Assembly: GCA_028284955.1 (NCBI GenBank) | Contig: JANQQS010000104.1 | Coordinates: forward strand, 1-64,000 | Direction of reading: 5' to 3' | DNA length: 64,000 nt | From: Myxococcota bacterium | Lineage (GTDB): Bacteria > Myxococcota_A > Polyangia > Polyangiales > Houyiibacteriaceae | In this document: positions 1-64,000 of the stretch, one piece after another | Numbering within the stretch: the stretch's first letter is position 1 | How the letters are laid out: every line of letters begins with the position of its first letter | Translations under genes and position numbers: made by a program | The notes under the pieces: generated by a model | Databases searched by the model: none | What the model was told of the DNA's origin: nothing | What the model saw: the letters and a program-made list of their open reading frames with translations, nothing else

Positions 1-555
1 CATGCTGTGCGTGGTGTTGTCGTTGTCCTCCTCCGCGCAGCACCCGCGCCAGGCGCGGAGTACGCTCGCTGGGTCTTCCGCATCCTGGTAGTCAGCCGCG
101 TTGTCTTTGAGCTTTACGATGGTTTTGCCTGGGCCAGCGCCTCGAAAGGTGATGAACCTTCCAACATCGATTCGTTTTGAAATAAGGTACGTGCCGGCGG
201 GGAGGTAGATTTGTTCCCCCGCCGAATAGGTATCGTCGATGGCCGCCTGAATCGCGTCCGTATCATCATTCGACCCGTCTCCGCGGGCGCCGTAGTCGAG
301 TACATTGACCGCCGCGTCTTCGGGCAGCGAGAAATCACCGACAAGATTGGGCCCTTCTCCACAGAGAGTCGCGAGTGCGCTCGTCCCTGCCCCTGTCTCT
401 GCCCCTGCATCGTCGCTGGTCGACAAAGGTGCCGTTTCATTCGAAGACGAGGGCTCATCGCTGCCGGGCGTCATCTCGGTGTCGCAACCGAGAAAAGCCC
501 ACAGGAGAGACGACAACAGCCAAGCCAACTCGCGGGTTTGAAGAACGCGGTTCAT
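1..555 (-). CDS. Secreted lipoprotein with right-handed beta-helix (pectate-lyase-3-like), partial
   Basis: The gene runs off the left edge; 185 codons are visible. The N-terminus is a signal peptide ending in a lipobox (LLWAFLGC), then a Ser/Thr/Asp-rich linker, then a segment of the type VNVLDYGARGDG...DDTDAIQAAID...LPAGTYLIS. That pattern is the start of the pectate lyase superfamily / GH28-GH55-like beta-helix fold. The protein is therefore predicted to be an outer-surface lipoprotein that binds or cleaves polysaccharide. The catalytic part lies outside the window, so no substrate can be named. The ATG at 555 is the only start giving a complete signal peptide. A second, unrelated beta-helix protein lies at 60403-62124. 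Confidence 0.75.
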   Translation of the reverse strand, partial: MNRVLQTRELAWLLSSLLWAFLGCDTEMTPGSDEPSSSNETAPLSTSDDAGAETGAGTSALATLCGEGPNLVGDFSLPEDAAVNVLDYGARGDGSNDDTDAIQAAIDDTYSAGEQIYLPAGTYLISKRIDVGRFITFRGAGPGKTIVKLKDNAADYQDAEDPASVLRAWRGCCAEEDNDNTTHSM

Positions 556-750
556 CGGTAGCTCCGATGCCTAACTGCCTCGACTTGAGAAAACGGCTCA
601 GAGCTCAGGGCGAATCCTCGGCGCAGGGGTCATGACTATATCGGGTCTCATCCCTATCCAGCCGTGCTCGGCGTGCACAAACGAGGCAATGAGCCAAGTT
701 CCGGAGCGGCGTACACCAACTCTCCCCCCGACCGAAATCTAGGTCCGCGC

Positions 751-828
751 ATGAGAAGCTCGATGCACAACGACATCTGCAACTGGACCAACGCCTGGCC
801 CAGCGCCTACCGGGCGGACGATTGCTAA
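751..828 (+). other. Gene-free stretch 556-895 with a 25-codon open reading frame
   Basis: Between the two minus-strand genes the only coding-like stretch is a 25-residue plus-strand frame (MRSSMHNDICNWTNAWPS, ending RADDC). It reads like the Cys-containing C-terminal end of a secreted protein. No start signal or neighbouring exon-like frame supports it as a gene, so it is probably a relic or chance. The rest of the stretch shows nothing except the hairpin at 853-889. Confidence 0.2.
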
Positions 829-852
829 GCCGAAGGTACGCGAGATGAACGA

Positions 853-889
853 AGTGAACGAGCTGATCACCAAGATCAGCTCGTTCACT
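853..889. terminator. Perfect 16-bp hairpin downstream of protease gene
   Basis: A perfect inverted repeat has arms AGTGAACGAGCTGATC (853-868) and its exact complement (874-889) around the loop ACCAA. It sits just beyond the stop at 896 of the Cys-rich tail of the minus-strand protease gene, where a transcript end is expected. There is no T-run on either strand, so it may instead stabilise an mRNA end or block read-through in both directions. Confidence 0.5.
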
Positions 890-895
890 CGATCT

Positions 896-1205
896 TCACG
901 GCGTCCAATCGAAGCATATGTTGCCGACGTCTTCGGGCAGCCAACATACGCCGAAGGTGGGCGCGAGTTCGGGGCACGAGTTGTTTCTCAAACACGTGAA
1001 TGATCCTGAATCGTTTCGTTGACACGCATGTCCTGGTCGGCATTCGGCAGACGATCGACACGTAGTGAACGGTCCGTTCCCGCACGCACCACCAACGTTG
1101 GTACAGAAGCTCTGCAGGTCACAAGTGGTCCGTCCACGACGACAGGTGGTCGTCCCCGACACAACAAAACCCGTTTGGCAGGATCTTGGGGTTTCGCTGC
1201 ACTGC
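896..1205 (-). pseudogene. Cys-rich tail of protease in shifted frame
   Basis: Immediately after the stop of the trypsin-like gene, the +1 frame stays open to 896. It reads as a genuine cysteine-rich secreted domain with about 14 Cys in about 100 residues (for example GRQCSETPRSC, GGACGNGPF, CRSSAECRPGHAC, ending GNICFDWTP). Removing one T from the TGTTGG at the end of the protease frame would fuse the two parts in frame. The tail is then a typical myxobacterial Cys-rich C-terminal extension. Either the gene has a recent 1-nt insertion or the base is a sequencing error. Confidence 0.5.
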
Positions 1206-2228
1206 CTACCAACAGCGATAGTACCTGCCGTTGCCCGGCAGGTCGTTGTCCGAAAATCTGCGGCAGTCCGGGTCGCCCGCCCAATCAAGAATCCGATCGA
1301 ACATCCAGATTTTCGAGGAGAGCCGCGCCCAGTACATGCTGTCGCCCGTCTCGGGGCAGCTGCTCGTGCGGGGGGAGGTCTTCGAAGCCACGCCTCCCGC
1401 GTAGTCGTAGTTGTAGCCGTTGTAGGCATCGCGATCGAACACCAGCGGTCCCCCGGAATCGCCCGCGCAGACCGCGGCGTGCCCGTAGGCCACCACGCTG
1501 CGAATGTGATTCGCGCCCCACAGGTTGGCGTTGACGGATCCTTCGCGTGGACTCGTATCGCTCAGCCCGTCGGAGTAGGCCCCGTACCCCCGGGCGCGTG
1601 CCCATTCGGATACGCCGACCCCGAGAATGCGGAGGAAGTCTTGCGTTTGGAGGCTACGAGGAGCCGGTTCGCCAGGATCGGGAGCGCGCGTGGTGAAGTT
1701 TCCTCCCGCGAGCCGCGTGATGATCGCAACATCCTGTTCGGTATCGAGGGTGTTGTAGGCGTTGGGCCAAAACGCCAAAACCGTGGTGTATCGGCGCGAA
1801 TTGTTCGCGTTTCGGCACCGTTCATTGATGCACATGACTTCGCCAGAGCTTGGTTTGTAAACGGCTCGGAGCCGAATCTCTCCCCACTTCATCCCGTTCC
1901 AGACGCCGTCGTGGGCTCCCGAAATGGTTTTGTCGTCTACGCAATGTGCGGCGGTGGCGATCATATTTGGACCAGCGAAAAAACCACTACAGCCACCCCC
2001 GGCGGCAAAGTCGAGCCGGACGAGACCGCGAGTGTGGGAGACCCAGCCTCCCGTGATGGCGGCCCGTTGACCGGCTACTTCAGCCTCCCCGGCTGCGGAG
2101 CCGACTTCTGCGGAATCGACCCCTGCGAAATCGACTCCTGCGAAATCGACCCCTGTGGAGCAACCGCACCATCCGACAGTCGAAAGGATCAGGGTTATGA
2201 TTGAGCTCCAACGCTTGCGTGTATCCAT
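1206..2228 (-). CDS. Trypsin-like serine protease lipoprotein (S1 family)
   Basis: A 340-residue secreted chymotrypsin-fold protease. Order: signal peptide with lipobox (VGWCGC, Cys about residue 23); a short GVDFA-type degenerate linker repeat; mature start ITGG; His of the triad in ATAAHC; Asp in QDVAIITR; Ser in CAGDSGGPL. All three catalytic residues are present, so the domain is predicted active at the cell surface or after release. The frame stops at RYYRCW, and a Cys-rich domain continues in the next frame (896-1205), so the native protein was probably about 440 residues. The start ATG at 2228 precedes a clear signal sequence. No operon partner; the methyltransferase gene upstream is divergent. 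Confidence 0.85.
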   Translation of the reverse strand: MDTRKRWSSIITLILSTVGWCGCSTGVDFAGVDFAGVDSAEVGSAAGEAEVAGQRAAITGGWVSHTRGLVRLDFAAGGGCSGFFAGPNMIATAAHCVDDKTISGAHDGVWNGMKWGEIRLRAVYKPSSGEVMCINERCRNANNSRRYTTVLAFWPNAYNTLDTEQDVAIITRLAGGNFTTRAPDPGEPAPRSLQTQDFLRILGVGVSEWARARGYGAYSDGLSDTSPREGSVNANLWGANHIRSVVAYGHAAVCAGDSGGPLVFDRDAYNGYNYDYAGGVASKTSPRTSSCPETGDSMYWARLSSKIWMFDRILDWAGDPDCRRFSDNDLPGNGRYYRCW

Positions 2229-2351
2229 GATGGTTTCCCCCTTGTGCTCAGATAACTACGCGCTGAGAGACACTTTTCTGACACAGCGAATGCTGCGCGG
2301 TCTGTCCCGCGGAGTAGCGGAAACCTTTGCGCTTGTGAGATAACGCATCCT

Positions 2352-3176
2352 ATGACGAACTGGTCCGAGTTCGATAACCATCAGCGCCGCGCGCTCTTCA
2401 GCTCTCATGCCGAAGCATACGGAGACGGCCGTCCCGGCTATCCGCGGGCGGTATTCGACCACCTTCAATCGTCGTGCAACCTGCGACCTGGATGCCAGGT
2501 TCTCGAGATCGGTCCGGGTGCAGGACAGGCTACGGGCCCATTGCTCGACGCCGGAGCAGAAGTCCTTGCGGTGGAGTTGGGCGAAGCGTTCGCCTCGCTT
2601 CTTCGAACGAAGTTTGAGGGGCGTCATCTAGAGGTGAGGTCGGGAGAGTTCGAGACGATCGACCTTCCCTCAGAAGCCTTTGATCTCGTCGCTGCGGCCA
2701 CGTCCTTCCATTGGATACCTCCTCAACAAGGCCTCGATCGCATAGCCCGACTTCTCAGACCCGGTGGCACCATCGCCCTGTGGTGGAATCACTTCGGAGA
2801 TCCAGATCGACTGGACCCGTTCCGCGACGCCGTACAACCCGTGCTTCAACAGCTCGCACCTCAGCTCACGGACTCTGCCACCGGCGGCGCAGGCATCGGA
2901 GCTCATCCGTACGCTCTCGATGAACGAGCACGCCGAGAAGAGATCGACAGCCACGGAAGCTTCGGGCCTATCGAGCACCTCATGATTCCGTGGACGGCAC
3001 GTCAAACCACCGACAGCATTCGGCGCTTCCTTTGCTCGTTTTCCTCGTGGATGGCGCTTGAGACGCAAGTCCGAACGGCTCTGCTGCAAGCGATCAGCGA
3101 TCTCATCGACACCACCTTCGGCGGCGCCGTCGAGCGACCCTTCCTCACCGCGCTCTACACCGCCCGGCGGCAGTAA
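2352..3176 (+). CDS. Class I SAM-dependent methyltransferase
   Basis: A 274-residue methyltransferase of the UbiE/YcgJ type. Motif I is VLEIGPGAGQAT (about residues 50-61), followed by an acidic strand end (EVLAVELG). The FDLVAAATSFHWI motif and LRPGGTIALW post-motif are typical of small-molecule methyltransferases. The N-terminus (FSSHAEAYGDGRPGYP) matches the usual opening of this family. The substrate cannot be told from sequence. It stands alone, divergent from the protease gene and convergent with the lipoprotein at 3209-3937. Confidence 0.85.
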   Translation: MTNWSEFDNHQRRALFSSHAEAYGDGRPGYPRAVFDHLQSSCNLRPGCQVLEIGPGAGQATGPLLDAGAEVLAVELGEAFASLLRTKFEGRHLEVRSGEFETIDLPSEAFDLVAAATSFHWIPPQQGLDRIARLLRPGGTIALWWNHFGDPDRLDPFRDAVQPVLQQLAPQLTDSATGGAGIGAHPYALDERARREEIDSHGSFGPIEHLMIPWTARQTTDSIRRFLCSFSSWMALETQVRTALLQAISDLIDTTFGGAVERPFLTALYTARRQ

Positions 3177-3208
3177 CGAGCTACGTAAAGCCAGGCGACA
3201 AACTGAGC

Positions 3209-3937
3209 TCAGCGCCGCCAGATGCTTTCGCGCCCGGCCACCACGTCATCCAAAGTGGGCCAATGATTTGGGTTCAGCCCGGCGTTCCGACAGCGAGGTT
3301 CGTCCAAAGAGAATGCAAACGCACCGCCCATCCAGTCTTCGCACCTCCAACCGGGTCTGTTCTTGAACTGCTGGCAGCGCTGATCCCACCAACCCAAGGT
3401 CTCGTCTGTTGAGATGAAAAAGACCCCGCAGAATCGACCTGAACTTCGGTGGCGCTCGTGAAGCGCTTTGAGCGTGCACTCGAACAGCGCCCATCCCGCG
3501 CCAGGTTGTGCGCTCAATAGCAAGAAGCTGCGGTACCAAAGCGGGTCGTCATCGCTTTTGTCCCTCGGGTTCACGTCCATGTACCGCAGCGCGGTGATTT
3601 CGGGTTGGGACCCGCACGACTCTTGCCCCCAAATGAGAACCGGACCAACGTTGATGTGCGCGTTGTGCCCCACGCGGGCCAAGCGCAGCAACTCATCCGA
3701 TGTTTGATGGTTGCGGTGCTCCATATGTCGGCTGAGGAATTCTTCATGCATCGGTTTGGTGAAGTTCTTCCGCGGCGACATCGTTTTGCAGCCGGAAGGC
3801 GCGGACGCCGGGGATTGCTTTTCGCTCGTCTCGGACGAGCTCTGGCGGTTTGGCGACACGTTCGGCGAGCACCCGGACGCGAGGAGAAACAAGAGCACCA
3901 TCGGATTAGCCCCAGCGAAACAGTCTTGGAGCGGCAT
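3209..3937 (-). CDS. Hypothetical lipoprotein
   Basis: No family recognised. The N-terminus carries a hydrophobic segment ending in a lipobox (FLLASGC), so the product should be lipidated and exported. It has a Ser-rich linker and then a mixed alpha/beta domain rich in Trp and Cys (WGQESCGSQPEI, WWDQRCQQF, GWRCEDWMGGAF). The middle (SFLLLSAQPGAGWALFECTL) faintly resembles a GNAT-like core, but that is a guess. The ATG at 3937 was chosen; an internal ATG at 3901 would leave only ten residues before the Cys. Confidence 0.6.
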   Translation of the reverse strand: MPLQDCFAGANPMVLLFLLASGCSPNVSPNRQSSSETSEKQSPASAPSGCKTMSPRKNFTKPMHEEFLSRHMEHRNHQTSDELLRLARVGHNAHINVGPVLIWGQESCGSQPEITALRYMDVNPRDKSDDDPLWYRSFLLLSAQPGAGWALFECTLKALHERHRSSGRFCGVFFISTDETLGWWDQRCQQFKNRPGWRCEDWMGGAFAFSLDEPRCRNAGLNPNHWPTLDDVVAGRESIWRR

Positions 3938-4008
3938 GCCCAAGCGCGAAGCAATTTTCGTACCGAAGCGACCGATTTCTTTCGAGGACAGCTCTCGCGA
4001 AATCCGGG

Positions 4009-4131
4009 CTAGTCAAAAATTCCCAGCACAGCCATCAGTCGCTTCTCGACGGCACGGAGCTCGTTTGCAGTCAGCGTCGTGAGAGGGCCGTCACACCGTC
4101 GACAGCGATCCAGAGTGCGCGGTTGTTCGCA
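4009..4131 (-). pseudogene. MazF/PemK-family toxin, C-terminal relic
   Basis: The minus strand upstream of the TIGR04255 cassette encodes a 40-residue fragment ending VEKRLMAVLGIFD and stop. Its layout (CEQPRTLDR, then a Leu-Thr-rich turn, then an ELRAVEKRL helix) matches the last third of MazF/PemK endoribonucleases. No upstream part and no MazE-like antitoxin are present. It is a decayed toxin-antitoxin remnant at the border where the three-gene cassette begins. Confidence 0.5.
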
Positions 4132-4187
4132 CAGGATTTTGCTGCCGAATCGCCAACCACCCCGCTATTTCAATGACGATTCCCGGG

Positions 4188-4197
4188 AACAATATTG
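4188..4197. promoter_or_regulatory. ACAATATTGT palindrome upstream of cassette
   Basis: A 10-bp perfect palindrome in the short A/T-rich leader of the 4247-6648 operon, about 50 bp before the first start. It could overlap the promoter and act as a binding site for the HTH protein encoded by the second gene. This rests on position and symmetry only. Confidence 0.25.
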
Positions 4198-4246
4198 TAG
4201 CTTGAGGCGTTGTTTTGGATGTAAGATTCAGTGTAAGGAGATGCCC

Positions 4247-5062
4247 ATGAAACGCAGGTGCCGGTACGTGCCCTTGTCCAAGCAGCCGCTGGTACTGGTT
4301 CTGGGCCAGGTTCGATTCAGCCCCGTTCGCCGGATGGCGGACTATATCCCTGCAATTCAAGAGGAATTTCGGCGCCATGGGTTCCCGCTAGAGCGTGCCG
4401 GCAAGATCCAGCAGCTCATATTCCCCCCCGGGGGCGGGGTGCCAGTGCAGGTGGTCGAGCAGCAACGCTGGGAGTACCGGACCAAGGACGAGACGTGGAG
4501 CGTACTCGTGATGCAGGACAGTGTCGTCCTGCAGACCACCTCCTACGAGAGGTTCGAAGGCTTCGCGGAAAAGCTCCTGCACGCCGTCCAGACAGTCCTG
4601 GCTAAGACCGAGCATGACCAACTGGGTGTCGTCGAACGAGTCGGACTTCGCTACGTGGACGTGGTCCGACCTCGCGAAGGCGAGGACTTCCGGTTCTATC
4701 TGCGGCGCGGTTTCCACGGAGTGGCGGACGAAGTCTTCAAGAGCAGCACCCACCGTCTGCGCGTCGAGAGCACCGGCAAAACCACGATCGAAGACGTCGA
4801 CGGCACAATGGTCGTCCGCGTCGTTCAGAACGATCAGGGCTTCTCGTTGCCGCCGGACCTGCTTGGGGCGGCACCGAAACACGCGCCGCGAGCGAAGTCG
4901 GGCGAGCTCATCACTCTGGTCGACATGGACCACTACATCGAGGGAACCTTTGATCCCAATGCCGACTGGATCGTGGCCAGGGCGTATGAGATGCACGACC
5001 ATCTCGTGGAGACTCTTCACGACCACGTCGTAACCCCACAAGCGATCGAGGTGTGGAAGTGA
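4247..5062 (+). CDS. TIGR04255-like family protein, first gene of three-gene cassette
   Basis: A 271-residue protein. The opening (PLVLVLGQVRFSPVRRM...IPAIQEEFRRHGFP) and the body (WSVLVMQDSVVLQTTSYERFEGF...GLRYVD) follow the pattern of the sporadically distributed TIGR04255 family, whose biochemical role is unknown. Start ATG 4247 is fixed by an AAGGAG 6 nt upstream. The stop overlaps the next gene by 4 nt (GTGA), so the genes are translationally coupled. The C-terminal half contains an immunoglobulin-like or ferredoxin-like beta-rich pattern but no catalytic motif that I can see. Families of this patchy distribution are often accessory or defence genes; that is inference. Confidence 0.65.
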   Translation: MKRRCRYVPLSKQPLVLVLGQVRFSPVRRMADYIPAIQEEFRRHGFPLERAGKIQQLIFPPGGGVPVQVVEQQRWEYRTKDETWSVLVMQDSVVLQTTSYERFEGFAEKLLHAVQTVLAKTEHDQLGVVERVGLRYVDVVRPREGEDFRFYLRRGFHGVADEVFKSSTHRLRVESTGKTTIEDVDGTMVVRVVQNDQGFSLPPDLLGAAPKHAPRAKSGELITLVDMDHYIEGTFDPNADWIVARAYEMHDHLVETLHDHVVTPQAIEVWK

Positions 5063-5802
5063 CATCGACCATCACCTACCCGGAGTATGAGGCTGCACGG
5101 CAAGCAAGCGCGCTGCTCGCGGGGCAATCCAGCTACGCCCCGAGCAGCGGTGAAGAGGCATGGCTCACCGTCCTGAAGCCCTTGGGTTCCGGAAGCTCGG
5201 GCGTCTTCATGCTTGTGACCGATTACGGTCCGATCCTGCCGCACATTGGCTCAAGCTCGTTCGTCGTCGATCGGAGACCTGCTCGCGTCCGCACTGTGAG
5301 TCTCGTGCGGTCCGAGGTCTCGGACAACTTTCGCACCGTGATCGCACTTCCTGTCGTCGAGCAGATGCAGGAACTCCTCGCTGCGCTCTCCATCAACAAG
5401 TCCCAACTCGCCGACATTTTGCGGGTGACGCGGCCGACGATGTACGGCTGGCTCCAGGGCAAGGAGCCCAACGCCACCAACGCCGACCGTCTCCACGCGC
5501 TGCTTCGCATTCTCACGCGAGCATCCGTTTCTGGCGCCAAACCGCTCAACGCGCGCTTTGTGCGCAAGCCGATGGATCTGGATGGTCCATCCATCATCGA
5601 TCTCATTTCGGCAGAAAACCTCGATGAGGACCGCATCGTACAGACCCTTCAGCAAGCTCGGGCTCTCGGCGAGACGGCAACAGGAAGGAGAACACGTCGG
5701 GAAGATCGGCTGAACGCGCTGGGATTCGACGACCCAACGAACGAAGAGCGTCGAGAACGACTCGCCCGGAATGCAGCTCTGAAGGATTGGCCCGAGCGGT
5801 AA
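5059..5802 (+). CDS. HTH DNA-binding protein, second gene of cassette
   Basis: A 247-residue protein. The centre (ELLAALSINKSQLADILRVTRPTMYGWLQGKEPNATNADRL, in two halves around residues 110-150) is a helix-turn-helix of the XRE type: Leu-Ala-x-x-Leu-x-Val-x-Arg-x-Thr recognition helix followed by a Trp-Leu cap. The N-terminal 90 residues are beta-rich and unassigned. The C-terminus is highly charged (TGRRTRREDRL). GTG 5059 overlaps the previous stop and has GAGG 7 nt upstream; GTG 5053 is an alternative. It probably regulates the cassette, perhaps as an antitoxin-like subunit. Confidence 0.65.
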   Translation: MTSTITYPEYEAARQASALLAGQSSYAPSSGEEAWLTVLKPLGSGSSGVFMLVTDYGPILPHIGSSSFVVDRRPARVRTVSLVRSEVSDNFRTVIALPVVEQMQELLAALSINKSQLADILRVTRPTMYGWLQGKEPNATNADRLHALLRILTRASVSGAKPLNARFVRKPMDLDGPSIIDLISAENLDEDRIVQTLQQARALGETATGRRTRREDRLNALGFDDPTNEERRERLARNAALKDWPER

Positions 5803-5805
5803 AAC

Positions 5806-6648
5806 ATGAACCAGCCCTTCGACAGCGACGCAATTGCGAAGCTGGGCTGGCGTCAGGGCGCAATCCTCGACGCCAAGCTGGTCGAGAGCGCGCGAAAGCA
5901 CGCCCCGGCAACGGTGACGTTGGGCGACGGCGACTGGTTGATCGTCACGAGCCACGACTGCGACGTCGTCAACTTCAGTTTCACCAAGGAGCCGGTTATC
6001 GAGGTGGCGCGGGCGAGCGTCTTGGCCGCGAAGAAGGTGGACAAACAGCAGTCGTCGGGCCGAAACCCACGCACAATGCAGTTGGCTGTGAAGGATGGTA
6101 GTGAACCGGTAGTGCTCTCCCTGTCGGTCCACGACCGATGGTTCGTCCCAAGAGACGCACTCGTTCAAGAACCCCCCGCGCGCCATCTGCCCGACAAAGA
6201 GCGGAGGCTGATCGCGGAGTGGCTCGCGAAACGGTACATCCGGGCTGCCTTTCCGACGGCCTTCGATCTTCGCTGGCGCATCAAGCTGAAGGACTGGCAG
6301 AAGCTCCTCAAGGCGCACAGTGAGTGGATCCAAGGCATCTACCTTCGCCTGTCGACACTCGACGAGCTTCCAAATGGGACGCCGTACATGTGCCACCTTA
6401 TTGTCGCCGTGCCTCACGCGAAGCGAGCTGGCTCCGCCTGGCCCAAGAAACGGGAGGAACTCGAGAAGGCGATCGAGGCGTTCTGGAACCAGTTCAAGCC
6501 GGGGATCGAATGCGCGGGCGTCGAGCCTCTCGGCACCGACGAGATAACTCTCGCAGACATCGAGCTCTACCAGCGGTTCGACGCGGACTGGGTGAGTTTC
6601 GACGACGACACACCGGTCACACCTGCCCATGCCGACATGACCGCCTGA
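5806..6648 (+). CDS. Uncharacterised protein, third gene of cassette
   Basis: A 280-residue soluble protein starting 3 nt after the previous stop, so certainly co-transcribed. I do not recognise the family. Visible marks: a WLIVTSHDCDVVN segment near residue 45, where a His-Asp-Cys-Asp cluster follows a predicted strand; a basic patch (KRYIRAAFPTAF, RIKLKDWQKLL); and an acidic C-terminus (WVSFDDDTP). The SHDCD cluster could be a metal or catalytic site. No signal peptide or membrane segment. With its two neighbours it forms a self-contained cassette ending exactly where a dispersed repeat begins. Confidence 0.55.
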   Translation: MNQPFDSDAIAKLGWRQGAILDAKLVESARKHAPATVTLGDGDWLIVTSHDCDVVNFSFTKEPVIEVARASVLAAKKVDKQQSSGRNPRTMQLAVKDGSEPVVLSLSVHDRWFVPRDALVQEPPARHLPDKERRLIAEWLAKRYIRAAFPTAFDLRWRIKLKDWQKLLKAHSEWIQGIYLRLSTLDELPNGTPYMCHLIVAVPHAKRAGSAWPKKREELEKAIEAFWNQFKPGIECAGVEPLGTDEITLADIELYQRFDADWVSFDDDTPVTPAHADMTA

Positions 6649-6650
6649 CG

Positions 6651-6830
6651 CAACCTGGGTATCGGGGACACGCACCGCGAGTCCAAATTCTTGAAATCGT
6701 TGGGTTGATCAGAAAAGTGTGAAAGTTTGATTTTAAGCGATGGCTCGAGTTCGTTGCGCGCCATGTTCTCTAAGTATCTTGGCCAACTTTTGCGTTTTTC
6801 TGGAACGCTTTGTATCTGCCAGTACTTGGC
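6651..6830. repeat. Dispersed ~180-bp repeat, copy 1
   Basis: This non-coding stretch, starting 3 nt after the cassette stop, is clearly homologous to 47450-47641. Shared blocks include GACACGCACCGCGAGTCC, AGTTTGATTTT and CCAACTTTTGCGTTTTTCTGG-like sequence in the same order and spacing, with one 20-bp insertion in the other copy. No tRNA or protein is encoded. It looks like the residual edge of a mobile segment. Confidence 0.75.
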
Positions 6831-6840
6831 GTTTGATACG

Positions 6841-8193
6841 TCACGATGGGTCACACACCGGCGCGGGCCCACAGACTCTGGTGTCGACGTCGCAGTACAA
6901 GCTCGTGCACTGGAGGTGCGAGCGGCATTCTGCGCCATCGCCTTTGCGTGTTTCGCACGCCTCGGACTGAGCGGCCCCGTCGCAGTAGAGGTCCGTGCTG
7001 CAAGGATTGCGGATACCGCATTCTTCCCCTACCACCCCTCCGAGATCGACGACGCACCGCTTGGTATCCTCGCTACAGCTTAGATGCCGCTCACATGGGA
7101 TAGCTTCGCACGACTCTCCCTCCGTGGCGGGCCCTCGGCAGGTACCCGTGTCAGGGTCACAACGGTCAGAATTCAAGCACATCGCACTAAAAGAACACGC
7201 CTCTCCGCGTTCGCGTTGCTTTTTGCATACACCGCCGCCGACCATCGCAAGACAGTAGAGGCCGGGGCCACATTCTTCCCCGAACCGTGGACACGGTTCA
7301 TTTTCAACAAGGGCGGGACGGCACCGAGGCCCTGCGCTTTCGTTCGTGCAACGTGTCCCACTCACGCACTGCTCGGCAACCGTGACTTCGAGTTCGCATT
7401 CGTCACCCTCCAATCGGGTGGAGGCGCACATCCTCGTATTGAACGTGCAGAACGTACCCTCTTCGCAACGGCGAGTTGGATCCACGCTGCCTGACGCCGC
7501 CCGGCATTCATCGCCCCGTTGGAGTCGTTTGGATCGCAGCTCTTCGGGTTTTTCCTCGCAGCGGCCGGGGCAGCACTCAAAAGGATTGTCGCATCGATCA
7601 CAGTAGTCGCTCTTGCATTCCCCGCTAACTTCGCACGGTTCGCCAAGCTCGGCGGTTCCCACAAACGCTGCTTCGCAGAACTCTGTTTGTTGTGCCTGGG
7701 ATACAGCGTCCGCGTATTCTTGGCTTGTGAAATCAGCGCACTGTGGCAGCAGCGCCAGGCAATCACTGGCGGCATCCTCCTGCAGTATGATGCGCCCTTC
7801 TCTCAAAGCGCGCGTGCTTGTCTGTAAGGTTCGAAGGAACGTAGGAGTTTGCTGAAGCCCACGGATGCGTGAGCTCACGCAAGCCAGTTCGAGGCTCGGG
7901 TCTGCGCATCCTGCAAGAGGCAAGCACCTAAAAAATACGCTAAAAATTGCCCCATCGGGAATGTCTTCGCCGAATAGGCCGCTTTGTGCGATGAGCGACA
8001 TAGCGTCGTCGCTAAGTTGCTCAAACGATGCGCCGGTCGTCGCTGCATCGTCTGACGCTGCATCATCTGACGCTGCATCCCCTTGTACGGCTGCATCGGC
8101 CGCGGGGTCGCGTTCATCATCCGCCATCGGCTGGGCGTCGTCACCACACGCGGCGCACGCCAAGAGCCCAACGACAAGCCCATGAAAGCGCAC
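6841..8193 (-). CDS. Cys-rich Dickkopf-like exported lipoprotein
   Basis: A 450-residue protein with a signal peptide and lipobox (LLACAAC, Cys 16). It has an Asp/Ala-rich linker containing a threefold ASDDA repeat, an alpha-helical region (residues about 55-180), and then a long Cys-rich region. That region repeats the unit (C)x(E/D)GxxCxxxxxxxx(R)C (for example GEPCEVSGECKSDYC, EGTFCTFNTRMC, GPGLYCLAMVGGGVC). The pattern is typical of myxobacterial Dickkopf-N-terminal-like surface proteins of unknown role, probably disulfide-bonded on the outer membrane. No partner gene is adjacent. Confidence 0.8.
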   Translation of the reverse strand: MRFHGLVVGLLACAACGDDAQPMADDERDPAADAAVQGDAASDDAASDDAATTGASFEQLSDDAMSLIAQSGLFGEDIPDGAIFSVFFRCLPLAGCADPSLELACVSSRIRGLQQTPTFLRTLQTSTRALREGRIILQEDAASDCLALLPQCADFTSQEYADAVSQAQQTEFCEAAFVGTAELGEPCEVSGECKSDYCDRCDNPFECCPGRCEEKPEELRSKRLQRGDECRAASGSVDPTRRCEEGTFCTFNTRMCASTRLEGDECELEVTVAEQCVSGTRCTNESAGPRCRPALVENEPCPRFGEECGPGLYCLAMVGGGVCKKQRERGEACSFSAMCLNSDRCDPDTGTCRGPATEGESCEAIPCERHLSCSEDTKRCVVDLGGVVGEECGIRNPCSTDLYCDGAAQSEACETRKGDGAECRSHLQCTSLYCDVDTRVCGPAPVCDPS

Positions 8194-8416
8194 CGAAAAA
8201 TCCTATCTTTGACATCAAATCAGCTCCGTCTACTGCCGTCACCTCCCGACTAGCTGGATACGACGCCCCTTCGCAGTTGCCAAAACGAATGGGGCGTTCA
8301 TCGACCTAGGCGGCTAGGACATCCAAAGCGCGTTGACTTCAAATCAAGCACGAAGCGAAAGCACCCGCCAGCGGGAGCGCGGGCGTACTCGCGACTGTTG
8401 TATGCGGCGACTCTAT

Positions 8417-8455
8417 GGTGAACATCCGCTCGCCCGATATGGGCGGATGTTCACC
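8417..8455. other. Strong hairpin in the 8194-8589 intergenic region
   Basis: Between two divergent lipoprotein genes, GGTGAACATC (8417-8426) pairs with GATGTTCACC (8446-8455), and inside it CGCCC pairs with GGGCG across GATAT. A weaker hairpin (ACGCCCC / GGGGCGT) lies near 8260-8296. No T-run and no coding sequence. The stretch may hold a small RNA end or a 5' regulatory structure for the gene at 8590; nothing else is visible. Confidence 0.35.
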
Positions 8456-8589
8456 CGATTCACGCGGATTGGACCCCTCTCGCTCGACTTGGAACGAAAG
8501 CGCGCGATCGCCCCACGACTATCAAGCGCCAATGATTGTCCCCGCTTTTGAGGGGTTGAAGTGTGTGCTTTTCTTTATATATTGTAACA

Positions 8590-9669
8590 ATGAAGCGTGT
8601 GCGCACTCGTTGTCCTGCACTCATGTTGGGCATGATGGTCGTCACAGCACTCAACGTCGGTGCTTGCCGAAGCGGCTTCGAGACCATCGACAACCGCATC
8701 AACGTGGTGGACGCGGGCGCTTCTAGTCCGAACACTGGCGGCACTGACTCCACCGCCACTCAGGTGGTCGACGGAGAGTCGTACCTTGTAGCCGAGGGAT
8801 TCGTTCTCGACGCGCCGTTACAGCTGGACTCAAGCCGCAAAGACGAACTCCGCGATCGGTTGCGTAGTATCGCCTTCCCCGCGACCTCGAGTTCCTTTAC
8901 CCAAGGGCTCTACGTCGGTCTCAACACCCCGCCGGAAATCACGTTCTCGACCATGAACGGCGATGGACTCACGCTGGTGGGTAGCGGCGGGCCAGACGAA
9001 AATATGAGTCAGATCCTCTTTTCGCACCCAAGCGGCGACCACGGCGACTTTCTCTACATCTGCGCCAACTCCTCAGATGCGGGTGATGGCCTGTTTCGGA
9101 TGGATCCGGAAGGTTCGATCAACCAATGGGGCGCCGCCTTCAACAACTGCAACGGCCCCTTCTTCGATACCGGCAAACTCATGGGCGACCTCGGCGGTAC
9201 CGCCTCGTTTTATGCCGTTGAGGGGAACGACCTGCGACGCTACGCTGGGGACGGAACATTCAGTGAGGTCGGGGATATCGAAGGACGCATCACCTTCGCA
9301 ACGGCTTCGACGGGAGCATTTGCGGGTCGCCTGTGGATGGCGGAGTCGGTTGCGGCTGGTGAGATGGTAAAAGTCGCAAACCCTGGGAGCTCCGCCACCG
9401 ACGTCATCGCCTCACGCGCCGATTGGCTTCCTCAACCCTTCACCTTCCCTTACCACCACGCGCTCGCCTTTGGCGAGGATGGCGGTCTAGGAGATTTTCT
9501 TTTTCTCCCCACGAGCGCTGAAGTCCGTCGATACGACATCAACGCAAATCACGTCCCGGTGGTGGCCGGTCTTATGAAAGTACGGGCGATTGCAATCCAG
9601 CCCGACAAGTCCGCCCTCTGGATCCTGGAAAGCGGCCGCGGCCAAGTTCTGCGACTGCGGCCTGAGTAG
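8590..9669 (+). CDS. Exported lipoprotein, possible beta-propeller
   Basis: A 359-residue lipoprotein: signal peptide with lipobox (LNVGAC), Ser/Thr-rich linker, then a regularly spaced series of short beta-strands with Gly turns (YVGLNTPPEI, YICANSSDAGDGLF, YAVEGNDLRRYAG, LWMAESVAAGEMV, FLPTSAEVRRYD, LWILESGRGQVLRL). This periodicity suggests a six- or seven-bladed propeller of the SMP-30/NHL type, but no defining motif is present. Start ATG 8590 was chosen over upstream in-frame codons because the signal peptide begins there with Lys-Arg. Function unknown. Confidence 0.65.
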   Translation: MKRVRTRCPALMLGMMVVTALNVGACRSGFETIDNRINVVDAGASSPNTGGTDSTATQVVDGESYLVAEGFVLDAPLQLDSSRKDELRDRLRSIAFPATSSSFTQGLYVGLNTPPEITFSTMNGDGLTLVGSGGPDENMSQILFSHPSGDHGDFLYICANSSDAGDGLFRMDPEGSINQWGAAFNNCNGPFFDTGKLMGDLGGTASFYAVEGNDLRRYAGDGTFSEVGDIEGRITFATASTGAFAGRLWMAESVAAGEMVKVANPGSSATDVIASRADWLPQPFTFPYHHALAFGEDGGLGDFLFLPTSAEVRRYDINANHVPVVAGLMKVRAIAIQPDKSALWILESGRGQVLRLRPE

Positions 9670-9754
9670 CGTACACATGCGCGGGTGCTCACTCGAGCAA
9701 AGGGCAATGTCGCTATGCTCCCATTCCATTTCAGAGCGCAGCTGTACCCGCATT

Positions 9755-9773
9755 GACCCCATTCTGTGGGGTC
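9755..9773. terminator. Possible terminator hairpin after 8590-9669
   Basis: GACCCC and GGGGTC flank a 7-nt loop 86 nt downstream of the lipoprotein stop. No T-run follows, so the assignment is weak. The surrounding 9670-9855 has no gene. Confidence 0.3.
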
Positions 9774-9855
9774 GGTTGACCAAGGCTATGGCCGTCGTAT
9801 CCGCGTCAGCAATAGTGATTCTACCGGAACGAATATTGCATCGTGCCGAACAGAA

Positions 9856-11361
9856 ATGTCTACGACCTTCAAACCCAATCTTTCCATTTTGGCGATCGTG
9901 TCGATGGCGTGCATCGTCGGCCTGCTTCCGTCGTGCTCAACGCAATCGCCATCACGCAATCTCCGTGGCGACGATGACGCACAATCTACCGCCGGCCCAC
10001 AACGGCTGCCCGCGGATGGTGACGCCGATGGAGACTATCTTTCCAACGGGGAGGAAGAGGCACTCGGAACCGATCCGAACAATCCAGATAGCGATGGCGA
10101 CGGGTACACTGACTTCGTCGAAGCGCGTGGTTCGGGGACGGATCCGAACGATCCGAACGATCGCTTAAGAGACGGCGACCTTTTCGTGGAACTTCCGTAT
10201 CAGGGAGACCGCCAGATGCGGACAATCAAGCTCACCCCGACCATTGAGGCTGCCGACGTCAACCTCCTGATCGACACCACGTCGTCGATGTTCGGCGCTC
10301 GAAGGAATCTCATCCGAGGACTGGTCGACGTCGTTATTCCCGGTATTCAAGCGCAGATTCCGGACGTCTATATGAGCGTGTCTGGATACGCCGATTATCC
10401 TGTGGGCGGCTACGGAACGGCCGATCGCGATCACTCGGATCTTCCTTATTTTCTCTTGCGTAAATCCGCGCCTATCGACGAAGACCTCGGTGCATGGTCT
10501 CTTGCAGCAGGTGCGTCGGAATGCCCGTTCGATCGACCCAACGATCACCTTGGAGCGATCACAGGGGCGCCCAACGGTCGGCCAGACGTTCTCGATGCGA
10601 CCGAAGGGCTTCCTTGCAGCGGCGGCAACGATATTCCTGAGAGCGTGGTCCCAGCACTCTGGAGCACGGCGACCGGCAAGGGACTGAGCTGGTCAGGTGG
10701 ACGACGACCGGACGCTGATTGCCCTGCGCATCACAAAGGCATGCCTTGCTTTCGACCCCATGCGCTGCCGGTCATCGTGGCATCAGGAAACACGCAGTTT
10801 CACAACGGTCCAGGCGGCGTTCATTCCTATGGCGGAAGCGTTCCTGATGCGCCGACCTTCGATCAGACGACCCAAGCGCTCCGCGCGATCGGCGCCCGAG
10901 TCATTGGCATCGACCCACAAGGCGGCGTTACCGTTCAGCAACAGTACGACACACTGGCCCGCGATACCCTCACAACAGACGCATCCGGAGAGCCCCTTAC
11001 ATTCACGATCGGACTGGATGGTTCAGGGATTGACCAAACCATCGTTGACGCCATCACCAAGCTCGCGACGAGCCTTCCGTTCGACGTGACGGCGCAACTT
11101 GAGAACGTTCCCGGCAACCCGGACGAGTTTGACGCCACGCAGTTCATCAAGTCGATGACTCCCGAGAAGTACGAAAAAGTCGTTTCGGGGACGGAACTCG
11201 AATTCGAGCTGGAGCTGCAGAACGATGTACGGCCGCACGCAGATGAACCACAATTCTTCAAGGCAAAGGTCCAACTCCTCGGAGATGGATTCGTCGACCT
11301 CGGAAGCCGCATCATCTACATCCTTGTCCCGCCCTCTGAAGGGGATTCTGTACTGTTCTAG
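9856..11361 (+). CDS. VWA-like lipoprotein with calcium-binding type-3 repeats
   Basis: A 501-residue exported protein. Order: signal peptide with lipobox (GLLPSC); Ca-binding thrombospondin-type-3-like repeats (DADGDYLSNGEEEALGTDP, then DSDGDGYTDFVEARGSGTDP); and a von Willebrand A-like domain starting VNLLIDTTSSM, where D-x-T-x-S replaces the usual MIDAS DxSxS. A second VWA-type strand is RVIGIDPQGG near residue 355. Cys pairs (ASECPFD, PCSGGND, DCPAHH, PCFRPH) suggest disulfides. Probably a surface adhesion protein. ATG 9856 is the start that gives a signal peptide. Confidence 0.75.
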   Translation: MSTTFKPNLSILAIVSMACIVGLLPSCSTQSPSRNLRGDDDAQSTAGPQRLPADGDADGDYLSNGEEEALGTDPNNPDSDGDGYTDFVEARGSGTDPNDPNDRLRDGDLFVELPYQGDRQMRTIKLTPTIEAADVNLLIDTTSSMFGARRNLIRGLVDVVIPGIQAQIPDVYMSVSGYADYPVGGYGTADRDHSDLPYFLLRKSAPIDEDLGAWSLAAGASECPFDRPNDHLGAITGAPNGRPDVLDATEGLPCSGGNDIPESVVPALWSTATGKGLSWSGGRRPDADCPAHHKGMPCFRPHALPVIVASGNTQFHNGPGGVHSYGGSVPDAPTFDQTTQALRAIGARVIGIDPQGGVTVQQQYDTLARDTLTTDASGEPLTFTIGLDGSGIDQTIVDAITKLATSLPFDVTAQLENVPGNPDEFDATQFIKSMTPEKYEKVVSGTELEFELELQNDVRPHADEPQFFKAKVQLLGDGFVDLGSRIIYILVPPSEGDSVLF

Positions 11362-11522
11362 GCCGTATAGAGTTAGGCGCGGTGTTCAGGACGCTTGAAT
11401 CGACGCTCCTTGATACTGCTTCGGACCGTAGATCCAAGTTTCGAGACGGGGTCAACTTTCGCGAATCAACAAGCTCGATAAGTGCGGACTGTCCTCAATT
11501 CAATTTGCAATTCGTTCTGGAG

Positions 11523-12041
11523 TTACAATCCGGCGGCGGCGTAGTCGGCACAGGCGATCACGCTTAGATCGGCTTCGGTGAATGAGACCTGCTGGAACGA
11601 CTCGATGAGGACGGTGGTAGGTTCGAAAAGAAACACTTCGTCCGCTCCCTCCGTGCATTCTCCGTCGGCATCGAGGTCGAAGTAGAGGGCGATAGGGGGC
11701 AACACTTCGCCGAGCAACGCCGCGTCTTCGATGAGGACGGTGAACGTATTGTCGAGGACTATGTCGCCCAACTCGCTTTCGCGACCTACGATTCTTAGGG
11801 AGACGATAGTGTCGCTGAGCCCGTCAGGAAGGTCTGCACCTTCGATGATCACTGCGACCGTCGAGGACTCGGGCGATACTTCTTCTGCTGAGTCGAAGGG
11901 CTCGAGCGTGACGGTTCCGCACCCCGCCAGGGTGACCAGCGCGATAAGGACCTTGGCCAGCGCAATGGCGCGCGCCGTCGCTCCTGCCAATCCGATTTTT
12001 CCCCAGCCACCTCTACGTATGCTTTCGACTACCATGCCCAT
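11523..12041 (-). CDS. Lipoprotein, last gene of sigma/FecR operon
   Basis: A 172-residue exported protein with a basic N-terminus, hydrophobic stretch and lipobox (VTLAGC). The mature part is beta-rich and acidic, with FDLDADGECTEGADEV resembling a loose calcium-binding loop. It resembles carboxypeptidase-regulatory-like or carbohydrate-binding beta-sandwiches but no family can be fixed. The start at 12041 has GGAGG 5 nt upstream and overlaps the stop of the previous gene by 13 nt, so it belongs to the four-gene operon running from 15272. Confidence 0.65.
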   Translation of the reverse strand: MGMVVESIRRGGWGKIGLAGATARAIALAKVLIALVTLAGCGTVTLEPFDSAEEVSPESSTVAVIIEGADLPDGLSDTIVSLRIVGRESELGDIVLDNTFTVLIEDAALLGEVLPPIALYFDLDADGECTEGADEVFLFEPTTVLIESFQQVSFTEADLSVIACADYAAAGL

Positions 12042-13348
12042 GAAGCCTCCGCGCCAAGCGAGCTTCGCATGAAGAAGCGCCCCAAGACCTGGACGTTCAA
12101 GGTGTCCGGAAAGCTGACCTCTACTCGAGAAGGCAGTGCACCAAACGCCGAGTCGACGAACAGTGCGAAATGCTCATGGAGCTCGAGTCGCAGCAAGGTG
12201 CGCACGTACACCCACGTGATCCAAGAGCTCGCATTGACGCCGCGTACTTCATCCACAGTCGTTTGGCCTGAAAGCCGCACTCGAATCGCGCTCGCGCCTG
12301 CACCCGCTTGAAAAAGAAGCGGCCACGCGCCGAGTCGCCATATCGCGCCTGCATCGCCGTCGACCCGCAGCATGTTCGCAGCCACGGTGAATTCATCCTG
12401 GGTTTCGCTTGGGCCCGCCACATCGAATGCGCCTCGCGCATGCAGGTAGGCCTTTCCAGAGAACTGCACGGTGGTGCCGACGAATGCTGAACCGCGCGGA
12501 GTCCAAGGGCCGCGGCTGTAGACGACCTCGGCGCCGCTCTCGATCGATGCACGAACCTTGGGAAAGATCCTCAAGCCCTCCTTGCGCGATGCCGGACGAC
12601 CACGAGTCGGCGAAGGATCAGCGTCTTTCGAGATCGACGGCTTTGGATCGCTTGCGCCTGAGGTAGCCTGGTCTTGTCTCTCGGGAGTAGCTTGCTCCCC
12701 GGGAGTGGTTTGTTCAGTTCGCCGTTTCGGGCTGGCTCGCTCGGGGAAGGCAGGTGTGCGGGATTGCTCCTTTGCCTCTTCGATTCGCGGAATCGCCGAA
12801 GTCGTCGGCATTGAAACCGCTTGAGCAGGGCGGGCGGGCGGTTCGGGAATTCGATCGGTAGCGGAGCGACTCGCCTCAGGCGCCCCGGGCTCGGTAGTCA
12901 ATCCGGGCTCGGTGGCCGATGCGCTGGGCCCCGCTCTATGCTCGGGAACCAAAAAGCGCGCTCGGATCAACTCGGTCGCCGCTACGGCGGCGTGGGTTTC
13001 GCCACGCGGGCCGCGGGCGACCAGGATTCGCTTGGATTTGGATCGGTCTCGAAAATCGACCTCGACGTATTCGCGCTCCACGCGACAGTCGATCACGCGT
13101 CGATGGGTAGAGGCATCTCGTTCTGCGCCGCGCGGCCCCGAGGCCACTCGTCCTTGAACATGCAGACCCACGGAACGAAGCTCTGCCTCGAGCATGCGCG
13201 CGAGCGAGCGAGCCTCACGACTGCTCACGACGCGCACCACGATCGACGCTTCGTCTGCGTCGGCGCGGATAGACACGACGTGAATGCAAACAATGATTGC
13301 GATCGGCCTCAGGAACGCGGTGAATCTCGCCCGTGCGATGGGTTTCAC
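12029..13348 (-). CDS. Secreted protein with proline-rich linker and C-terminal barrel-like domain
   Basis: A 439-residue protein: signal peptide (residues about 1-31); a small N-terminal alpha/beta domain (SIVVRVVSSREARSLARML) that may be periplasmic; a long low-complexity Pro/Glu/Arg/Thr linker (about 140-255); and a C-terminal 180 residues of alternating amphipathic strands (GSAFVGTTVQFSGKAYLHAR, HFALFVDSAFGAL, GRFFMRSSLGAEASW) ending in W. The ending is typical of outer-membrane beta-barrels. Overlaps the FecR gene by 4 nt (ATGA). It may be the outer-membrane output or sensor of the sigma/anti-sigma pair. Confidence 0.6.
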   Translation of the reverse strand: MKPIARARFTAFLRPIAIIVCIHVVSIRADADEASIVVRVVSSREARSLARMLEAELRSVGLHVQGRVASGPRGAERDASTHRRVIDCRVEREYVEVDFRDRSKSKRILVARGPRGETHAAVAATELIRARFLVPEHRAGPSASATEPGLTTEPGAPEASRSATDRIPEPPARPAQAVSMPTTSAIPRIEEAKEQSRTPAFPERASPKRRTEQTTPGEQATPERQDQATSGASDPKPSISKDADPSPTRGRPASRKEGLRIFPKVRASIESGAEVVYSRGPWTPRGSAFVGTTVQFSGKAYLHARGAFDVAGPSETQDEFTVAANMLRVDGDAGAIWRLGAWPLLFQAGAGASAIRVRLSGQTTVDEVRGVNASSWITWVYVRTLLRLELHEHFALFVDSAFGALPSRVEVSFPDTLNVQVLGRFFMRSSLGAEASWAW

Positions 13349-14598
13349 TCGCGCGATGGGTTTGTTTGAGCTCGAGCCCGTGCAGCCCGAGCCCGTGCAT
13401 CACGCGCGAACTCCGAGTGTGGCCCATCGGGAAAGCGCTCTAAATACTTCGCGGCGAGATCGGAGGCTTCTTGGATCGTGCCGTTTTTCGATGCCATCTC
13501 AATCAGTCTCCCGAGAGAATCGCGAGCCCATGGTCCGTTCGGGCTCTCGCGCAAGTAGGTGCGAAACCATTGTGACGATTCCTTTACGTTATTTTCTTGC
13601 GCATAGAAACGACCCAGCTGAAACGCTGCTTCGGTGGCGGCTCGGTGGCGGCGAAAACGTGAGCGTAGCGCGAGGTAGGCACGGGGCGTTCGCGGGTCGT
13701 GCACACGCCTCGATGCATCAGCCACCTGCTCTACCTCGCTGACCGTACCTTGGCGAAGTCGTTGCGCGAACCCTTCGTTGCCAAGCGCACGGAGGAGCGC
13801 TTCATCCTCGGCGCGCGCCGCGCTGGTTTCAGTCGGACGGCCGTGCTTGGTGGCCGACGCTCTTGTTGCGGCTTTGACACGCGCAGGGCCCTTCTTTTCG
13901 ATGTCTTTCTTGGCGAGCTCCTCGGTTTCCGTCTCGGAATCGCGGACAAGCTGCGCAGCGCGCTTCCCTTGTTCATCGCGCCCACGACGCGCGCCGAAGG
14001 CGATTTGCTCGCCTGCTCGTACTGTGCGTTGCTCGACATCAGGGCCCGAAACGCGCACCGCGCCTTCATCCATGGCAATCGCAAATACATGGTCTGCTGC
14101 GTCCCACTTGACGGTGAAACGGGTGCCGATCACGTGCACTTTATAAGGCCCGCCGTGCACCCACCATTCGCTCTCCTTGCGATGCACCACATCGATATAG
14201 GCTTCTCCGTGCTCCAAATGTAGCCGTGCGCCTCGATGCGTGAGCCCGACGACCCGGGCCCGGCTTCGAGAACCAAGCGCAACCGTCGAACCATCAGAGA
14301 ACGACAGTGGGACAGATTCTCGAGCGGGAGCTGCGATAAATCGACCGACTTCGCCAGGCTCCGATCCGATCGCAAACGTAACGGGCACCTTCGTCTCGGA
14401 CCGCATGAACATGAACACGAAGGCGACGGCGGCCGCTCCTGCAACACCGATTGCCGAAACTCGAAGCCACGGCCATTGCGAGCGACCTCGTGGCTGCGAA
14501 AGAAGCCGGTTTCGGACTGCGAGGCGGCGCGCATTGTTCGCAAGGTCCGCATCCTGTTGCTCGCGGACTTCCTTCGCAATGTCAGACAACCGAGTCAT
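13345..14598 (-). CDS. FecR-type anti-sigma factor with C-terminal TPR-like domain
   Basis: A 417-residue single-pass inner-membrane protein. The N-terminal cytoplasmic part is followed by a transmembrane segment (IGVAGAAAVAFVFMFM, about residue 50). Next is a periplasmic FecR domain (LSFSDGSTVALGSRSRARV...EAYIDV...VIGTRFTV...EGAVRV). The C-terminal ~110 residues form TPR-like helices (AAFQLGRFYAQENNVKESSQWF, LERFPDGPHSEFA). It would sequester the ECF sigma factor encoded just upstream. ATG 14598 overlaps the sigma stop (ATGA). The layout sigma, FecR-TPR, periplasmic/OM protein, lipoprotein is common in myxobacteria. Confidence 0.85.
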   Translation of the reverse strand: MTRLSDIAKEVREQQDADLANNARRLAVRNRLLSQPRGRSQWPWLRVSAIGVAGAAAVAFVFMFMRSETKVPVTFAIGSEPGEVGRFIAAPARESVPLSFSDGSTVALGSRSRARVVGLTHRGARLHLEHGEAYIDVVHRKESEWWVHGGPYKVHVIGTRFTVKWDAADHVFAIAMDEGAVRVSGPDVEQRTVRAGEQIAFGARRGRDEQGKRAAQLVRDSETETEELAKKDIEKKGPARVKAATRASATKHGRPTETSAARAEDEALLRALGNEGFAQRLRQGTVSEVEQVADASRRVHDPRTPRAYLALRSRFRRHRAATEAAFQLGRFYAQENNVKESSQWFRTYLRESPNGPWARDSLGRLIEMASKNGTIQEASDLAAKYLERFPDGPHSEFARDARARAARARAQTNPSRE

Positions 14599-15272
14599 CC
14601 CGTCACCTCCTGCGCCGCCGCCGGCACCGAGCCACGGAGCATCGGGTCTTGGCGCGCGGCATCCATGAACGCGGCTTTTCCGATGCGGATGCGCCTTTTC
14701 ACTGTCGCGAGCGAGACGCCGCACGCCTTTGCAGTTTCTGGGAGGGTCATCTGATGAAACTCGTGCAGAACAAACGGGATTCGATGGTCGGCGCGGAGTT
14801 TGGAAAGCAGTTCGTACACCCGGTCCACGCGCTGACGCACATCCGGAGCCACAGGAACACAGGTTTGTTCTGGGACATCTTGGTGCGCCATGAAACGTAA
14901 CCAGCGGCCTCGCGAGCGGCGCCGAATACAGCGTCGTGCCGTGATGACGGTAATTCGTGTGAGCCAGGGTTTGAGTGCGTGGGGATTGCGAAGTTTTGAG
15001 ATGTTGCTGAGCGCGGCCGCAAAGACTTCGTGGAGTAGGTCTTCGATTTCCGGATCTCGCCCCACGGTACGGTACAGAAGTCGCTCCACATAGGCTCCGT
15101 AGACGTCAAAGAAATGCGCAGGAGCATTGGGGTGGCCGGCACGCAGCGACGCCACCAAGGTCGCATCTTGGCTCTGAACCTGTGCCTCGTCTTTGTCATT
15201 CGGATCCACCAGAGGTCGCAAAGGGCGGATAGACGCTGGCTTGGTTGTCTTTGTGCGGGTCGCGTGGCTCAT
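14595..15272 (-). CDS. ECF-family RNA polymerase sigma factor
   Basis: A 225-residue sigma-70 family protein. Region 2 is ATLVASLRAGHPNAPAHFF...DPEIEDLLHEVFAAAL and region 4 is LPETAKACGVSLATVKRRIRIG, a clear HTH. No region 1.1 or 3, so it is of the extracytoplasmic-function type. It directs the operon that also encodes its likely FecR anti-sigma factor. An ATG at 15272 was chosen; a TTG at 15308 in the same frame, preceded at a distance by AGGAGG, would add 12 residues. Confidence 0.85.
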   Translation of the reverse strand: MSHATRTKTTKPASIRPLRPLVDPNDKDEAQVQSQDATLVASLRAGHPNAPAHFFDVYGAYVERLLYRTVGRDPEIEDLLHEVFAAALSNISKLRNPHALKPWLTRITVITARRCIRRRSRGRWLRFMAHQDVPEQTCVPVAPDVRQRVDRVYELLSKLRADHRIPFVLHEFHQMTLPETAKACGVSLATVKRRIRIGKAAFMDAARQDPMLRGSVPAAAQEVTG

Positions 15273-15330
15273 AAACTCACGAAAAGAGGGAGGGAGCAGG
15301 CGACACAAACCGCCCGCCCCCTCCTATGTG

Positions 15331-15343
15331 ACACTACTAGTGT
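15331..15343. promoter_or_regulatory. ACACTA-C-TAGTGT palindrome before sigma operon
   Basis: A 13-nt symmetric sequence lies in the 77-nt gap between the acidic lipoprotein and the sigma gene, about 60 nt upstream of the sigma start. Its position fits an operator or part of the sigma operon promoter. No -35/-10 pair was recognised with confidence. Confidence 0.25.
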
Positions 15344-15349
15344 ACCCGT

Positions 15350-16198
15350 TTAGAGAAGGACTGCAGATGTGTCTTCCGATGCGGGTTCCTCAATGGACTC
15401 GGGCTCCGAGGGGGCTTCGAAGCATTCATCCACCAACGCCATGCATTCCTCGCTTGCTTCTTCCCACGCCGCGATGGCTTCCTCTGTGGCGGCCGCGCTG
15501 CCGTCGACTTCGTTTTCAGAAGCGCCTTCAAGCTCATTTTCGATGATCACATCGAGCTCTTCAAAACAGCTTTCCACGGCCTCAACACACTGATCGTCAG
15601 TGTCCTGAACCGGGAGATCGTCCCCGCACGCAGGACCGAGGCATGCATCGAGAATCTCATCGCACTCGGACTCGAGGTCTTCATCGCCTTCATGTCCGGA
15701 GCCCTCGAGGGAAGCGAGACACTGACCGTGATGGCTAAAGCACATTTCGGCGAGATCGTCGGTTAGCCACGCCTCGGTGTCTTCGTCGAACGACTCGAGA
15801 CAGCTCACGAGAGCGGTTTCACAGACTTCCTCCGGCTCTCCGGCTTCGATGCATTCTTCGCCTTCCACGTAACAAGCCTCGGCAGCTTCCACGATGTTGC
15901 CCGGTTCGTCGTCGAAAATATCGAAACAGCTATCGATGATGTCATCACACTCCGCCGGGTCCTCTGATGTTTCGACACAGTCCTCGTGTACGGCGAAGCA
16001 CTCGTCCATGACCTCTTCGGCGTGTACGCCTTCGTCCTCGTGCTCATCGAGGCAGCTGGCGACAGCGCCGGCGTCGGCATCGGCTGCTCCGTCGTAGCAC
16101 GACTTGATGGCCGAACGAACGCTTCCCGTATCCGGGGTTGCATTCGACGAACAGCCGAAGAGCAGTATCGAAGTACAAACAAAACTACTGAATTTCAT
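15350..16198 (-). CDS. Acidic Cys-repeat lipoprotein
   Basis: A 282-residue exported protein with signal peptide and lipobox (ILLFGC). The mature part is very acidic and built from repeats of about 33 residues: a helix with C-x(6)-C spacing such as DECFAVHEDC, then a DPAECDDIIDSCFDIFDDE-like helix, and variants of both (EACYVEGEEC, EMCFSHHGQC, ESECDEILDAC). Each repeat would be a disulfide-pinned helical hairpin. The acidic faces could bind metal or cations. No known family recognised. It lies just upstream of, and co-oriented with, the sigma/FecR operon, so they may share a function. Confidence 0.7.
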   Translation of the reverse strand: MKFSSFVCTSILLFGCSSNATPDTGSVRSAIKSCYDGAADADAGAVASCLDEHEDEGVHAEEVMDECFAVHEDCVETSEDPAECDDIIDSCFDIFDDEPGNIVEAAEACYVEGEECIEAGEPEEVCETALVSCLESFDEDTEAWLTDDLAEMCFSHHGQCLASLEGSGHEGDEDLESECDEILDACLGPACGDDLPVQDTDDQCVEAVESCFEELDVIIENELEGASENEVDGSAAATEEAIAAWEEASEECMALVDECFEAPSEPESIEEPASEDTSAVLL

Positions 16199-16405
16199 GG
16201 TGTCCTCGTCGGTTAGAAAGCCGCGGGGTCGAGCTTCGACCCGCTTGCACACGTTCCAGTTCCCGCGGCGTCGAAAACCGGCTCACCCAACTCGATTTTT
16301 TTGTCGATGGCATGAAGGAAGCGCGAGCCTACAGGCGGAGGACAGCTCGAACGCTTTTCCGTCGAGTGGCGCGGGCGCGGGCGTGGACGTGACGAAAAAG
16401 ACAGG

Positions 16406-17449
<1,044 letters not shown>

Positions 17450-18067
17450 TCAGCCAGCTGCTTTCGGACGGAACACGCGGCGAACGTAATCGCGGAACTG
17501 CAGCATCTGCAGCGCGAGAATGCGGTTGCTGTCCTGGATGCGCGAAATGACGATGCCGCCTTCGAGCAGCGCGTTGAGCATGTCGGCGAGGTTTTCAAGC
17601 GGGACGTCGCAGTCGTATTGCTGCTGCACGCGCTCAAATTGCGCCAGAAACAACCTGCGCCAGGACTCGACCCCTTCTCGCGTGAGCTGCCGAATCTCCT
17701 TGTCGAACTGGTTGCTCTCGTAGGTGTAGGACGCGACGAGACAGCCGGGGTGAACCTCGTCCATGGCCTCCACTGTCTCCGCGTAGAGCTTGAGGAATGC
17801 CAGCACCTGCTGAAGCGGGTCGTCCACGAGCTCGCGAGCGCGCGCCACCAGCTCGTTGAGGATGCGGTCGTCGTCCTCCAGGAAGCGCACCATCAACTCC
17901 CGGGCAAGGTCATTGCGGTTCTTGAAGTGGTAGAAGAAGCCACCCTTCGTGATGCCTGCTTCGTAAATGATCTCATCGATGGTCGTGCCAGAGAAACCGT
18001 TCTGCAGGATGAGTCTCTGGGAAACATCCAGGATTCGCTGCCTCGTCTGCTCGCCCTTGTCGCCCAT
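17450..18067 (-). CDS. TetR-family transcriptional regulator
   Basis: A 205-residue regulator. The N-terminal HTH is clear: RQRILDVSQRLILQNGFSGT then IDEIIYEAGITKGGFFYHFKNRNDL. The C-terminal ligand domain contains HPGCLVASYTYES, as in AcrR/NemR-like subgroups with the TetR_C_6-type fold. Start ATG 18067 gives the usual short N-terminus. It is divergent from the membrane hydroxylase gene 18285-19079, with 217 nt between them, so that gene is the likely target. A small inverted repeat GCTTA-GCCAA-TAAGC lies in the gap but is too weak to call an operator. Confidence 0.85.
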   Translation of the reverse strand: MGDKGEQTRQRILDVSQRLILQNGFSGTTIDEIIYEAGITKGGFFYHFKNRNDLARELMVRFLEDDDRILNELVARARELVDDPLQQVLAFLKLYAETVEAMDEVHPGCLVASYTYESNQFDKEIRQLTREGVESWRRLFLAQFERVQQQYDCDVPLENLADMLNALLEGGIVISRIQDSNRILALQMLQFRDYVRRVFRPKAAG

Positions 18068-18284
18068 CTGACTCCTTGCCCGCGAGTTTACTATACCGAC
18101 CACCTGGTTTTTTTGCACAGCCCTCGGGAAAGGTGACCGCTTAGCCAATAAGCCACTGTAATTGATGAGCTAAACGCGACATGCGAAAAGCAACTCAAGT
18201 TCACTGTTTTGGTCTTCGCCCGGGTTCTACCTTGGAAAAGAGACCAACTGGTCGCTTCGCGCGGCCGCCCAAGGAGACCACGCC

Positions 18285-19079
18285 ATGCCGACGCCCATCG
18301 AACTGATCATCGACCCGATCTCGCTCATCATCTTCGCCCTCTATGGCGGATTGATGCTCTGGGAGGCGTTGGCGCCAGGGACCACCCTTCCCCGTGTTCC
18401 CTTCTGGAGGCTGCGCGGGCTGGTCGCGTTCACGGTCTTCTTCTTTCTTTCCTCCTACCTACCCCTCTGGTGGGACGCCTACCTGGCTCCGTACCAACTA
18501 CTCGACCTCACCGGTTTGGGTGACGTGGCAGGCGCGGTCGCGGCGGTCGCGGCGTACGAGCTACTGGTCTACGTGTGGCATCGCGCCATGCATCGCTCAC
18601 CTCGCCTGTGGCGAGCCTTCCATCAGATGCACCACAGCGCCGAGCGGCTCGATAGCTATGGCGCGTTTTACTTCAGCCCCATGGACATGGTGGGGTGGAG
18701 CCTGCTGGGTAGCCTCGCCCTCGTGCTCGGAGTCGGCGTCACGCCGCAGGCGGCAACCATCACGATCCTGGTCACCACGTTTCTCGGCATGTTCCAGCAT
18801 GCCAACGTCCGAACACCGCGCTGGCTCGGCTACTTCGTGCAGCGTCCCGAAAGCCACCGCGTCCACCATGCACGCGGCGTCCACCGTCACAACTACTCCG
18901 ACCTGCCGATCTTCGACATGCTGTTCGGTACATTCCGCAACCCGGAGGGGCACACGTTTCAAACCGGGTTCGCCCAAGGAGACTCTGGCCGGGTGCTCGA
19001 AATGCTATGCATGAAGGACATCGCACTCAACGAACCAGAGCGCCCCTCGCGGCCCGAGGTAGTCCGGCCCGCGGCCTGA
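18285..19079 (+). CDS. Fatty acid hydroxylase / sterol desaturase family membrane enzyme
   Basis: A 264-residue integral membrane di-iron enzyme. Hydrophobic segments lie at about residues 10-28, 45-60, 75-95 and 135-165. The histidine clusters expected for the family are all present: HRAMHR, HQMHHS, and HRVHHARGVHRHN with the YSDLPIFDMLFGTF end motif. These coordinate the di-iron centre that hydroxylates or desaturates a lipid. The start follows AAGGAG with good spacing. Likely controlled by the divergent TetR. A paralogue of the same family lies at 57806-58570. Confidence 0.85.
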   Translation: MPTPIELIIDPISLIIFALYGGLMLWEALAPGTTLPRVPFWRLRGLVAFTVFFFLSSYLPLWWDAYLAPYQLLDLTGLGDVAGAVAAVAAYELLVYVWHRAMHRSPRLWRAFHQMHHSAERLDSYGAFYFSPMDMVGWSLLGSLALVLGVGVTPQAATITILVTTFLGMFQHANVRTPRWLGYFVQRPESHRVHHARGVHRHNYSDLPIFDMLFGTFRNPEGHTFQTGFAQGDSGRVLEMLCMKDIALNEPERPSRPEVVRPAA

Positions 19080-19131
19080 CGTCAGACATTTCAGACTGTT
19101 TGACAACGCCCCTGGTACACGCGAGCGCAGA

Positions 19132-19420
19132 TCATTCGCCCTGCCCCAGGAAGTAGCCGCGCTCGCCATCGAGGCGATAGAGGTGCTCGGTTTTGATGTT
19201 CGCCGAACCTGCAAGCCCAACGGAAGCGGATGGCCTGCCAGCTGTCCGGCTCGATGCCTGCGCTGTGGCCACGCTCGTAGACCGCCTTGCCGACCTCGAT
19301 CTCGTCGAACTGAAGCTCCGATCCCGCAGCATCAAGGATATCGAGGGTGGCGTCCATGATCTCCGGTCCGATGCCATCGCCTCAAGCGATGGTGATGGTT
19401 CGGCTTTTGTTGCTCGACAT
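19132..19420 (-). pseudogene. Relic of NADP-type isocitrate dehydrogenase
   Basis: The minus strand begins with a good N-terminus (MSSNKSRTITIA) followed by an in-frame TGA. It continues with GDGIGPEIMDATLDILDAAG and then EIEVGKAVYERGHSAGIEP, the hallmark opening of isocitrate/isopropylmalate dehydrogenases. After about 65 codons the frame shifts and ends in NIKTEHLYRLDGERGYFL and GQGE, which matches the extreme C-terminus of the same long IDH type. More than 300 internal codons are missing. The gene has therefore suffered a nonsense mutation plus a large internal deletion. Confidence 0.75.
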
Positions 19421-19460
19421 GTCTATCCCTCGTTTCTGGGGTCTATCTCTCGTTTCTGGA
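19421..19460. repeat. Tandem 20-bp duplication
   Basis: GTCTATCCCTCGTTTCTGGG is followed directly by GTCTATCTCTCGTTTCTGGA (18 of 20 identical). It lies between the IDH relic and the TGT-like operon and may be an insertion scar or part of the operon's control region. Confidence 0.6.
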
Positions 19461-19539
19461 GGCTTGTGTCTACCGCAATCGACTCGTGCATCACGAAAAA
19501 CTCGTAGGCGCGTGATCACAACGGTACTGTCCTGCGGAC

Positions 19540-20991
19540 GTGTTCCACTTCGTTCCCAATCTTAAACCGTACACGTTCTTTCGTGGTCGCGGAAACCGAC
19601 GCTTTGATGCCTACCTGCTTTCCGTAGACTACATGCGCCAGCACAAGGCGCTCGCAAAACGGGTCGTGGGGGAGGAGCGTCTGCTTGCAGCCGACAACGG
19701 CAATGTCGATCTGATTCGGGAGCTCTTAGCTCGCTATGCGGGACCGGCGCGAGCCCTCGATGAACTGCGCAAGAAGGAAGAAAAAAAGCGAGGCGGCTAT
19801 CTACAGCCGGGGGAACTTTCAGCATCCCTTAGCGAGGCCTACCGGGCCCTGGCGGAAGATATCCGCGCGGCATCGAAGGAGGCGACGCATGAATCACGGA
19901 CCACCGAAACCACGCAGCTTCAGTCTGCGATGGATGCGTCCTATCTAGTCGGCATGGAAGACCTCACTGTGGCGACCATGACGGGTCTCAGCATGGAACC
20001 TGAGTACACAATGTTGCCACAGAGCTTCTACCAAGCGCTCTCCGAACGCGCGGTTCGGTTTGCGCTGGATCAACAGCAATGCCGTTACGGCATATGCAGC
20101 GGCACCGTGTTCGCAGGGCTCCACGCCATCGACTACGACACCGCTCAGCTGGCCGGCCGCCTGGCCGGCGAGGCTGGCGTGAAGGGCATCGCCTCAGGGT
20201 TGGTGGGCGCCCTCCGCGACAAGAACTACGTCGACTACCGCATCGCCGATGGCGCGCTGGTCCCCTTACCGCGCCCGGTCCCTCGCCCCTACCTGCGGGT
20301 GATGGAAATCGTCGCGGGCTACTACGTGGGCTATGGCCGAGCGACGGGGAAGCGACTGCGTTTTCACGGATTGGGGGTGGGCACACCGATTCTGCTGCCG
20401 CTCCTCAGCGTGTTCGGAGACGCGGATACGTTGCTCGCGACAGACAGCACGGCGCCGATCGTAGACGGCTGGACTTCGCCGACCATCAGTCTCTACGTGG
20501 ATCGACCGGCGCCCCTCAAATACAAAGCCCACCGCATCGCCGAATACTGGCTACGCGATGGGTACGGATGGGACTGTCCATGTCCCTACTGTCAGGACTT
20601 CATGGAGCGGCACCCTCACGATGTGGATGGCGCACGGCGCTGGTGGAAGAGCCGGGGCTCGCCACGACTCACACGGGCCGACATGCACCGCTCGAGCGAA
20701 CTGTCACATCTGTTGCCCATCCTTGGCGCCCCGGCAGACCCAAACTTGCGACGCGACGCGGCGATGACCCGGGTCGCGCACAACCACTGGGTCCTCAAGC
20801 GACTGGAAAGCGCTTCCCGACGGGCCGCACGGGAGGGCCGGCTCCGAGAGTGGGTTGCTGAGACAGTCGACCGCTACGACCGAGCGCCGATTTCCGCCAG
20901 TTGGCGGGCGGCGGTGCAGGAATCGTGGAAGCTGGCCCAGCAGGCGCTGCTCAGTATGGGAAATGTTGAACCGCAACCGTGGAACGGTTAG
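19540..20991 (+). CDS. tRNA-guanine transglycosylase (TGT)-fold protein, DpdA-like; first gene of operon
   Basis: A 483-residue protein. The region HGLGVGTPILLPLL then FGDADTLLATDSTAP (276-306) aligns with the TGT core, where MGVG is followed by the nucleophilic Asp (D302 in the TDST motif). The Zn-binding CxCxxC of TGT follows (C346, C348, C351), and an AHNHWVL motif at 413-419 corresponds to the family's His-Asn. An ADNGN segment at 51-55 sits where TGT places the base-recognition Asp. TGT enzymes exchange guanine for a 7-deazaguanine in tRNA, or in DNA for DpdA. The DS-type nucleophile motif is more like archaeal TGT/DpdA than bacterial TGT. The only available start is GTG 19540. No 7-deazaguanine synthesis genes are in the window. 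Confidence 0.65.
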   Translation: MFHFVPNLKPYTFFRGRGNRRFDAYLLSVDYMRQHKALAKRVVGEERLLAADNGNVDLIRELLARYAGPARALDELRKKEEKKRGGYLQPGELSASLSEAYRALAEDIRAASKEATHESRTTETTQLQSAMDASYLVGMEDLTVATMTGLSMEPEYTMLPQSFYQALSERAVRFALDQQQCRYGICSGTVFAGLHAIDYDTAQLAGRLAGEAGVKGIASGLVGALRDKNYVDYRIADGALVPLPRPVPRPYLRVMEIVAGYYVGYGRATGKRLRFHGLGVGTPILLPLLSVFGDADTLLATDSTAPIVDGWTSPTISLYVDRPAPLKYKAHRIAEYWLRDGYGWDCPCPYCQDFMERHPHDVDGARRWWKSRGSPRLTRADMHRSSELSHLLPILGAPADPNLRRDAAMTRVAHNHWVLKRLESASRRAAREGRLREWVAETVDRYDRAPISASWRAAVQESWKLAQQALLSMGNVEPQPWNG

Positions 20992-21040
20992 CGTAGGCAG
21001 CGCTGCCGACCTCGGCGGCTTCACTGGCAAGGGAGGGGCC

Positions 21041-22471
21041 ATGGATCCAGTGACGTCTGCGAGACAGAAGCTGCTCACCCGTGAAGCGCAGCTGCTCGAC
21101 ATTCCGGCTCGGGATCACTTCACCGAGATCAAGCAGGCTTTCGTGGATGGTGACTACGGGACCGCATCCAAAGTCGCGCGGGAGCTCCGAGGCCTCATCC
21201 TTTGCGACCTGCTGGCCTGCACGGGACGTACCCTGGATCTGCAGGAAGCACTGGCCCAAGGGGAAGAGGCGGCGGCGGATACCGCGGGTCTTCTCCGGCA
21301 AATCCGCGACGACAAAGGCTTGAAAGACCAACTGCGCACGCTCCTCGCCAAGCACCACAAGGAAGGCGACGTGATCCCGCGCTTGCCTCAGGACAAAGCG
21401 GCCTTCGCCTTGGCGCTCTTGGAAAGCAAGAAGCTTCCGCGGGTCCTCGCCGCCATGGCCAAGGAGCACGTGGTACCCGAACAGCAACTTCAACTGGAGG
21501 GGCGCATTGACGACATGGTGCTTGGGCACCTTGCAAGCCTCTACGCCGACGCCGAGCGTATCTTCGCGCGCCACCGCGTGGAAAGCCGCCGCGGAGTGTT
21601 CGAGTGCATCGAAGCAGAAGTTGCCCTCCACCGCGAAACCTTGGAAGCGCAACACGCGGAGCTCTTTTCCGCGTGCGCGGTTGGGTCCTCAAGGGCGGTA
21701 GGCTCCCTGGAGCTGGCGGCGGAACGAGCCGTCGATATTCTGGTCAAGGCGGAACAGACTCGACTGCGCTTCTCCAACCTGCTCGCAACGGTAGCCTTGG
21801 CCCAGCAGGACGCGGCAGAACGCTCTGGCCCGAGCTCGGAACACAAGTGGGCGTTGCTCAACCTGGACGTGCAAGCGTTGGTGCGCACGGGGACGTCATT
21901 GACGCTGCTCGCCTCGGCGGTGATCACGTCGGCGGCCAACCCTCGTCAGCAGCCGTGGCTCGATGGGTTGATGCGGGATGCGCGCCGCAGGAAGATTGCC
22001 TCGTCCGTAGAAGATGGGGCCAACGCCAGCGTGAAGCAGTTGGCGGACCGCATCGCCGACTACGACGACCGCTTTGTGGAAACGGTAGGGTTCGTCACAA
22101 AGCTCGAGACCTACAAGGAAGATGGCGGCAAGACTTCGTCCGCCTTTTCGCTTGTCGATCGCCGAACCGAGCGCTCGATCCGGGTGATTGCCCCCCATCG
22201 ACAGCTGGCCTACGCAGGGGTGGCTGAAGGAGCGGCGGCCCGCGTGCACGGACGCGCGTACCAAAAAGATGGCGAGCCCCGCCTACGCATCGACGTAGTG
22301 TCGCTCAGCACTGCCGCCAAAGAGAGCTGGCACGATACCTGGTGCCACGCCCTACGTGAGGTTTTTTGCTTCTGGCCCGCGGGCTTCAACGTGCTCGTAG
22401 CCCCCGCCCTCGGGCAAGCGTCCGGACCCGACCGCTATCCCGAAATAATTCGCATTCCGAGGAGGTACTAG
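21041..22471 (+). CDS. Helical protein with C-terminal OB-fold-like domain; second gene of TGT-like operon
   Basis: A 476-residue soluble protein. Residues 1-340 are almost entirely helical with coiled-coil character (LQEALAQGEEAAADTAGLL, AEVALHRETLEAQHAEL). Residues about 346-425 look like an OB-fold: FVETVGFVTKLETY, SSAFSLVDRRTERSIRV, ARVHGRAYQKDGEPRLRI. This suggests binding of nucleic acid. The start ATG 21041 has GGAGGGG 5 nt upstream. It begins 49 nt after the TGT-like gene and ends 2 nt before the third gene, so the three are co-transcribed. I recognise no named family. Perhaps it is a substrate-binding partner for the transglycosylase-like enzyme. Confidence 0.55.
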   Translation: MDPVTSARQKLLTREAQLLDIPARDHFTEIKQAFVDGDYGTASKVARELRGLILCDLLACTGRTLDLQEALAQGEEAAADTAGLLRQIRDDKGLKDQLRTLLAKHHKEGDVIPRLPQDKAAFALALLESKKLPRVLAAMAKEHVVPEQQLQLEGRIDDMVLGHLASLYADAERIFARHRVESRRGVFECIEAEVALHRETLEAQHAELFSACAVGSSRAVGSLELAAERAVDILVKAEQTRLRFSNLLATVALAQQDAAERSGPSSEHKWALLNLDVQALVRTGTSLTLLASAVITSAANPRQQPWLDGLMRDARRRKIASSVEDGANASVKQLADRIADYDDRFVETVGFVTKLETYKEDGGKTSSAFSLVDRRTERSIRVIAPHRQLAYAGVAEGAAARVHGRAYQKDGEPRLRIDVVSLSTAAKESWHDTWCHALREVFCFWPAGFNVLVAPALGQASGPDRYPEIIRIPRRY

Positions 22472-22473
22472 CC

Positions 22474-23028
22474 ATGCCCGCTACATCACCCTGTGAAGAC
22501 CTGCTCAATGACTACAAGGACGCCTCGGAGGCAGCCAGCGACAAACTGGGCGAGATGGCCGATCTGCTGCTGAACGCGACCGCGTTTACCGCTGGAACGG
22601 GCGCGCTTTGTGCCACCTGTGCCCAAGAAACGACTATGATCGTGGTCAAAGGTTTTTCTTGCGTCGCTTGCTTGACGGGCGCCGTCGTGGTTCTGACCGA
22701 CGTCTTCGAGTTTGATTCTTTGCATGACGAGTACGTGGCCCTCAGTACCACCGAGGGGGCCGCTCGGGCCGCATATCTCGCTTGTACGGTGGCGCGCAAC
22801 GCCGTGTTTTGCGACCAGACCTCGACCGATCAGCATCCCACCCCGAGTGAATTGCGAGCGGAGATGGCGGACCTGCAAAAAGAACTGGACGATGCGCTCG
22901 AAGATGCGCGGAAGGCGCTTGAGAAACAATCGGCAGACCCACCCGCCGTCGGCGACGCCGAGGACTGGAACTGGGACATCGACGACTACGCCAACGAGCA
23001 GCGCGACGAATACAACCCGTTTGTCTAG
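22474..23028 (+). CDS. Small protein with Cys-rich hydrophobic core; third gene of TGT-like operon
   Basis: A 184-residue protein, start fixed by GAGGAGGT 8 nt upstream. The middle holds two adjacent hydrophobic segments with Cys pairs (LCATCAQET, FSCVACLTGAVVVLTDVF; residues about 30-80), compatible with a membrane hairpin. The C-terminal third is a charged coiled coil (AEMADLQKELDDALEDARKA) ending in an acidic tail (DWNWDIDDYANEQ). No family recognised. A membrane-inserting small subunit next to nucleic-acid-acting proteins is a layout seen in defence effectors, but the role is unknown. Confidence 0.55.
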   Translation: MPATSPCEDLLNDYKDASEAASDKLGEMADLLLNATAFTAGTGALCATCAQETTMIVVKGFSCVACLTGAVVVLTDVFEFDSLHDEYVALSTTEGAARAAYLACTVARNAVFCDQTSTDQHPTPSELRAEMADLQKELDDALEDARKALEKQSADPPAVGDAEDWNWDIDDYANEQRDEYNPFV

Positions 23029-23254
23029 ACGGCCTTCTCGGTCGCCCTGGTTGCGTTCTGTGAACGCGACCGCGCGTAGGGTGCCCCTTTCACCATCGAG
23101 TCGCGTGTAGTGATTGAGCGCTTCGAGTACGAAAGACTCGTCGTTCCCCGAAGAACCGAACCAGCCTGCAGGCGATGAGCTTTCTAAACCTCATGTCTGA
23201 TACACCACGATTTTTGAGGAATGCATAGAGCGCTCTTGCTGTTTGGAGCGCAAT

Positions 23255-25063
23255 ATGGATTCAAACAAAAGAAGTTCATCTGTTTTTCTTAACAGTCTAA
23301 ATATAAGGACGGAGGTTGAGGAACATCCTGATGTATTGGTCGCGGGAGCGGGAGTTATGGGGCTGTTCTACGCGCTTCATCTACAAAAAATTCTTCCAAA
23401 GGCGAAAATCCTCGTTGTCGATAAACATCAGCGACCCACCTACAAGATTGGGGAAAGCACCCTTTCTAATTTCACGAAGTTTTGCAATGACCATGTGCTG
23501 CCACCCGAGTTCATGCTGCGTTTGTTCGCAGTTAAAGATGGGTTGCAATTCTATGGTGTCGATCACCCAGAGCAAACATTCTCAGACGCGGCTCATGTCG
23601 ATATCGGAGGCTTGGATGTTTCTTACCAAGTCGAACGCGATGTACTCGAACTGCTCCTTTGCCGAGTTGCACAACGCAAGGGCATCCAAGTTCTTTTTGA
23701 CTGCAAGATCAACGCGGAAGAGTCGACGATCAACACCGCGTCGAAGCACGTGCCGGTCGCGCTAAGTCGCGAACGATTCGATCTCAAACCCAAGTTCGTT
23801 TGTGACGCCACGGGTGAAGCGAGCGTTTTTGCATCGAAGTTTCAAAAACCGGTGCGTGATCAAACAGCCTGGAACACCAATGCGTACTGGGGATACTTTC
23901 GTCAGAAGAGCTCCGCAAATACAGACATCAAGCTTCCTCATTGGAATCGAGTAGCGACTCGCCATCTGTGTTTTCCCGAAGGGTGGGTCTGGTTTATCCG
24001 CTTGTTGTCCTGGGAGGGCACCTCGATTGAGAATCTCACGCGGATGATTGACTATCTTCTCGATCAACACGAAGCCGGAGTCCCAGAAGACAAGTTACCC
24101 TGCGTAACCCAGCTCGCAGAGCGTTTCGGTTGCGCTTACAAAGTCGTCATGAGCATCGGAATCACGGTTCGTACCGACGCTGACGAAGCGATCGGCCGCG
24201 ACGTTGTGGAACGAGATGCAGAGGCTCGGTTCAACTATTGGCGGACAAAATACCGCATTCTTAATGAAACGATGTCTCATTTCGATTTGGAAGAGTACGC
24301 CGGTCGTACATTCTTCGTCAGAAAGCGATTGGCCTACCGCGTGCCTCAGGTTACCGGTCGCGGCTGGCTCGCGATCGGCAATGCGTCTGGGTTCACCAAT
24401 CCGATCTACTCGCCGGGAATGAATGTCGGAGTATTGCAGTCATTCAAAGCTTCGGAGGTAACGGCGAAGTCTTTCTTCCATGGCGATTTATCCGAAAACA
24501 ATCTGATCGAAATCTATCGAGACTGGCATGAGAAAACGCTAGATTTTCTCGGGAAAGACGTCCGATTTTGGTACAACTGCTTTCGCCATCGAGACTTATT
24601 CGAGTCGATGCTCGGTACCAAGATGGCGTTCATCACTGGAAACGAGTTTCTAAATTTTCGCGCGGGGATGATGTGGGACGATCTGGCGTGGGTTTGGGGA
24701 GCATTCGACGAGAAGTTCTGCGCCTACGTAAACCAAACGTTGGATCTGCTGGATGACACGTTCCCGGACGGGAAGTTGCCAGCCGTCGACGAACAGATTC
24801 GAAGTTCGATTCGGAATGCAGGGCAAGCACTGGTCCAACAGCATCTTCTGCCCAATCTGACGACGGCGCCGTGGGGCCGCTACTTTTCGAACTACGACGA
24901 CCGTTTGAATCGAACACCAGGCAAGACAAGGCGAACTCGAGGCAACTACGAGTTCGTGCAGTGCACATCGTGCGGTCATTGGCGCGCGGATTACATGAGC
25001 ACCTGCCCCATGTGCGGAGAGAAAACGGAAACCCCGTTTTCGTATCCAATCCACACTGCGTGA
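23255..25063 (+). CDS. Flavin-dependent halogenase-like oxidoreductase with C-terminal zinc ribbon
   Basis: A 602-residue FAD enzyme. The dinucleotide motif is VAGAGVMG (29-36). KIGESTL (64-70) matches the halogenase GES motif, and GWVWFI (243-248) matches WxWxI. GNASGFTNPIYSPGM (about 376-390) is a variant of the second FAD motif GDAAxxxxPxxSxG. These mark the flavin-dependent halogenase/geranylgeranyl-reductase-like class, usually acting in secondary metabolism. The last 35 residues hold CTSCGH and CPMCGE (Cys 570, 573, 584, 587), a zinc ribbon not usual in these enzymes. The gene is visibly richer in A/T than its neighbours. Start ATG 23255 has GGAG upstream. No carrier or flavin reductase gene is adjacent. 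Confidence 0.7.
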   Translation: MDSNKRSSSVFLNSLNIRTEVEEHPDVLVAGAGVMGLFYALHLQKILPKAKILVVDKHQRPTYKIGESTLSNFTKFCNDHVLPPEFMLRLFAVKDGLQFYGVDHPEQTFSDAAHVDIGGLDVSYQVERDVLELLLCRVAQRKGIQVLFDCKINAEESTINTASKHVPVALSRERFDLKPKFVCDATGEASVFASKFQKPVRDQTAWNTNAYWGYFRQKSSANTDIKLPHWNRVATRHLCFPEGWVWFIRLLSWEGTSIENLTRMIDYLLDQHEAGVPEDKLPCVTQLAERFGCAYKVVMSIGITVRTDADEAIGRDVVERDAEARFNYWRTKYRILNETMSHFDLEEYAGRTFFVRKRLAYRVPQVTGRGWLAIGNASGFTNPIYSPGMNVGVLQSFKASEVTAKSFFHGDLSENNLIEIYRDWHEKTLDFLGKDVRFWYNCFRHRDLFESMLGTKMAFITGNEFLNFRAGMMWDDLAWVWGAFDEKFCAYVNQTLDLLDDTFPDGKLPAVDEQIRSSIRNAGQALVQQHLLPNLTTAPWGRYFSNYDDRLNRTPGKTRRTRGNYEFVQCTSCGHWRADYMSTCPMCGEKTETPFSYPIHTA

Positions 25064-25240
25064 AGTCCCGCTCGAGGTACACCTCGATATCTTCGGCGAG
25101 CTCTGCTTCGGGCACGCTGCGCTCCGGGCTTCATTCAAGACATCTAAGGTTGTCGTCGTCGGCAGCCTAGCCCAAGTGACCGTCGCTGGTGGCTCGTGGG
25201 GTCTTTGATCAGGGCCTTAAGACGCTCACCGTCGCCGGCA

Positions 25241-25453
25241 GCAATCTGCGCCATCGTTTTCATGAGCGTCGTCATGGTTGGGTCCGCAGTTCCGAATGGC
25301 TGCGGAAATTCGAGCGACCTGTTGCATAAATTCCAATGTGATCGAGGTGACCAACTGGAGGACCGGGACGTACGAGATGACCGTTCAGCCTGAATACACG
25401 CCCGATTTTTCGAGGGCGCAGAACGGGCCATTGAATGGCCAAAGGAGAATCTC
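25241..25453. repeat. Upstream region of spondin gene, duplicated at 30438-30626
   Basis: This leader before the spondin gene is similar to 30438-30626, sharing for example GGCTGCGGAAATTCGA, GACCTGT(C/T)GCATAAA and the block around GAGGACC. It holds no gene of its own. The rest of 25064-25240 shows nothing. Confidence 0.65.
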
Positions 25454-26911
25454 GTGCACATTTTTGAACGTAAGAACCGAGTCACGATGGGGCTCGTCTG
25501 TTCGGCCTTCGCGATATCGTGCGCAGCGGACGACGCAGAACCGAGCGGTGTCCTTTTTGTCGACGCCGAGCTCAATGAAACGGATGACGAGTCGGTGTCG
25601 TCGTCGTCTTCCGCTCTCGTTTCGAGCTCCGCACGAGGCCTATATCGGGTCACCCTCACAAACCTCACCGAGACTCAACCTTTTACGCCACCAGTGGTCG
25701 CTACGCATTCGCGTCGCGTTGCGTTTTTTCGCTCCGGTGTTCCTGCGCCGCGCGGAGTTCGCGAGATCGCTGAAAACGGCAACAACACACCTCTAGTGGA
25801 TGCACTCGAACGAGTTCGCAAGTTGAGTCCTCTGGTCACTGACTTCGCGGTTGGCGTCGCTGGCGACCCGCCGCCTCTCATGCCTGGCGCGAGCGTCACC
25901 GTCGAAGTTGACGGCAATCCACGGGATCGCCTCTCCATCGCTTCGATGTTGATCTGCAGCAACGACGGATTCACCGGCATCGACTCCGTGCGTCTCCCGC
26001 GCGCCATTGGCCGCACGCGCGAATATCTCGTCAAAGGTTACGATGCCGGCAGCGAGCGCAATACCGAAGACTTCGCAGATATCGTGCCCCCCTGCCAGGC
26101 CTTGCGCGGCCTAAGCTCGGACGACGCCGGCACCGGCGAGAGCAACCCCTCTCTGGCTGAACGTGGCGTGGTACGCGTGCACCCGGGCATCGACGGATCG
26201 CTGCCTACAAGCGACCTCACTGTCGACGTTCACGGTTTCTCTCAGCCGGTCGCGCGCGTCACGATCACCCGCATCGCTGAATACGAGGTCACCATCAAGA
26301 ACCTCACGAACGGGCAGCCCCTCACGCCGCCGGTGATTGCGACCCATAAACCGGAAATCTCGTTCTTCACGCGCGGCGAAACAGTTCCGGAAGGTATCCG
26401 GGAAATCGCGGAGAACGGCAACAACGACCCTCTTGTTGAAGCGTTGAACTCTAGCGATGCAGTTTCCGACGTAGTCGTTGCCCTCGGCGATCCACCACCA
26501 GTGCTACCCGGTGCCAGCGTCACCGCCACCATTCGCTCCGACTTGCGTGGCGCTCAACTCTCTACTGCGTCCATGCTGATCTGCACCAACGACGGCTTTA
26601 CCAGTGCGTCGCTTCGCCTTCCGCGCCGTATCGGCCGTACCCGAAGCGCCTTCGGGGTCGGCTATGACGCGGGCAGTGAGCGCAACACCGAAGATTTCGC
26701 CGATATCGTGCCCCCCTGCCAGGACCTCATCGGCGTGACTTCTGAAGACGCCGGGACGGGTATGAGCAATCCGGACCTTGCCGAAAACGGCGTCGTTCGA
26801 CTTCATCCAGGGATCGATGGCTCGCTCGACACCAGCGACCTGACGATCGCCGACCACGGTTGGCCTGTCCGCGAACCGACGGTGCGTATCGACGTGCGAC
26901 GCGTCCGCTAG
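25454..26911 (+). CDS. Exported protein with two tandem spondin-N domains
   Basis: A 485-residue lipoprotein: signal with lipobox (FAISC), a Ser/acidic linker, and two spondin-N-like domains (about 65-270 and 275-485). The domains share the motifs LTNLTETQPFTPPV / IKNLTNGQPLTPPV, IREIAENGNN, LICSNDGFTG / LICTNDGFTS, YDAGSERNTEDFADIVPPC and NGVVRLHPGIDGS. Spondin-N is a C2-like beta-sandwich used in surface adhesion. GTG 25454 is chosen because AAAGGAG precedes it by 6 nt. A terminator follows. A shortened copy of its 5' leader and its last quarter lies at 30438-30937. Confidence 0.85.
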   Translation: MHIFERKNRVTMGLVCSAFAISCAADDAEPSGVLFVDAELNETDDESVSSSSSALVSSSARGLYRVTLTNLTETQPFTPPVVATHSRRVAFFRSGVPAPRGVREIAENGNNTPLVDALERVRKLSPLVTDFAVGVAGDPPPLMPGASVTVEVDGNPRDRLSIASMLICSNDGFTGIDSVRLPRAIGRTREYLVKGYDAGSERNTEDFADIVPPCQALRGLSSDDAGTGESNPSLAERGVVRVHPGIDGSLPTSDLTVDVHGFSQPVARVTITRIAEYEVTIKNLTNGQPLTPPVIATHKPEISFFTRGETVPEGIREIAENGNNDPLVEALNSSDAVSDVVVALGDPPPVLPGASVTATIRSDLRGAQLSTASMLICTNDGFTSASLRLPRRIGRTRSAFGVGYDAGSERNTEDFADIVPPCQDLIGVTSEDAGTGMSNPDLAENGVVRLHPGIDGSLDTSDLTIADHGWPVREPTVRIDVRRVR

Positions 26912-26923
26912 CCCACTCTCGAG

Positions 26924-26960
26924 AAAACCGCGCCGGCACGTTTGCGGGCGCGGTTTTTTT
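26924..26960 (+). terminator. Rho-independent terminator of spondin gene
   Basis: The 11-bp stem AAAACCGCGCC / GGCGCGGTTTT is followed by a T-run, 12 nt after the stop codon. Confidence 0.9.
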
Positions 26961-27092
26961 GAACCCTTCGTGGAACGATGGTCCTTCCGAAAGCGGTAGA
27001 TTCAGCACGATGCCTTCCACCGTTTGGACTCAAGGTGCGATGCCGCGCTTATTAAGTGACAAGAAACGAAGTCTGACCGAACCTCAACACCG

Positions 27093-27845
27093 ATGAAATC
27101 ACGAGGACAGTCACTCCTGATCGGCGAGTCGTTTTCTCCTTGGACAAAGAAAGCACGCTGGGCGCTTGAGCAGTGCGAGATTGTGTATGACTACCAGGAG
27201 TACACGCCGACCCTCAGCGAACTGGGCTTGCGTTGGCGTTTGCGTCAATGGACTGGTTCCGTAACTGTGCCGGTGTTCTTTGTCGGCTGCGAGACATTTC
27301 GGAACTCGTGGGAGATCGCGCGCTACGCAAACGAATCGACGGATGGGCGACTGGGTGATTTCGAAGAAATCGCATATTGGAACGACCTAAGTGAAGCAGC
27401 CCTCGCTGAGGGCCGCGCTCGCGTTGTTCGCTGCATCGCCAACAATGAGAGGGCGCTGGAAGAGTCACTTCCCGCGTTCGTGCCCGCTAGAATGCGCCGA
27501 CCGATGCGTTTTTTGGCTCGTGATGCCGTGACGCGGTTAGACCGCAAGTATGCCCACCTAGAGGAGCCGGGAGCGATGCGCGCCGCACTCATGCGAACTC
27601 GTGAGGTGTTGGCGGAAACAGGTAGCGACTATGTACTCGGGCGTTTCAGCTATGCCGACATCGCTATGGCGGTGGTATTAGAGATTGTAGCGCCGATTGC
27701 CCACACAGAGCCCTCGCTCGGGCCGGCCACGAAGAGTTGCTGGAATGACCCAACGCTCGGGGCCGAGTTTGAGGATTTGCTGCAGTGGCGCGATCGACTG
27801 GCGAGAGCCGACGCTACGTCGTACTCGCAGTTCAAATCGGTGTGA
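27093..27845 (+). CDS. Glutathione S-transferase-like protein
   Basis: A 250-residue protein. The thioredoxin-like N-terminal part (LLIGESFSPWTKKARWALEQ...YQEYTP) has the SPWTKKARW arrangement of the GST active-site loop and helix. TVPVFFVGCETFRNSWEIARYA matches the cis-Pro and glutathione-binding SxxI motif, with Asn-Ser-Trp in place of Glu-Ser. The helical C-terminal domain follows (FSYADIAMAVVLEIVAP). It probably conjugates or reduces small electrophiles. Stands alone on the plus strand. Confidence 0.75.
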   Translation: MKSRGQSLLIGESFSPWTKKARWALEQCEIVYDYQEYTPTLSELGLRWRLRQWTGSVTVPVFFVGCETFRNSWEIARYANESTDGRLGDFEEIAYWNDLSEAALAEGRARVVRCIANNERALEESLPAFVPARMRRPMRFLARDAVTRLDRKYAHLEEPGAMRAALMRTREVLAETGSDYVLGRFSYADIAMAVVLEIVAPIAHTEPSLGPATKSCWNDPTLGAEFEDLLQWRDRLARADATSYSQFKSV

Positions 27846-28229
27846 CGGGGCACGATCCGCTCTTCGCAGAAAAGACTTCCGTCTGCGGGGGAGCCGGTCT
27901 GATCGTGGTGGTCACCATCGTTCGCAAAAATCCTCCGAAGCGCGTGGTGGCGGGAAACAAAGTGACGCAGGAATTCTCCTTGCGTCGCTTGGCGTGGTAT
28001 CGGAGATCGGAATAGGGCTTCATGGTCGGAATCGTAAGAAAGCCGTAGTCGTGGTTTCCGATGATCCCGATGAACTTCCCCCCTTTTTTTGAAGCGCGCG
28101 TCGCAAAGCAATCGCAAAATCCACCACGAATATCGAGTTCTCCCTATCGAGCTCGAGGACTTCAAAGAAATTGAGCGTTCGGCATCCGTCGCGAATGCTG
28201 ACTAGACCGTCTGCGACGAGCGCCGCCAT
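27832..28229 (-). pseudogene. Metallophosphoesterase relic
   Basis: Two minus-strand frames meet at a run of G and T near 28085. The upstream frame ends in LNFFEVLELDREN and IFVVDFAIALRRALQKKG. The downstream frame begins FIGIIGNHDYGFLTIP, where GNHD is the signature of calcineurin-like phosphoesterases, and ends at 27832. Neither half has other catalytic motifs. It overlaps the 3' end of the GST gene, so it is probably a decayed fragment with a frameshift at the homopolymer. Confidence 0.35.
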
Positions 28230-28265
28230 CCAGGGCTGCGCCGCGCCTTGAAGCTAAGATACGGC

Positions 28266-28682
28266 ATGGAGATCCGTCAGGCCCGGAACGATGACCTAGG
28301 AGCGATGTGTGCTGTCGACCACGCAGGCAACCTGGAGGAACGGGGAGGGTTCATCCGCAAGTCTGTGCATGAGGGTACTGCCCACGTTGCGGTCCTCGAT
28401 GGCGGGGTGGTGGGTTACGCGGTCCTCGAGCACACGTTCTTCGAACGGGGTTTCATCACCATGCTGATGGTTGGGTCAGCGTACCGTCGCCGCGGAGTGG
28501 GGGCGGCGCTGGTTCGCCATGTAGAGTGTCTCTGCAAGTCGAAGAGAATCTTCACCTCAACCAACCGATCGAACCTGCCGATGCAGTCGTTGCTGACAAA
28601 GCTCGGGTACCGGCACAGCGGCACGGTCGATGATCTCGATCCGGGTGATCCGGAACTGTTCTACAGTAGGCAGTTGAGGTGA
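28266..28682 (+). CDS. GNAT-family N-acetyltransferase
   Basis: A 138-residue acetyltransferase. The acetyl-CoA pyrophosphate loop is clear: GFITMLMVGSAYRRRGVGAAL (R-R-x-G-V-G-A). It is preceded by the VAVLDGGVVGYAVLEH strand pair and followed by the YRHSG...FYSRQL C-terminal strand. Acceptor unknown; small GNATs of this subgroup modify amino groups of metabolites or antibiotics. ATG 28266 begins the usual MEIRQARNDD opening. A decayed copy lies at 33538-33735. Confidence 0.85.
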   Translation: MEIRQARNDDLGAMCAVDHAGNLEERGGFIRKSVHEGTAHVAVLDGGVVGYAVLEHTFFERGFITMLMVGSAYRRRGVGAALVRHVECLCKSKRIFTSTNRSNLPMQSLLTKLGYRHSGTVDDLDPGDPELFYSRQLR

Positions 28683-28713
28683 CTAGGCTTCTCGGCCGCA
28701 AGAGTAGTCGACG

Positions 28714-29619
28714 TCATTCGCCGCGTTCGCTCCACACCCAGTCCTTAGGATCCCATCGTCTGCCGAAGAGGCCGGCAAGCACGGGATCGAGGAACGCGCG
28801 GGCGGCTTCGAACGCCTCATTGACGGTGGGCCATTGCAGCTGATCCTCCTTCGCGATGGTCGCGTAGGGGACCTTCCACGTATCGGGCGGCGCCGGAAGG
28901 TGGAGAGGTACATCGTGCGTGCCACGGAAGTCGAAGGTCTGGTCGATCGCGGCGCGGAGCCGAACAGCTTCGACGGATCCCGCCGTTGCGATCAGCGCAA
29001 GGTCGGGTAGATCCTTCACCCGTGAGTTCGGGCGAGTGCGCGGCATCGTATAGGCGTGAAGCTTTTCGGCAACATGGGTCTCGACTGGGTACACGCGCAC
29101 AGTGGGGGGTGCGATACCAGCGAACGACAGCATGCCCTCGGCGACGATGACCTCGGGCTCGCCAAGCATGGGGTCACCGAACGCCACATCGATGCCGAAG
29201 GGGCGACCGTAGACTTTGCCCGCGAAGCTGCACTCGGCTCGGAAACGCATGCCGTCGTACTGCATCCCATCGTTCTGGATGTCCGGGTGACGGTCGTCGG
29301 GACGGATCGTGAACACCATGAAGTCGCCGCCGTCGCGCTTCGCGGCGGCGCGAAGCCGGTCGAGGATGTTGTCGGGCGGACCCAGCACGCGGAGGTCGAC
29401 GTCCTTGGTGGTGCGTGCCCGCCCGATGCGTAGCTCGACAGCCAATCCGCCTTTGAGCGTTACGGCGTCGCCGAGTTCGAGGGAGATGCGTGCGAGGAAG
29501 CGGTCGAACACCACGAGCTGACGCCGACGGGCGAAGTCGATGCCAGAGTTCGAGGTGGTGCGGAGTCGCTGCTCCAGCGCTTGCTTAAACGCAGCGGCGG
29601 TGCGGTACTCGCGGGTCAT
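28714..29619 (-). CDS. AbiEii/AbiGii-type nucleotidyltransferase toxin
   Basis: A 301-residue full-length toxin of type IV AbiE systems. The nucleotidyltransferase core is present: LKGGLAVELRIG, then RTTKDVDL supplying the DxD pair, and later VEKLHAY-type and KDLPDLALI motifs. AbiEii enzymes of this superfamily act on tRNA or other nucleotides and arrest growth. The start overlaps the stop of the preceding AbiEi fragment by 4 nt (ATGA). Because that antitoxin has lost its N-terminal half, regulation and neutralisation may be impaired here. Confidence 0.8.
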   Translation of the reverse strand: MTREYRTAAAFKQALEQRLRTTSNSGIDFARRRQLVVFDRFLARISLELGDAVTLKGGLAVELRIGRARTTKDVDLRVLGPPDNILDRLRAAAKRDGGDFMVFTIRPDDRHPDIQNDGMQYDGMRFRAECSFAGKVYGRPFGIDVAFGDPMLGEPEVIVAEGMLSFAGIAPPTVRVYPVETHVAEKLHAYTMPRTRPNSRVKDLPDLALIATAGSVEAVRLRAAIDQTFDFRGTHDVPLHLPAPPDTWKVPYATIAKEDQLQWPTVNEAFEAARAFLDPVLAGLFGRRWDPKDWVWSERGE

Positions 29620-29930
29620 GGTTCCAGTCCTCCGAAGGGCTCCAGCGCGGTCTCGACGGACGTGAGCTCGTCACGGGCAACGAGCCCACGGTGGAGCGCG
29701 TCGAGGGCCGCACCCCGCAGCAGATCGGGAGGGAGGTGCTCGGCAGCACAGTCCTCGAGGGTGCGCCGCGGAGCGGTAGCCGGTACCGGCCCAAACCAGC
29801 GCCGCTCATTCTTGGTGACGTCGCCGTAATGGAGGACCACCCCATCGGGTATGTGCAGCCGGCGCTTGCGCCAAGCCTCGGGGAGCGTGAGGTGAACCTG
29901 CGCGGACAGCACATCAGACAGGTCGTGCAC
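29616..29930 (-). pseudogene. AbiEi antitoxin, C-terminal fragment
   Basis: A 104-residue frame in the AbiE order (antitoxin then toxin, overlapping ATGA) has the AbiEi C-terminal features: VHLTLPEAWRKRRLHIP, YGDVTKNERRWFGPVPAT and RRTLEDCAAEHL. The N-terminal winged-helix that binds the operator is missing. The DNA further upstream instead belongs to an unrelated nucleotidyltransferase relic. GTG 29930 could still start a truncated product. Confidence 0.65.
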
Positions 29931-29941
29931 AGCGAGTGCAG

Positions 29942-30127
29942 TTCGTCAGCAAAGAGGATCTCCAGCGCATTGGGATTCGCGGCAGCGCAGAGTTTCACGA
30001 ACTTCGCAATGTCGAAGACGACGCACTCGATCTTCGTGTCGAGTGCGCGCGATGCGGTCGGGTGACCTTGGATACGAGGGAGGGCTGTTTCGGCAAGCGC
30101 CTGAGGCAGCGCGCCTTCGAACGTCAA
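29942..30127 (-). pseudogene. Relic of PF10127-type nucleotidyltransferase
   Basis: A short minus-strand frame reads TKIECVVFDIAKFVKLCAAA and then NPNALEILFADE, the characteristic helix of the DNA-polymerase-beta-like nucleotidyltransferase family PF10127. Catalytic GSxxxG and DxD motifs are absent. It is cut off where the AbiEi fragment begins, marking a deletion junction. Confidence 0.5.
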
Positions 30128-30308
30128 CCGCGTCGTCTACAAACTACACCCAACCTTCAAGAACCCTATTCGGGTTGTGACGAACCCGGCAACAAATTTT
30201 GCACTACAGACTTCAGCTTGGGGCGAGTTTGCGATCCGTGCGGAAGTCCATCTTGACGACCGGGATGCTCCTCTTGAGCTCGAGCGCTACTTGGCGATAC
30301 AAGCCTAG
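30123..30308 (+). pseudogene. Relic of pYEATS domain
   Basis: The plus strand encodes VNRVVYKLHPTFKNPIRVV, then NFALQTSAWGEFAIRAEV, ending ERYLAIQA and stop. This is the C-terminal half of a prokaryotic YEATS-like domain (the YxLHPTF...P and GWGEF-type motifs). There is no start codon and no partner effector domain. pYEATS domains occur in predicted prokaryotic conflict and signalling proteins. Confidence 0.5.
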
Positions 30309-30437
30309 TCGCAGAGAAACCCTGGCTGACCGCTACGCGTGATTGTTTGAACGAAAACCCCCGCGACGAGCATCTCGACACGGGGCCTGTCTACTGTTTG
30401 GTCGGAAGTTCGACCCGTTTCGAAACTGGCTCCCGGC

Positions 30438-30937
30438 GAGGCCATGCAATCTTCGATGCCTATCGTCATGGTGAGCCCACAGTGCCGAGTGGCTGCGGAA
30501 ATTCGATCGACCTGTCGCATAAACTCCAACGTGAGCAAGTCGACCAAACGGAGGACCAGGACGCACCAGATGACCGTCCAGCTTGAATGCACGCTCGAAT
30601 TTTCGAGGTCGCAGAACCGGTCACCGTGAGCGCGTCGCTTCGCCTTCCGCGCCGTGTCGGCCGCATCCGACGCACCTTCGGGGTCGGCTATGGCGCGGGC
30701 AGTGAGCGCAACACTGAAGACTTCGCCGATATCGTGCCCCCCTGCCAGGACCTCATCGGCGTGACTTCTGAAGACGCCGGGACGGGTATGAGCGACTCGG
30801 ACCTTGCCGAGAACGGCGTCGTCCGACTGCATCCAGGGATCCATGGCTCGCTCGACACCAGCGACTTGACGATCACCGACCACGGTTGGCCTGTCCGCGA
30901 GCCGATGGCGCGCGTCGACGTGCGACACGTTCACTAG
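30438..30937 (+). pseudogene. Truncated duplicate of spondin gene
   Basis: The first ~190 bp match the leader of the intact spondin gene (25241-25453). They are joined at about 30627 directly to the last ~100 codons of its second domain (ASLRLPRRVGRI, GSERNTEDFADIVPPC, NGVVRLHPGI). About 1.1 kb, including the signal peptide and the first domain, is deleted. A GTG at 30627 could give a 103-residue cytoplasmic product, but it would have no signal sequence. Confidence 0.8.
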
Positions 30938-30946
30938 CCCACTCCC

Positions 30947-30984
30947 GAAAAGCCGCGCCGGCGTGTTCGCGGGCGCGGCTTTTC
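30947..30984 (+). terminator. Terminator of truncated spondin copy
   Basis: The 13-bp stem GAAAAGCCGCGCC / GGCGCGGCTTTTC is the duplicated counterpart of the hairpin at 26924-26960, with compensatory-type changes that keep the stem paired. Confidence 0.75.
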
Positions 30985-30998
30985 GATTGCCGCCGATT

Positions 30999-31451
30999 TC
31001 AATCCGATGCGGCGAGAATGTGGCCTAGTGCTTCACGGACTACTCCCCATCGAGCTCGGGGTAGTGGCGAAAGATGCCGTCGTTGTTTCCGCCTCTCGAA
31101 TGTGTTGTGGATTGCCTCGGCAAGCGTCTTTCCTTCGAAGTCAAACGCGTCCAACAGAATCCACAAGTCGTAGAAGTCCTTCATGCGGCTATTGGCCATA
31201 TCCAGCGATACCATCGTCTCCAACTTCTCTGCGACAACGGTCTCGCGGAGGTATGCGCGAATATGAGGCTGTGGAAGGTCCAGTAAGCCTGGGAAGACTA
31301 CTGGCTTCGGAAGTGGCGTGATGGCGTCGCCGAAACCGACGTCCACTTAAAACGGGATCTTTGCTCTGTGAAGCTCTCCTAAGGACTTCACGCGTATGCC
31401 CTCATAGACCTTGTCCTCCCGAATCAGGCTCGCGGATAGACTAGACAAGTT
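30999..31451 (-). pseudogene. AbiEii toxin relic with nonsense codon
   Basis: The minus strand reads DKVYEGIRVKSLGELHRAKI-PF, then TAA, then in the same frame VDVGFGDAITPLPKPVVFPG and RAYLRETVVAEKLETMVSLD. It goes on to KDFYDLWILLDAFDF: the C-terminal two thirds of an AbiEii toxin. A single AAA-to-TAA change explains the stop. The N-terminal GG/DxD part is absent. It belongs to a different AbiEii lineage from the genes at 28714 and 45675. Confidence 0.7.
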
Positions 31452-31560
31452 CTCCCGCCGCGTGCCGCGCCGTTTGTGGCAGACAAAACGCCTCGTGTCA
31501 CGATACGTTGACTGCGGTCCTAGGGGGACAGTCCAAAGTAAGAAGGAGGGGACGATAATA

Positions 31561-33432
31561 ATGTCATCACAAATCTCGTGGTTCGCTGTGCCGATTGCAC
31601 TCATTGCTTTCATGTCGGCGGCGTGCACGCCGCCGACCTTTATCGCACCCAAGTCCAGAAGACTTGCCGCGTCGACTTCAGGCACGGACGATACCGAAGG
31701 AAGGGCGATCTTGAACTCTGGTTACCTGCGTTTGATCGTCACATCGAATCTCGATGCGCTAAACGGGAACGACTTCGCCAACATCGCAAAGGGGTACAAG
31801 TTCTTGGCTGTCAATGCAGTCCTAAACACAGGGACATCGTCGAATGCTACGGAGGTGCCGCTACTCCTGTACGACCTGTCGTCGAAGCGACGGCGGGAAA
31901 TCTCCCAGCTGGCCGTTGGCAACGCGAACTACGTCAATGTGAACAGTGCCACCCAAGCCACTCTAAAGCTGCAAGTACGAGCCATTCCTCGCACCCTCGC
32001 CGCCGCCTACAGAGACGTATTTAATTCGGTGTCAGAAGTAATGAAAAGCGCGCCTCTGGTCAGAGATGCACTCGCTGCAAAACCCTACGCAGTCATGGCC
32101 GGTCAACTCTTCAAAAGGTTCGGTGAGAGGGCCGCAGCAGGCGACGAGAACTCTCAGCAAGACGTGGAGCTCGGGCTCACCACACCCCAGGGTTTCGCAC
32201 AAACAACGAACTACACCGATGGGCAACCGTTCGTCGTATTCCTCGTTCGTACCGATGGCGAAGGCCCCTCCGCGCCCCACGACCTGAAAAAATTTACTCT
32301 TTGCAGTGGGCGCGATGCGCTCTGCGTGAGGGCGAAAAGCCCCAGCCGCCCTTACAAAGAGCTTCCCTATCTGATCATTCGTGCCGCGATAACAGAATAT
32401 CGTCCAACCCGAGACCTGATCGGTCGGAAGTCCTCGTGGTGCGAACACGCTAGGCAGGGCACGGCGAACATTGACAAGCTCGTTGAACGATACGCACAGC
32501 TTACTTTGACATCCCGACAGGATGAGATGGAGCGTGGCCTCATCGATCGCGCCAAAGTCGTAGCGATGGCTCACGAGCTGCCTGACGGAGACATTGGAGC
32601 CGACTCGGCTTATCGGAACCAAGTTGCGAACCTGATACAGCGGTGGGTCGTCATCCACGAGCCGACCCAAAAAAAAGAAATTTGGGGACGGTACTATGCG
32701 AACAGTTGGAATGCGCTTCACGTGTGTTTCAAGCGGGCTCTGGACGGGAAGAGTCCGGAACATCAGTTGGTGCGCAAGCTCTTCGCACACGCACTCGACG
32801 CGCGAAAAAAATTAGTAAATTTGGTATCGTCTACCTCGTTGTCCGCGCCTCTGCCCACCGAGCATCGCGACGATATCTTTGAAATGCTTAGTCACATCAA
32901 CGCACCTCTCTGGTTCTACCCGTCGACACATGGCAAACTCTTCCGGGAGCTATTGAGTGCGCGAGCGATAGCGGAGGATGCCTTGTACCCGAGTGCGGCC
33001 AAAGATGCGGAGAACCTGGAGGCGGCGGCCAGCGGTGAACGTCGGGAAGCTCGCCTAAAGGCGGCCGCGTGGCTAAGCCAGGGCTGCGAGCGATGCAACG
33101 TGCGCATCAACAGAGCCATCGCACGCGTCACGAACTCTACTAGCCCCGCGCATGCAAACGAAGACCGCGCAGAGATCGTAGAACACGCGGACAATCTCGC
33201 ATCGCTCGTGCAGATCGTAGCTACTACAGCGAAAACTGGCCCGGAAGCAGCGCAAGCCCAAACGGAGCAAACCCAAATTTCAATGGAGGCGAAGGAACTC
33301 CTGCAACAGTTGCCGTTGAAGCTTGCTGGCACGCGCGGCAGCAGTGCTGCGGACACGAGGGAGTACCTGGAGCAGCTCAATTCGACAGAAAAGACCCTCA
33401 GGAAACAGCTGAACGAGACACTGGCCGAGTGA
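31561..33432 (+). CDS. Large hypothetical lipoprotein
   Basis: A 623-residue exported protein. Signal peptide with lipobox (AFMSAAC), a beta-rich region about residues 45-120 (GYLRLIVTSNLDALNG, YKFLAVNAVLNTG), and then a long helical region to the end. The latter includes QVANLIQRWVVIHEPTQKKE, CERCNVRINRAIARV and a terminal coiled coil (STEKTLRKQLNETLAE). No family recognised. ATG 31561 was chosen because it starts the signal peptide; AGGAGG lies about 11 nt upstream. It stands alone between two pseudogenes. Confidence 0.65.
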   Translation: MSSQISWFAVPIALIAFMSAACTPPTFIAPKSRRLAASTSGTDDTEGRAILNSGYLRLIVTSNLDALNGNDFANIAKGYKFLAVNAVLNTGTSSNATEVPLLLYDLSSKRRREISQLAVGNANYVNVNSATQATLKLQVRAIPRTLAAAYRDVFNSVSEVMKSAPLVRDALAAKPYAVMAGQLFKRFGERAAAGDENSQQDVELGLTTPQGFAQTTNYTDGQPFVVFLVRTDGEGPSAPHDLKKFTLCSGRDALCVRAKSPSRPYKELPYLIIRAAITEYRPTRDLIGRKSSWCEHARQGTANIDKLVERYAQLTLTSRQDEMERGLIDRAKVVAMAHELPDGDIGADSAYRNQVANLIQRWVVIHEPTQKKEIWGRYYANSWNALHVCFKRALDGKSPEHQLVRKLFAHALDARKKLVNLVSSTSLSAPLPTEHRDDIFEMLSHINAPLWFYPSTHGKLFRELLSARAIAEDALYPSAAKDAENLEAAASGERREARLKAAAWLSQGCERCNVRINRAIARVTNSTSPAHANEDRAEIVEHADNLASLVQIVATTAKTGPEAAQAQTEQTQISMEAKELLQQLPLKLAGTRGSSAADTREYLEQLNSTEKTLRKQLNETLAE

Positions 33433-33537
33433 GTGCGAATGGAAGTATCGGCTCGGTCTTAGACCGGCAATGCACGTTGCAGAGTTCTGGGGTCCTTTGG
33501 GGGATCCGGTTTCGTCATTTGACGAAGCCATTCAGGT

Positions 33538-33735
33538 CCATGCTGATGGTTGGGCCAGCGCGCCGTCGCCGCGGAGTAGGAGCGGCACTGGTTCGCCATG
33601 TGGAGCGTCTCTGCGAGTCGGAGAGAATCTTCACGTCGACCAACCAATCGAACCTGCGGGTACCGGCACAGCGGCACGGTCGAGGATCTCGACCCGGGTG
33701 ACCCAGAACTGTTCTACAGCAGACGACTGAAGTGA
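33538..33735 (+). pseudogene. GNAT acetyltransferase relic
   Basis: A degraded copy of the gene at 28266-28682. It begins at MLMVGPARRRRGVGAALVRH and loses about 25 bp after FTSTNQSNL, which shifts the frame. It then continues in the new frame as YRHSGTVEDLDPGDPELFYS and ends at the same stop position. The first half is missing. The rest of 33433-33978 shows no gene. Confidence 0.75.
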
Positions 33736-33978
33736 ACAGGCTGCTCTGCCTCGATGTGTCCGACAGCGAAACATACGCAACACCCGCCGCGCGTGGCCCG
33801 GCTGTCTCGCCGCCGAAGCGAACCTCCACGCGGATGTTGGTGGCAATGAGCAACAGGTTCATGGTTAGGAACGAATCCTTGACCAACGACGAAGCTGGTA
33901 AAGACGGATATCCGGTCGGTCGTCCGCAAGCATACCCGAGCGAGCTGGGGCAACTTCATCTCCGAGCGGAGCCTTCGG

Positions 33979-34869
33979 CTACACCTGAATCGACTGAGCC
34001 CACTCCCGCGGAGATGCGCCAAACTGCCGTCGAAACTCCCTGCTGAACTGCGATGAACTATGGTAGCCCACGTCCCGCGCTGCGTCGCCAACACTCTCTC
34101 CGCGAGCGATCCTCATGGAGGCCTCACTCAGCCGGAGTGTCTTGATGTACTGAAGCGGCGACAGCGACGTCGCCGTTTTGAATTGCCGGTCGAAGACCGC
34201 ACGGCTCATCCCCGCCCTCTGGGCGAGCGCATCGATAGAGAACTCTTCGCCCAGGTGTGTGTGGACGTAGTTGAGCGTGGCGGCCAGTGCCGGCGCCCCG
34301 CCGAAGTCTCGCGACAGTCGATCACCAGCCTCCCCGCGGAGCATTGCGAAGAGGAGCTCTCGGAGACGTCCGGGACCCAGGACCTGTGCTGCCGTGGGAT
34401 CGTCAAGCAGCGCCAGCAGTCGTGCGAGAGCGGCGTCAAACCCCTCGTCACGCAGAACGACGCCAAACCCCTCGGATGGCTTGCCCTGACGCTTGGGTGC
34501 TTTCCCCTGAGATGCCTGCACGTCCAGGACAAGCCGCGACATTTCGCGCGTATCAAGCCGCATGAGCAAGCCAAGTAGCGGCGACTCAGCGCTTGCTCGC
34601 GGAACTTCCGCGAGTACCGAAGTGGGCATCGTCGCACACAAGTAGTGCTCCTCATTGTAGGCGAACGATCTGCCGTTCACATGCGCTCGCTTTTCGCCGG
34701 CAACGATCACACACAAGCATGGCGAGTAGACGCCTGGAATCCGCTTGATCGGTTCAACGACCCGAAACAGCTCGACCCCATCGAAGGGTGTCGTGAAGGT
34801 TCCCGGGGTCGGCGTGTGGCGGCCAACGCTCGCGACGATTGCCTCTTGCTCCATCTCATGGCTTCCCAT
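33979..34869 (-). CDS. AraC-family transcriptional regulator
   Basis: A 296-residue regulator with the AraC_N cupin-like domain (TPFDGVELFRVVEPIKRIPG, YSPCLCVIVAGEKRAHVNGR) and a C-terminal double HTH (FSIDALAQRAGMSRAVFDRQF and VGDAARDVGYHSSSQFSREF, with ATSLSPLQYIKTLRL between them). ATG 34869 has GGGAG 6 nt upstream; GTG 34881 and ATG 34854 are alternatives. It is divergent from the hydrolase gene at 35047, the usual arrangement for an AraC_N regulator and its target. Confidence 0.85.
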   Translation of the reverse strand: MGSHEMEQEAIVASVGRHTPTPGTFTTPFDGVELFRVVEPIKRIPGVYSPCLCVIVAGEKRAHVNGRSFAYNEEHYLCATMPTSVLAEVPRASAESPLLGLLMRLDTREMSRLVLDVQASQGKAPKRQGKPSEGFGVVLRDEGFDAALARLLALLDDPTAAQVLGPGRLRELLFAMLRGEAGDRLSRDFGGAPALAATLNYVHTHLGEEFSIDALAQRAGMSRAVFDRQFKTATSLSPLQYIKTLRLSEASMRIARGESVGDAARDVGYHSSSQFSREFRRQFGASPREWAQSIQV

Positions 34870-35046
34870 CGCGGCTCCCACTTCCGGAGCTTACCGCAAA
34901 ATCACCGAATCGCACCAATGCGAGGGAATTGGGCAAGTATTCGAGGCTATGAAGCCTAGTTTCAGGCGTTGAGAGGCCTACGGTGTTCGTGAATCGGCGA
35001 CCATCGTAGCTCGACGTCGATGCAACCACTTCCAAGGAGCACAGGG

Positions 35047-35976
35047 ATGACGAAAAAGCGAATCACCTTCAAATCGTTTGGCGTAGATCTAGTCGGGGAC
35101 TTGTACCTTCCAGAAGGCTTCGACGAGAGCCAAAAATACAAAGCTATCGTCGGCGCGAGTCCCTTCCCTCAGGTCAAAGATCAGATTCCGGCGACCTACG
35201 GCTCGGAAATGGCTGCACGAGGTTTCATCTATCTGGGCTTTGACTACCTGGGCATGGGGGAGTCCCCCGCACTGCCGGGCGAGTTCAAACAATCCCGCTA
35301 CATGTTCCGGCTGATCGAGAACACCTGGGATGCAGTCTCCTACCTGGGAACGCCGCCATTCGTCGAAGAGATCTACGGCCTAGGCGTGTGCCAAGGTGGT
35401 TCGATCATCGCATCGGCGGCCGTGACCGACCATCGAATAAAAAAGATCGCCATGGTTTCGGGCATGATGGCTGCGGATGATTTCCAGTGGGCCGACCGCG
35501 ACATGACCAATCAGCAAATCGCGGCTGCGAACGCTTCGATGCAGAAAATGTATGAAACGGGGAAACCTGACTATGTCGCCCCCTTCGGCCTGAACGACGA
35601 AATGTCCCGACAGGAGTTTATCGATGTCGGCGGCAATCCGATGGTGGGCGAAACCTATGACTACTACGGTCGCGATGGGGTCAAAGGGCCAGTCGCAGTG
35701 CCGAACTTCACCAACATGCACATCGGCGATCAGGGCATGCAGTCGCTCATCTCAATTGGCGAAGCCTACGCGGACAAGATTGTGCAACCCTCCCTGACCA
35801 TCTACAGCAAATCGGCCTTCACGGCGATCTGCTCGACTCAGTTTGTCGAGAAGCTAACGAATGCGCATGAGGAGCTGGCGTTTGACGAGTTCAGTCACGT
35901 CGATTTCTACTACAAACCGGAAGCGGTAAAAGCATCTGCGGATGCTGTGGCGGAGTTCTTCAACAGGCACTCCTGA
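35047..35976 (+). CDS. Alpha/beta hydrolase (dienelactone-hydrolase-like)
   Basis: A 309-residue hydrolase. The nucleophile elbow is GLGVCQGGSI, with Cys in place of Ser as in dienelactone hydrolases. It is preceded by FIYLGFDYLGMGESP and followed by the acid strand SLTIYSKSAF and the His in FSHVDFYY. AAGGAG lies 7 nt before ATG 35047. It is likely induced by the divergent AraC protein in response to its substrate, which cannot be named. Confidence 0.8.
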   Translation: MTKKRITFKSFGVDLVGDLYLPEGFDESQKYKAIVGASPFPQVKDQIPATYGSEMAARGFIYLGFDYLGMGESPALPGEFKQSRYMFRLIENTWDAVSYLGTPPFVEEIYGLGVCQGGSIIASAAVTDHRIKKIAMVSGMMAADDFQWADRDMTNQQIAAANASMQKMYETGKPDYVAPFGLNDEMSRQEFIDVGGNPMVGETYDYYGRDGVKGPVAVPNFTNMHIGDQGMQSLISIGEAYADKIVQPSLTIYSKSAFTAICSTQFVEKLTNAHEELAFDEFSHVDFYYKPEAVKASADAVAEFFNRHS

Positions 35977-36228
35977 TGAGCACCAAGAAGAACGACAATC
36001 CCTAGCATCGGACTACCGTTCCCTGGGGGAGCTGGCGCGAACGAAGTCGAGCCGCAGCCGGGGCCCTCGGCCAACCGCACGGTCCAATCTAATCTTCCAC
36101 GCGCTCCGGCGTGAGCGTGAGGGCCGCACGGCTCCGGTTCATGAAGGCTTGGTCGTAGCCCCATGACTGCTTCGAACGCATGCACAGCTCAGTGACGCCG
36201 CCGCAGTCGACCGTGGTCGCATCGCAGG

Positions 36229-37312
36229 CTAGGCTCCGCCGTCGCCCTGCTCCGAAGCGGACAGCCGCAGCGTGCGCTCGGCCTCCTCGCGCTCGCGCTC
36301 GAGCTCTTCCCGCAGCTCGTCCTCTGTCGGGAGGTAGAGCTGGTAGCGGCTCGCGTGGACCTGGTGGTTGTCCTCGGGCAGCGTGATCTTCACCATGGCG
36401 TCGTTCTTGTCGGAACAGAGCACGATGCCGACCGTGGGCGCTTCGTGTTCTTCGCGCTGGTGCCGGTCGAAGTAATTCACGTACATCTGCATCTGACCCA
36501 GGTCCTGGTGGGTGAGCTTGCCGAGCTTGAGGTCGATGAGGACGAAGCAGCGCAGCAGCCGGTTGTAGAAGACCAGATCGACGTAGAAGTGATCGCCTTC
36601 GAGGGTGAGCCGTCTTTGTCGTGCGACGAAGCAGAAGCCCTTGCCCAGCTCGAGCAGGAACGACTCGAGGCGATCGATGATCGCTTGCTCGAGGTCGCGT
36701 TCGAGCCACGCGGACCGTTCCTGCAGGTCGAGGAACTCGAGAACGAATGGATCCTTCACCACGTCTTCCGGGGTGGTGATGGTCTGCCCCTGTCGGGCGA
36801 GCGCCAGAACTTCGTCCTTGTTGCGGCTCTTCGCCAGTCGCTCGAAAAGGAGGGAGGCGATCTGACGCTCCAGCTCGCGGACCGACCAGCTCTCCTTCGC
36901 GGCCTCGATCTCGTAGAATGCGCGGGCACGATCGTCCCGGACGCGAATGAGCGTGAGGTAGTGACTCCAGCTCAAGGCCGGGGGAAAGGGCGCAGGGCTG
37001 TCGGGGCCAGAAAGGCTCAGCGGTGTCGAGCCTTTTTGGACCGGCGCGAAAAGGATCAACGGTGTTGAGCCTTTCTCGTCCGTTGGGGCTGCCAAGGCCG
37101 AACCGCTCGAAAACGTTAGATAAAACTGCTTCATCCGCTTTCACTGACGGGTAGCTGAAGCCGCGGCCAAACTGGTCGCTGAGCCGGCGAGCCAGGGCGC
37201 GCACGAGCTCGTCGCCATACCCCGCTCGAGCCTGACCGCGCTGCTCGACCTCGACGATCTCTACGGTCTTCGGACCGGGCCGCTTTGGATTTCCACAAGG
37301 TCGGTTCGCCAT
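36229..37312 (-). pseudogene. YhcG/DUF1016-type PD-(D/E)xK nuclease, frameshifted
   Basis: The N-terminal frame from 37312 (MANRPCGNPKRPGPKTVEIV, QARAGYGDELVRALARRLS, FGRGFSYPSV) is a DUF1016 N-terminal domain. The C-terminal frame from 37134 (MKQFYLTF...LEFLDLQERSAWLERDLEQA, DHFYVDLVFYN, CFVLIDLKLGKL) is the nuclease domain with its D...D-L-K core. Removing one A from the AAA after FSYPSV would join them as SVKRMKQFY, the usual family reading. Members are often found beside restriction or defence genes. A truncated nuclease domain starting at 37134 might still be made. Confidence 0.7.
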
Positions 37313-37416
37313 TTTATGACACCTTTTCAATATGTTAGCGCCGAATAACGCGACCTTTATGTCGAGAGCCAGAAATCGGTCTTGTCTACATAGATCAGTG
37401 GATTAGATATCTTTAC

Positions 37417-37444
37417 TTGTCAAAGCATCGTACTTTCATAAAGT
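37417..37444 (+). promoter_or_regulatory. Candidate promoter of XRE-ImmA gene
   Basis: TTGTCA (37417-37422) and TAAAGT (37439-37444) with 16-bp spacing lie in an A/T-rich stretch. Transcription would begin within a few bases of the GTG start at 37453, implying a leaderless or near-leaderless mRNA. Confidence 0.35.
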
Positions 37445-37452
37445 GATAAGCA

Positions 37453-38625
37453 GTGGATTCTGAGAAGCAGGAATTTGTAGTTCTCGCGGAGAACCTCCGG
37501 CGGCTGAGGCAAGCGAGGAACCTCAGCCAGGCTGCGCTTGCGGAGCAGGCGGGTCTGAGCCGCGTTGGCTATCGCAACATCGAGACGGGTCGGGCCATAC
37601 CCAAAGCCGATACTTTTGCGCGACTGGCGTCTGCGCTTGGCGTGGGTCTGGACGACTTGGTGCGTCCTGTTCGTCGGTTGTCCTCTGTGCGCTTTCGCGC
37701 TCGGAAGAAGTTGGCTAGTCGTGAAGCGCTACTTGCGGATGTCGGCAAGTGGATCGACGACTATGTCTTCATCGAGGAGCTGTGTAGGGACGCGGCGCCA
37801 TTTAAGTTTGAGGACGTTGCAAAGAAGCTTCGGCGGTATCGCCGCAGCGATGATCTACCGGCGCGCGCGGCTCGTTTGGCTCGTGATGCGATATTGAATC
37901 AGCAAGAGACCATTCGCGACATCTCCGGCTTGCTCGAAGACAACGGAATCAAGGTCTTTACGCCGCAGATTGCCAGCGATCAGTTCTTCGGTTTGTCGGT
38001 GGCGTCTCAAGATGGTGGGCCCGCGATCGTGGTCAATACCTGGGAGCGGATCACCGTCGAACGTTGGATCTTCACCGCGGCGCATGAGCTGGGACATCTA
38101 CTGCTTCATCAGGATGCCTACGATGTTCAACGAACGGAGGAGAGTGAAGCGGAGGAGCGTGAAGCGGATCAATTTGCGAGCCACTTTCTCATGCCCGATG
38201 AAGTGTTCCAAAAAGAATGGAACGAAGCCAAGGGCCTCGCCTCAATCGATGCGGTCTTCAAGTTGAAGAGCATCTTTCGGGTGAGCTGGAAGACGGTGGT
38301 GTACCGCTTAGCAAGTGAGCGGGACGATCCAAGAAGGGTATGGGCTCAGTTCTACAGCGGGTACAAGCGGCGTTATGGAAAGTCGCTGAAGGCTGCGGAG
38401 GAGCCGAATGGATTGATCCCAGGCGATTTTCAGTCGCCATCGCCCGCGCTTCGAATCGCCGAGGAGCCAGAGCATCTCGGCGCCAGTGTATTTCAAGAGG
38501 ATCGGCTCAGCCGTCTTGTACGCCAAGCGGTCGATCAAGATCTGATTTCGTTGAGCCGCGCCGCCGAGGTTTTGGGACTCTCGACGGTGGAGATGCGACA
38601 ACTCGCAAACTCTTGGTTGGAATGA
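37453..38625 (+). CDS. XRE-family HTH protein with ImmA/IrrE metallopeptidase domain
   Basis: A 390-residue regulator-protease. Residues about 10-70 are an XRE HTH (LRRLRQARNLSQAALAEQAG, SRVGYRNIETGRAIP). Residues about 130-290 are the M78/ImmA-IrrE peptidase with the zinc motif TAAHELGHLLLH and the distal EADQFASHFLMP. Such fusions cleave a repressor or antitoxin after stress, or act as antitoxins in COG2856-type pairs. The usual small partner gene is not seen; only fragments follow (38626-39228). GTG start without an upstream Shine-Dalgarno. Confidence 0.8.
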   Translation: MDSEKQEFVVLAENLRRLRQARNLSQAALAEQAGLSRVGYRNIETGRAIPKADTFARLASALGVGLDDLVRPVRRLSSVRFRARKKLASREALLADVGKWIDDYVFIEELCRDAAPFKFEDVAKKLRRYRRSDDLPARAARLARDAILNQQETIRDISGLLEDNGIKVFTPQIASDQFFGLSVASQDGGPAIVVNTWERITVERWIFTAAHELGHLLLHQDAYDVQRTEESEAEEREADQFASHFLMPDEVFQKEWNEAKGLASIDAVFKLKSIFRVSWKTVVYRLASERDDPRRVWAQFYSGYKRRYGKSLKAAEEPNGLIPGDFQSPSPALRIAEEPEHLGASVFQEDRLSRLVRQAVDQDLISLSRAAEVLGLSTVEMRQLANSWLE

Positions 38626-38957
38626 GGTGGCGAAATATGCCTCTTGCTTGCAAAGCGACGGGGATGGGTTTGCATGACGAACGATGCTGCTCTGAGGAGA
38701 GCATGCTCTGACGAGGGCGTCGCGATGACTTGAGGGCTGGAGATGATGGGGCAGGCGGTGGACGTGGGAGCATTGACCGCGGACGAGGCCATCGCTGTTG
38801 CAAAACAAATTCACAGGAGCAACCCCCGGTATGTTCCCGAAAAACTTGTGGTCGTCCACCGAAAACCGATGTGCAGGCATCGAGCCCATCTCGGGCGCCT
38901 TCGGTGCGGTCACTTTGGTCGCCCCGAACCCGATCACTTTAGCCGCCCCCTCACAGG

Positions 38958-38982
38958 ACGGCAAAGCCGGACGCATAGCTCC
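38958..38982. repeat. 25-nt copy of tRNA-Asn 3' flank
   Basis: This stretch is identical over 25 nt to 50516-50540, the sequence directly 3' of the tRNA-Asn gene plus its last bases. It lies in the gene-free stretch 38626-39228, between the ImmA gene and the glycosyltransferase-NTPase gene, and may be an old recombination boundary. Apart from the recombinase-like fragment at 39082, nothing else is visible there. Confidence 0.6.
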
Positions 38983-39081
38983 CCAAGCGGGGCTCAAACA
39001 AGAACTTCGAGACCTGCTTCGTCATCGACCTCGAAGCAGCACGAAAGCGTTTGCGTCCCGAGAGCTTGCGACACCCGAAGG

Positions 39082-39207
39082 GTCCCTGCAGCGATCGAGA
39101 TGCTCGACCTCGCCGAGTCCGTCCGGGACGCGCTCGAACGCAGGGTAGTTAACAATCGGGCGGAGCTTGCTCGTCTCCACGGCTTCTCTCGGGCTTCGCT
39201 GCGTCCT
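39082..39207 (+). pseudogene. Possible serine-recombinase C-terminal relic
   Basis: A plus-strand frame reads VPAAIEMLDLAESVRDALER then NNRAELARLHGFSRASL. This resembles the C-terminal helices of resolvase-type recombinases (ALA...G...AELARxxxVSRARV). It is short, lacks any catalytic part and overlaps the possible 3' end of the next gene, so it is tentative. Confidence 0.3.
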
Positions 39208-39271
39208 GGTCGCTGTGCCCGAGCGCAGTCAATCGCAAAACCCTTTTTCCGCGGCTTCGTGATCACTTAGA

Positions 39272-42200
39272 TCAAAAAAACGGGCGGCGCCGACTCCGAT
39301 TTCTCCCACGAACGCGAGAGCGCGCTCTCCGGCGGCGCGGTCGGTTGCGGTGGCCAGTTGCGCGGCCGTCGATTACATCTAGGGCGTCGGTCGCTGCCGG
39401 TGCGTCGGCCGCCAGAGCTGCTTCGAACAGGTCGTGAGTCCGGTCCAAGTGCCCCGGTAGCGCCAATCTGAGGGCGGTGCTCAGCGCGAGGCATTCCGAG
39501 ATCACCACGTAGGTGGATTGCGTCTCCAATGCTAGCGCTCGAGCGAGAATCTGCTCGGTGAGTTCTAGGACGAGTTTCGGATATCTATCGACGAATCTCT
39601 CCAGCAGAACGACAACCTGCCGTAGTGCTTCGGCGTCCATCTCGCCGACCCGGGGAAGGACGCATTGCAGAACCTGTTCGCAAGCCGCGTCCGATTTCCA
39701 TACCTCTGGCTCGAACGTTCGAGTCATCAGAAGGTCTAGGTCCTTCATGCGCATCGATGGAATCCACTTGGCCGCAATTTGGCTGGACTTCATGCGCCGA
39801 TCCGATTCACCGAGCAATGAGCCGGTTGCTGCGATCACTCCCGTGGAGATGTCGGCAGCAACCGGAGACTCACACCAGCCATCAAGCAAGTGTTCAGCCC
39901 AGGTCTCGCCACGTGGGTCGGTTGCGATAAGCACCGCGAGTTCAGCGGCGGGGACCCAGAGCTGCTGCGTGACGAGACGCTCGATCCATTTCTTCAAAGC
40001 GCTCGAGCCCACAGAGGCGCGATGACAAGCGTAGATACGAGTGATGGCGCGAGCACTGGCCGGCGAGAACGCCATGTCGGCTACCAGGTCCAGTAGGGCG
40101 AAAGCACGTTGGCCGCCCAGCCACTCCCAATACCGTTCCCAATCGGAGAGTGCGAAGGCCCAGATTCTTGGATCAGGCGCTGCTCGCAGCGCCGCATGAA
40201 CAGCCTGTGACCAAATTTCCGGCTCGGCAGCCTTCCGCCGGGAGAAGTGGAGGACCAGGGCGCGGAGCCACCGATACGCGCCCGACGGCACGGTGCCTCC
40301 GCCCCTCTGGCCGAACAACGCGAGTCGCTGTCGGTTTGGTCCTTCGTCAGACGGATCTTCCTCGTTCCCGTGGGGGTCGTGTCCCGTCGACTGCTCCTCT
40401 GGTGCGGCGCGCTCCAGCCTTTGGAGGATTGCGGTGACCGAACTCTCCGCGAGTGCCTTGCGTGACGAGATGATACCTAGCGCCCATGCGCACTCGTCGT
40501 CTACTTCCAGCGCAACGTTCCCACGCGCTCTCAGAGAGAGCGCGAGCTGTTCTATAAAGGCTGGGTCCGGATGATGCTCTGCAACAGAAGTGATCAGGCG
40601 CCGTCCTCGGTCGATCTCACCGTTGTCTCGGAGCTGTTGAACGAGCGTTGCAACTCGCTCCGGGTCTTGTTCGGCGAGTTTACGTAGCTCAGAGAGAATC
40701 TGATCGCGTCCACCTATCGGGCGGTCGGCCTCGTCAAAGGAAAAGAACGATGGGCGCTCCTTGTCCAGAGCCTTCAGCACCGCGGCATCGTTGGCCCGCG
40801 AAAGTTGGCCTTGCGAGAGAGGACTGACGACGAACTCAACTCTGGGTCCCCGACTCGGCTCGAAGGGCGGCCCCGGCAACTGATGGCGTTCTGCTTCGTC
40901 GAAGGCGATGCGAGACGGGCCACGCGACGACTGGGGAAGGCGGTCGCGGAGGCACAGGCGATAGCGGCGATTGGTTCTCTCTCGGTCTCGTCGCCGCTCC
41001 GCGGATTCGCTGGATCCGCGTCCGGGATAGCGAACGGCAAGGTCGATGGCAGCGTCAAGGGCGGTCACATGCTCGGCGCGAAGCTGCTCGCGCACCGCCT
41101 CGAGGAAGTAGATGGATTCTGGATCGACCGACAGCCGCGAGGGATCAGATGCCAGCCATGACACCCGTTGGTCCAACTGACCCTCCAAATGTGCGAGCAC
41201 GCGGAGATACGCCGGCAGGAGCGGTGAATCGCCCTCGACATGGGAGGCCAGTTCGATCACGGTATCCGGCTGTTCCTTCGCAAATCGCTGCAAGAGCTGC
41301 TCATGAGCTTGCGAAAGCTGTTCGCGAAAGTCGTGGGCTGAGGGTGTGTAGTCCCGCGAGAGGAGTTCAGTTGCAATTGGTTCGAGGTGCTGTAGTGAAA
41401 AGTCTGGGGCAGCTTTCAGTTCCAATAATTCGTCGAAGGCGCGCACGTCCCTAGAGATGGGTTCGGCTGCATATGCAGCGCGTCCTGCTTCGCGAATGCA
41501 CTCCACACACAGGCTTACGGCACGATGTGGGTCAACCTGTGCGACTGCTTGAGCGATCGGGCCGAACTCAAAGTGGGAAGAACGGACGAGGTGAGGCACG
41601 AGCCTCTCAATCAGCGGGTCTGCTTCGGGGCCAAGTTGTGCCGCCCAAGAGAGCACGCCAACAATGCGTGAGCGACCTTCGTCGGTACCGAGCCAGTTCT
41701 GCTCCAACGCACTCAGCGCGGCCACGGGCTCGACGCGTAGGAAGCCCGAAGCCAAGAGTGCCGAGTGCTCGGGGTAGTCGGCCATCCATCCGCTGATCGA
41801 GCCGGAGAGCGACGCCAACCATCCGTCTCGAAGTGCAACCCCGTTGAGGGCCCGACGACGGGTGAGGTCGTCATCCACCGCCTTGAAAATCAGCCTTCGC
41901 TCCGACGGGCTTGGGGTGTCGGCCTCCAAGACCGTGTCGATGACGAGTAGCCGCACGTGTAGGGAGTCGCCGGCAAAGAGTGCCTCCGCGAGATCTTGGT
42001 ATGCCTTTGGATCTGCCGTTCGTAGGTGAAGAAGCGCGCTCCGCACTAGAGGCCGAATCTCGAGCGAACGCTGATGCGCAGTAATGAACGACTCCAAACG
42101 ACCGTCGTTGATGAGGCTTCGCGCACGGGCGAAATCAAAGATCGATTGGTGCCTGAATCCGATCAAGTTGCCATCAGGTGACTTGCGGAGCATTCCCGAC

Positions 42201-44215
42201 GATACGAGTTCGGCCACGGTATTCGAATCGACTGAACCAGGCTCCCGAACCCAGAGTGATCCAGCATCTCCCATGGCATCAGCAACAGCGAGGGCGGTGG
42301 CCTCGTACTGTGCATGATCAGAGGTTGCGGCTCGCCAGTATCGTTCACGAAGCTGTCCGAGAGACGACGGGAACTCGAACAGAGCGGCATGACCTTTGGA
42401 GAGCTGCGCCATGAGGTCAAGCGCGTGCGGAGTGAGCAGTTCGGGATCTACCTCGTTCGGAACAACCACACCTTTCAGCACGCTGCGTAGAGCTTCCACG
42501 TTGAGCCCGCCCAACCGGACTTCATGGGCCGATGAGTGCATGGCCCGGAGGCGAGCTTCGTGTTGCAGCTCGAACGGCCGAATCGAGGCTATGGTGCGCA
42601 CATCCTCGATGGAGGCTGCTCCCCGCATGAGCTGGATGAGTACTTCGAGTCGGCTGGTCCGGAAGTCGACCACTTCACAAAGTGCGTCGAGTTGATCGAC
42701 GACCAGAACAGCGGTCCCGAAGACCGCTGCAAGCTCTTTCAAGATCTCCAAGATCGGCTTGTCGAATCCCAAGTGAGAGCGGAGCGCCTCTAGGCTTCCG
42801 ATGTCGGGAGGCAACAGGTCTGCCTTGATGCCGACCATGGGAAGGTTCTTTCCCTGAGCATGGTGCGCGAGGTGGGAAAGGAGAGCACTCTTCCCTGTTC
42901 CGGGAGAGCCAACAACCAAGAGGACGCCGTTTTCATGGTCGGGAAGAGGGCTTGAGAGCCACTTGCTGACGGCTTCCTCCTCAGTTCGCTCAATCCACGT
43001 CCCGCGTGTTCTCCGTGGGTAGTGTACAAGCGAAGCCGATGCCGTCTTGACTTTGTCAAAGTCAGAGATGTCAGCGGGTTGAACAAGTGGTCGCGGGGCT
43101 CCGACTGTAGTGGCAACCAGCTCCTTCGCTGCTGAGTCCCAGGTATGCGCGGCCGCAATCGCCAACTTCAGGCGCCGAACATCCGCCATAGCCTGAGAGG
43201 TGTCCGACAAGACCCGGGCGATGGCTTCCTCCCATGCGACTTCGTCGTCGGACGCCACAACGAAGCACTTCGCATTGTCGGCCTCGACTTCTTCGATGAG
43301 TCGCGCGACACCAGATCGGTCGCTCACCAGAACTGGTGTTTCCATCTGAATTGCTTCCAGGGTCACGAGACCAAATCCCTCCTCAAGGGACGGCTGCAGC
43401 ACGAGATTGGATGTTGCCAGGTCGTCAGCTATCGCTTGCCGACTTGGATCGAAGAGTCGAGAGACGAATCGCCTCGGCTTTGGGTAGTGCCGTCGGACAT
43501 AGTTCTCGAACTCAACCTCCGTACCCGGCGTAACTCCGCGAACTACAAGTTCTGCATTACGAAAACCCGCGTCCACGACCTCGCGCATCGCCCGGGTTGT
43601 CAATTGGACCCCTTTCAGCTCGGCATCCTCCGCCCTTCCAAGAAACAGGACGCGCAAATGGGGCGGATCGACGCGAGGCGTGGGAGGCAGAGTGGTCGGC
43701 AGTCCTGGCACGAAAGCGTGAACACGAAAGCGCGGATGCTCGGATTGCCACCACGCGCGAAGCTGTTGGCCGACGGCAAACGTGGCGTCTGCGTGTGCGA
43801 TTCGGTGACACGATTCGGTGATGCGCTCGTCACGTGCGGCAATCGACTCCTCAGACTTCAGACCGTCGATCTGTCCGGGGTGAACGTGCAGCAGGAGAGC
43901 GAGCTTCGCCTTAGGAAATCGCTCCCCCCAGCGGGCTGCCTTTGGGCCAGACCATCTGTCATGGCCAACGATGAGCTGTGGGCTGAAGCCGATGTCGAAG
44001 GGAGAACCGTCCATGACCCCATGCGCCGCCTCGCTAAGAAGGGTGATTTTATGGGCCGCCGCTTCCGCGATCTCGCCATCCGTCGCATCGGGGACGACGC
44101 AGAAGGCCTGGTGGCCGGTCCTGCTGAGTGCAAGGCACAACTCGGTGTTGAAAGAGGAAACTCCACCCTTGGATGGGCGCCATTCTGTCGCGACCGCAAG
44201 TACGGATACCGTCAT
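39272..44215 (-). CDS. GT4 glycosyltransferase - P-loop NTPase - helical-repeat fusion protein
   Basis: A 1647-residue protein. Residues 1-375 are a GT-B glycosyltransferase of family GT4 type: N-terminal GGVSSFNTELCLALSRTGH, linker strand LRVLFLGRAEDAELKG, and the EX7E donor motif EGFGLVTLE (279-287). A NACHT/STAND-like NTPase follows: Walker A GSPGTGKS (about 436-443), Walker B VLVVDQLDAL (about 503-512), and a sensor strand ASIRPFE (about 543). The remaining ~1000 residues are helical, like the sensor arms of STAND proteins. The last ~35 residues are Arg-rich and out of frame. The next frame continues QLATATDRAAGERALAFVGE to a stop at 39229 and looks native. No signal peptide. Monocistronic, in a region of recombinase relics and toxin systems. 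A phage-sensing role is inference. Confidence 0.75.
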   Translation of the reverse strand: MTVSVLAVATEWRPSKGGVSSFNTELCLALSRTGHQAFCVVPDATDGEIAEAAAHKITLLSEAAHGVMDGSPFDIGFSPQLIVGHDRWSGPKAARWGERFPKAKLALLLHVHPGQIDGLKSEESIAARDERITESCHRIAHADATFAVGQQLRAWWQSEHPRFRVHAFVPGLPTTLPPTPRVDPPHLRVLFLGRAEDAELKGVQLTTRAMREVVDAGFRNAELVVRGVTPGTEVEFENYVRRHYPKPRRFVSRLFDPSRQAIADDLATSNLVLQPSLEEGFGLVTLEAIQMETPVLVSDRSGVARLIEEVEADNAKCFVVASDDEVAWEEAIARVLSDTSQAMADVRRLKLAIAAAHTWDSAAKELVATTVGAPRPLVQPADISDFDKVKTASASLVHYPRRTRGTWIERTEEEAVSKWLSSPLPDHENGVLLVVGSPGTGKSALLSHLAHHAQGKNLPMVGIKADLLPPDIGSLEALRSHLGFDKPILEILKELAAVFGTAVLVVDQLDALCEVVDFRTSRLEVLIQLMRGAASIEDVRTIASIRPFELQHEARLRAMHSSAHEVRLGGLNVEALRSVLKGVVVPNEVDPELLTPHALDLMAQLSKGHAALFEFPSSLGQLRERYWRAATSDHAQYEATALAVADAMGDAGSLWVREPGSVDSNTVAELVSSGMLRKSPDGNLIGFRHQSIFDFARARSLINDGRLESFITAHQRSLEIRPLVRSALLHLRTADPKAYQDLAEALFAGDSLHVRLLVIDTVLEADTPSPSERRLIFKAVDDDLTRRRALNGVALRDGWLASLSGSISGWMADYPEHSALLASGFLRVEPVAALSALEQNWLGTDEGRSRIVGVLSWAAQLGPEADPLIERLVPHLVRSSHFEFGPIAQAVAQVDPHRAVSLCVECIREAGRAAYAAEPISRDVRAFDELLELKAAPDFSLQHLEPIATELLSRDYTPSAHDFREQLSQAHEQLLQRFAKEQPDTVIELASHVEGDSPLLPAYLRVLAHLEGQLDQRVSWLASDPSRLSVDPESIYFLEAVREQLRAEHVTALDAAIDLAVRYPGRGSSESAERRRDRERTNRRYRLCLRDRLPQSSRGPSRIAFDEAERHQLPGPPFEPSRGPRVEFVVSPLSQGQLSRANDAAVLKALDKERPSFFSFDEADRPIGGRDQILSELRKLAEQDPERVATLVQQLRDNGEIDRGRRLITSVAEHHPDPAFIEQLALSLRARGNVALEVDDECAWALGIISSRKALAESSVTAILQRLERAAPEEQSTGHDPHGNEEDPSDEGPNRQRLALFGQRGGGTVPSGAYRWLRALVLHFSRRKAAEPEIWSQAVHAALRAAPDPRIWAFALSDWERYWEWLGGQRAFALLDLVADMAFSPASARAITRIYACHRASVGSSALKKWIERLVTQQLWVPAAELAVLIATDPRGETWAEHLLDGWCESPVAADISTGVIAATGSLLGESDRRMKSSQIAAKWIPSMRMKDLDLLMTRTFEPEVWKSDAACEQVLQCVLPRVGEMDAEALRQVVVLLERFVDRYPKLVLELTEQILARALALETQSTYVVISECLALSTALRLALPGHLDRTHDLFEAALAADAPAATDALDVIDGRATGHRNRPRRRRARSRVRGRNRSRRRPFF

Positions 44216-44292
44216 GGTTGGGCTCAGGTTTACGTGACTCCAAGGTTACACGCGAGCTGCCGCGTGGTGGGCGCCTTGGGGGCGGGCCAGGA

Positions 44293-44600
44293 ATGAGCAA
44301 GCGCAAGAACCATCTTCGGCCACTATCCGAGCCGCTCTCGATCATCGGGTACGTTCGCGTGAGTACGCCAGGCCAAACCGAGCTAGGCGTGTCACTCGAT
44401 GCGCAGCGGGATTCGGTCGCTGGGCTTCCCAGCGCGGCTAAAACGTGTCGCGCTTCTACCGTAAGGAGGGCGCTTCGGGCACGGACGATAATCGTCCGGT
44501 CTTTCAGCAGATGATGGACTATGTGCTCGCGCCGAACCGTGGGGGCGATATCGTCGAAGCGGTAGAACGTCACGGCGCCACTGAGATCCTCCACGGCCAG
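44293..44600 (+). pseudogene. Serine recombinase (resolvase) N-terminal relic
   Basis: The plus strand begins with an ATG and reads SIIGYVRVSTPGQTELGVSL then DAQRDSVA, the catalytic N-terminus of resolvase/invertase recombinases with the active Ser in YVRVST. After a short deletion the next frame continues FYRKEGASGTDDNRPVFQQM, again resolvase-like, and then degenerates. No C-terminal DNA-binding part follows. It is the only clear trace of a mobile-element recombinase in this accessory region. Confidence 0.75.
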
Positions 44601-44693
44601 GATGGTCAGGACGTGCTGCACGTCGGTACGCATCCGGGGCGAACCTCGCGCACTTCGTCGTGGCGGACGAGGACAATGTCTCTCCGTAGTGTA

Positions 44694-44778
44694 GGTTGCA
44701 GAATCAAATATTCGTTACCGTTTTGGTAACATTTTCAGGATCTGGAGCTTGGTTGCAGAAATCTGCTATACGTTACCG
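44694..44778. promoter_or_regulatory. Operator repeats upstream of abiE operon
   Basis: Two direct repeats of about 27 bp (starting 44694 and 44751, 57 bp apart) share GGTTGCAGAA and, after a variable A/T-rich part, CGTTACCG. In the first copy the GTTACC is extended to a palindrome, GTTACC-GTTTT-GGTAAC (44714-44730). AbiEi antitoxins are known to repress their operons by binding inverted repeats in the promoter; this is the expected place, 40-120 bp before the start at 44818. Confidence 0.6.
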
Positions 44779-44817
44779 AAAGAGGAACGAACAGCGGAAC
44801 CTGCAACCGAGGCATCC

Positions 44818-45678
44818 ATGGAACGAACCCTCTCCCAAAACGAGGCCAAGGTGGTCCTCGACCTCGAGTGGCGGAACCAGAAGACCGTCACCCTGGCCGA
44901 GTTGCGCGAAGCGCTCGGTGCTTCGGAGGGCTACGCCCGCAAGCTCGCCCACCGGCTGGTGAAGAAGGGCTGGCTCGAGCGTCTGCGCCCGGGCCTGTTC
45001 CAACTCGTCCCCGCTGATCGCGGCCGCGAGGGGATCGCCGACACGAACCCGCTCGCCGCCGGCGCTGTGCTGGTCTCGCCATACTTCTACTCCTTCGGCA
45101 CCACCTGCACTCACCACGGGCTGACCGAGCAGGTCTTCTCCGAGGTGTACCTCGCCTGCCAGGAGGACCGCCGGCCCGAAACCATCCGCGGCAAGCGGTA
45201 CGTCTTCGTTCAGATCCGCGAACAGCGCTTCTTCGGCTTCGAGGAGCTCACCGTCCTCGGACACGCGGTTCAGATGGCGACGACCGAGAGGGCGTTGCTC
45301 GACGCGATCGACCGGCCCCGATACGCTGGTGGGATCGGAGAGGTCTCTCGGATTGCCGCCCGGGCCGCCCGCAAGGTGTCGTGGGAGCCGCTCATCGAGC
45401 TCGCGCGCAAGTGGGGCTCGTCGGCGCTGGTGCAGCGGCTGGGCTACTTCATGGAGCTCCACCAGGTCGACGTACCCGACGACGTGCGCGCTGCCCTCCT
45501 CGAGCTCGTCCGTCCTCAGAGCAAGATCCAGCTCGGCTCGCGCCGCAACTGGGGCACGAGCGGCAAGCTCGCGCGACCGTGGAACGTGGTGGAGAACGTC
45601 CCCCGCGACGTGCTCCTCTCGAAGGAAGAGAAGCCGCGCCGCAGGGTGGTTTTCGCCAAGAAGGAACAGAGCAAGTGA
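44818..45678 (+). CDS. AbiEi-family antitoxin/repressor
   Basis: A 286-residue type IV antitoxin. The N-terminal winged helix is clear (VTLAELREALGASEGYARKL, then VKKGWLERLRPGLFQLVP). The C-terminal part has the family features (FSEVYLACQEDRRPETIRGK, RYVFVQI, TTERALLDAIDRPRYAGGI). It should repress its own operon and counteract the downstream nucleotidyltransferase toxin. ATG 44818 has GAGG 6 nt upstream. The stop overlaps the toxin start by 4 nt (GTGA). This is the only intact AbiE pair in the window. Confidence 0.85.
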   Translation: MERTLSQNEAKVVLDLEWRNQKTVTLAELREALGASEGYARKLAHRLVKKGWLERLRPGLFQLVPADRGREGIADTNPLAAGAVLVSPYFYSFGTTCTHHGLTEQVFSEVYLACQEDRRPETIRGKRYVFVQIREQRFFGFEELTVLGHAVQMATTERALLDAIDRPRYAGGIGEVSRIAARAARKVSWEPLIELARKWGSSALVQRLGYFMELHQVDVPDDVRAALLELVRPQSKIQLGSRRNWGTSGKLARPWNVVENVPRDVLLSKEEKPRRRVVFAKKEQSK

Positions 45679-46574
45679 TCGAGGACAAGTTCGTCGACCT
45701 CTACGCGCGCAACAGCGGCCTGCGCGACAAGCTCGTCGCCGAGCGGGATGTCGTCCTGACCTACGCCTTGCGCGCGCTGCTCGACGCCGGCGTGATGGAC
45801 CACCTCGCGTTCAAGGGCGGCACCTGTCTGCGCAAGCTGATCTTCGGCTCCGCCGGCCGGTTCTCCGAGGACCTCGACTTCACGCTCGACAGCGACCGCC
45901 CCGACGACGACGTGCTCACCGACCTGGTCGAGGTCTTCAACACCGAGTACCACGGCGTCAGCTTCACGTTCGACGAGTACTACAAGACCGACGACGACAC
46001 CTCCTTCGGCGGCGACGTCTACTACAAGCATGCCTGGAACGAAGCCGGCCACTTCCGGCTGCAGGTGAGCCTGCGCGAGCGCCCGACGCTGCCGGTAGTG
46101 GCGGGCGCCATGAAACCGCAGGCGTACTTCAGCCACATCGAGTTCGAGCTTTTCGACGTGCGCTCGCTCGAGGCCGTCGAGATGATCGCCGAGAAGGTCC
46201 GCGCCGCGTTCCAGCGGGTCAAAGTCCGGGACCTCTATGATCTGCACCGCTTCGCGACGACTCCCTTCAACGGCGAGCTCCTGCGACGGCTCGCCGTGCT
46301 GAAGCTCTGGCAGGATCGCGATCCATTCGACCCCGAGGCGTTGTTCGAGAAGATCCGCGGCGGCGACTACGACTGGGTGGACATCCAGCGGCTGGTCCGG
46401 TCCTCCGAACGCATCGAGCCCACCGAGATCATTCAGACCGTCGAGGGCAGCTTCGACATCCTGCGCGGGTTGACCGAGCTGGAGCAGGAGGTCATCGCCG
46501 ACGCGAAGAGCGGCTGGAACGAGCCCCTCGCCGATCAGTTGCGCGCCGAGATCCGAGAGCTGGCTGCCGGCTGA
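45675..46574 (+). CDS. AbiEii-family nucleotidyltransferase toxin
   Basis: A 299-residue toxin. Nucleotidyltransferase core: LAFKGGTCLRKLIFG (GG-x-S/T-like) followed by RFSEDLDFTLD with the DxD acids, then KVRAAFQRVKVRDLYDLHR carrying the conserved K...RDLYDL. It starts at GTG 45675 overlapping the antitoxin stop. Such AbiE toxins arrest growth when a phage or stress unbalances the pair. Downstream, 46575-46806 shows no supported gene. Confidence 0.85.
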   Translation: MIEDKFVDLYARNSGLRDKLVAERDVVLTYALRALLDAGVMDHLAFKGGTCLRKLIFGSAGRFSEDLDFTLDSDRPDDDVLTDLVEVFNTEYHGVSFTFDEYYKTDDDTSFGGDVYYKHAWNEAGHFRLQVSLRERPTLPVVAGAMKPQAYFSHIEFELFDVRSLEAVEMIAEKVRAAFQRVKVRDLYDLHRFATTPFNGELLRRLAVLKLWQDRDPFDPEALFEKIRGGDYDWVDIQRLVRSSERIEPTEIIQTVEGSFDILRGLTELEQEVIADAKSGWNEPLADQLRAEIRELAAG

Positions 46575-46806
46575 GCGAGGCTTCACCCTCGACACCATCG
46601 CCTCGGATAACTTCATCGAGCCGACCGGGGCGCGCGTTGTCGATCTGCTTCCGATACTCGACCACCTCACTTGTTACACTCGTGTCCCTTCAAGGACGCG
46701 CAGCGGGCACGGGGCGCGTGTCTCCGCCCGAAGCCGAGAGGGCGGCACAAACCGCCGCGCGTTCCGGCAGGCCACGCGAGACGTTGACGGCCAGACGCTG
46801 AGATAA

Positions 46807-47290
46807 CTACCTACTGTCGATGCAGACGCGCTCGCCCTCGCCTGTCGCGAGGTTGGATTCCTCGTCGCAGTTGTATTTCAGGACCGAGGTACTCCGTGCA
46901 TTCGCTCCCGGCGGTGCATGACAGCAGGCAAACACCCTCCGCGGCGTCCGTTCCGGCTTCCGTGTCGATTCAGATTGTCCCCTCCGGGCAATCCACTTGA
47001 ACGCTGCAGTTCGCGGTGCGCAGCCCGTCCCTAATTCCGGCAATGCACCTCCCGCCGGGACAGTGTTCGTCCGTCGAGCAGCCGGGTTGCACGAGTTCCT
47101 TTGCACGGATGTCCGCCGGAATCCTTCCATCGTCGCTTCCGCAGTTCGCGACTCTCCGAGTCGACTACGCGGAGAGCGTCGCCGAGATGCATGGTCACGC
47201 AACCGTGCGAGATGACGCCGGAAGAGAGAAGCCCCGATCGCGTGGTGACGATCAGGCCTCTGCTAAACGTCGGGTCGCCTGGTTCGAATG
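46807..47290 (-). pseudogene. Relic of Cys-rich exported protein
   Basis: Pieces in different minus-strand frames fit together as one decayed Cys-rich protein: LRVVDSESRELRKRR, then ELVQPGCSTDEHCPGGRC, ANCSVQVDCPEGTI followed by TGA, IDTEAGTDAAEGVCLLSC, and finally YNCDEESNLATGEGERVCID with a stop at 46807. The spacing is that of myxobacterial disulfide-rich surface proteins. At least two frameshifts and one nonsense codon separate the pieces. Confidence 0.5.
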
Positions 47291-47300
47291 GCGACATCAT

Positions 47301-47454
47301 AGCTCCAGGAGCAGGACTCGCTCGAGGTCATGCAATCTTCGATCGCGGAGTGGACGCCAGCCCGCGGAGCTCGAAGATTGCCGGCCGAGCCGGGTCCGGC
47401 GACCATGGATGGTCTTCTTTCGAAGACAGGGGCTCCAGGAGCAGGACTCGAACC
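47301..47454. repeat. tRNA-Asn 3'-end repeat unit, left pair
   Basis: A unit of about 150 bp begins (47301-47320) and ends (47432-47454) with copies of the tRNA-Asn 3' end GCTCCAGGAGCAGGACTCG. The right copy extends to CGAACC. Between them is a conserved ~110-bp spacer with an inverted repeat GCAATCTTCGA / TCGAAGATTGC. The whole unit recurs almost unchanged at 50275-50428. Confidence 0.85.
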
Positions 47455-47641
47455 AGTATCGGTGACACGCACCGCGAGTCCAGGCTCTTGAAATCGCTGG
47501 ATTGCTCAGAAAAGTGCAGAAGTTTGATTTTGGGCGGCGGTTCAAGTCAGTTGGGTTCAAGTCAGTTGCACGACATGTTTCTCTAGGCATTTGGCCAACT
47601 TTTGCGTTTTTCTGGAGCGCCCAGTAATTTCAAGCACTTGG
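47450..47641. repeat. Dispersed repeat, copy 2
   Basis: Homologous to 6651-6830 and starting exactly where the tRNA-end copy stops. It contains a local tandem duplication of TTCAAGTCAGTTG absent from copy 1. No gene is visible. Confidence 0.75.
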
Positions 47642-47655
47642 TAGTATGGCGCGTG

Positions 47656-47893
47656 TCACCGACGGACCGGTACGAAATAGCGGATCCGGCGAAGGTAGAC
47701 GCGGCGGAGACGTGGGTCTTGCTCGACCGGACGGCCAACGAGTTCCGGGCGGTCTTCGAGCTGAAGCACGAGCGAATCGAGATCGGCGTCGAAAGCGCTG
47801 GGGGCTTTGTCCCGGTTTTCCAGCCACCACACGCGCGCTTCGAGGATTTGTTCCGCCGCGAGCGCGGTGAGCTCGACCGTGGCGATAGCTCAC
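47656..47893 (-). pseudogene. ParE/RelE-type toxin, frameshifted near start
   Basis: The frame reads VELTALAAEQILEARVWWLE, later LRRVYLRRIRYFVPVRR and stop. This is the ParE fold: helix-loop-helix then strands, with a basic C-terminal strand. The only sensible start, GTG 47893 overlapping the antitoxin stop (GTGA), is in another frame; deleting one C of CGCC at codon 4 would restore a 78-residue toxin. Antitoxin then toxin, overlapping, is the usual order. Confidence 0.6.
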
Positions 47894-48114
47894 CCCGCTT
47901 CGCGGAGAGCGCGAAGGAACGCCCGGGCATCGACGAGCTTGCCGACTTCGGTTTCTGTTTGCCCTCGGCGGATGAGTCTCAACTCCTCGTCTGACACTCG
48001 TATCGGTTCCGACGCGTTCCCGACCCACACGGTGACGTGGGATCCCTCTTCGAGATCGGCTTCGTCGTCGAGGACGATTTGCCCATTTACCACGCGTCCA
48101 AACCAGCGCTCCAT
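47890..48114 (-). CDS. Type II antitoxin, partner of ParE-like toxin
   Basis: A 74-residue protein. The N-terminal half (WFGRVVNGQIVLDDEADLEE, GSHVTVWVG) resembles an AbrB-like or short beta-barrel DNA-binding domain with the G-x-I/V-x-L-D signature of small antitoxins. The C-terminal helix (DARAFLRALREAG) would wrap the toxin. Start ATG 48114. It sits in the cargo between the two tRNA-end repeat units. With the toxin broken, it may be an orphan antitoxin that protects against related toxins. Confidence 0.65.
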   Translation of the reverse strand: MERWFGRVVNGQIVLDDEADLEEGSHVTVWVGNASEPIRVSDEELRLIRRGQTETEVGKLVDARAFLRALREAG

Positions 48115-48344
48115 AGGTCAAGCATAGCAGCTTTGAAATGAAGCGCTGGTGGCACCCGGGCACCATCCCCGCACGGCAGCAAATAGACTGGCGTTTTCCA
48201 ATTCGAACTACGCGCCGCGGTGAACGATCTCATCGTCGGTCGCTCGTTGTCATGGCAGTGGCCAGCAGGTGGACCCTGGTGGCGGTCAGGTCGGGGACTG
48301 ACGCCGGGCGTCGGTGCCCACCTGGGAGTGGGACACAACGACAT

Positions 48345-50015
48345 CTACGTAGCGCTGTCGATCGTGGTCACGACTTGCTCGAGAAATTTACGGCAGTGCG
48401 TCAAATCAGGCGTGTCGATTCCTTGGCGCACAACCTTATTGAGCTCTTTCTTCACCGCGCTCCAGTCTTCTGATTGCACGATGCGTTCGCCGTTCTGCTT
48501 TTTTGCAATGCCAGCCTTGGTCTTCTCGGCTGCCTCGACAATCCTGTTGGAGAAGGCACGCTCGATTCCACGAAACGACTTTCCCAGATCCGGATTCAGC
48601 GCGCTCTCAGGCCAGGCGAAGACATGAACGGGATCTCCCTTTTTGAATAGCTTCCGGAAGCCATCGGCCTTGTTGGCCGCATCCCAATCGAGGATCACAA
48701 TCAGGGGCGCACGATTCGAACGCGTGGCTACCGCGTCTCGATGTTGTCGGAGGTACTTCTTCATTTGATCAGTACCACCGCCACCCATTTTGCCATTGAG
48801 AGATTCGATGCACACAACGTTGATCTTCCGCGTCGGACGGATCAGTCGAAATACTGTTTCCAAGAAGTCCACGTCAAAGCGACCCTCAGCAAAAACAAGG
48901 GCGTCCAGCGGATAGTACAGCAGCGGGTGCACCCACCGCGAAACACCAGCATTCGCTGATCGCACCAAGGCGTCGCGGGGGTCTCCCAATGGCTGAAGTT
49001 GGCTCTTTCCTCTGTCACGCTCAAGAAATCCCACGCAATCGGCGTACTGCAGCATCAAGTCGGAGTGAGTTGTCGAGACAACCTGCAGGCGACCACTAGC
49101 TTCAGACGCGATCTGGCGGAGATAGGCCGCGAGCTGAGCTTCTAGCGAGGCGTGAAGTGATGATTCAGGTTCCTCGACGGCCCAGATTGCAGCCTGCCGC
49201 CACCCGAAGTTCTGGAAGTAATCACGGTCGATGAGAGAAAGAGTTTCGAACATCAACAGACTTTGCACGCCCGACCCTTGAAGCAGATCATCGATTTCCA
49301 CGTCGTCGGTAACGAGCTCGTAGCCGAGCGCGAAGAGGATCTCCGCCCATGTGTCCGGTGTCTTCAAGCGGACGGCGTCGACTTCGGGGACGAGTGATTG
49401 GAAGTGCTTTGCGATACCCTTGATCAGCTTCGACGAAGTCCGCCGCAACTCTTCGAACACTTTTGTCTGTTCAGCGTTTCGCTGACCAAGACGTCGAACC
49501 AGCGCGTCACGAAGGGCAACACTCTCCTGACGAATCACGTCCGTAGGAAGGACACGGTTGGGAATGTATCGAAACGAGATCATGGCCATGAACTGGCTGG
49601 CGATTCGCGCTTTCTCCAGGTCGAGCGCCGTGTCGCTATCGTTGAGGAAGTATGCGGGATCTTGGGAGTGGTTCCGATCCCACTCCTTGGCAAGCGAGAA
49701 CTCGCGGCCGACGAGTTTCTCCACCGGGCCGAGTCCCTTGCGAAATTTGAAGTTTTTCGGCAAGGAGAACGAAACGCGCACGCGGATGCGCTTCTTCTTC
49801 TTCTGCTTAAGCTCGGGCCGATAAAAATCCCGGTCCACATCGATCGGGGTGCCCGGTTCTACTTCGTTGGTGAAGAACGCATGAAGTGCTCGAAGTACAT
49901 TCGACTTTCCCGAATTGTTCAGTCCCGCAAGCGCAGTAAAATCGCCCAAGTCCTTCAGCTCGACGTGTTGAATGGAACGGAAACGGGAGATCTCGATACT
50001 CTGGAGCAGTTTCAC
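48345..50015 (-). CDS. OLD-family-like ATPase with TOPRIM nuclease domain
   Basis: A 556-residue protein of the overcoming-lysogenization-defect type. ABC/SMC-like ATPase: FRSIQHVELKDLGDFTALAG with Walker A GLNNSGKS (about 31-38), signature-like QGSGVQSLL, Walker B AIWAVEEPESSLH, and VVSTTHSDLML. The C-terminal TOPRIM domain has the metal-binding Glu in LVFAEGRFDVDFLE and the DxD in VILDWDAANK. OLD nucleases act in phage defence, some with a helicase (GajB) or AriB partner. No such partner is present here, so it would be a single-gene class. It lies between direct repeats of the tRNA-Asn end. Confidence 0.8.
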   Translation of the reverse strand: MKLLQSIEISRFRSIQHVELKDLGDFTALAGLNNSGKSNVLRALHAFFTNEVEPGTPIDVDRDFYRPELKQKKKKRIRVRVSFSLPKNFKFRKGLGPVEKLVGREFSLAKEWDRNHSQDPAYFLNDSDTALDLEKARIASQFMAMISFRYIPNRVLPTDVIRQESVALRDALVRRLGQRNAEQTKVFEELRRTSSKLIKGIAKHFQSLVPEVDAVRLKTPDTWAEILFALGYELVTDDVEIDDLLQGSGVQSLLMFETLSLIDRDYFQNFGWRQAAIWAVEEPESSLHASLEAQLAAYLRQIASEASGRLQVVSTTHSDLMLQYADCVGFLERDRGKSQLQPLGDPRDALVRSANAGVSRWVHPLLYYPLDALVFAEGRFDVDFLETVFRLIRPTRKINVVCIESLNGKMGGGGTDQMKKYLRQHRDAVATRSNRAPLIVILDWDAANKADGFRKLFKKGDPVHVFAWPESALNPDLGKSFRGIERAFSNRIVEAAEKTKAGIAKKQNGERIVQSEDWSAVKKELNKVVRQGIDTPDLTHCRKFLEQVVTTIDSAT

Positions 50016-50274
50016 GGTTCAACTTGCTCCACCCGTCGACGAGAGAAACGCTCGCTGCTAGATGCTTCCCACGTCTCTTCGCCCCAAAAACCGGAGACAG
50101 AGAGCGCGGTTCGGACCACGCCGACGCGATGGTGATCGCGTCCATCGTCCCCGGCCCGTCGGTCCCCCCTCGTCGTCATCGGTAGCCTCGCGAACGTGCG
50201 CCAGAAGCGCGCAAGCCCGACCCTCACTTCAAGGCTGGGCTCTTGAAGTGGACGTGTCCAGTTTCCGTCCATTT

Positions 50275-50428
50275 GCTCCAGGAGCAGGACTCGCTCGAGG
50301 TCATGCAATCTTCGATTGCGGAGTGGACGCCAGTCCACGGAGCTCGAAGATTGCCGGCCGAGCCGAGTCCGGCGACCATGGATGGTCTGCTTTTCGAAGA
50401 CAGGGGCTCCAGGAGCAGGACTCGCCCC
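50275..50428. repeat. tRNA-Asn 3'-end repeat unit, right pair
   Basis: Near-identical to 47301-47454, with tRNA-end copies at 50275-50293 and 50406-50424 and the same ~110-bp spacer. It lies in the gene-free stretch 50016-50536 between the nuclease gene and the tRNA. The first 260 bp of that stretch show nothing. Confidence 0.85.
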
Positions 50429-50500
50429 GACTTCTGGAATCGTTCGAGCCGGAGCGGACGCTAGTCCGCGAAGGTGACCGATTCCACGGAGGCGCCGAGT

Positions 50501-50535
50501 TATGCGTTTTGGCGTACGGCAAAGCCGGACGCATA
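50501..50535. terminator. Hairpin just 3' of tRNA-Asn
   Basis: TATGCGT (50501-50507) pairs with ACGCATA (50529-50535), with an inner CGGC-AAA-GCCG stem. It directly follows the tRNA on the minus strand and may end or help process its transcript. Confidence 0.5.
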
Positions 50536-50536
50536 G

Positions 50537-50609
50537 CTCCAGGAGCAGGACTCGAACCTGCGACCAAGCGGTTAACAGCCGCCCGCTCTACCAACTGAGC
50601 TATCCTGGA
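50537..50609 (-). tRNA. tRNA-Asn (anticodon GTT)
   Basis: A 73-nt cloverleaf: acceptor TCCAGGA / TCCTGGA with discriminator G, D-arm GCTC-AGTTGGTA-GAGC, anticodon loop CTGTTAA giving GTT, T-arm GCAGG-TTCGAGT-CCTGC. CCA is not encoded. The 3' half is copied four more times within 3.3 kb to the left, as expected for a tRNA used as an integration site. Confidence 0.95.
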
Positions 50610-50645
50610 AATGGACGGGCACTTTTGCGTGGTCGCCCGCGGCTG

Positions 50646-51026
50646 TCAAGTCTTGAGGGGCGCAAATGCTTCGGCGTAGGCGGCTTCTCGAAATCCCACC
50701 AGCGCGACCTCGTCGCCGGCTCGCGTTCCAGCGACCAGTGGTCGTTTGATGAGTTTTCCGTGGGCCGCGAGTTCCGCGAGCGCTTCGTCTTCGCTCATGG
50801 TTTTGATGCGATCGCGGTAGCCACCTTCGCGGTAGAGCTTTCCGGAGGTGTTGAACAGCTTCTGGATGGGCAGGCCGCTTCGTTTCCACAGTTTCTTCAG
50901 CTGGTTTTTCGATGGAGGGTTCTCCACGATGTCGACCAGCGAGTAGCCAATGCCCTGGTCGTTGAGCCAGCGAATCGCTTTCTTGCAGGTTCCACACTTC
51001 GGGTAGTGGTAGACGACGAGGGTCAT
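50646..51026 (-). CDS. ArsC/Spx-family protein
   Basis: A 126-residue thioredoxin-fold protein with the CxxC motif KCGTCKKAIRWL (Cys 11 and 14), the LVDIVENPPS strand and the KRPLVAG motif characteristic of ArsC/Spx/YffB relatives. It may reduce a substrate with glutathione or bind RNA polymerase. Which subgroup it belongs to cannot be settled by eye. ATG 51026 overlaps the stop of the glycogen-synthase-like gene by 4 nt (ATGA), so they form an operon. Confidence 0.85.
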   Translation of the reverse strand: MTLVVYHYPKCGTCKKAIRWLNDQGIGYSLVDIVENPPSKNQLKKLWKRSGLPIQKLFNTSGKLYREGGYRDRIKTMSEDEALAELAAHGKLIKRPLVAGTRAGDEVALVGFREAAYAEAFAPLKT

Positions 51027-52519
51027 GAGGGAGCGGCCGCGCTCGGTGATTGCTCCCTGATTTGTTCGTCGACGGTGGGAGCCGCTCCGCGGTATAGACG
51101 ATCGTAGAGACGCGCGCTGCGCTCCCACGAGTTGTCGATGTTCATCGCGCGCGCGCGTAGCTGGGCAAAGGCTTCGGGCATCGCGAAGCTACCGAGCGCA
51201 CGGCGCACGACCGCGAGCAATTCTTCTCCATCGTCATCGACCGTATGCGCAACGAAACCGGTTCCCGATTCGAGCTGCGCGTCGCAATCGACGACCCCTT
51301 CGCCAACTCCGCCGCCGCGAGGTACGATCGGTACGCAGCCATAACGCTCGGCCCGCTGGCGAAATGCGCTCGAAGCGGGAGCGGGGGTTGCGCCAAGCGG
51401 AACGCACAGCATCAAATCCGCGCCGCCGAGCAACCGATGGTAGAACGACGCGTCCGTTCCAGATCGTACTTGAATACGGTCCGGCCATCGCTCGGCGAGA
51501 TCCCTCCAGGCCGACGCTCCCGCGGCATGCTCTTGCAACACGACCCATTGCATGTCGTTGCGTAAGATTTGCGGAGCGAGATTCGCTAGGCGATCGTGCG
51601 CTGCCGCGCCGTTCTCGCGAGACTGGCTTCGTCCACCAGAAGCGATGGCCCCCAGCAAAGGCACCTCGGACCGTACCGGCAGCCCCACTTCACGCTGCAG
51701 CGCAGCTTTGCAATGCGCCTTGCCCTGCTGGTCTACCGGGTCGAAACGCGCGGCGAGGCATGCGTCGGTCATCGGGTTCCAGATCGATCCATCGACTCCT
51801 GACGGAACAACCTCAACGTTCGACGTCGGCTCGACGCTGTGGTTGATGGAGCTCGCAAGCCCGCGCGTCGCCGCGGTTCGATGATGCGCGCGAGCCAGGC
51901 CTGCCTGGAACAATCGGTGTGTTTCCGCGTCCGTGCTCGCCGCACCCGGAACGTCGAACAACGTACCCACCAGCGTAACGTTGCCTGGCAGAGCAGCCGC
52001 GCCGAAGCAGGCGACTCCTTCGTAGCCAAACGCATGCACGGCATCAAAATCTGCTTCCGGAGAACCCAGAAGCTGTGCCACGGCATGCGCAAATACCTGC
52101 CGGCCAAGCGATTGCGATGAACCGCTCGGTTCACCATCGCATAGCGACGCGACAGGAAGGAATAGCTCGTCGTTGCCGATGAACATGAGATGGACCCCCG
52201 CGGAGGTACGGCCCGCATAGAGCTCACATCGAAACTCACGATCGGCCACCTCCACGTTCAGCGTGGTGAGCCGTCGCGCAAGCGAGAGCGCCGCGGGATC
52301 GATCTGCCGATAGAGCGGCGACAGCACGGTGACGCGATGGTCAAGCCCGCGCAGCGCTTTGGGCAACGCGCTACTGACTTCGGCGATCTCGGAGACCCCG
52401 CCTTCCGCGGCTCCGCCAGTCGTTCCGCCATCCGAGCCACCCCGACCATCCGAGCTGCCCCGACTACTTGAATTGCCACTGTGGGGCGCCATTTCCGGCG
52501 TGATAAAGAGGACATTCAT
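51023..52519 (-). CDS. Degenerate glycogen/starch synthase homologue (GT5-like)
   Basis: A 499-residue protein that opens like GT5 synthases (MNVLFITPEMAP) and keeps VSEIAEVSSALPKALRGLDH and VEVVPSGVDGSIWNPMTD, the last matching the SGIDxxxWNPxxD motif. Two key features are altered. The ADP-glucose-binding KTGGL loop is replaced by a 25-residue Ser/Gly insertion, and the EPCGLTQL catalytic loop is replaced by VPLGATPAPASS with no Glu. Catalysis is therefore doubtful; it may be a regulatory or scaffold homologue. Start ATG 52519. Confidence 0.65.
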   Translation of the reverse strand: MNVLFITPEMAPHSGNSSSRGSSDGRGGSDGGTTGGAAEGGVSEIAEVSSALPKALRGLDHRVTVLSPLYRQIDPAALSLARRLTTLNVEVADREFRCELYAGRTSAGVHLMFIGNDELFLPVASLCDGEPSGSSQSLGRQVFAHAVAQLLGSPEADFDAVHAFGYEGVACFGAAALPGNVTLVGTLFDVPGAASTDAETHRLFQAGLARAHHRTAATRGLASSINHSVEPTSNVEVVPSGVDGSIWNPMTDACLAARFDPVDQQGKAHCKAALQREVGLPVRSEVPLLGAIASGGRSQSRENGAAAHDRLANLAPQILRNDMQWVVLQEHAAGASAWRDLAERWPDRIQVRSGTDASFYHRLLGGADLMLCVPLGATPAPASSAFRQRAERYGCVPIVPRGGGVGEGVVDCDAQLESGTGFVAHTVDDDGEELLAVVRRALGSFAMPEAFAQLRARAMNIDNSWERSARLYDRLYRGAAPTVDEQIREQSPSAAAPS

Positions 52520-52629
52520 CGCGCGCACCATACCGCCGCAGCCCGGCGAGGGCTACCGCGGCAGGGGCAGACCCGCGAGGGTGACAACGAATGCGACAAA
52601 CCCGCGCTTCCCGCGTAGGCTGCCCCGAA

Positions 52630-53556
52630 ATGAGTCAGAATATCGTCGCCATCTCCGGGTCGTCGGGTTTGCTCGGAAAATCGCTCACTTCAGCGCTCAC
52701 CGAAGACTCCTGGGTCGTTCGCCCGATGGTTCGCGAACGCCCCCGCTCCGAGGTAAGCGGCGCGGTATATTGGAACCCAGTTCGCCAAGAAATCGACCCC
52801 GAAGGCCTCAACGGAGTCAGCGCGGTCATCCATCTGGCAGGCGCCAACGTCGCCGCAGGGCGGTGGACCGACGAGCGCAAAGCCGAAATTCGAGACAGCC
52901 GAGTTCTCGGCACCCGATTGCTCGCGGGAACGATCGCTCAGCTCGAACAGCCTCCCTCGGTGTTCGTCGCCGCTTCAGCGATCGGAATCTACGGCGATCG
53001 CGGCGCCGAACCGGTCACCGAAGAGTCGGCTCCCGGGTCGGGCTTTTTGGCCGATGTGTGCCGAGCGTGGGAATCGGAGATGGAGCCGATCGCGCGGGCG
53101 GGTGTTCGGCTCGTCGTCTTGCGCATCGGCATCGTGCTCGCAAAAGACGGGGGAGCCCTCGCCAAAATGATCACGCCGTTCTCGATGGGCGCAGGCGGCC
53201 GCGTAGGCAGCGGGGAACAATATATGAGCTGGGTGAGCCTGGCCGATGTGGTTCGCATGATTCGCTTCGCGATCGACCAACCCGGCGTTGAAGGTATCTA
53301 CAACGCGGTGGCTCCCGAACCGGTCACCAATGAATCGTTTACGCGAACGCTAGGCACGGTGCTCAATCGTCCCGCCGTCGTTCCGCTCCCGGCTTTCGCG
53401 GCTCGTTTGATGCTCGGCCGCGAAATGGCGAACGCGCTCTTGCTCGGCGGGGCGCGGGTCATTCCGAAGCGCTTTGAAGAAGGCGGGTTTCAATGGCAGC
53501 ACCCCGCACTCGAGCCCGCTCTTCGCGCGGCGATCGATGAGCCAGCGCGCGCTTGA
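52630..53556 (+). CDS. TIGR01777-family NAD-dependent epimerase-like protein
   Basis: A 308-residue extended SDR-fold protein. The nucleotide motif is ISGSSGLLGKSL (about 8-19), then AVIHLAGANVAAGRW, VFVAASAIGIYGDRG with the catalytic Tyr, and the C-terminal MANALLLGGARVIPKRFEE-type DUF1731 segment followed by FQWQHPALEPAL. The family (YfcH/SDR39U1) is widespread, with a poorly known substrate; in bacteria it is linked to cell-division-related phenotypes. ATG 52630 gives the usual N-terminus. Confidence 0.9.
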   Translation: MSQNIVAISGSSGLLGKSLTSALTEDSWVVRPMVRERPRSEVSGAVYWNPVRQEIDPEGLNGVSAVIHLAGANVAAGRWTDERKAEIRDSRVLGTRLLAGTIAQLEQPPSVFVAASAIGIYGDRGAEPVTEESAPGSGFLADVCRAWESEMEPIARAGVRLVVLRIGIVLAKDGGALAKMITPFSMGAGGRVGSGEQYMSWVSLADVVRMIRFAIDQPGVEGIYNAVAPEPVTNESFTRTLGTVLNRPAVVPLPAFAARLMLGREMANALLLGGARVIPKRFEEGGFQWQHPALEPALRAAIDEPARA

Positions 53557-53654
53557 GACGCGTAGAATGACGAGCCCTCTGATTCAACCCTTTCGATCCG
53601 CTGAATCGTCCCCGCTGCGGTAGTTCGGCTGGGTCGACCCCAGTCGGTTTCATT

Positions 53655-54521
53655 CTATGCCGGCCGCCGCGCATCGCTCGGTCGCACGTAGTGTGGCTCC
53701 AAGTTCGCGTTGTCGCTTGCTACGTCGGCTCCGCTCGCTCCGTTCGCCCAACGCGCGCGCCCTTGGCGACCGAGTTCACCTGCGCTCGGAGCTTCGATCG
53801 GGGAGGCCCAAAGAAACGAGGTTGCATGGTCGCCCAGCCCGCAGGTGATTTCCTCACGATATAATTCGGCGCCGTCTCCACCGATGAACACAGGCTCATT
53901 CGGTGCGCCCGGCCCAGTCCCAAACGGCCCAGTCCCGAACGGCCCAGTCCCAAACGGCCCAGTCCCCACTAGCCAAGCGCCAAAATCACTTGGCTTCCCA
54001 TGCCAGGGTCCCGCGACGACATCCCCGACTCGTTCTCGCTCGGGCTCTCCCGATTTCGTCGAAACGGCATACGCCGCCGCATACACTTCGCCGCGGTAGG
54101 CTTTAGTCACCGAGACCACGGCGGGTCGCCAATCTTGAGGGCGCCGATCTTGAGGACGCCGATCTTGAAGACGCCGATCTTGAAGACGATGGTCCGGAGC
54201 CAGCGTGTCCAAAACCTGCGCTGCGACGACCGACAAACTGCTCACGCCGACGATAGGAATCTCTCGCGGCAAAGAAATTCCGTGGGCCGTAGCGAGCCCC
54301 ACCCGAAGTCCCGTGAACGACCCTGGGCCGAGCCCCACGGCAATCAATTCAACGTGCTCAAGCGTCGTCGCGGTCGAATCGAGCATCTGCTGCACGTTCG
54401 GCAACAGAGTCTCCGCATGCTGCCCCCGCACGTCTACGCATACCTCCCCGCAAATGGAATCGCGTTCGAGCACCGCTACCGCGCAGTAGTTAGACGACGT
54501 GTCGAAGGCCAGAGTTCTCAT
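53655..54521 (-). CDS. tsaB: tRNA threonylcarbamoyladenosine biosynthesis protein TsaB
   Basis: A 288-residue ASKHA-fold protein that supports TsaD in t6A modification of tRNA. Motifs: LAFDTSSNYCAVAVLE at the N-terminus, HAETLLPNVQQML, and GLGPGSFTGLRVGLAT. It carries two insertions made of tandem repeats: four QDRR-type units (about residues 113-132) and four GTGPF units (about 185-204), each matching a 15-bp DNA repeat. Both fall in surface loops of the C-terminal domain, so function may persist. Start ATG 54521. Confidence 0.85.
   Translation of the reverse strand: MRTLAFDTSSNYCAVAVLERDSICGEVCVDVRGQHAETLLPNVQQMLDSTATTLEHVELIAVGLGPGSFTGLRVGLATAHGISLPREIPIVGVSSLSVVAAQVLDTLAPDHRLQDRRLQDRRPQDRRPQDWRPAVVSVTKAYRGEVYAAAYAVSTKSGEPERERVGDVVAGPWHGKPSDFGAWLVGTGPFGTGPFGTGPFGTGPGAPNEPVFIGGDGAELYREEITCGLGDHATSFLWASPIEAPSAGELGRQGRARWANGASGADVASDNANLEPHYVRPSDARRPA
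53911..53970. repeat. Four 15-bp repeats inside tsaB
   Basis: GGCCCAGTCCCAAAC and close variants occur four times in tandem, encoding GTGPF units on the minus strand. In frame, so copy-number change would not break tsaB. Confidence 0.85.
54126..54185. repeat. Second set of four 15-bp repeats inside tsaB
   Basis: ACGCCGATCTTGAAG and variants occur four times in tandem, encoding QDRR(L/P) units. Unrelated in sequence to the set at 53911. Confidence 0.85.
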
Positions 54522-54727
54522 CTCACCATCCTGGACCGCCCCAATCCTTGACCGAAACGGGCCCCAACGCTAGCGTTGCCGGCCGGGCGGAGCTACTTCC
54601 CCTGGGACGCCATTCGGCCCGTACGCACTTGGTCGCTGTGGAGCAGTTGGTAATCGTTGCGCAGTTAGTAATTTCGAAGGGTTGTAGATAATCCGCGCGG
54701 TTTGTCCGAAGCGGAAACGATGCGCTC

Positions 54728-55309
54728 ATGCTCCAGCTCTTGCAACCGACCAGCGGCCAATGGGTATCCGCCGCGGTGAACCAGCTCGATCGGCTGCTCG
54801 CCGACCATGCCCACTGCGAGATGAAAGCAGCCCAAAGCGCGCTCAGCCTCGCCAGCCGGCACGGGGCCGAGGCACCAGAAATCGTGGGTCCACTGACCGA
54901 ACTGGCGACGGAAGAAATCGAACATTTTCGGCAGGTGCACGGCCACGCCGACCGCCGCGGCATTCGAATCGACCCGCCTGCCGCCGACGACTACGTGCGA
55001 GCCCTCATGCGTCTCGCGCGGAGAGACCAGCAAGCGCCGATCCTGCTCGACCGGCTGCTGGTCTCCGCGCTTATCGAAGCCCGCTCGTGTGAACGTTTCC
55101 AGTTGCTGTCAAAAAGACTGGCCGAGAACGAACTGGGACCGTTCTATCGAGATCTGATGGAAAGCGAGGCACGGCATTTTCGGCTCTTCTGCCGCCTCGC
55201 CGAATCACATTTTGGCGCCGCAAAAGCACGCGCCCGGCTCACACTTCTGGCACAATACGAAGCGGACGTCGCGGCCTCGCTACCTCTGGGGCCCACGGTG
55301 CATGGATGA
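54728..55309 (+). CDS. miaE: tRNA-(ms2io6A)-hydroxylase MiaE
   Basis: A 193-residue non-haem di-iron monooxygenase that hydroxylates the isopentenyl group of ms2i6A in tRNA. The di-iron ligands are visible: DHAHCEMKAA near residue 26, EEIEHFRQVHGH near 62, EARSCERF near 115 and ESEARHFRLF near 145 (pairs of ExxH helices). Length is normal. The stop overlaps the lepB start by 4 nt (ATGA). The neighbouring tsaB also acts on position 37 of tRNA but is transcribed divergently. Confidence 0.9.
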   Translation: MLQLLQPTSGQWVSAAVNQLDRLLADHAHCEMKAAQSALSLASRHGAEAPEIVGPLTELATEEIEHFRQVHGHADRRGIRIDPPAADDYVRALMRLARRDQQAPILLDRLLVSALIEARSCERFQLLSKRLAENELGPFYRDLMESEARHFRLFCRLAESHFGAAKARARLTLLAQYEADVAASLPLGPTVHG

Positions 55310-56073
55310 CGGCCGAGGCCAACTCAAAACCCCAGACCGCGAAACCTCAGACGGAGCTGAACGCAATCACGAACGCCGGAGAATCTGGGTGGCAACGTTT
55401 CGCATCCAACGCCACCACCATCGGCGGCGCGGTTCTGCTCGCCATTTTCATTCGCATCGTGCTGTTCGAAGCGTTTGAAATCGATGGCCCATCGATGGAG
55501 CCCACCTTGCTCCACGGCGACCGCGTCGTGGTCGCGAAGTTCATGTATGGGCTCTTCCTGCCTCAAATGGACGAAGCCGTAACGACCTGGGGCGCGCCCG
55601 ACGTAGGCGACGTGGTCATCGTCAAGAGCCCTGCCGACAACGTCGACATCGTCAAACGCGTGATCGGCGTGGGGGGGGACACGATCGAAATCCGCGATGG
55701 CGTCGTCCATCGAAACGGCGCACCCGTGCCCGTGGAAGAAATCGGCGATTGCCCTGAAGGAAACCAGAAAAACTACGACTCTACGTGCTCGACCTACGAG
55801 GAACGAATCGACGGCCGCGCGTATCGCATCAGCCGATCTCGGCACGAACCCCAATCGTCGCGCCCGCCCATCGAAATCCCCGCCGGCCACGTCTACGTGC
55901 TCGGAGACCACCGGGACCGCTCGAACGATAGCCGCAATCACCTCATCGCAGCCGTTCCAGTGTCGCGGATCAAGGGCAAAGCGCTCTTCGTCTACCTATC
56001 GCTAGAGGCCGGCGAATGGTTTCAGTGGTGGTCGAGGTCGCGGTGGGGTCGCTTCGGCATGAGTGTTCGCTAG
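55306..56073 (+). CDS. lepB: Signal peptidase I
   Basis: A 255-residue membrane serine-lysine protease that removes signal peptides. One transmembrane segment (GGAVLLAIFIRIVLFEAF, about residues 42-59), catalytic Ser in IDGPSMEPTLLHGD, box C GDVVIV, catalytic Lys in DIVKRVIGVGGD, and the GHVYVLGDHRDRSNDSR box E. A fitting enzyme for a genome rich in exported proteins. Translationally coupled to miaE. Confidence 0.95.
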   Translation: MTAEANSKPQTAKPQTELNAITNAGESGWQRFASNATTIGGAVLLAIFIRIVLFEAFEIDGPSMEPTLLHGDRVVVAKFMYGLFLPQMDEAVTTWGAPDVGDVVIVKSPADNVDIVKRVIGVGGDTIEIRDGVVHRNGAPVPVEEIGDCPEGNQKNYDSTCSTYEERIDGRAYRISRSRHEPQSSRPPIEIPAGHVYVLGDHRDRSNDSRNHLIAAVPVSRIKGKALFVYLSLEAGEWFQWWSRSRWGRFGMSVR

Positions 56074-56104
56074 CTCGCAAGGATTGGGCTGCCTACCCAC
56101 GATG

Positions 56105-56170
56105 GCTGGGCTGTCTTACACGTGGAGCTGGGCTGTCTTACTCGGGGGGCTGGGCTGTCTTAGTCGGGGG
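56105..56170. repeat. Three tandem 22-bp repeats after lepB
   Basis: Units GCTGGGCTGTCTTACACGTG-GA, GCTGGGCTGTCTTACTCGGG-GG and GCTGGGCTGTCTTAGTCGGG-GG are flanked by half-units on both sides. They fill most of the 141-bp gap between lepB and the radical SAM gene and are not coding. Confidence 0.85.
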
Positions 56171-56214
56171 GGCTGGACAGGGGGAACCTCGAGCCTCAAA
56201 CTTTGGTTCGCAGA

Positions 56215-57798
56215 ATGCCGCAATCAGCAGAGCAGGCGAAACGCAACCGGCTAGCCTCGGAGCGCGGCGCAATCAAAAAGGATGTTCCGGAGCAAGTCGC
56301 CTGGGTCTATCCGAGCCCGTACGCCGTAGGGATGTCGTCGCTCGGCTATCAAACGCTCTACCGCACCATCAACGCGCATACCCATCGGGCGGCCCATCGC
56401 GCGTTTCTCCCCGACCAGACGCCTCGTTGGGACGAGACGCGAAACCCCGCGCTCAGCACTTATGAGCTGGGCCGCCCGGTAGGCGACTATCCGGTCGTGG
56501 CATTTTCGGTCGCCTACGAACTAGAGCTCGCGGGCGTCGTTCACTGCCTTCGCCTCGCCGGCATCCCGATTCTCGCCGAGGACCGCGACGCCCGCGCCCC
56601 ATTTGTCTTGGCCGGAGGCCCGCTCACCTTTTCGAACCCACTGCCTCTCGCTCCCTTCGCAGACGCGATCCTGATGGGCGAAGCCGATGAAACGGTTCAC
56701 GACGCGTTGCGCATGATATTTTCGTCGTCGAACCGCCAAGACGCCGCAAACCAGCTCGCACGGGAAATTCCGAGCGCATTCGTCCCGTCCATTCACGGAA
56801 ACGTGATGCCGCCCATCGCGCGAGCCGAAGACGAAGGCCTTCCCGCGTATTCTCAAATCATCACGCCGCATACCGAACTCCGCGACATGTTTCTCGTCGA
56901 ACCCGAGCGCGGATGCCATCGTGGCTGCACCTATTGCGTGATGCGGCGCTCGACCAATGGCGGCATGCGGGTGGTCAGCGCGGATCGAGTACGGTCGCTC
57001 ATTCCCGAGCACGCCACGCGAGTGGGCCTGGTCGGAGCGGCGGTGACGGACCATCCAGAGATCGAAGACTTGGTCGAAAGTATCGTCGACCAGGGGCGCG
57101 AAGTCGGCATTTCATCGCTCCGCGCCGATCGACTGACCGATCGACTGGTCAGCGCGCTGAAAAAAGCTGGCCATCGAACGCTCACGACAGCAAGCGATGG
57201 AGCAAGCCAGCGCCTCCGCAACGCGATTCAGCGGCGGGCCCGAGAAGACGTATTGCTGAACGCGGCACAACTCGCGCGGGCGCATGGCATGAAGCGCCTC
57301 AAGCTCTATATGATGGTCGGTCTCCCGGACGAGCGCGACGAAGATATCGACGAGCTCATCACGTTCGCGCGAGAGCTCTCTCGAATCGTGCCGCTCGCGC
57401 TGGGCATCGCTCCGTTCTGCGCCAAGCGCAACACCCCACTCGATGGCGCCCCGTTCGCAGGGATCGAAACCGTCGAACATCGGCTCAGCCGGCTACGACG
57501 CGGCCTGCAAGGCAAGGTCGACCTGCGCGCGACGAGCGCGCGATGGGCATGGGTAGAATACGTGCTCGCCCAAGGCGGAATGGCGGAGGGTCGCGCCGTG
57601 CTCGAGGCGGTGCAGTCTGGAGGCGCCTTTCGCGATTGGAAGCGTGCCTTCGACCGCATGCCGAGCGACCGACCCCGGCGCGCGCTGGTTCGCCCCGGAA
57701 ACCGCATCGATCGCCGAGCGCTGCAGCTACGCGCGGATTCTTCGCCTTCCAAACGTCTTGGCGTTCGCTCGCTCCCAACGGTCCCGGCGAGGGAGTGA
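56215..57798 (+). CDS. B12-binding-type radical SAM protein
   Basis: A 527-residue protein. The N-terminal half has the cobalamin-domain-like fold (AWVYPSPYAVGMSSLGYQTL, VVAFSVAYELELAGVVHCLR, FVLAGGPLTFSNPLPL, ILMGEADE). The radical SAM core starts at FLVEPERGCHRGCTYCVMRR with the CxxxCxxC cluster, then GISSLRADRLTD and LKLYMMVGLPDERDEDI. It resembles the first part of the TIGR03960/YgiQ-like group; the substrate is unknown. The C-terminus is Arg-rich and variable. Start ATG 56215. Confidence 0.85.
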   Translation: MPQSAEQAKRNRLASERGAIKKDVPEQVAWVYPSPYAVGMSSLGYQTLYRTINAHTHRAAHRAFLPDQTPRWDETRNPALSTYELGRPVGDYPVVAFSVAYELELAGVVHCLRLAGIPILAEDRDARAPFVLAGGPLTFSNPLPLAPFADAILMGEADETVHDALRMIFSSSNRQDAANQLAREIPSAFVPSIHGNVMPPIARAEDEGLPAYSQIITPHTELRDMFLVEPERGCHRGCTYCVMRRSTNGGMRVVSADRVRSLIPEHATRVGLVGAAVTDHPEIEDLVESIVDQGREVGISSLRADRLTDRLVSALKKAGHRTLTTASDGASQRLRNAIQRRAREDVLLNAAQLARAHGMKRLKLYMMVGLPDERDEDIDELITFARELSRIVPLALGIAPFCAKRNTPLDGAPFAGIETVEHRLSRLRRGLQGKVDLRATSARWAWVEYVLAQGGMAEGRAVLEAVQSGGAFRDWKRAFDRMPSDRPRRALVRPGNRIDRRALQLRADSSPSKRLGVRSLPTVPARE

Positions 57799-57805
57799 TC
57801 GAACC

Positions 57806-58570
57806 ATGAGCTTCGAAATCATCATGGCTGTGCTCGTCGTCGCCATAGGAATGATCGGCGTCGAATCTTTCAAGCCCGGTCGCCGCTGGCCAAAGGTGCC
57901 GTCGTGGTGGATTCGCGCAGGAATGCTCAACGCCGTGCAAGTAGGCGCAGTCTTCCTCGCTGGCGTTGCCTGGGACGGCTGGCTTCTTGAACATCGGCCG
58001 TGGTCAGCCGATCGCCTAGGAACCGTCGGCGGCGCATTCGCGGGATACTTCGTGCTGACCTTCGTCTACTACTGGTGGCATCGGTGGCGTCATGAGGTGA
58101 CGTGGCTTTGGCGCATCTTTCATCAGGTTCACCACAGCCCGGCTCGCATCGAGATCATCACCAGCTTCTACAAACACCCCCTCGAGATTCTCGCCAACGG
58201 AGTGCTCTCGAGCGCGGTCGTCTATCTGGTTGTGGGGCTCGGACCAAGCGCGGCCGCGCTCGCGACACTGCTCACAGGTTTGGCGGAACTCGTCTATCAC
58301 TGGAACGTGCGCACGCCCCACTGGCTCGGCTATCTCATCCAGCGCCCGGAGAGCCACTGCGTGCACCACCAAGAAGGGCTCCACAACTACAACTTCGCCG
58401 ATCTGCCGCTCTGGGACATGCTGTTTGGCACATTTCACAACCCAAAAACGTGGAATGCCGCCTGCGGCTTTGGCAATCAGCGCGAACTCCGACTTGGCGC
58501 CATGCTCTTGGGAACGGACATCACCGCCTTGGGAACGGACACAGCGGAGCGCCCTCGTGACGACGCCTGA
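57806..58570 (+). CDS. Fatty acid hydroxylase / sterol desaturase family membrane enzyme
   Basis: A 254-residue paralogue of the gene at 18285, sharing the hydrophobic layout and the His clusters: WWHRWRHEV, HQVHHSPARIE, and HCVHHQEGLHNYNFADLP with LWDMLFGTFHNP. All eight family histidines appear present. It begins 7 nt after the radical SAM stop and overlaps the next gene by 14 nt, so it is part of an operon with 56215-60406. The tail (LLGTDITALGTDTAE) holds a short duplication. Confidence 0.85.
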   Translation: MSFEIIMAVLVVAIGMIGVESFKPGRRWPKVPSWWIRAGMLNAVQVGAVFLAGVAWDGWLLEHRPWSADRLGTVGGAFAGYFVLTFVYYWWHRWRHEVTWLWRIFHQVHHSPARIEIITSFYKHPLEILANGVLSSAVVYLVVGLGPSAAALATLLTGLAELVYHWNVRTPHWLGYLIQRPESHCVHHQEGLHNYNFADLPLWDMLFGTFHNPKTWNAACGFGNQRELRLGAMLLGTDITALGTDTAERPRDDA

Positions 58571-59138
58571 TTCGCCCGCCTCTTCCGAGCCCACTTCGCC
58601 GCAGCCTATTCCTCGGCGGGTTCGCGGGACTCGATTTCGTGTCGACGCTGCGCTGCTGCTCACGTTGGGTGTACTGCAGATGGTGGGCGATCTCGCCGGC
58701 CTCGCGCCCCTCAAAGCCATCGCCGCAGCCACCGCAGCGTCGCCTGCGCCGAAGGTCTTCTCCGCGGTGCGCGGCTACGAAACCTATTCCACCGCCTTTT
58801 CGCTCGATTGGCGGGATGGATCGGGTGGCGCACAGCGCGAACCGATCACGCGCGAACGCTATGCCAAGATCGAAGGCCCCTACAACCGCCGCAACGCCTA
58901 CGGAGCGATCGTCGCGTACGGCCCCGTGCTCTACCAAGGCAAACACTCGCGTCCTCTGTTTGAATCGGTCGCGCGACACGGCATCTGCGGCGAGGCCCCC
59001 TTGCTGCGAGAAATGGGTTTGCTCGGAAACATCGCACGCGACATGGCATCGCGCCGTCAACTCACGCTTCGCTATGTGCCCCGGGAAGGCGTCGTCATTC
59101 GCGGGCTTCCACTTCGCCTGGATGTGTCGTGCCCCTAG
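58557..59138 (+). CDS. Hypothetical membrane-anchored protein
   Basis: A 193-residue protein starting at GTG 58557 inside the end of the hydroxylase gene. One N-terminal hydrophobic helix (VDAALLLTLGVLQMVGDLAG, about residues 28-47) follows a Pro/Ser-rich cytoplasmic leader. The rest is a soluble periplasmic domain with GYETYSTAFSLDWRDG, NAYGAIVAYGPVLYQG and LTLRYVPREGVVIRG. Its arrangement before an HTTM/DCC gene matches operons where such small proteins accompany the vitamin-K-carboxylase-like membrane protein. No family name can be given. Confidence 0.7.
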   Translation: MTTPDSPASSEPTSPQPIPRRVRGTRFRVDAALLLTLGVLQMVGDLAGLAPLKAIAAATAASPAPKVFSAVRGYETYSTAFSLDWRDGSGGAQREPITRERYAKIEGPYNRRNAYGAIVAYGPVLYQGKHSRPLFESVARHGICGEAPLLREMGLLGNIARDMASRRQLTLRYVPREGVVIRGLPLRLDVSCP

Positions 59139-60406
59139 CCTCCGCGTCGCCTACCGAAGCAAGCTGGACCGGGGGCCAATACAGCGTCTTCCGCGTTCTC
59201 TTCGGTGCGTATTTGTTCGTGCACTTCGCGCAGCTATTGCCGTGGGGCGGCGAGCTGTTTTCAAGCCAGGGAATGCTCCCCGACGGTTCGCTTAGCCCCC
59301 TACTCTACCTTTTTCCCAACGTGCTGGCCGTAGCCGACAGCCCCGTCGCCGTGAACGTACTCATCACGCTCGCGGCCGCGTTGTCGATCCCGTTTGCGAT
59401 CGGCTACCGAGATCGGTTGTGCGCAGTCCTCCTCTGGTACATGTGGGCCTGCCTCTTCGGCCGCAATCCACTGATTGCAAACCCGAGCCTCCCCTATGTC
59501 GGCGTCTTGCTTCTCGCCCACGCATTGCTGCCCTCCGCGCCCTATGGTTCTTTTGCCGGCCGCGGACGCCCCGACCCGCGCGGAACATGGCGCATGCGCG
59601 GCGACATCTATGTCGTAGTGTGGGCGCTGATGGCGCTCGGATACACCTACAGCGGGGTTACGAAGCTCGTGAGCCCTTCCTGGATCGACGGCAGCGCGCT
59701 TCAGCGTGTGCTCGAAAACCCGCTCGCGAGACCCACCGCAATCCGCGACTTGCTGAGCAGCCTGCCAAGCGAACTGCTCCGCCTCGCGACCTGGGGCGCC
59801 CTCGGAGCAGAGCTACTCTTTGCCCCACTCTCGCTCGTTCGACAGATTCGCAAGTGGCTTTGGCTCATCATGCTGCTGATGCATCTCGGGCTCATCACGC
59901 TGATCGATTTTGCAGACCTGAGCCTCGGCATGGTGATGCTGCATCTGTTCACCTTGAATCCAAAGTGGATCGCTCGAGCCGACGCCATGCACACCGAAAC
60001 CATTTTCTACGACGGTCAATGCGGTCTTTGCCACCGCGCGGTACGTTTCGTGCTCGCGGAAGACCAACGAGGAGATACGTTTCGGTTTGCTCCGCTCGGG
60101 GGTGAAGCGTTCAACGAAACGCTACCCACGACCGAAGCGAACGCGCTGCCGGACAGCATCGTGGTGGTTCGCGCGGACGGCCGCGTGCTCGTTCGGTCTG
60201 AGGCGGTACTTCATATCATGCGACGGCTCGGAGGACTTTGGCGGGCGCTTGCGTTGCTCGCCGCCGTCGTCCCCCGAGCCCTTCGTGATCTCGCCTACGA
60301 TGGAATCGCGACCATTCGCCACCGGCTATTCTCTAAGCCTGCCGACGTGTGCCCAATGATTCCGAAAGAACTGCGCACGAGGTTCCGTACCTCCAAATCA
60401 ACCTAG
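59129..60406 (+). CDS. HTTM-like membrane protein fused to DCC thiol-disulfide domain (DUF393)
   Basis: A 425-residue protein. Residues 1-290 hold several membrane helices in the pattern of the HTTM/vitamin-K-dependent carboxylase-like family (YSVFRVLFGAYLFVHFAQLL, LALSIPFAIGY-type, YVVVWALMALGYTYSGVTKL). Residues about 290-400 are a DUF393 domain with the DGQCGLCHRAVRFVL motif (DxxCxxC), the SEAVLHIMRRLGG helix and a thioredoxin-like fold. GTG 59129 overlaps the previous stop. The fusion suggests redox coupling at the membrane; the reaction is unknown. Confidence 0.8.
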   Translation: MPLASASPTEASWTGGQYSVFRVLFGAYLFVHFAQLLPWGGELFSSQGMLPDGSLSPLLYLFPNVLAVADSPVAVNVLITLAAALSIPFAIGYRDRLCAVLLWYMWACLFGRNPLIANPSLPYVGVLLLAHALLPSAPYGSFAGRGRPDPRGTWRMRGDIYVVVWALMALGYTYSGVTKLVSPSWIDGSALQRVLENPLARPTAIRDLLSSLPSELLRLATWGALGAELLFAPLSLVRQIRKWLWLIMLLMHLGLITLIDFADLSLGMVMLHLFTLNPKWIARADAMHTETIFYDGQCGLCHRAVRFVLAEDQRGDTFRFAPLGGEAFNETLPTTEANALPDSIVVVRADGRVLVRSEAVLHIMRRLGGLWRALALLAAVVPRALRDLAYDGIATIRHRLFSKPADVCPMIPKELRTRFRTSKST

Positions 60407-62124
60407 CGCCCATTCGGATCCGACGCGTAACACGTAAGCGTCCCACGAATATGACAATCCCCGCCGTTCTTATCGTGCTCCCGGCAGCCCACCGACACCC
60501 AACGCCCGCCGAGACCTTCGATGGTTCTCTCTCCGCTGCGAAGCTCGGTGCGTCCCACGTTGCAGCGCCCATCCGATGTGTCGTCCGACTTGCGAACCAC
60601 TTTGATGGTGTTGGGCGCGACTGATTGCAGCGTGCCCGAAGATACGGTGCCGTACTCCAAATTGCATGCTGCCACCGCGGAAACCGCGGTCATCCCGTAG
60701 GGACAGGCCACCCACCGCTGGCAACCGTTGTTGTTCCCCGTGACCTGACAGGAGAACGGTACATCTCGCAGGCTGCAGCTCGACACGGGCGGAGAGCCAT
60801 AGGAAATGGTGCCGTCGTTGCAGGTCAACCGGTACCCACAGGCCGGCCCGCCGCGGCCGTTCTTGTAGAGATCAACCGACTGCCCGTGCTGAATGAAGTT
60901 CGAATGGTAGCCGCTCGACACGTAGCACCCTGCTGCCCTCCGGATATGCGTGCTTCCTGAAACGATTTCATTGTGGTCGACATAGTTCGGGCGGTTCGAC
61001 GAATCGCCCCATCGAATCATGTCGTTCAACGTGGCTTGGCGCAGCGTCGCGCCTTGATAGATGCGCCGAGGGTAAAACTGGTTTTGCATGACCACGTTGT
61101 ATCTCGCGAAGCTACGGTCACTGACGCTGCTCCCCCAAGGAAACCCTTCGTCGTCGTCACAGTACACTCGCCACCACGAATCGGTTCGCGAACCGAGATA
61201 GATGGCAGGATTGAGTGCTTTGTAGTTCCTGTAGTAGAAGACGTTGTTGATGATTTTGTTGTAGCTTGGCGTGCTGTGCCGAACGGTGCCTCCTTCGCCG
61301 CAGTTGCGGTAAATGTAGATGCCGCCCCCCTCCAGCGTAGAAAAATAGTTGTTGACGATGGTGTTGCCGCTCGAGTTGTCGATCGCCATCTCTTCGCGTT
61401 TTCGCGTATGAAGCCCCCACGCGTATTCTTTGCGGCTCGTCACGTGCAGAGTGTTGTTGCGCAGCACGTTTCCGTAGGACCCAGTATCCAGGTACACGCC
61501 AACGCTCTCCGCGCGCCCCGTCACCTCGCTATTGGTCACTGTCGTGTAGGTCACTCCGGGCGATATATAGAGCGGCGTACGCACACCCTGCCCAGTGAGC
61601 TTCATTCGATCGAGGGTGATTCTTCGTGGTGCGTTTCGCCGCAAACGCGAAACATGACCGCTGTCGCGTCGCGATGATTCTCGCACGTCGGGCGCCTCTC
61701 CGTTTCGCCCCATTCCCCAAATGCGAATCGATCCAAGCACATCGCATCGCCGAATCGTCACGTCGTGCGGCGCCGACCACGTAGCACTGCTGCCTGATCC
61801 GCTCTTGCGCGACCGAACTTCGATCATGTCCTTGTTGTGGTGACGCGTATTCGGTCCGCCGTTGAGCGTGGCCGAGTTGCAATCGAGGGTGAAGTTCGAC
61901 GCCTCGGCGCCTTGGATGACAATTTTCTTGGTGATCGTCATGCCCGCCGGCAGCGTAAGGCCACACGTGAGCGCGAGCTCCGAGTTTCCAGATTCTGCCG
62001 TCTCGCGAAGCGACGCAATGATCTCGTCCCGCTGCTCCGGCGTACACGCGTCGGCGCGAACCGCGTTAGGAATCAAACTCAGCCCAAGCCCGACCAAACA
62101 TACACTCGCAAATAAGTTGCGCAT
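60403..62124 (-). CDS. Secreted right-handed beta-helix protein
   Basis: A 573-residue exported protein. Signal peptide (LFASVCLVGLGLSLIPNAVRADA, described here in two parts: hydrophobic core LFASVCLVGLGLSLIP and cleavage near AVRADA). The body repeats short strands rich in Asn (NVLRNNTLHV, NTIVNNYFSTLEGGGIYIYR, NKIINNVFYYRNY, VDHNEIVSG), the mark of a parallel beta-helix of the pectate-lyase/NosD type. The C-terminal 150 residues are Cys-rich (CNDGTISYG, CQRWVACPYG). AGGAGG lies 5 nt before ATG 62124. Its stop overlaps the convergent HTTM gene stop. Confidence 0.8.
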   Translation of the reverse strand: MRNLFASVCLVGLGLSLIPNAVRADACTPEQRDEIIASLRETAESGNSELALTCGLTLPAGMTITKKIVIQGAEASNFTLDCNSATLNGGPNTRHHNKDMIEVRSRKSGSGSSATWSAPHDVTIRRCDVLGSIRIWGMGRNGEAPDVRESSRRDSGHVSRLRRNAPRRITLDRMKLTGQGVRTPLYISPGVTYTTVTNSEVTGRAESVGVYLDTGSYGNVLRNNTLHVTSRKEYAWGLHTRKREEMAIDNSSGNTIVNNYFSTLEGGGIYIYRNCGEGGTVRHSTPSYNKIINNVFYYRNYKALNPAIYLGSRTDSWWRVYCDDDEGFPWGSSVSDRSFARYNVVMQNQFYPRRIYQGATLRQATLNDMIRWGDSSNRPNYVDHNEIVSGSTHIRRAAGCYVSSGYHSNFIQHGQSVDLYKNGRGGPACGYRLTCNDGTISYGSPPVSSCSLRDVPFSCQVTGNNNGCQRWVACPYGMTAVSAVAACNLEYGTVSSGTLQSVAPNTIKVVRKSDDTSDGRCNVGRTELRSGERTIEGLGGRWVSVGCREHDKNGGDCHIRGTLTCYASDPNGR

Positions 62125-62330
62125 ATCGTTCCTCCTGCATCCGCCTTTGTGCATGGCGCATGCCACGAGAAACGACCTTCAATAGCGGGCTTTTCTGACC
62201 TCAACCGCCCCGAGTGCGCGTGCCGCCCGCCCAAACAAGTGGGACCGCACGCGATCATCGAGCAAACAGATTCATGTCGCCGACGGCGCACCGAGCGCTG
62301 CCGCCGAATCAGATACCCTGCCCCCCGGCG

Positions 62331-62560
62331 CAGACGCTGACACCGACGCCGAATCAGACGCGGATTCCGAACCAGAACCCGACACTGATTCAGATGCCGA
62401 CACCGAACCCGATGCCGATGCTGATGCCAAATCAGATACCGACGCTGATTCAGAATCAGGCGCCCAATCAGATCAGCGAATCAGAGTCTGCATCTAAGCC
62501 GGATTCCGGTTCGGCATCCGAATCAGATTCAGCGTCGCCGTCCGACTCAGCATCGGCGCT
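62331..62560. repeat. Acidic low-complexity repeat in a broken frame
   Basis: In the gene-free stretch 62125-62773 a run of GAY/GCN/TCA codons encodes Asp/Glu/Ser/Ala repeats. The first half is open in one plus frame (DADTDAESDADSEPEPDTDS, stop at about 62497). The second half is open in another (ISESESASKPDSGSASES). A frameshift inside what was once one acidic linker explains this. No complete gene can be built around it. Confidence 0.5.
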
Positions 62561-62773
62561 GGGTAAGCCACGAACCGATCGGAACACTGCTACCGCTGCT
62601 CTAAAGCACTGACTCAATTGGTTCGCTGCGACTCAAGTCGCATCCCATAGGGCAGCGGAATTTTGGTCTGAGCTTGAGCGCCCCGGCAGCGCAGCCCGGA
62701 TGACGCACGCTAGTGCTTCGTTCGGGCGAGCAGGGGAGGTAAGCCAAGATCAGGGCAAAAGGCCGCTGCTCTA

Positions 62774-63220
62774 CTAGAATGAGAGGCTGTCGGACTCACA
62801 CGGCCCAAAACTAAACTGAGCCGTGTCGGTCGCTGCGCCAGCGGTCACGGTCACGGTGCCGTTGTAGGTCGCGACGTGGGGACAGTTGACGGTGGTTTCG
62901 AGCGCGTTGAGCGATCCCGTACAGCCGGTCACGGTTCCCGACACCGTGGGCGAGGTCGTACCGCCTCCCGCGAGCGTCACAGTGATGGTCACGTCGCTGG
63001 AGGTCCCGTTCGAGCATCCGGAGCCCGAATCCCAGGCCACGCGGCTGATGCTCAAGGTTTCGTCGCCCGTGCCGCCTCCTGACCCTGAATCTCCTCCGGT
63101 CGCGGTGGTCCCTGAGTCCACGGTGGTTCCGCCGCCGGTGTCATCATCGCCGCAGCCTGTGGCAAGCGCGATCAGACAAGCGAATAGCGGACTTACGAAT
63201 CGAATGGAACGCTTCGGCAT
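62774..63220 (-). CDS. Small exported lipoprotein
   Basis: A 148-residue protein with a basic N-terminus, hydrophobic core and lipobox (LIALATGC), a Gly/Thr/Asp/Ser-rich flexible linker, and a short beta-rich domain with four Cys (GSGCSNGTSSDVTITVTLAG, TGCTGSLNALETTVNCPH, FGPCESDSLSF). ATG 63220 has AGGAG 6 nt upstream. No family recognised; surface-exposed role likely. Confidence 0.7.
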   Translation of the reverse strand: MPKRSIRFVSPLFACLIALATGCGDDDTGGGTTVDSGTTATGGDSGSGGGTGDETLSISRVAWDSGSGCSNGTSSDVTITVTLAGGGTTSPTVSGTVTGCTGSLNALETTVNCPHVATYNGTVTVTAGAATDTAQFSFGPCESDSLSF

Positions 63221-63477
63221 AGTTTCTCCTTCGACACCGTTCTCCATGGGTACGTCGTTCTCCACAGGAAGGTTGGGTCGGTTGGGTGGCAACCTAACGC
63301 AGAACACCACGATTCCGCAAACGAGCCACCATCCCGAATGCTCCCGAGGACACGAGACATTCGCCGATGCTTGACGACACCGCAGCATCGCTGTACTTGA
63401 ATTGGGTGCGGTTTCCTCACCAGCGACAACAGCATGCTTTGATGCGCGTCATCGACACGGTCCAGTTCCCCGTGTCT

Positions 63478-63552
63478 ATGCCACAGCTTCATACGCCGCA
63501 GCTTCGTATGCCGCAGCTTCATACGCCACTGTTTCGTACGACACAGTTTCGC
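63478..63552. repeat. Five tandem 15-bp repeats
   Basis: ATGCCGCAGCTTCAT and close variants occur five times. In the plus frame they read M/T-P-Q-L-H/R pentapeptides, inside a 78-codon frame (63367-63603) that lacks other support. The rest of 63221-63694 shows nothing. Confidence 0.8.
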
Positions 63553-63694
63553 TGGGTCCTACGCGTCATGCGTAGGCTGACGGAGGCGAGCGCACCCTTG
63601 TAGACCGATTTTGCTCCCCTCCACGGCCTAGTCCGCGGAGGGAGCGCGCCAAACAAAGCTCTCACGATCGCGGGCAGGCCAGAACGGCCAACTC

Positions 63695-64000
63695 ATGCCC
63701 CCGCCCGCTCGTGCTTCGTCCGACTCACTGCCCAACACTCCAGCCGCGAACCTTCACAGTTCCTCGCCTGAGTGTGTTGCGGTCCGACGCTTCTCGTTCT
63801 ATTCGCCCCGATTTCTGCGGCTGCTCTCCGTCCAGGCAACGTTTAGCTTTGGTTGGTCCCTCTACTTGGTCGCGCCAAAGTTCTACTCCGTTGAGCTGAA
63901 TGCGACCGCGCACACGCTCGGGCTCATCAGCGCGGCGGGCGGTTTCGGAGCTGTCGTCATGATCCCAGTAGTCGCGCGCGGCATCGACTCCGTGGGCCGT
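63695..64000 (+). CDS. MFS transporter, N-terminal part
   Basis: The gene runs off the right edge; 102 codons are visible. After a 35-residue polar leader comes FLRLLSVQATFSFGWSLYLV (first helix), a short loop, and LGLISAAGGFGAVVMIPVVA (second helix) followed by RGIDSVGR. The last is the G-x(3)-D/R-x-G-R/K loop between helices 2 and 3 of the major facilitator superfamily. Substrate unknown. Confidence 0.65.
   Translation, partial: MPPPARASSDSLPNTPAANLHSSSPECVAVRRFSFYSPRFLRLLSVQATFSFGWSLYLVAPKFYSVELNATAHTLGLISAAGGFGAVVMIPVVARGIDSVGR

Follow-up and report, generated by a model that had tools for sequence, protein, structure and literature searches.

A mobile three-gene operon of a TIGR04255 protein, a helix-turn-helix protein and a predicted MazF-fold protein in a Myxococcota genome

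The 64,000-nucleotide stretch of contig JANQQS010000104.1 analysed here (hereafter the window; Myxococcota bacterium, GenBank assembly GCA_028284955.1) contains three closely spaced genes, designated A, B and C, which raise the question of whether they constitute a genetic unit and what the role of such a unit may be. The initial annotation described a mobile cassette encoding a TIGR04255 protein, a helix-turn-helix (HTH) protein and a protein with an SHDCD cluster, preceded by a leader palindrome and bordered by a MazF relic and a dispersed repeat. It suggested a toxin-antitoxin or anti-phage unit in which the HTH protein regulates and the SHDCD protein acts. The features of the locus are listed in Table 1.

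Table 1. Features of the A-B-C locus, in window coordinates
Feature	Position	Strand	Description
MazF/PemK C-terminal relic	4009-4164	-	Left border, ~51 codons
Perfect 10-mer palindrome in leader	4180-4189		TTCCCGGGAA
Perfect 10-mer palindrome in leader	4189-4198		ACAATATTGT
Direct-repeat putative operator	4220-4236	+	TGTAA-N7-TGTAA, 12-nt period, 27 nt before gene A
Gene A	4247-5062	+	271 aa, TIGR04255 family protein; ribosome-binding site AAGGAG at 4235-4240
Gene B	5059-5802	+	Helix-turn-helix protein; start GTG 5059 or GTG 5053
Gene C	5806-6648	+	280 aa, SHDCD protein, starts 3 nt after B
MazF/Kid/CcdB-fold domain of C	5845-6246	+	Residues ~14-147, from predicted model and structural alignment
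SHDCD motif	5950-5964	+	C residues 49-53
Dispersed MITE-like repeat copy	6652-6830	+	Right border, 3 nt past stop of C

The tight coupling described for the three genes was observed, with a 4-nt overlap between A and B (B being read from GTG 5059) and a 3-nt gap between B and C, and the first gene is indeed a TIGR04255 member, matching the NCBIfam model over positions 2-251 of 252 (E 1.9e-34, 119.6 bits, cut-off 30). In a co-occurrence search, the order A-B-C recurred at every testable locus found with C, except for one weak match to the C profile (G204, E 2.8e-4), which contains a stop, has neither A nor B beside it and was counted as uncertain. With C as the sole query against genome contigs, L005-L007 carried A and B upstream in order, and L008 begins inside C. 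The C profile had matches in 12 of the 379 genomes of the window's phylum, and apart from G204, A and B accompany C at all its loci whose flanking sequence is long enough to show them, including those with a very diverged C (E about 1e-7). All the eight plasmid records with C (Gloeocapsopsis, Gloeocapsa, Robbsia, two Vibrio, two Pseudomonas and Meiothermus) contain A-B-C, as do two Acinetobacter phage records and six viral contigs; searches of viral contigs with the C proteins of the window, Robbsia, Vibrio and Pseudomonas gave no match, and no DNA match to the B-C gene pair of Klebsiella was found in E. coli. With A as the query, 14 plasmid records matched, and B and C were present in each of the 13 examined. 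The order is thus kept both from the C side and from the plasmid A side, and a predominantly separate occurrence of the genes, which would speak against a cassette, is not what is seen. The hosts include Gemmatimonadetes, Cyanobacteria, Deinococcota and Proteobacteria, and the cassettes adjoin tyrosine recombinases, a recombinase cluster and Tn7-like genes. The mobility proposed for the cassette is borne out by its presence on plasmids, in phage records and beside integrases in several phyla: A-B-C is a self-contained operon that plasmids, prophages and islands carry across large phylogenetic distances among bacteria.

Both proposed border elements are real, and neither appears to be a part of the conserved unit. 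The MazF relic, whose minus-strand reading frame ends in ...LTTLTANELRAVEKRLMAVLGIFD and a stop, matches profile positions 69-109 of 109 of PF02452 (E 6.4e-5, 23.6 bits, gathering score 23.1), lacks a start codon and has in-frame stops upstream. It is a separate degenerate gene on the opposite strand, with no sign of membership in the A-B-C unit. The right-hand repeat, present from about 6652, has four more full or partial copies in the same genome, and copies are absent from the 37 relatives searched; it is a separate multi-copy element and a border in this genome only. The further copies of this MITE-like repeat (~160-200 bp, with ~65-69 nt arms that are inverted in the C216 and C156 copies) lie at window 47459-47662, G000:C216:51707-51907 (L120), G000:C156:34403-34564 (L122) and G000:C162:8177-8239 (L141). 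Four of the five copies are located 3-22 nt from the stop codon of a toxin- or conflict-type gene, the adjoining genes being C in the window, AbiEii in C216, a PIN domain gene in C162 and a DUF4143 ATPase gene in C156, the last copy having an AbiEii-like gene on its opposite side. The second window copy is flanked by an AbiEii-type nucleotidyltransferase (45381-46574, plus strand; PF08843 E 1.1e-28) and an AAA_15/OLD-like ATPase (48345-50015, minus strand). An integron cassette was rejected as the identity of the repeat, on the grounds that the genome has no integron integrase over the cut-off and that the GTTRRRY core is lost in some copies.

Gene B contains a Cro/C1-type, HTH_26/HTH_3-like segment (residues 106-154, E 1.4e-3), which lies below the Pfam cut-off in the window copy and is matched more strongly by the homologues. 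Identification of B as a membrane protein was rejected; a hydrophobic stretch is found in many homologues, but its values are not separated from those of A and C, and no clear stretch of this kind is present in the window copy. The leader contains two perfect 10-mer palindromes where one had been described, and a version of the second, ACAAATTTGT, is present in the leaders of the two closest relatives (L005, L006). A better conserved leader element is the TGTAA direct repeat, which is absent from the initial annotation. The pattern TGTRA-N7-TGTRA is exact (10/10 match) in 19 of the 30 loci that have B, against 0 of the 31 TIGR04255 loci lacking it, counts that are not fully independent since some of the loci are near-duplicates and that come from the loci on which the pattern was learned; random windows of the same loci reach this score in 0.6%. 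Among six plasmid loci examined later and lying outside this training set, four have the exact repeat. The Acinetobacter leader carries GGGTAA-N6-GGGTAA (8/10 match), and a subgroup (L033, L034, L035, L038, L079) has a reversed TGTRA repeat at about -79. Scans for sigma-70 promoters and terminators gave no excess above shuffles, and an Rfam search gave no match. As the repeat co-occurs with B, B is likely an autoregulator, and autoregulation through binding of B is likely to be the simplest cause of the conserved leader repeat; the HTH protein is thus very probably the regulator, as had been proposed.

Gene C has no sequence match in Pfam, NCBIfam, PADLOC or PDB, and PDB profile searches with C and A gave no convincing match; phrog_34320 matches 8 of the 13 members of the C family. 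The reported SHDCD cluster is located at residues 49-53, in which Cys52 and Asp53 are present in all the 26 aligned homologues and His50 is not invariant. Arg146, Pro150 and Ser264 are likewise kept in 26 of 26 homologues, and Gln17 and Gly18 in 25. The invariance of Cys52-Asp53 suggests chemistry or metal binding. An AlphaFold2 model of C, based on ten homologues (mean pLDDT 72.6, pTM 0.51), gave MazF proteins as the top Foldseek matches, with a best E-value of only 4.7e-3. In VIA-align, the best 50 matches were all toxins of the MazF, Kid, CcdB or similar kinds (Z 7.1-9.3), with alignments spanning 107-115 residues and the best Z of 9.3 obtained over 107 residues. When C was aligned by profile with seven MazF proteins from relatives, the alignment was weak (P 0.0018, probability 15%) but placed residues 102-141 opposite the last MazF strand and helix, in the same register as the structural alignment; for A and B, P was about 0.4. 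On the evidence of the model, residues ~14-147 of C are assigned a MazF/Kid/CcdB fold. No match to PF02452 was found at E 0.1 for C or any of 13 homologues, and the catalytic residues of MazF, an Arg ahead of strand 2 and a Ser/Thr behind strand 3, are unrecognisable in the C sequence alignments; therefore, C was not filed as a MazF member despite the fold of its first domain.

The predicted toxin fold of the N-terminal domain makes C the likely effector, in keeping with the acting role first suggested for the SHDCD protein. A MazF-like fold could also have a non-toxic role. In L043 C breaks off after ~residue 62 and in L080 it has a frameshift, A and B scoring intact in both; in L041, whose sequence begins inside the gene, C carries a stop. 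These broken copies, few in number and derived from draft assemblies in which sequencing error is possible, fit C as a costly gene.

Genes of the TIGR04255 family are present in 51 of the 379 genomes of the phylum, at 63 places. Examination of 40 TIGR04255 places without an already known A-B-C unit in this sample added B and C at four (L079-L082); at L087 a TIGR04255 homologue is close to A, yet has neither B nor C. Many other TIGR04255 genes directly precede second and third genes of differing families, often with overlapping or touching ends. Such operons contain an HNH nuclease with its own middle gene (E 3.9e-5, over the cut-off, in L096 and just below it in L088) and a HEAT-repeat middle gene (E 9.4e-7), and shorter proteins with a C-like QGD...TCD pattern are encoded in the operons of L097, L110 and L117 and of L103 and L107. 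Several groups of partner genes matched no family; PIN-like and aspartic-protease-like third genes fell below the cut-offs and were not counted. The differing genes behind TIGR04255 suggest that a sensor or adaptor stays the same while the effectors are exchanged, and we infer that TIGR04255 is the constant part whose partners are swapped. Two further types of third gene were noted in these operons. The proteins in L084 and L093 (~180 aa, 39% identical) share the motif IPADAI..DL(R/K)T..N.LSFW(R/Q)C, that of L084 having no clear Pfam match, and those in L085, L102 and L113 have the motif GL(T/S)CATFV(L/M)A, which hints at a cysteine hydrolase, that of L113 having no Pfam match. The AlphaFold model of A (pTM 0.81) has no clear fold match; resemblance to guanido kinases reached a Z of 8.8, near background, and AdoMetDC or TBP folds had TM values below 0.4 in Foldseek. 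Since its matches are near background, the fold of A was not assigned.

Because of the MazF-like domain in C, A-B-C probably represents a toxin-like or anti-phage system not described before. On balance we favour, as somewhat probable, an autoregulated, horizontally moving conflict module of toxin-antitoxin-like or anti-phage type, with C as the effector, B as the repressor and A as the constant partner. This reading draws on the kept gene order, the predicted fold of C, the leader repeat, the mobile surroundings and the defence-type neighbours described below, the differing partners of TIGR04255 and the finding that the broken gene is C. B would bind the tandem TGTRA repeats of the leader and repress the operon. 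A would restrain C or sense a trigger, possibly phage, and would work with other middle and third genes elsewhere. C, a putatively toxic protein with a MazF/Kid/CcdB-fold domain bearing its own Cys-Asp motif and followed by a second region, would, once released, most likely attack RNA or another nucleic-acid target.

The plasmid and integrase contexts, the signature of operon autoregulation and the MazF fold of C are also features of a plain addiction module, that is, a tripartite type II toxin-antitoxin system stabilising plasmids or islands with C as toxin, A as antitoxin, B as repressor and no sensing of phage. We consider this possible, if rather unlikely, as the operon consists of three genes of 200-280 aa and not two small ones, A is swapped among many operons with unlike third genes, and restriction or DISARM genes are neighbours at several loci. 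The latter include homologues of DISARM DrmB and DrmC (E 7.6e-81 and 1.7e-62; L005:54-2677) ~2 kb upstream of an A-B-C cassette, and type I restriction, type I methyltransferase and type IIG genes near cassettes; a type I methyltransferase and PglX also occur around other TIGR04255 operons, all these neighbours having been picked by eye with no background rate.

Several cassettes lie among prophage structural, late or lysis genes. This location, together with the unrecognisable MazF catalytic positions and the lack of a PF02452 signature in C, would suit a unit borne by phages or plasmids that serves regulation or superinfection control, in which the MazF-fold protein C would act by binding, without catalysis, and B would switch the promoter. 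Such a unit appears distinctly improbable, because the Cys52-Asp53 pair is invariant in all homologues, suggesting chemistry or metal binding, and the cassette also occurs on chromosomes and plasmids with no phage genes in its vicinity. The reverse arrangement, with A as the catalytic or toxic component and C as its inhibitor, draws on A being the most widespread member and on its weak resemblance to guanido kinases, and is the least probable, given that this resemblance is near background, that the third genes differ from operon to operon and can encode an HNH nuclease, a pattern expected for effectors, and that the broken gene is C.

The conflict module in the window may also be part of a larger group. 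We suggest, tentatively and as a possibility that falls short of probable, that there is a large, as yet unrecognised class of prokaryotic immune operons of modular build, in which TIGR04255 is the constant core, followed by an adaptor and an effector that can each be exchanged. The window would then represent a branch of this class in which the adaptor is an HTH protein and the effector has a MazF fold and uses a new Cys-Asp active site. Should partner exchange prove general, TIGR04255 would be the marker of an entire class of toxin-like or anti-phage operons that are so far unrecorded and are missed by gene-by-gene databases. PADLOC-DB 2.0.0 contained no family matching A, B or C at E 1, and literature searches, short of newer lists and subscription papers, found neither a mention of TIGR04255 nor a description of such a three-gene unit; a term search of the DefensePredictor paper (PMC13092281) found no such unit.

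Tripartite toxin-antitoxin systems comprise a separate regulator, antitoxin and toxin. A-B-C is like them in having three genes, one probable DNA-binding regulator and one toxin-fold protein, whereas no sequence relation between them was found. With the MazF/PemK/Kid and CcdB toxins, residues 14-147 of C share, in the predicted model, the fold and the strand order, a QGD-like start of the first strand and a final strand and helix in register. C differs from them in the absence of a PF02452 match and of recognisable catalytic Arg/Thr positions, in its own (S/T)(H/Q)xCD motif and in an extra C-terminal region of ~115 residues; the partners of the known toxins are MazE or CcdA, whereas those of C are a TIGR04255 protein and an HTH protein. 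TIGR04255 (sporadTIGR04255), of which gene A is a member by the curated score, has been a family name without a function, and it is tied here to a defined operon and genetic context, a conserved putative operator and a probable effector of known fold.

Follow-up and report, generated by a model that had tools for sequence, protein, structure and literature searches.

Enzymes with the TGT fold act on tRNA and in the marking of DNA, and a recent addition is their part in modifying proteins during phage defence. One relative of DpdA, a bacterial DNA-guanine transglycosylase, has been solved (7ui4). In type IV CBASS, Cap10 is described as a member of the TGT family whose partners are not tRNA and whose site has been remodelled (PMC11996544). 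A HerA/FtsK BREX-related seven-component system is described as carrying a TGT together with PglZ, DUF6079, STAND, DUF4007, HerA and GNAT (PMC12839542).

The window analysed here is a 64,000-nucleotide stretch of a contig from a Myxococcota bacterium, whose genome is called G000 below. An earlier note on this DNA had placed three open reading frames in tandem, and all three were found; they are called A, B and C. Gene A (19540..20991, forward strand) encodes a TGT/DpdA-superfamily enzyme of 483 aa from a GTG start, assigned by its AlphaFold model, Foldseek, VIA and relatives in six other genomes. Gene B (21041..22471, forward strand) encodes 476 aa from an ATG, with a helical N-terminal part and a C-terminal OB domain, and was assigned by leave-one-out HMM and the OB fold; its frame is already open from a TTG at 20855, ahead of the ATG at 21041. 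Gene C (22474..23028, forward strand) encodes a small acidic protein of 184 aa with seven Cys and one hydrophobic segment. The gaps are 49 nt between A and B and 2 nt between B and C, and the operon is flanked directly by genes for a fatty-acid hydroxylase and for a member of a halogenase family.

A resembles DpdA in belonging to the TGT barrel family, with a start near the first strand, an H-x-x-G strand, a DS[TSA] motif and a CxCxxC motif. It differs from DpdA in that it has no NCBIfam or PADLOC DpdA match and its GG and QG positions are changed, and the operon has an OB-fold partner instead of DpdB/DpdC. With Tgt and arcTGT, A shares the fold, the catalytic Asp pair by position and the zinc motif. 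However, A shows neither the GG nor the QGG signature of the pocket, has its nucleophile outside an FDC context, falls below the Pfam TGT cut-off and coexists with a canonical TGT elsewhere in the genome. Like Cap10, which was compared by its description, A is a TGT-family protein with non-tRNA-type partners and a changed site, but the QueC-like Cap9 was not found with A-B-C. The operon and the BREX-related system (PMC12839542) both have a TGT without DpdB/DpdC homologues, whereas the only companions of A are the OB-fold protein B and the small C. The OB domains of Ten1, archaeal RPA, MCM and AsnRS share their fold with the C-terminal domain of B, the remainder of which is modelled too poorly for comparison.

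Protein A keeps the catalytic positions of TGT enzymes but has an altered pocket

The suggestion that A is a TGT/DpdA-like enzyme was borne out by Foldseek, VIA and profile alignments, and by its predicted fold A is a TGT-superfamily enzyme. The AlphaFold model (pTM 0.77) is a TGT TIM barrel, and the best 29 matches listed by Foldseek were all TGTs. Archaeosine TGT (1iq8) aligned with the model at a VIA Z of 19.5 (rmsd 3.5, 297 residues), and the tRNA complex of archaeosine TGT came second at Z 19.0. The DpdA relative 7ui4 was not among the 50 matches listed by Foldseek or VIA, which says nothing against kinship. In profile alignments A reached E 2.5e-4 with canonical TGT and E 6.5e-4 with DpdA, and none of 100 column shuffles reached either score. 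When A, TGT and DpdA were aligned with MAFFT, the N-terminal halves came out misaligned, and that alignment was not used for them.

The motifs read from the sequence earlier (ADNG, FHGLGVGTP, TDST and CxCxxC) are all present in A. D52 (codon 19693..19695, forward strand), which stands in ADNG as against TDSG/GDCG, is kept in 7/7 rows, and strand order in the model suggests that it occupies the place of the first of the two catalytic Asp residues of TGTs. The nucleophile position, D302 of TDST (20443..20445, forward strand), lies beyond the FHGLGVGTP strand that begins at residue 275; it is kept in 6/6 readable rows and aligns with the Asp of DpdA SFDST in hhalign. Residues 298-351, around the nucleophile, mostly have pLDDT < 50 in the model. 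The zinc-type motif C346-P-C348-PY-C351 (20575..20592, forward strand) is kept in 5/5 readable rows and aligns with the zinc Cys cluster of TGTs, and the fourth zinc ligand is uncertain (HN in four of five rows, SN in G009). The loss of Asp or Cys positions in homologues, which the earlier note would have counted against its reading, was not seen, as every readable relative, down to 28% identity, retains both Asp residues and the CxCxxC motif.

The guanine pocket of A lacks both of its superfamily signatures, QG and GG. The GG position is G-Leu or G-Met in 6/6 A rows and is kept in the five canonical TGTs and seven DpdAs compared. The QG position is HA in six of seven A proteins and SG in the other; QG is kept in 5/5 canonical TGTs and 6/7 DpdAs, with His for Gln in the remaining DpdA. 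No Pfam, NCBIfam, PADLOC or PHROGs model claims A. Pfam PF01702 matched one of seven family members (E 0.27, 10.7 bits, below the curated cut-off of 26.3). The DpdA models of NCBIfam (NF041059) and PADLOC matched none of the five full-length members and nothing in the whole G000 genome, while a positive control, the true DpdA P0004, gave E 1.9e-164 and 3.2e-168. A was therefore rejected as DpdA proper, in agreement with the earlier view that it is not DpdA itself, and DpdB/C matches were also absent among A, B and C. A single-sequence search of the PDB with A gave nothing usable (best E 0.47), a PDB profile search reached designed helix repeats at E 0.002, though no single stretch passed by itself, and a fold search of BFVD had no match with E of 0.001 or below. 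A-B is best read as a new family and pairing inside a known fold class.

A is rare and distinct from the resident TGT

Phylum searches found A in seven genomes, G000 included. Four relatives are full-length, at 28-52% identity, and two are partial, at 47-52%; because such relatives exist, A is seen as more than chance. In five genomes, which belong to two classes, the A frame is open over its full length and the catalytic positions are conserved. All seven genomes also carry a separate TGT above the Pfam cut-off (partial in G526), and A was therefore rejected as the ordinary Q-pathway TGT. Plasmid, phage and IMG/VR collections held no A relative at the sensitivity used. A wider contig scan found none in its first run and five loci in its second, all in genomes already counted. 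The scan can overlook A relatives, as the G451 protein matches neither of its two peptide patterns, and because few candidates were scored per genome in large sets, distant relatives may have been missed. A weak match in G349 (36 positions, with a stop) was set aside.

Protein B has a predicted OB fold and is linked to A

The OB-fold-like partner of A proposed earlier was recovered, as an OB fold is predicted and B is a conserved neighbour of A that in Enhygromyxa forms one protein with it. The OB domain, at about residues 318-429 (21992..22327, forward strand; VIA on the predicted model), matched human Ten1 (4joi_C) at Z 13.3 (rmsd 3.1, 99 aligned) and the OB domains of archaeal RPA, MCM and AsnRS at Z about 12, placing the predicted C-terminal domain of B among OB folds. 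Most of the protein outside this domain is modelled with low confidence. OB folds also bind things other than nucleic acid.

A profile of the G366, G009 and G451 relatives recovered the window's B at E 4.7e-18, and leave-one-out HMMs of this kind recovered B in four genomes. G415 carries A and no recognisable B (leave-one-out E 82); an earlier B match there was rejected as circular, the G415 neighbour having been a row of the profile. A and B are adjacent in five of the six genomes with readable flanks, and their order is shuffled between genomes. In Enhygromyxa they are fused, as one 998-aa ORF in G366 and as a shorter in-frame fusion in G351, which also holds a second, frame-broken B remnant. 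A B profile also gave weak matches in G156, G029 and G014, which were set aside; we take two of these ORFs (E 4.1e-4 and 0.0068) to be AsnRS and the third a secreted OB protein. A weak match in G491 (16.5 bits, with a stop) was set aside as well.

That a rare A gene usually lies beside, and is once fused to, an OB-type B suggests a new base-modifying machine. The reading we prefer, which we consider to have about an even chance of being correct, is that A is a catalytically competent transglycosylase and B its OB-fold nucleic-acid-binding partner, the two together forming a heteromeric base-exchange enzyme. The target of B would be single-stranded, either ssDNA or an RNA loop such as the anticodon loop, and B would steer A to single-stranded DNA or tRNA. 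A would attack a purine glycosidic bond through Asp302, hold a covalent intermediate and then insert another base. The covalent mechanism, the nucleic-acid substrate and the role of B are what we infer, and with its altered pocket A may have lost the ability to exchange bases. A further TGT family that retains the catalytic positions but has a changed pocket and its own OB partner would be a testable lead to a new base modification, and would raise the question of how a separate subunit steers transglycosylases to DNA or RNA.

A narrower form of the base-exchange reading, with a probability that is included in it and that is rather low taken by itself, is that A-B is a second tRNA-modifying transglycosylase to which B gives anticodon-type recognition. 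Archaeosine TGT and then its tRNA complex are the top structural matches of A (Z 19.5 and 19.0), and AsnRS structures are among the matches of B's OB domain (Z 12.1), as are, weakly, the two ORFs read as AsnRS. However, ssDNA-binding OB folds match B equally well, and A is patchy, occurring in seven genomes in phylum searches, unlike housekeeping tRNA enzymes.

Base supply and defence context

QueC was not found in G000, a genome that is 96.55% complete. Full-length QueC is present in G366, G351, G451 and G415, and the single G009 match (23.3 bits over 59 positions, just above the 22-bit cut-off) is to an ORF that is presumably a LarE-type ATPase. With the pocket altered and QueC not found in G000, de novo preQ0 cannot be assumed as the inserted base. 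The YhhQ family is present in six of the seven A-carrying genomes, with two YhhQ-type transporters in G000, which makes import possible. A salvaged 7-deazaguanine is also possible as the inserted base. A more far-reaching proposal, which we think improbable, is that A-B is a new transglycosylase class whose rebuilt pocket inserts a base outside the set of known 7-deazaguanines, or joins a base to C or B. B would then pick the single-stranded target, and a replaceable C would be substrate, inhibitor or effector, in the service of immunity or bacterial conflict.

A defence role of the operon is unproven. QueD/E/F were absent among the six neighbouring genes scanned, and PADLOC gave no match for B or C, hence no DpdB/DpdC neighbours. 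Among ten window proteins on the downstream side, PADLOC gave five conflict-type matches 5.7 to 27 kb away, with AbiEii, YhcG nuclease, GT4-conflict/STAND and OLD-like AAA genes. These matches fit a Dpd-like defence, in which A would put a modified base into the host's DNA as a mark, and DNA lacking the mark would be recognised or cut by B/C or by genes elsewhere, as does the H-x-x-G strand with the DS[TSA] motif, common to A and seven DpdAs and not to five canonical TGTs. We regard this as unlikely, since no nuclease, helicase or DpdB/C-like gene was recognised among A, B and C, only one of nine genes near A in G366, G451 and G009 had a PADLOC match (a regulator-like protein), QueC was not found in G000, and the phage, plasmid and IMG/VR collections gave no A relative at the sensitivity used.

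Protein C is not a conserved component

The hydrophobic stretch of C lies at about residues 53-74 (22630..22695, forward strand; Kyte-Doolittle scan), with a mean of 2.24 over 19 residues from residue 56. The idea that C is a conserved membrane effector did not hold up, as in G009 and G451 the small protein encoded next to B lacks a hydrophobic stretch and shows no similarity to C that could be detected. Left-out C proteins scored E 19 (window), 15 (G009) and 0.61 (G451) with HMMs, with no match in G415, and the scores of decoys were as good or better. The sole copies of C that match each other are the two from Enhygromyxa (E 3.6e-18 and 4.6e-10). A-B-C as a conserved three-gene unit was rejected in its strict form, as B is unrecognised in G415 and C forms no family. 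In the preferred reading C would be an accessory that changes quickly or can be replaced.

In the five genomes with B, the gene directly next to it is a small one, and these small genes are unrelated in sequence. This arrangement, the pocket positions of A that are altered while the fold is kept, and the type IV CBASS precedent (PMC11996544) are consistent with a Cap10-like role in which the remodelled TGT fold would bind or handle a nucleobase attached to a protein, for example C or B. In CBASS, however, the QueC-like Cap9 makes the conjugate, and no such protein was found among A, B and C or in G000; the Cap9/CD-NTase setting of Cap10 is likewise not seen, B and C having no PADLOC match and the operon being flanked by the hydroxylase and halogenase-type genes. 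The catalytic Asp positions of A are also strictly kept and B has a nucleic-acid-type OB domain, which makes this role quite improbable.

Spread of the operon and its upstream region

That A-B no longer has a function and is a selfish element or a relic in decay would fit the patchy spread, the shortened in-frame fusion and frame-broken B remnant of G351, and the presumed IS3-type transposase genes that A adjoins in G526, but it is very unlikely given the tight operon spacing and the five genomes, of two classes, in which frames are full-length and catalytic positions conserved. Arrival of the operon by transfer, as the earlier note had proposed, would be in line with the patchy distribution and less so with base composition (GC 0.627 vs 0.603 for the window). 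Upstream, an antisense stretch (19091..19420, reverse strand) is a probable icd remnant by three-frame translation, with an N-terminus that has an in-frame stop and a C-terminus in another frame. We take it to be icd from its motifs; a Pfam scan of the 88-aa ORF gave no match. The tandem duplication claimed upstream of the operon is real, with two 20-bp copies at 94% match (19421..19459, forward strand).

Structure and relatives of the A-B-C locus

The three ORFs of the locus, encoding the TGT/DpdA-superfamily enzyme A (19540-20991), its partner B (21041-22471) and the small protein C (22474-23028), are all on the + strand with spacings of 49 nt (A-B) and 2 nt (B-C), in agreement with the three-gene operon proposed in the earlier note. 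None of the three had an over-cut-off match in Pfam or NCBIfam or a PADLOC match at any score, and their best PHROGs match was no better than E 0.09. The sole library hint was a C-terminal TGT match in A (10.7 bits, E 0.27). Antisense to the operon, within 19091-19459, is a probable icd remnant with an in-frame stop in its N-terminus and its C-terminus in another frame. The assignment to icd is based on its motifs; a 20-bp tandem duplication lies at its 5' side. Beyond the operon, the first gene downstream (23255-25063) encodes a member of the tryptophan-halogenase family whose C-terminus has a weak zinc-ribbon-like match. A Spond_N-domain gene lies at 25454-26911. A nearly identical antisense-ORF peptide occurs there and at 30305-30934, seemingly because of a second partial Spond_N copy about 4 kb away.

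Structure prediction of A, which the earlier note had proposed as a check, yielded a TGT fold (pTM 0.77, mean pLDDT 71.8, input of seven aligned relatives), with residues 298-351, including the nucleophile, poorly modelled. When the model was compared with the PDB using Foldseek, rows 1-29 were all TGTs, with E from 1e-4, and VIA-align gave Z 19.5 to the archaeosine TGT 1iq8 (rmsd 3.5, 297 aligned) and Z about 16 to bacterial TGTs. A profile of A matched five canonical TGTs (of seven full-length TGTs from A-carrying genomes) at E 2.5e-4 via the zinc and HN region, and seven DpdAs (one from the Enhygromyxa genome G366, three from other phylum genomes, three from plasmids) at E 6.5e-4 via strands 5-8 and the nucleophile. 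Neither score was attained in 100 column-shuffled controls. The same comparison between DpdA and TGT gave E 8e-9, so A is more remote. Model and profiles thus indicate that A is a TGT-fold enzyme, as had been claimed.

The model of B is weak overall (pLDDT 45.5). However, its confident part, about 330-421, is an OB fold. Ten1 is matched at VIA Z 13.3 and the OB domains of MCM, RPA and AsnRS at about 12, which supports the proposed OB-fold-like partner.

Distribution and the A-B core

A was detected in 4/377 phylum genomes by single-sequence search and in 6/317 class genomes by profile search, with the window's own genome (G000) counted in each, as well as in 3/29 genomes of G366's family and 1/71 of G009's class. 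A wider profile matched 5/377 genomes (E <=0.01), one of which was set aside as a fragment of 36 positions. In total A is present in seven genomes: G000, the Enhygromyxa genomes G366 and G351, and G451, G415, G526 and G009. The B profile matched 6/317 class genomes (E <=0.01): G000, G451, G366, G351 (at two places), G415, a circular match because the neighbour protein was a row in the profile, and G491, a weak match with a stop. Matches in G009's class (4/71, E <=0.01) were G009 and three weak ones, among them two ORFs that we read as AsnRS. The second place in G351 (L032, about 7464-8450, C133) is a frame-broken B remnant with no A beside it.

In leave-one-out HMM tests against 297 decoy ORFs, A was recovered in 5/5 cases (E 5e-60 or better) and B in 4/4 for G000, G366, G009 and G451 (E 7e-13 to 2e-20); none was recovered in G415 (E 82). 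The best row after the B target was the G351 remnant, a true relative among the decoys, with E 0.05 or worse for everything below it. For C, only the copies of the two Enhygromyxa strains recovered each other. Gene order is A-B-C in the window; B, small gene, A in G009; and small gene, B, A in G451. A and B are fused in a single 998-aa ORF followed by a small gene in G366, and G351 has a shortened in-frame fusion followed by the same small gene. Two unrelated genes precede A in G415, and the contig of G526 ends inside A, upstream of which are presumably IS3-type transposase genes. Together these tests and orders indicate a core of A and B whose order is shuffled. Of the proposed three-gene unit, the pairing of A and B is kept in five of the six genomes with readable flanks; gene order and C are not conserved. 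The small third gene shares a position but does not form a family. The hydrophobic stretch previously noted in C recurs in the G366 and G351 small proteins; the G009 and G451 ones lack it, and an unrelated small G415 neighbour has one.

Site residues and 7-deazaguanine setting

The Asp and Cys positions are retained: D52 in 7/7 rows, D302 in 6/6 readable rows and CxCxxC in 5/5 readable rows. Asp280 is given as the TGT nucleophile in PMC3660597. A (6/6) shares with DpdA (7/7) H-x-x-G on strand 7, absent from canonical TGTs (0/5), and the nucleophile motif DS[TSA], whereas canonical TGTs have FDC (5/5). On strand 6, A has G-Leu or G-Met (6/6) in contrast to GG in DpdA (7/7) and canonical TGTs (5/5). 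The strand 5 QG position is HA in 6/7 and SG in 1/7; since one of seven DpdAs also has His for Gln, the Gln change alone leaves activity possible. Strands 5, 6 and 8 were aligned by hhalign and strands 3 and 4 by strand order; in the Z. mobilis enzyme, the compared pocket positions recognise the base. H-x-x-G and a DS-type nucleophile motif were also seen in other TGT-like proteins, at L065 (G309), L053 (G312) and L074 (Nostoc plasmid).

A separate TGT was over the cut-off in 7/7 A-carrying genomes (partial in G526), and G009 has two full-length canonical TGT genes (C101, C102). QueC, for preQ0 supply, is full length in G366, G351, G451 and G415, doubtful in G009, and was not found in G000 (96.55% complete) or G526 (82% complete). 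YhhQ, described as a preQ0 importer in PMC6884629, has family members in 6/7 of these genomes, with two in G000 and none found in G009. The DpdA model matched 23/356 phylum genomes (E <=0.001), only three over the model cut-off, and had no match at all in G000. G366 has a genuine DpdA on a contig other than that of the A-B fusion (L041, C163), with a DpdC-type gene upstream and DpdB downstream, which indicates that the libraries find DpdA when present; as G366 is not among the listed matches of the phylum search, it was either outside that draw or missed.

A is a real, undescribed TGT-superfamily family with a predicted OB-fold partner, B, and the function most likely for the pair is predicted to be nucleic-acid base exchange. 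Among the open-access PMC matches listed there was no TGT/OB-fold protein pair in myxobacteria, though this is no proof of absence. PMC11996544 describes Cap10 of type IV CBASS, and PMC12839542 a BREX-related seven-component system with a TGT and without DpdB or DpdC.

Defence context

The window carries a loose cluster of conflict-type genes (28714-50015, or 28.7-50.0 kb): AbiEii (28714-29619, -) and a fragment of it (30999-31346, -), a YhcG/DUF1016 nuclease (36229-37134, -), an HTH-M78 protein (37453-38625, +), a 1647-aa GT4-conflict plus NACHT/STAND protein (39272-44215, -) and an OLD/AAA_15-like ATPase (48345-50015, -), with an adjoining tRNA-Asn gene near its end (50536-50609, -). PADLOC matched 5/10 proteins hand-picked from the window after 19 kb and 1/9 near A in G366, G451 and G009, and the G415 neighbour of A had no match. 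The defence context is suggestive for the window only. The single match near A, in G366, is a regulator-like protein whose residues 11-62 match mad1 best (E 1.8e-10). In G009, a ParE-type toxin gene adjoins B.
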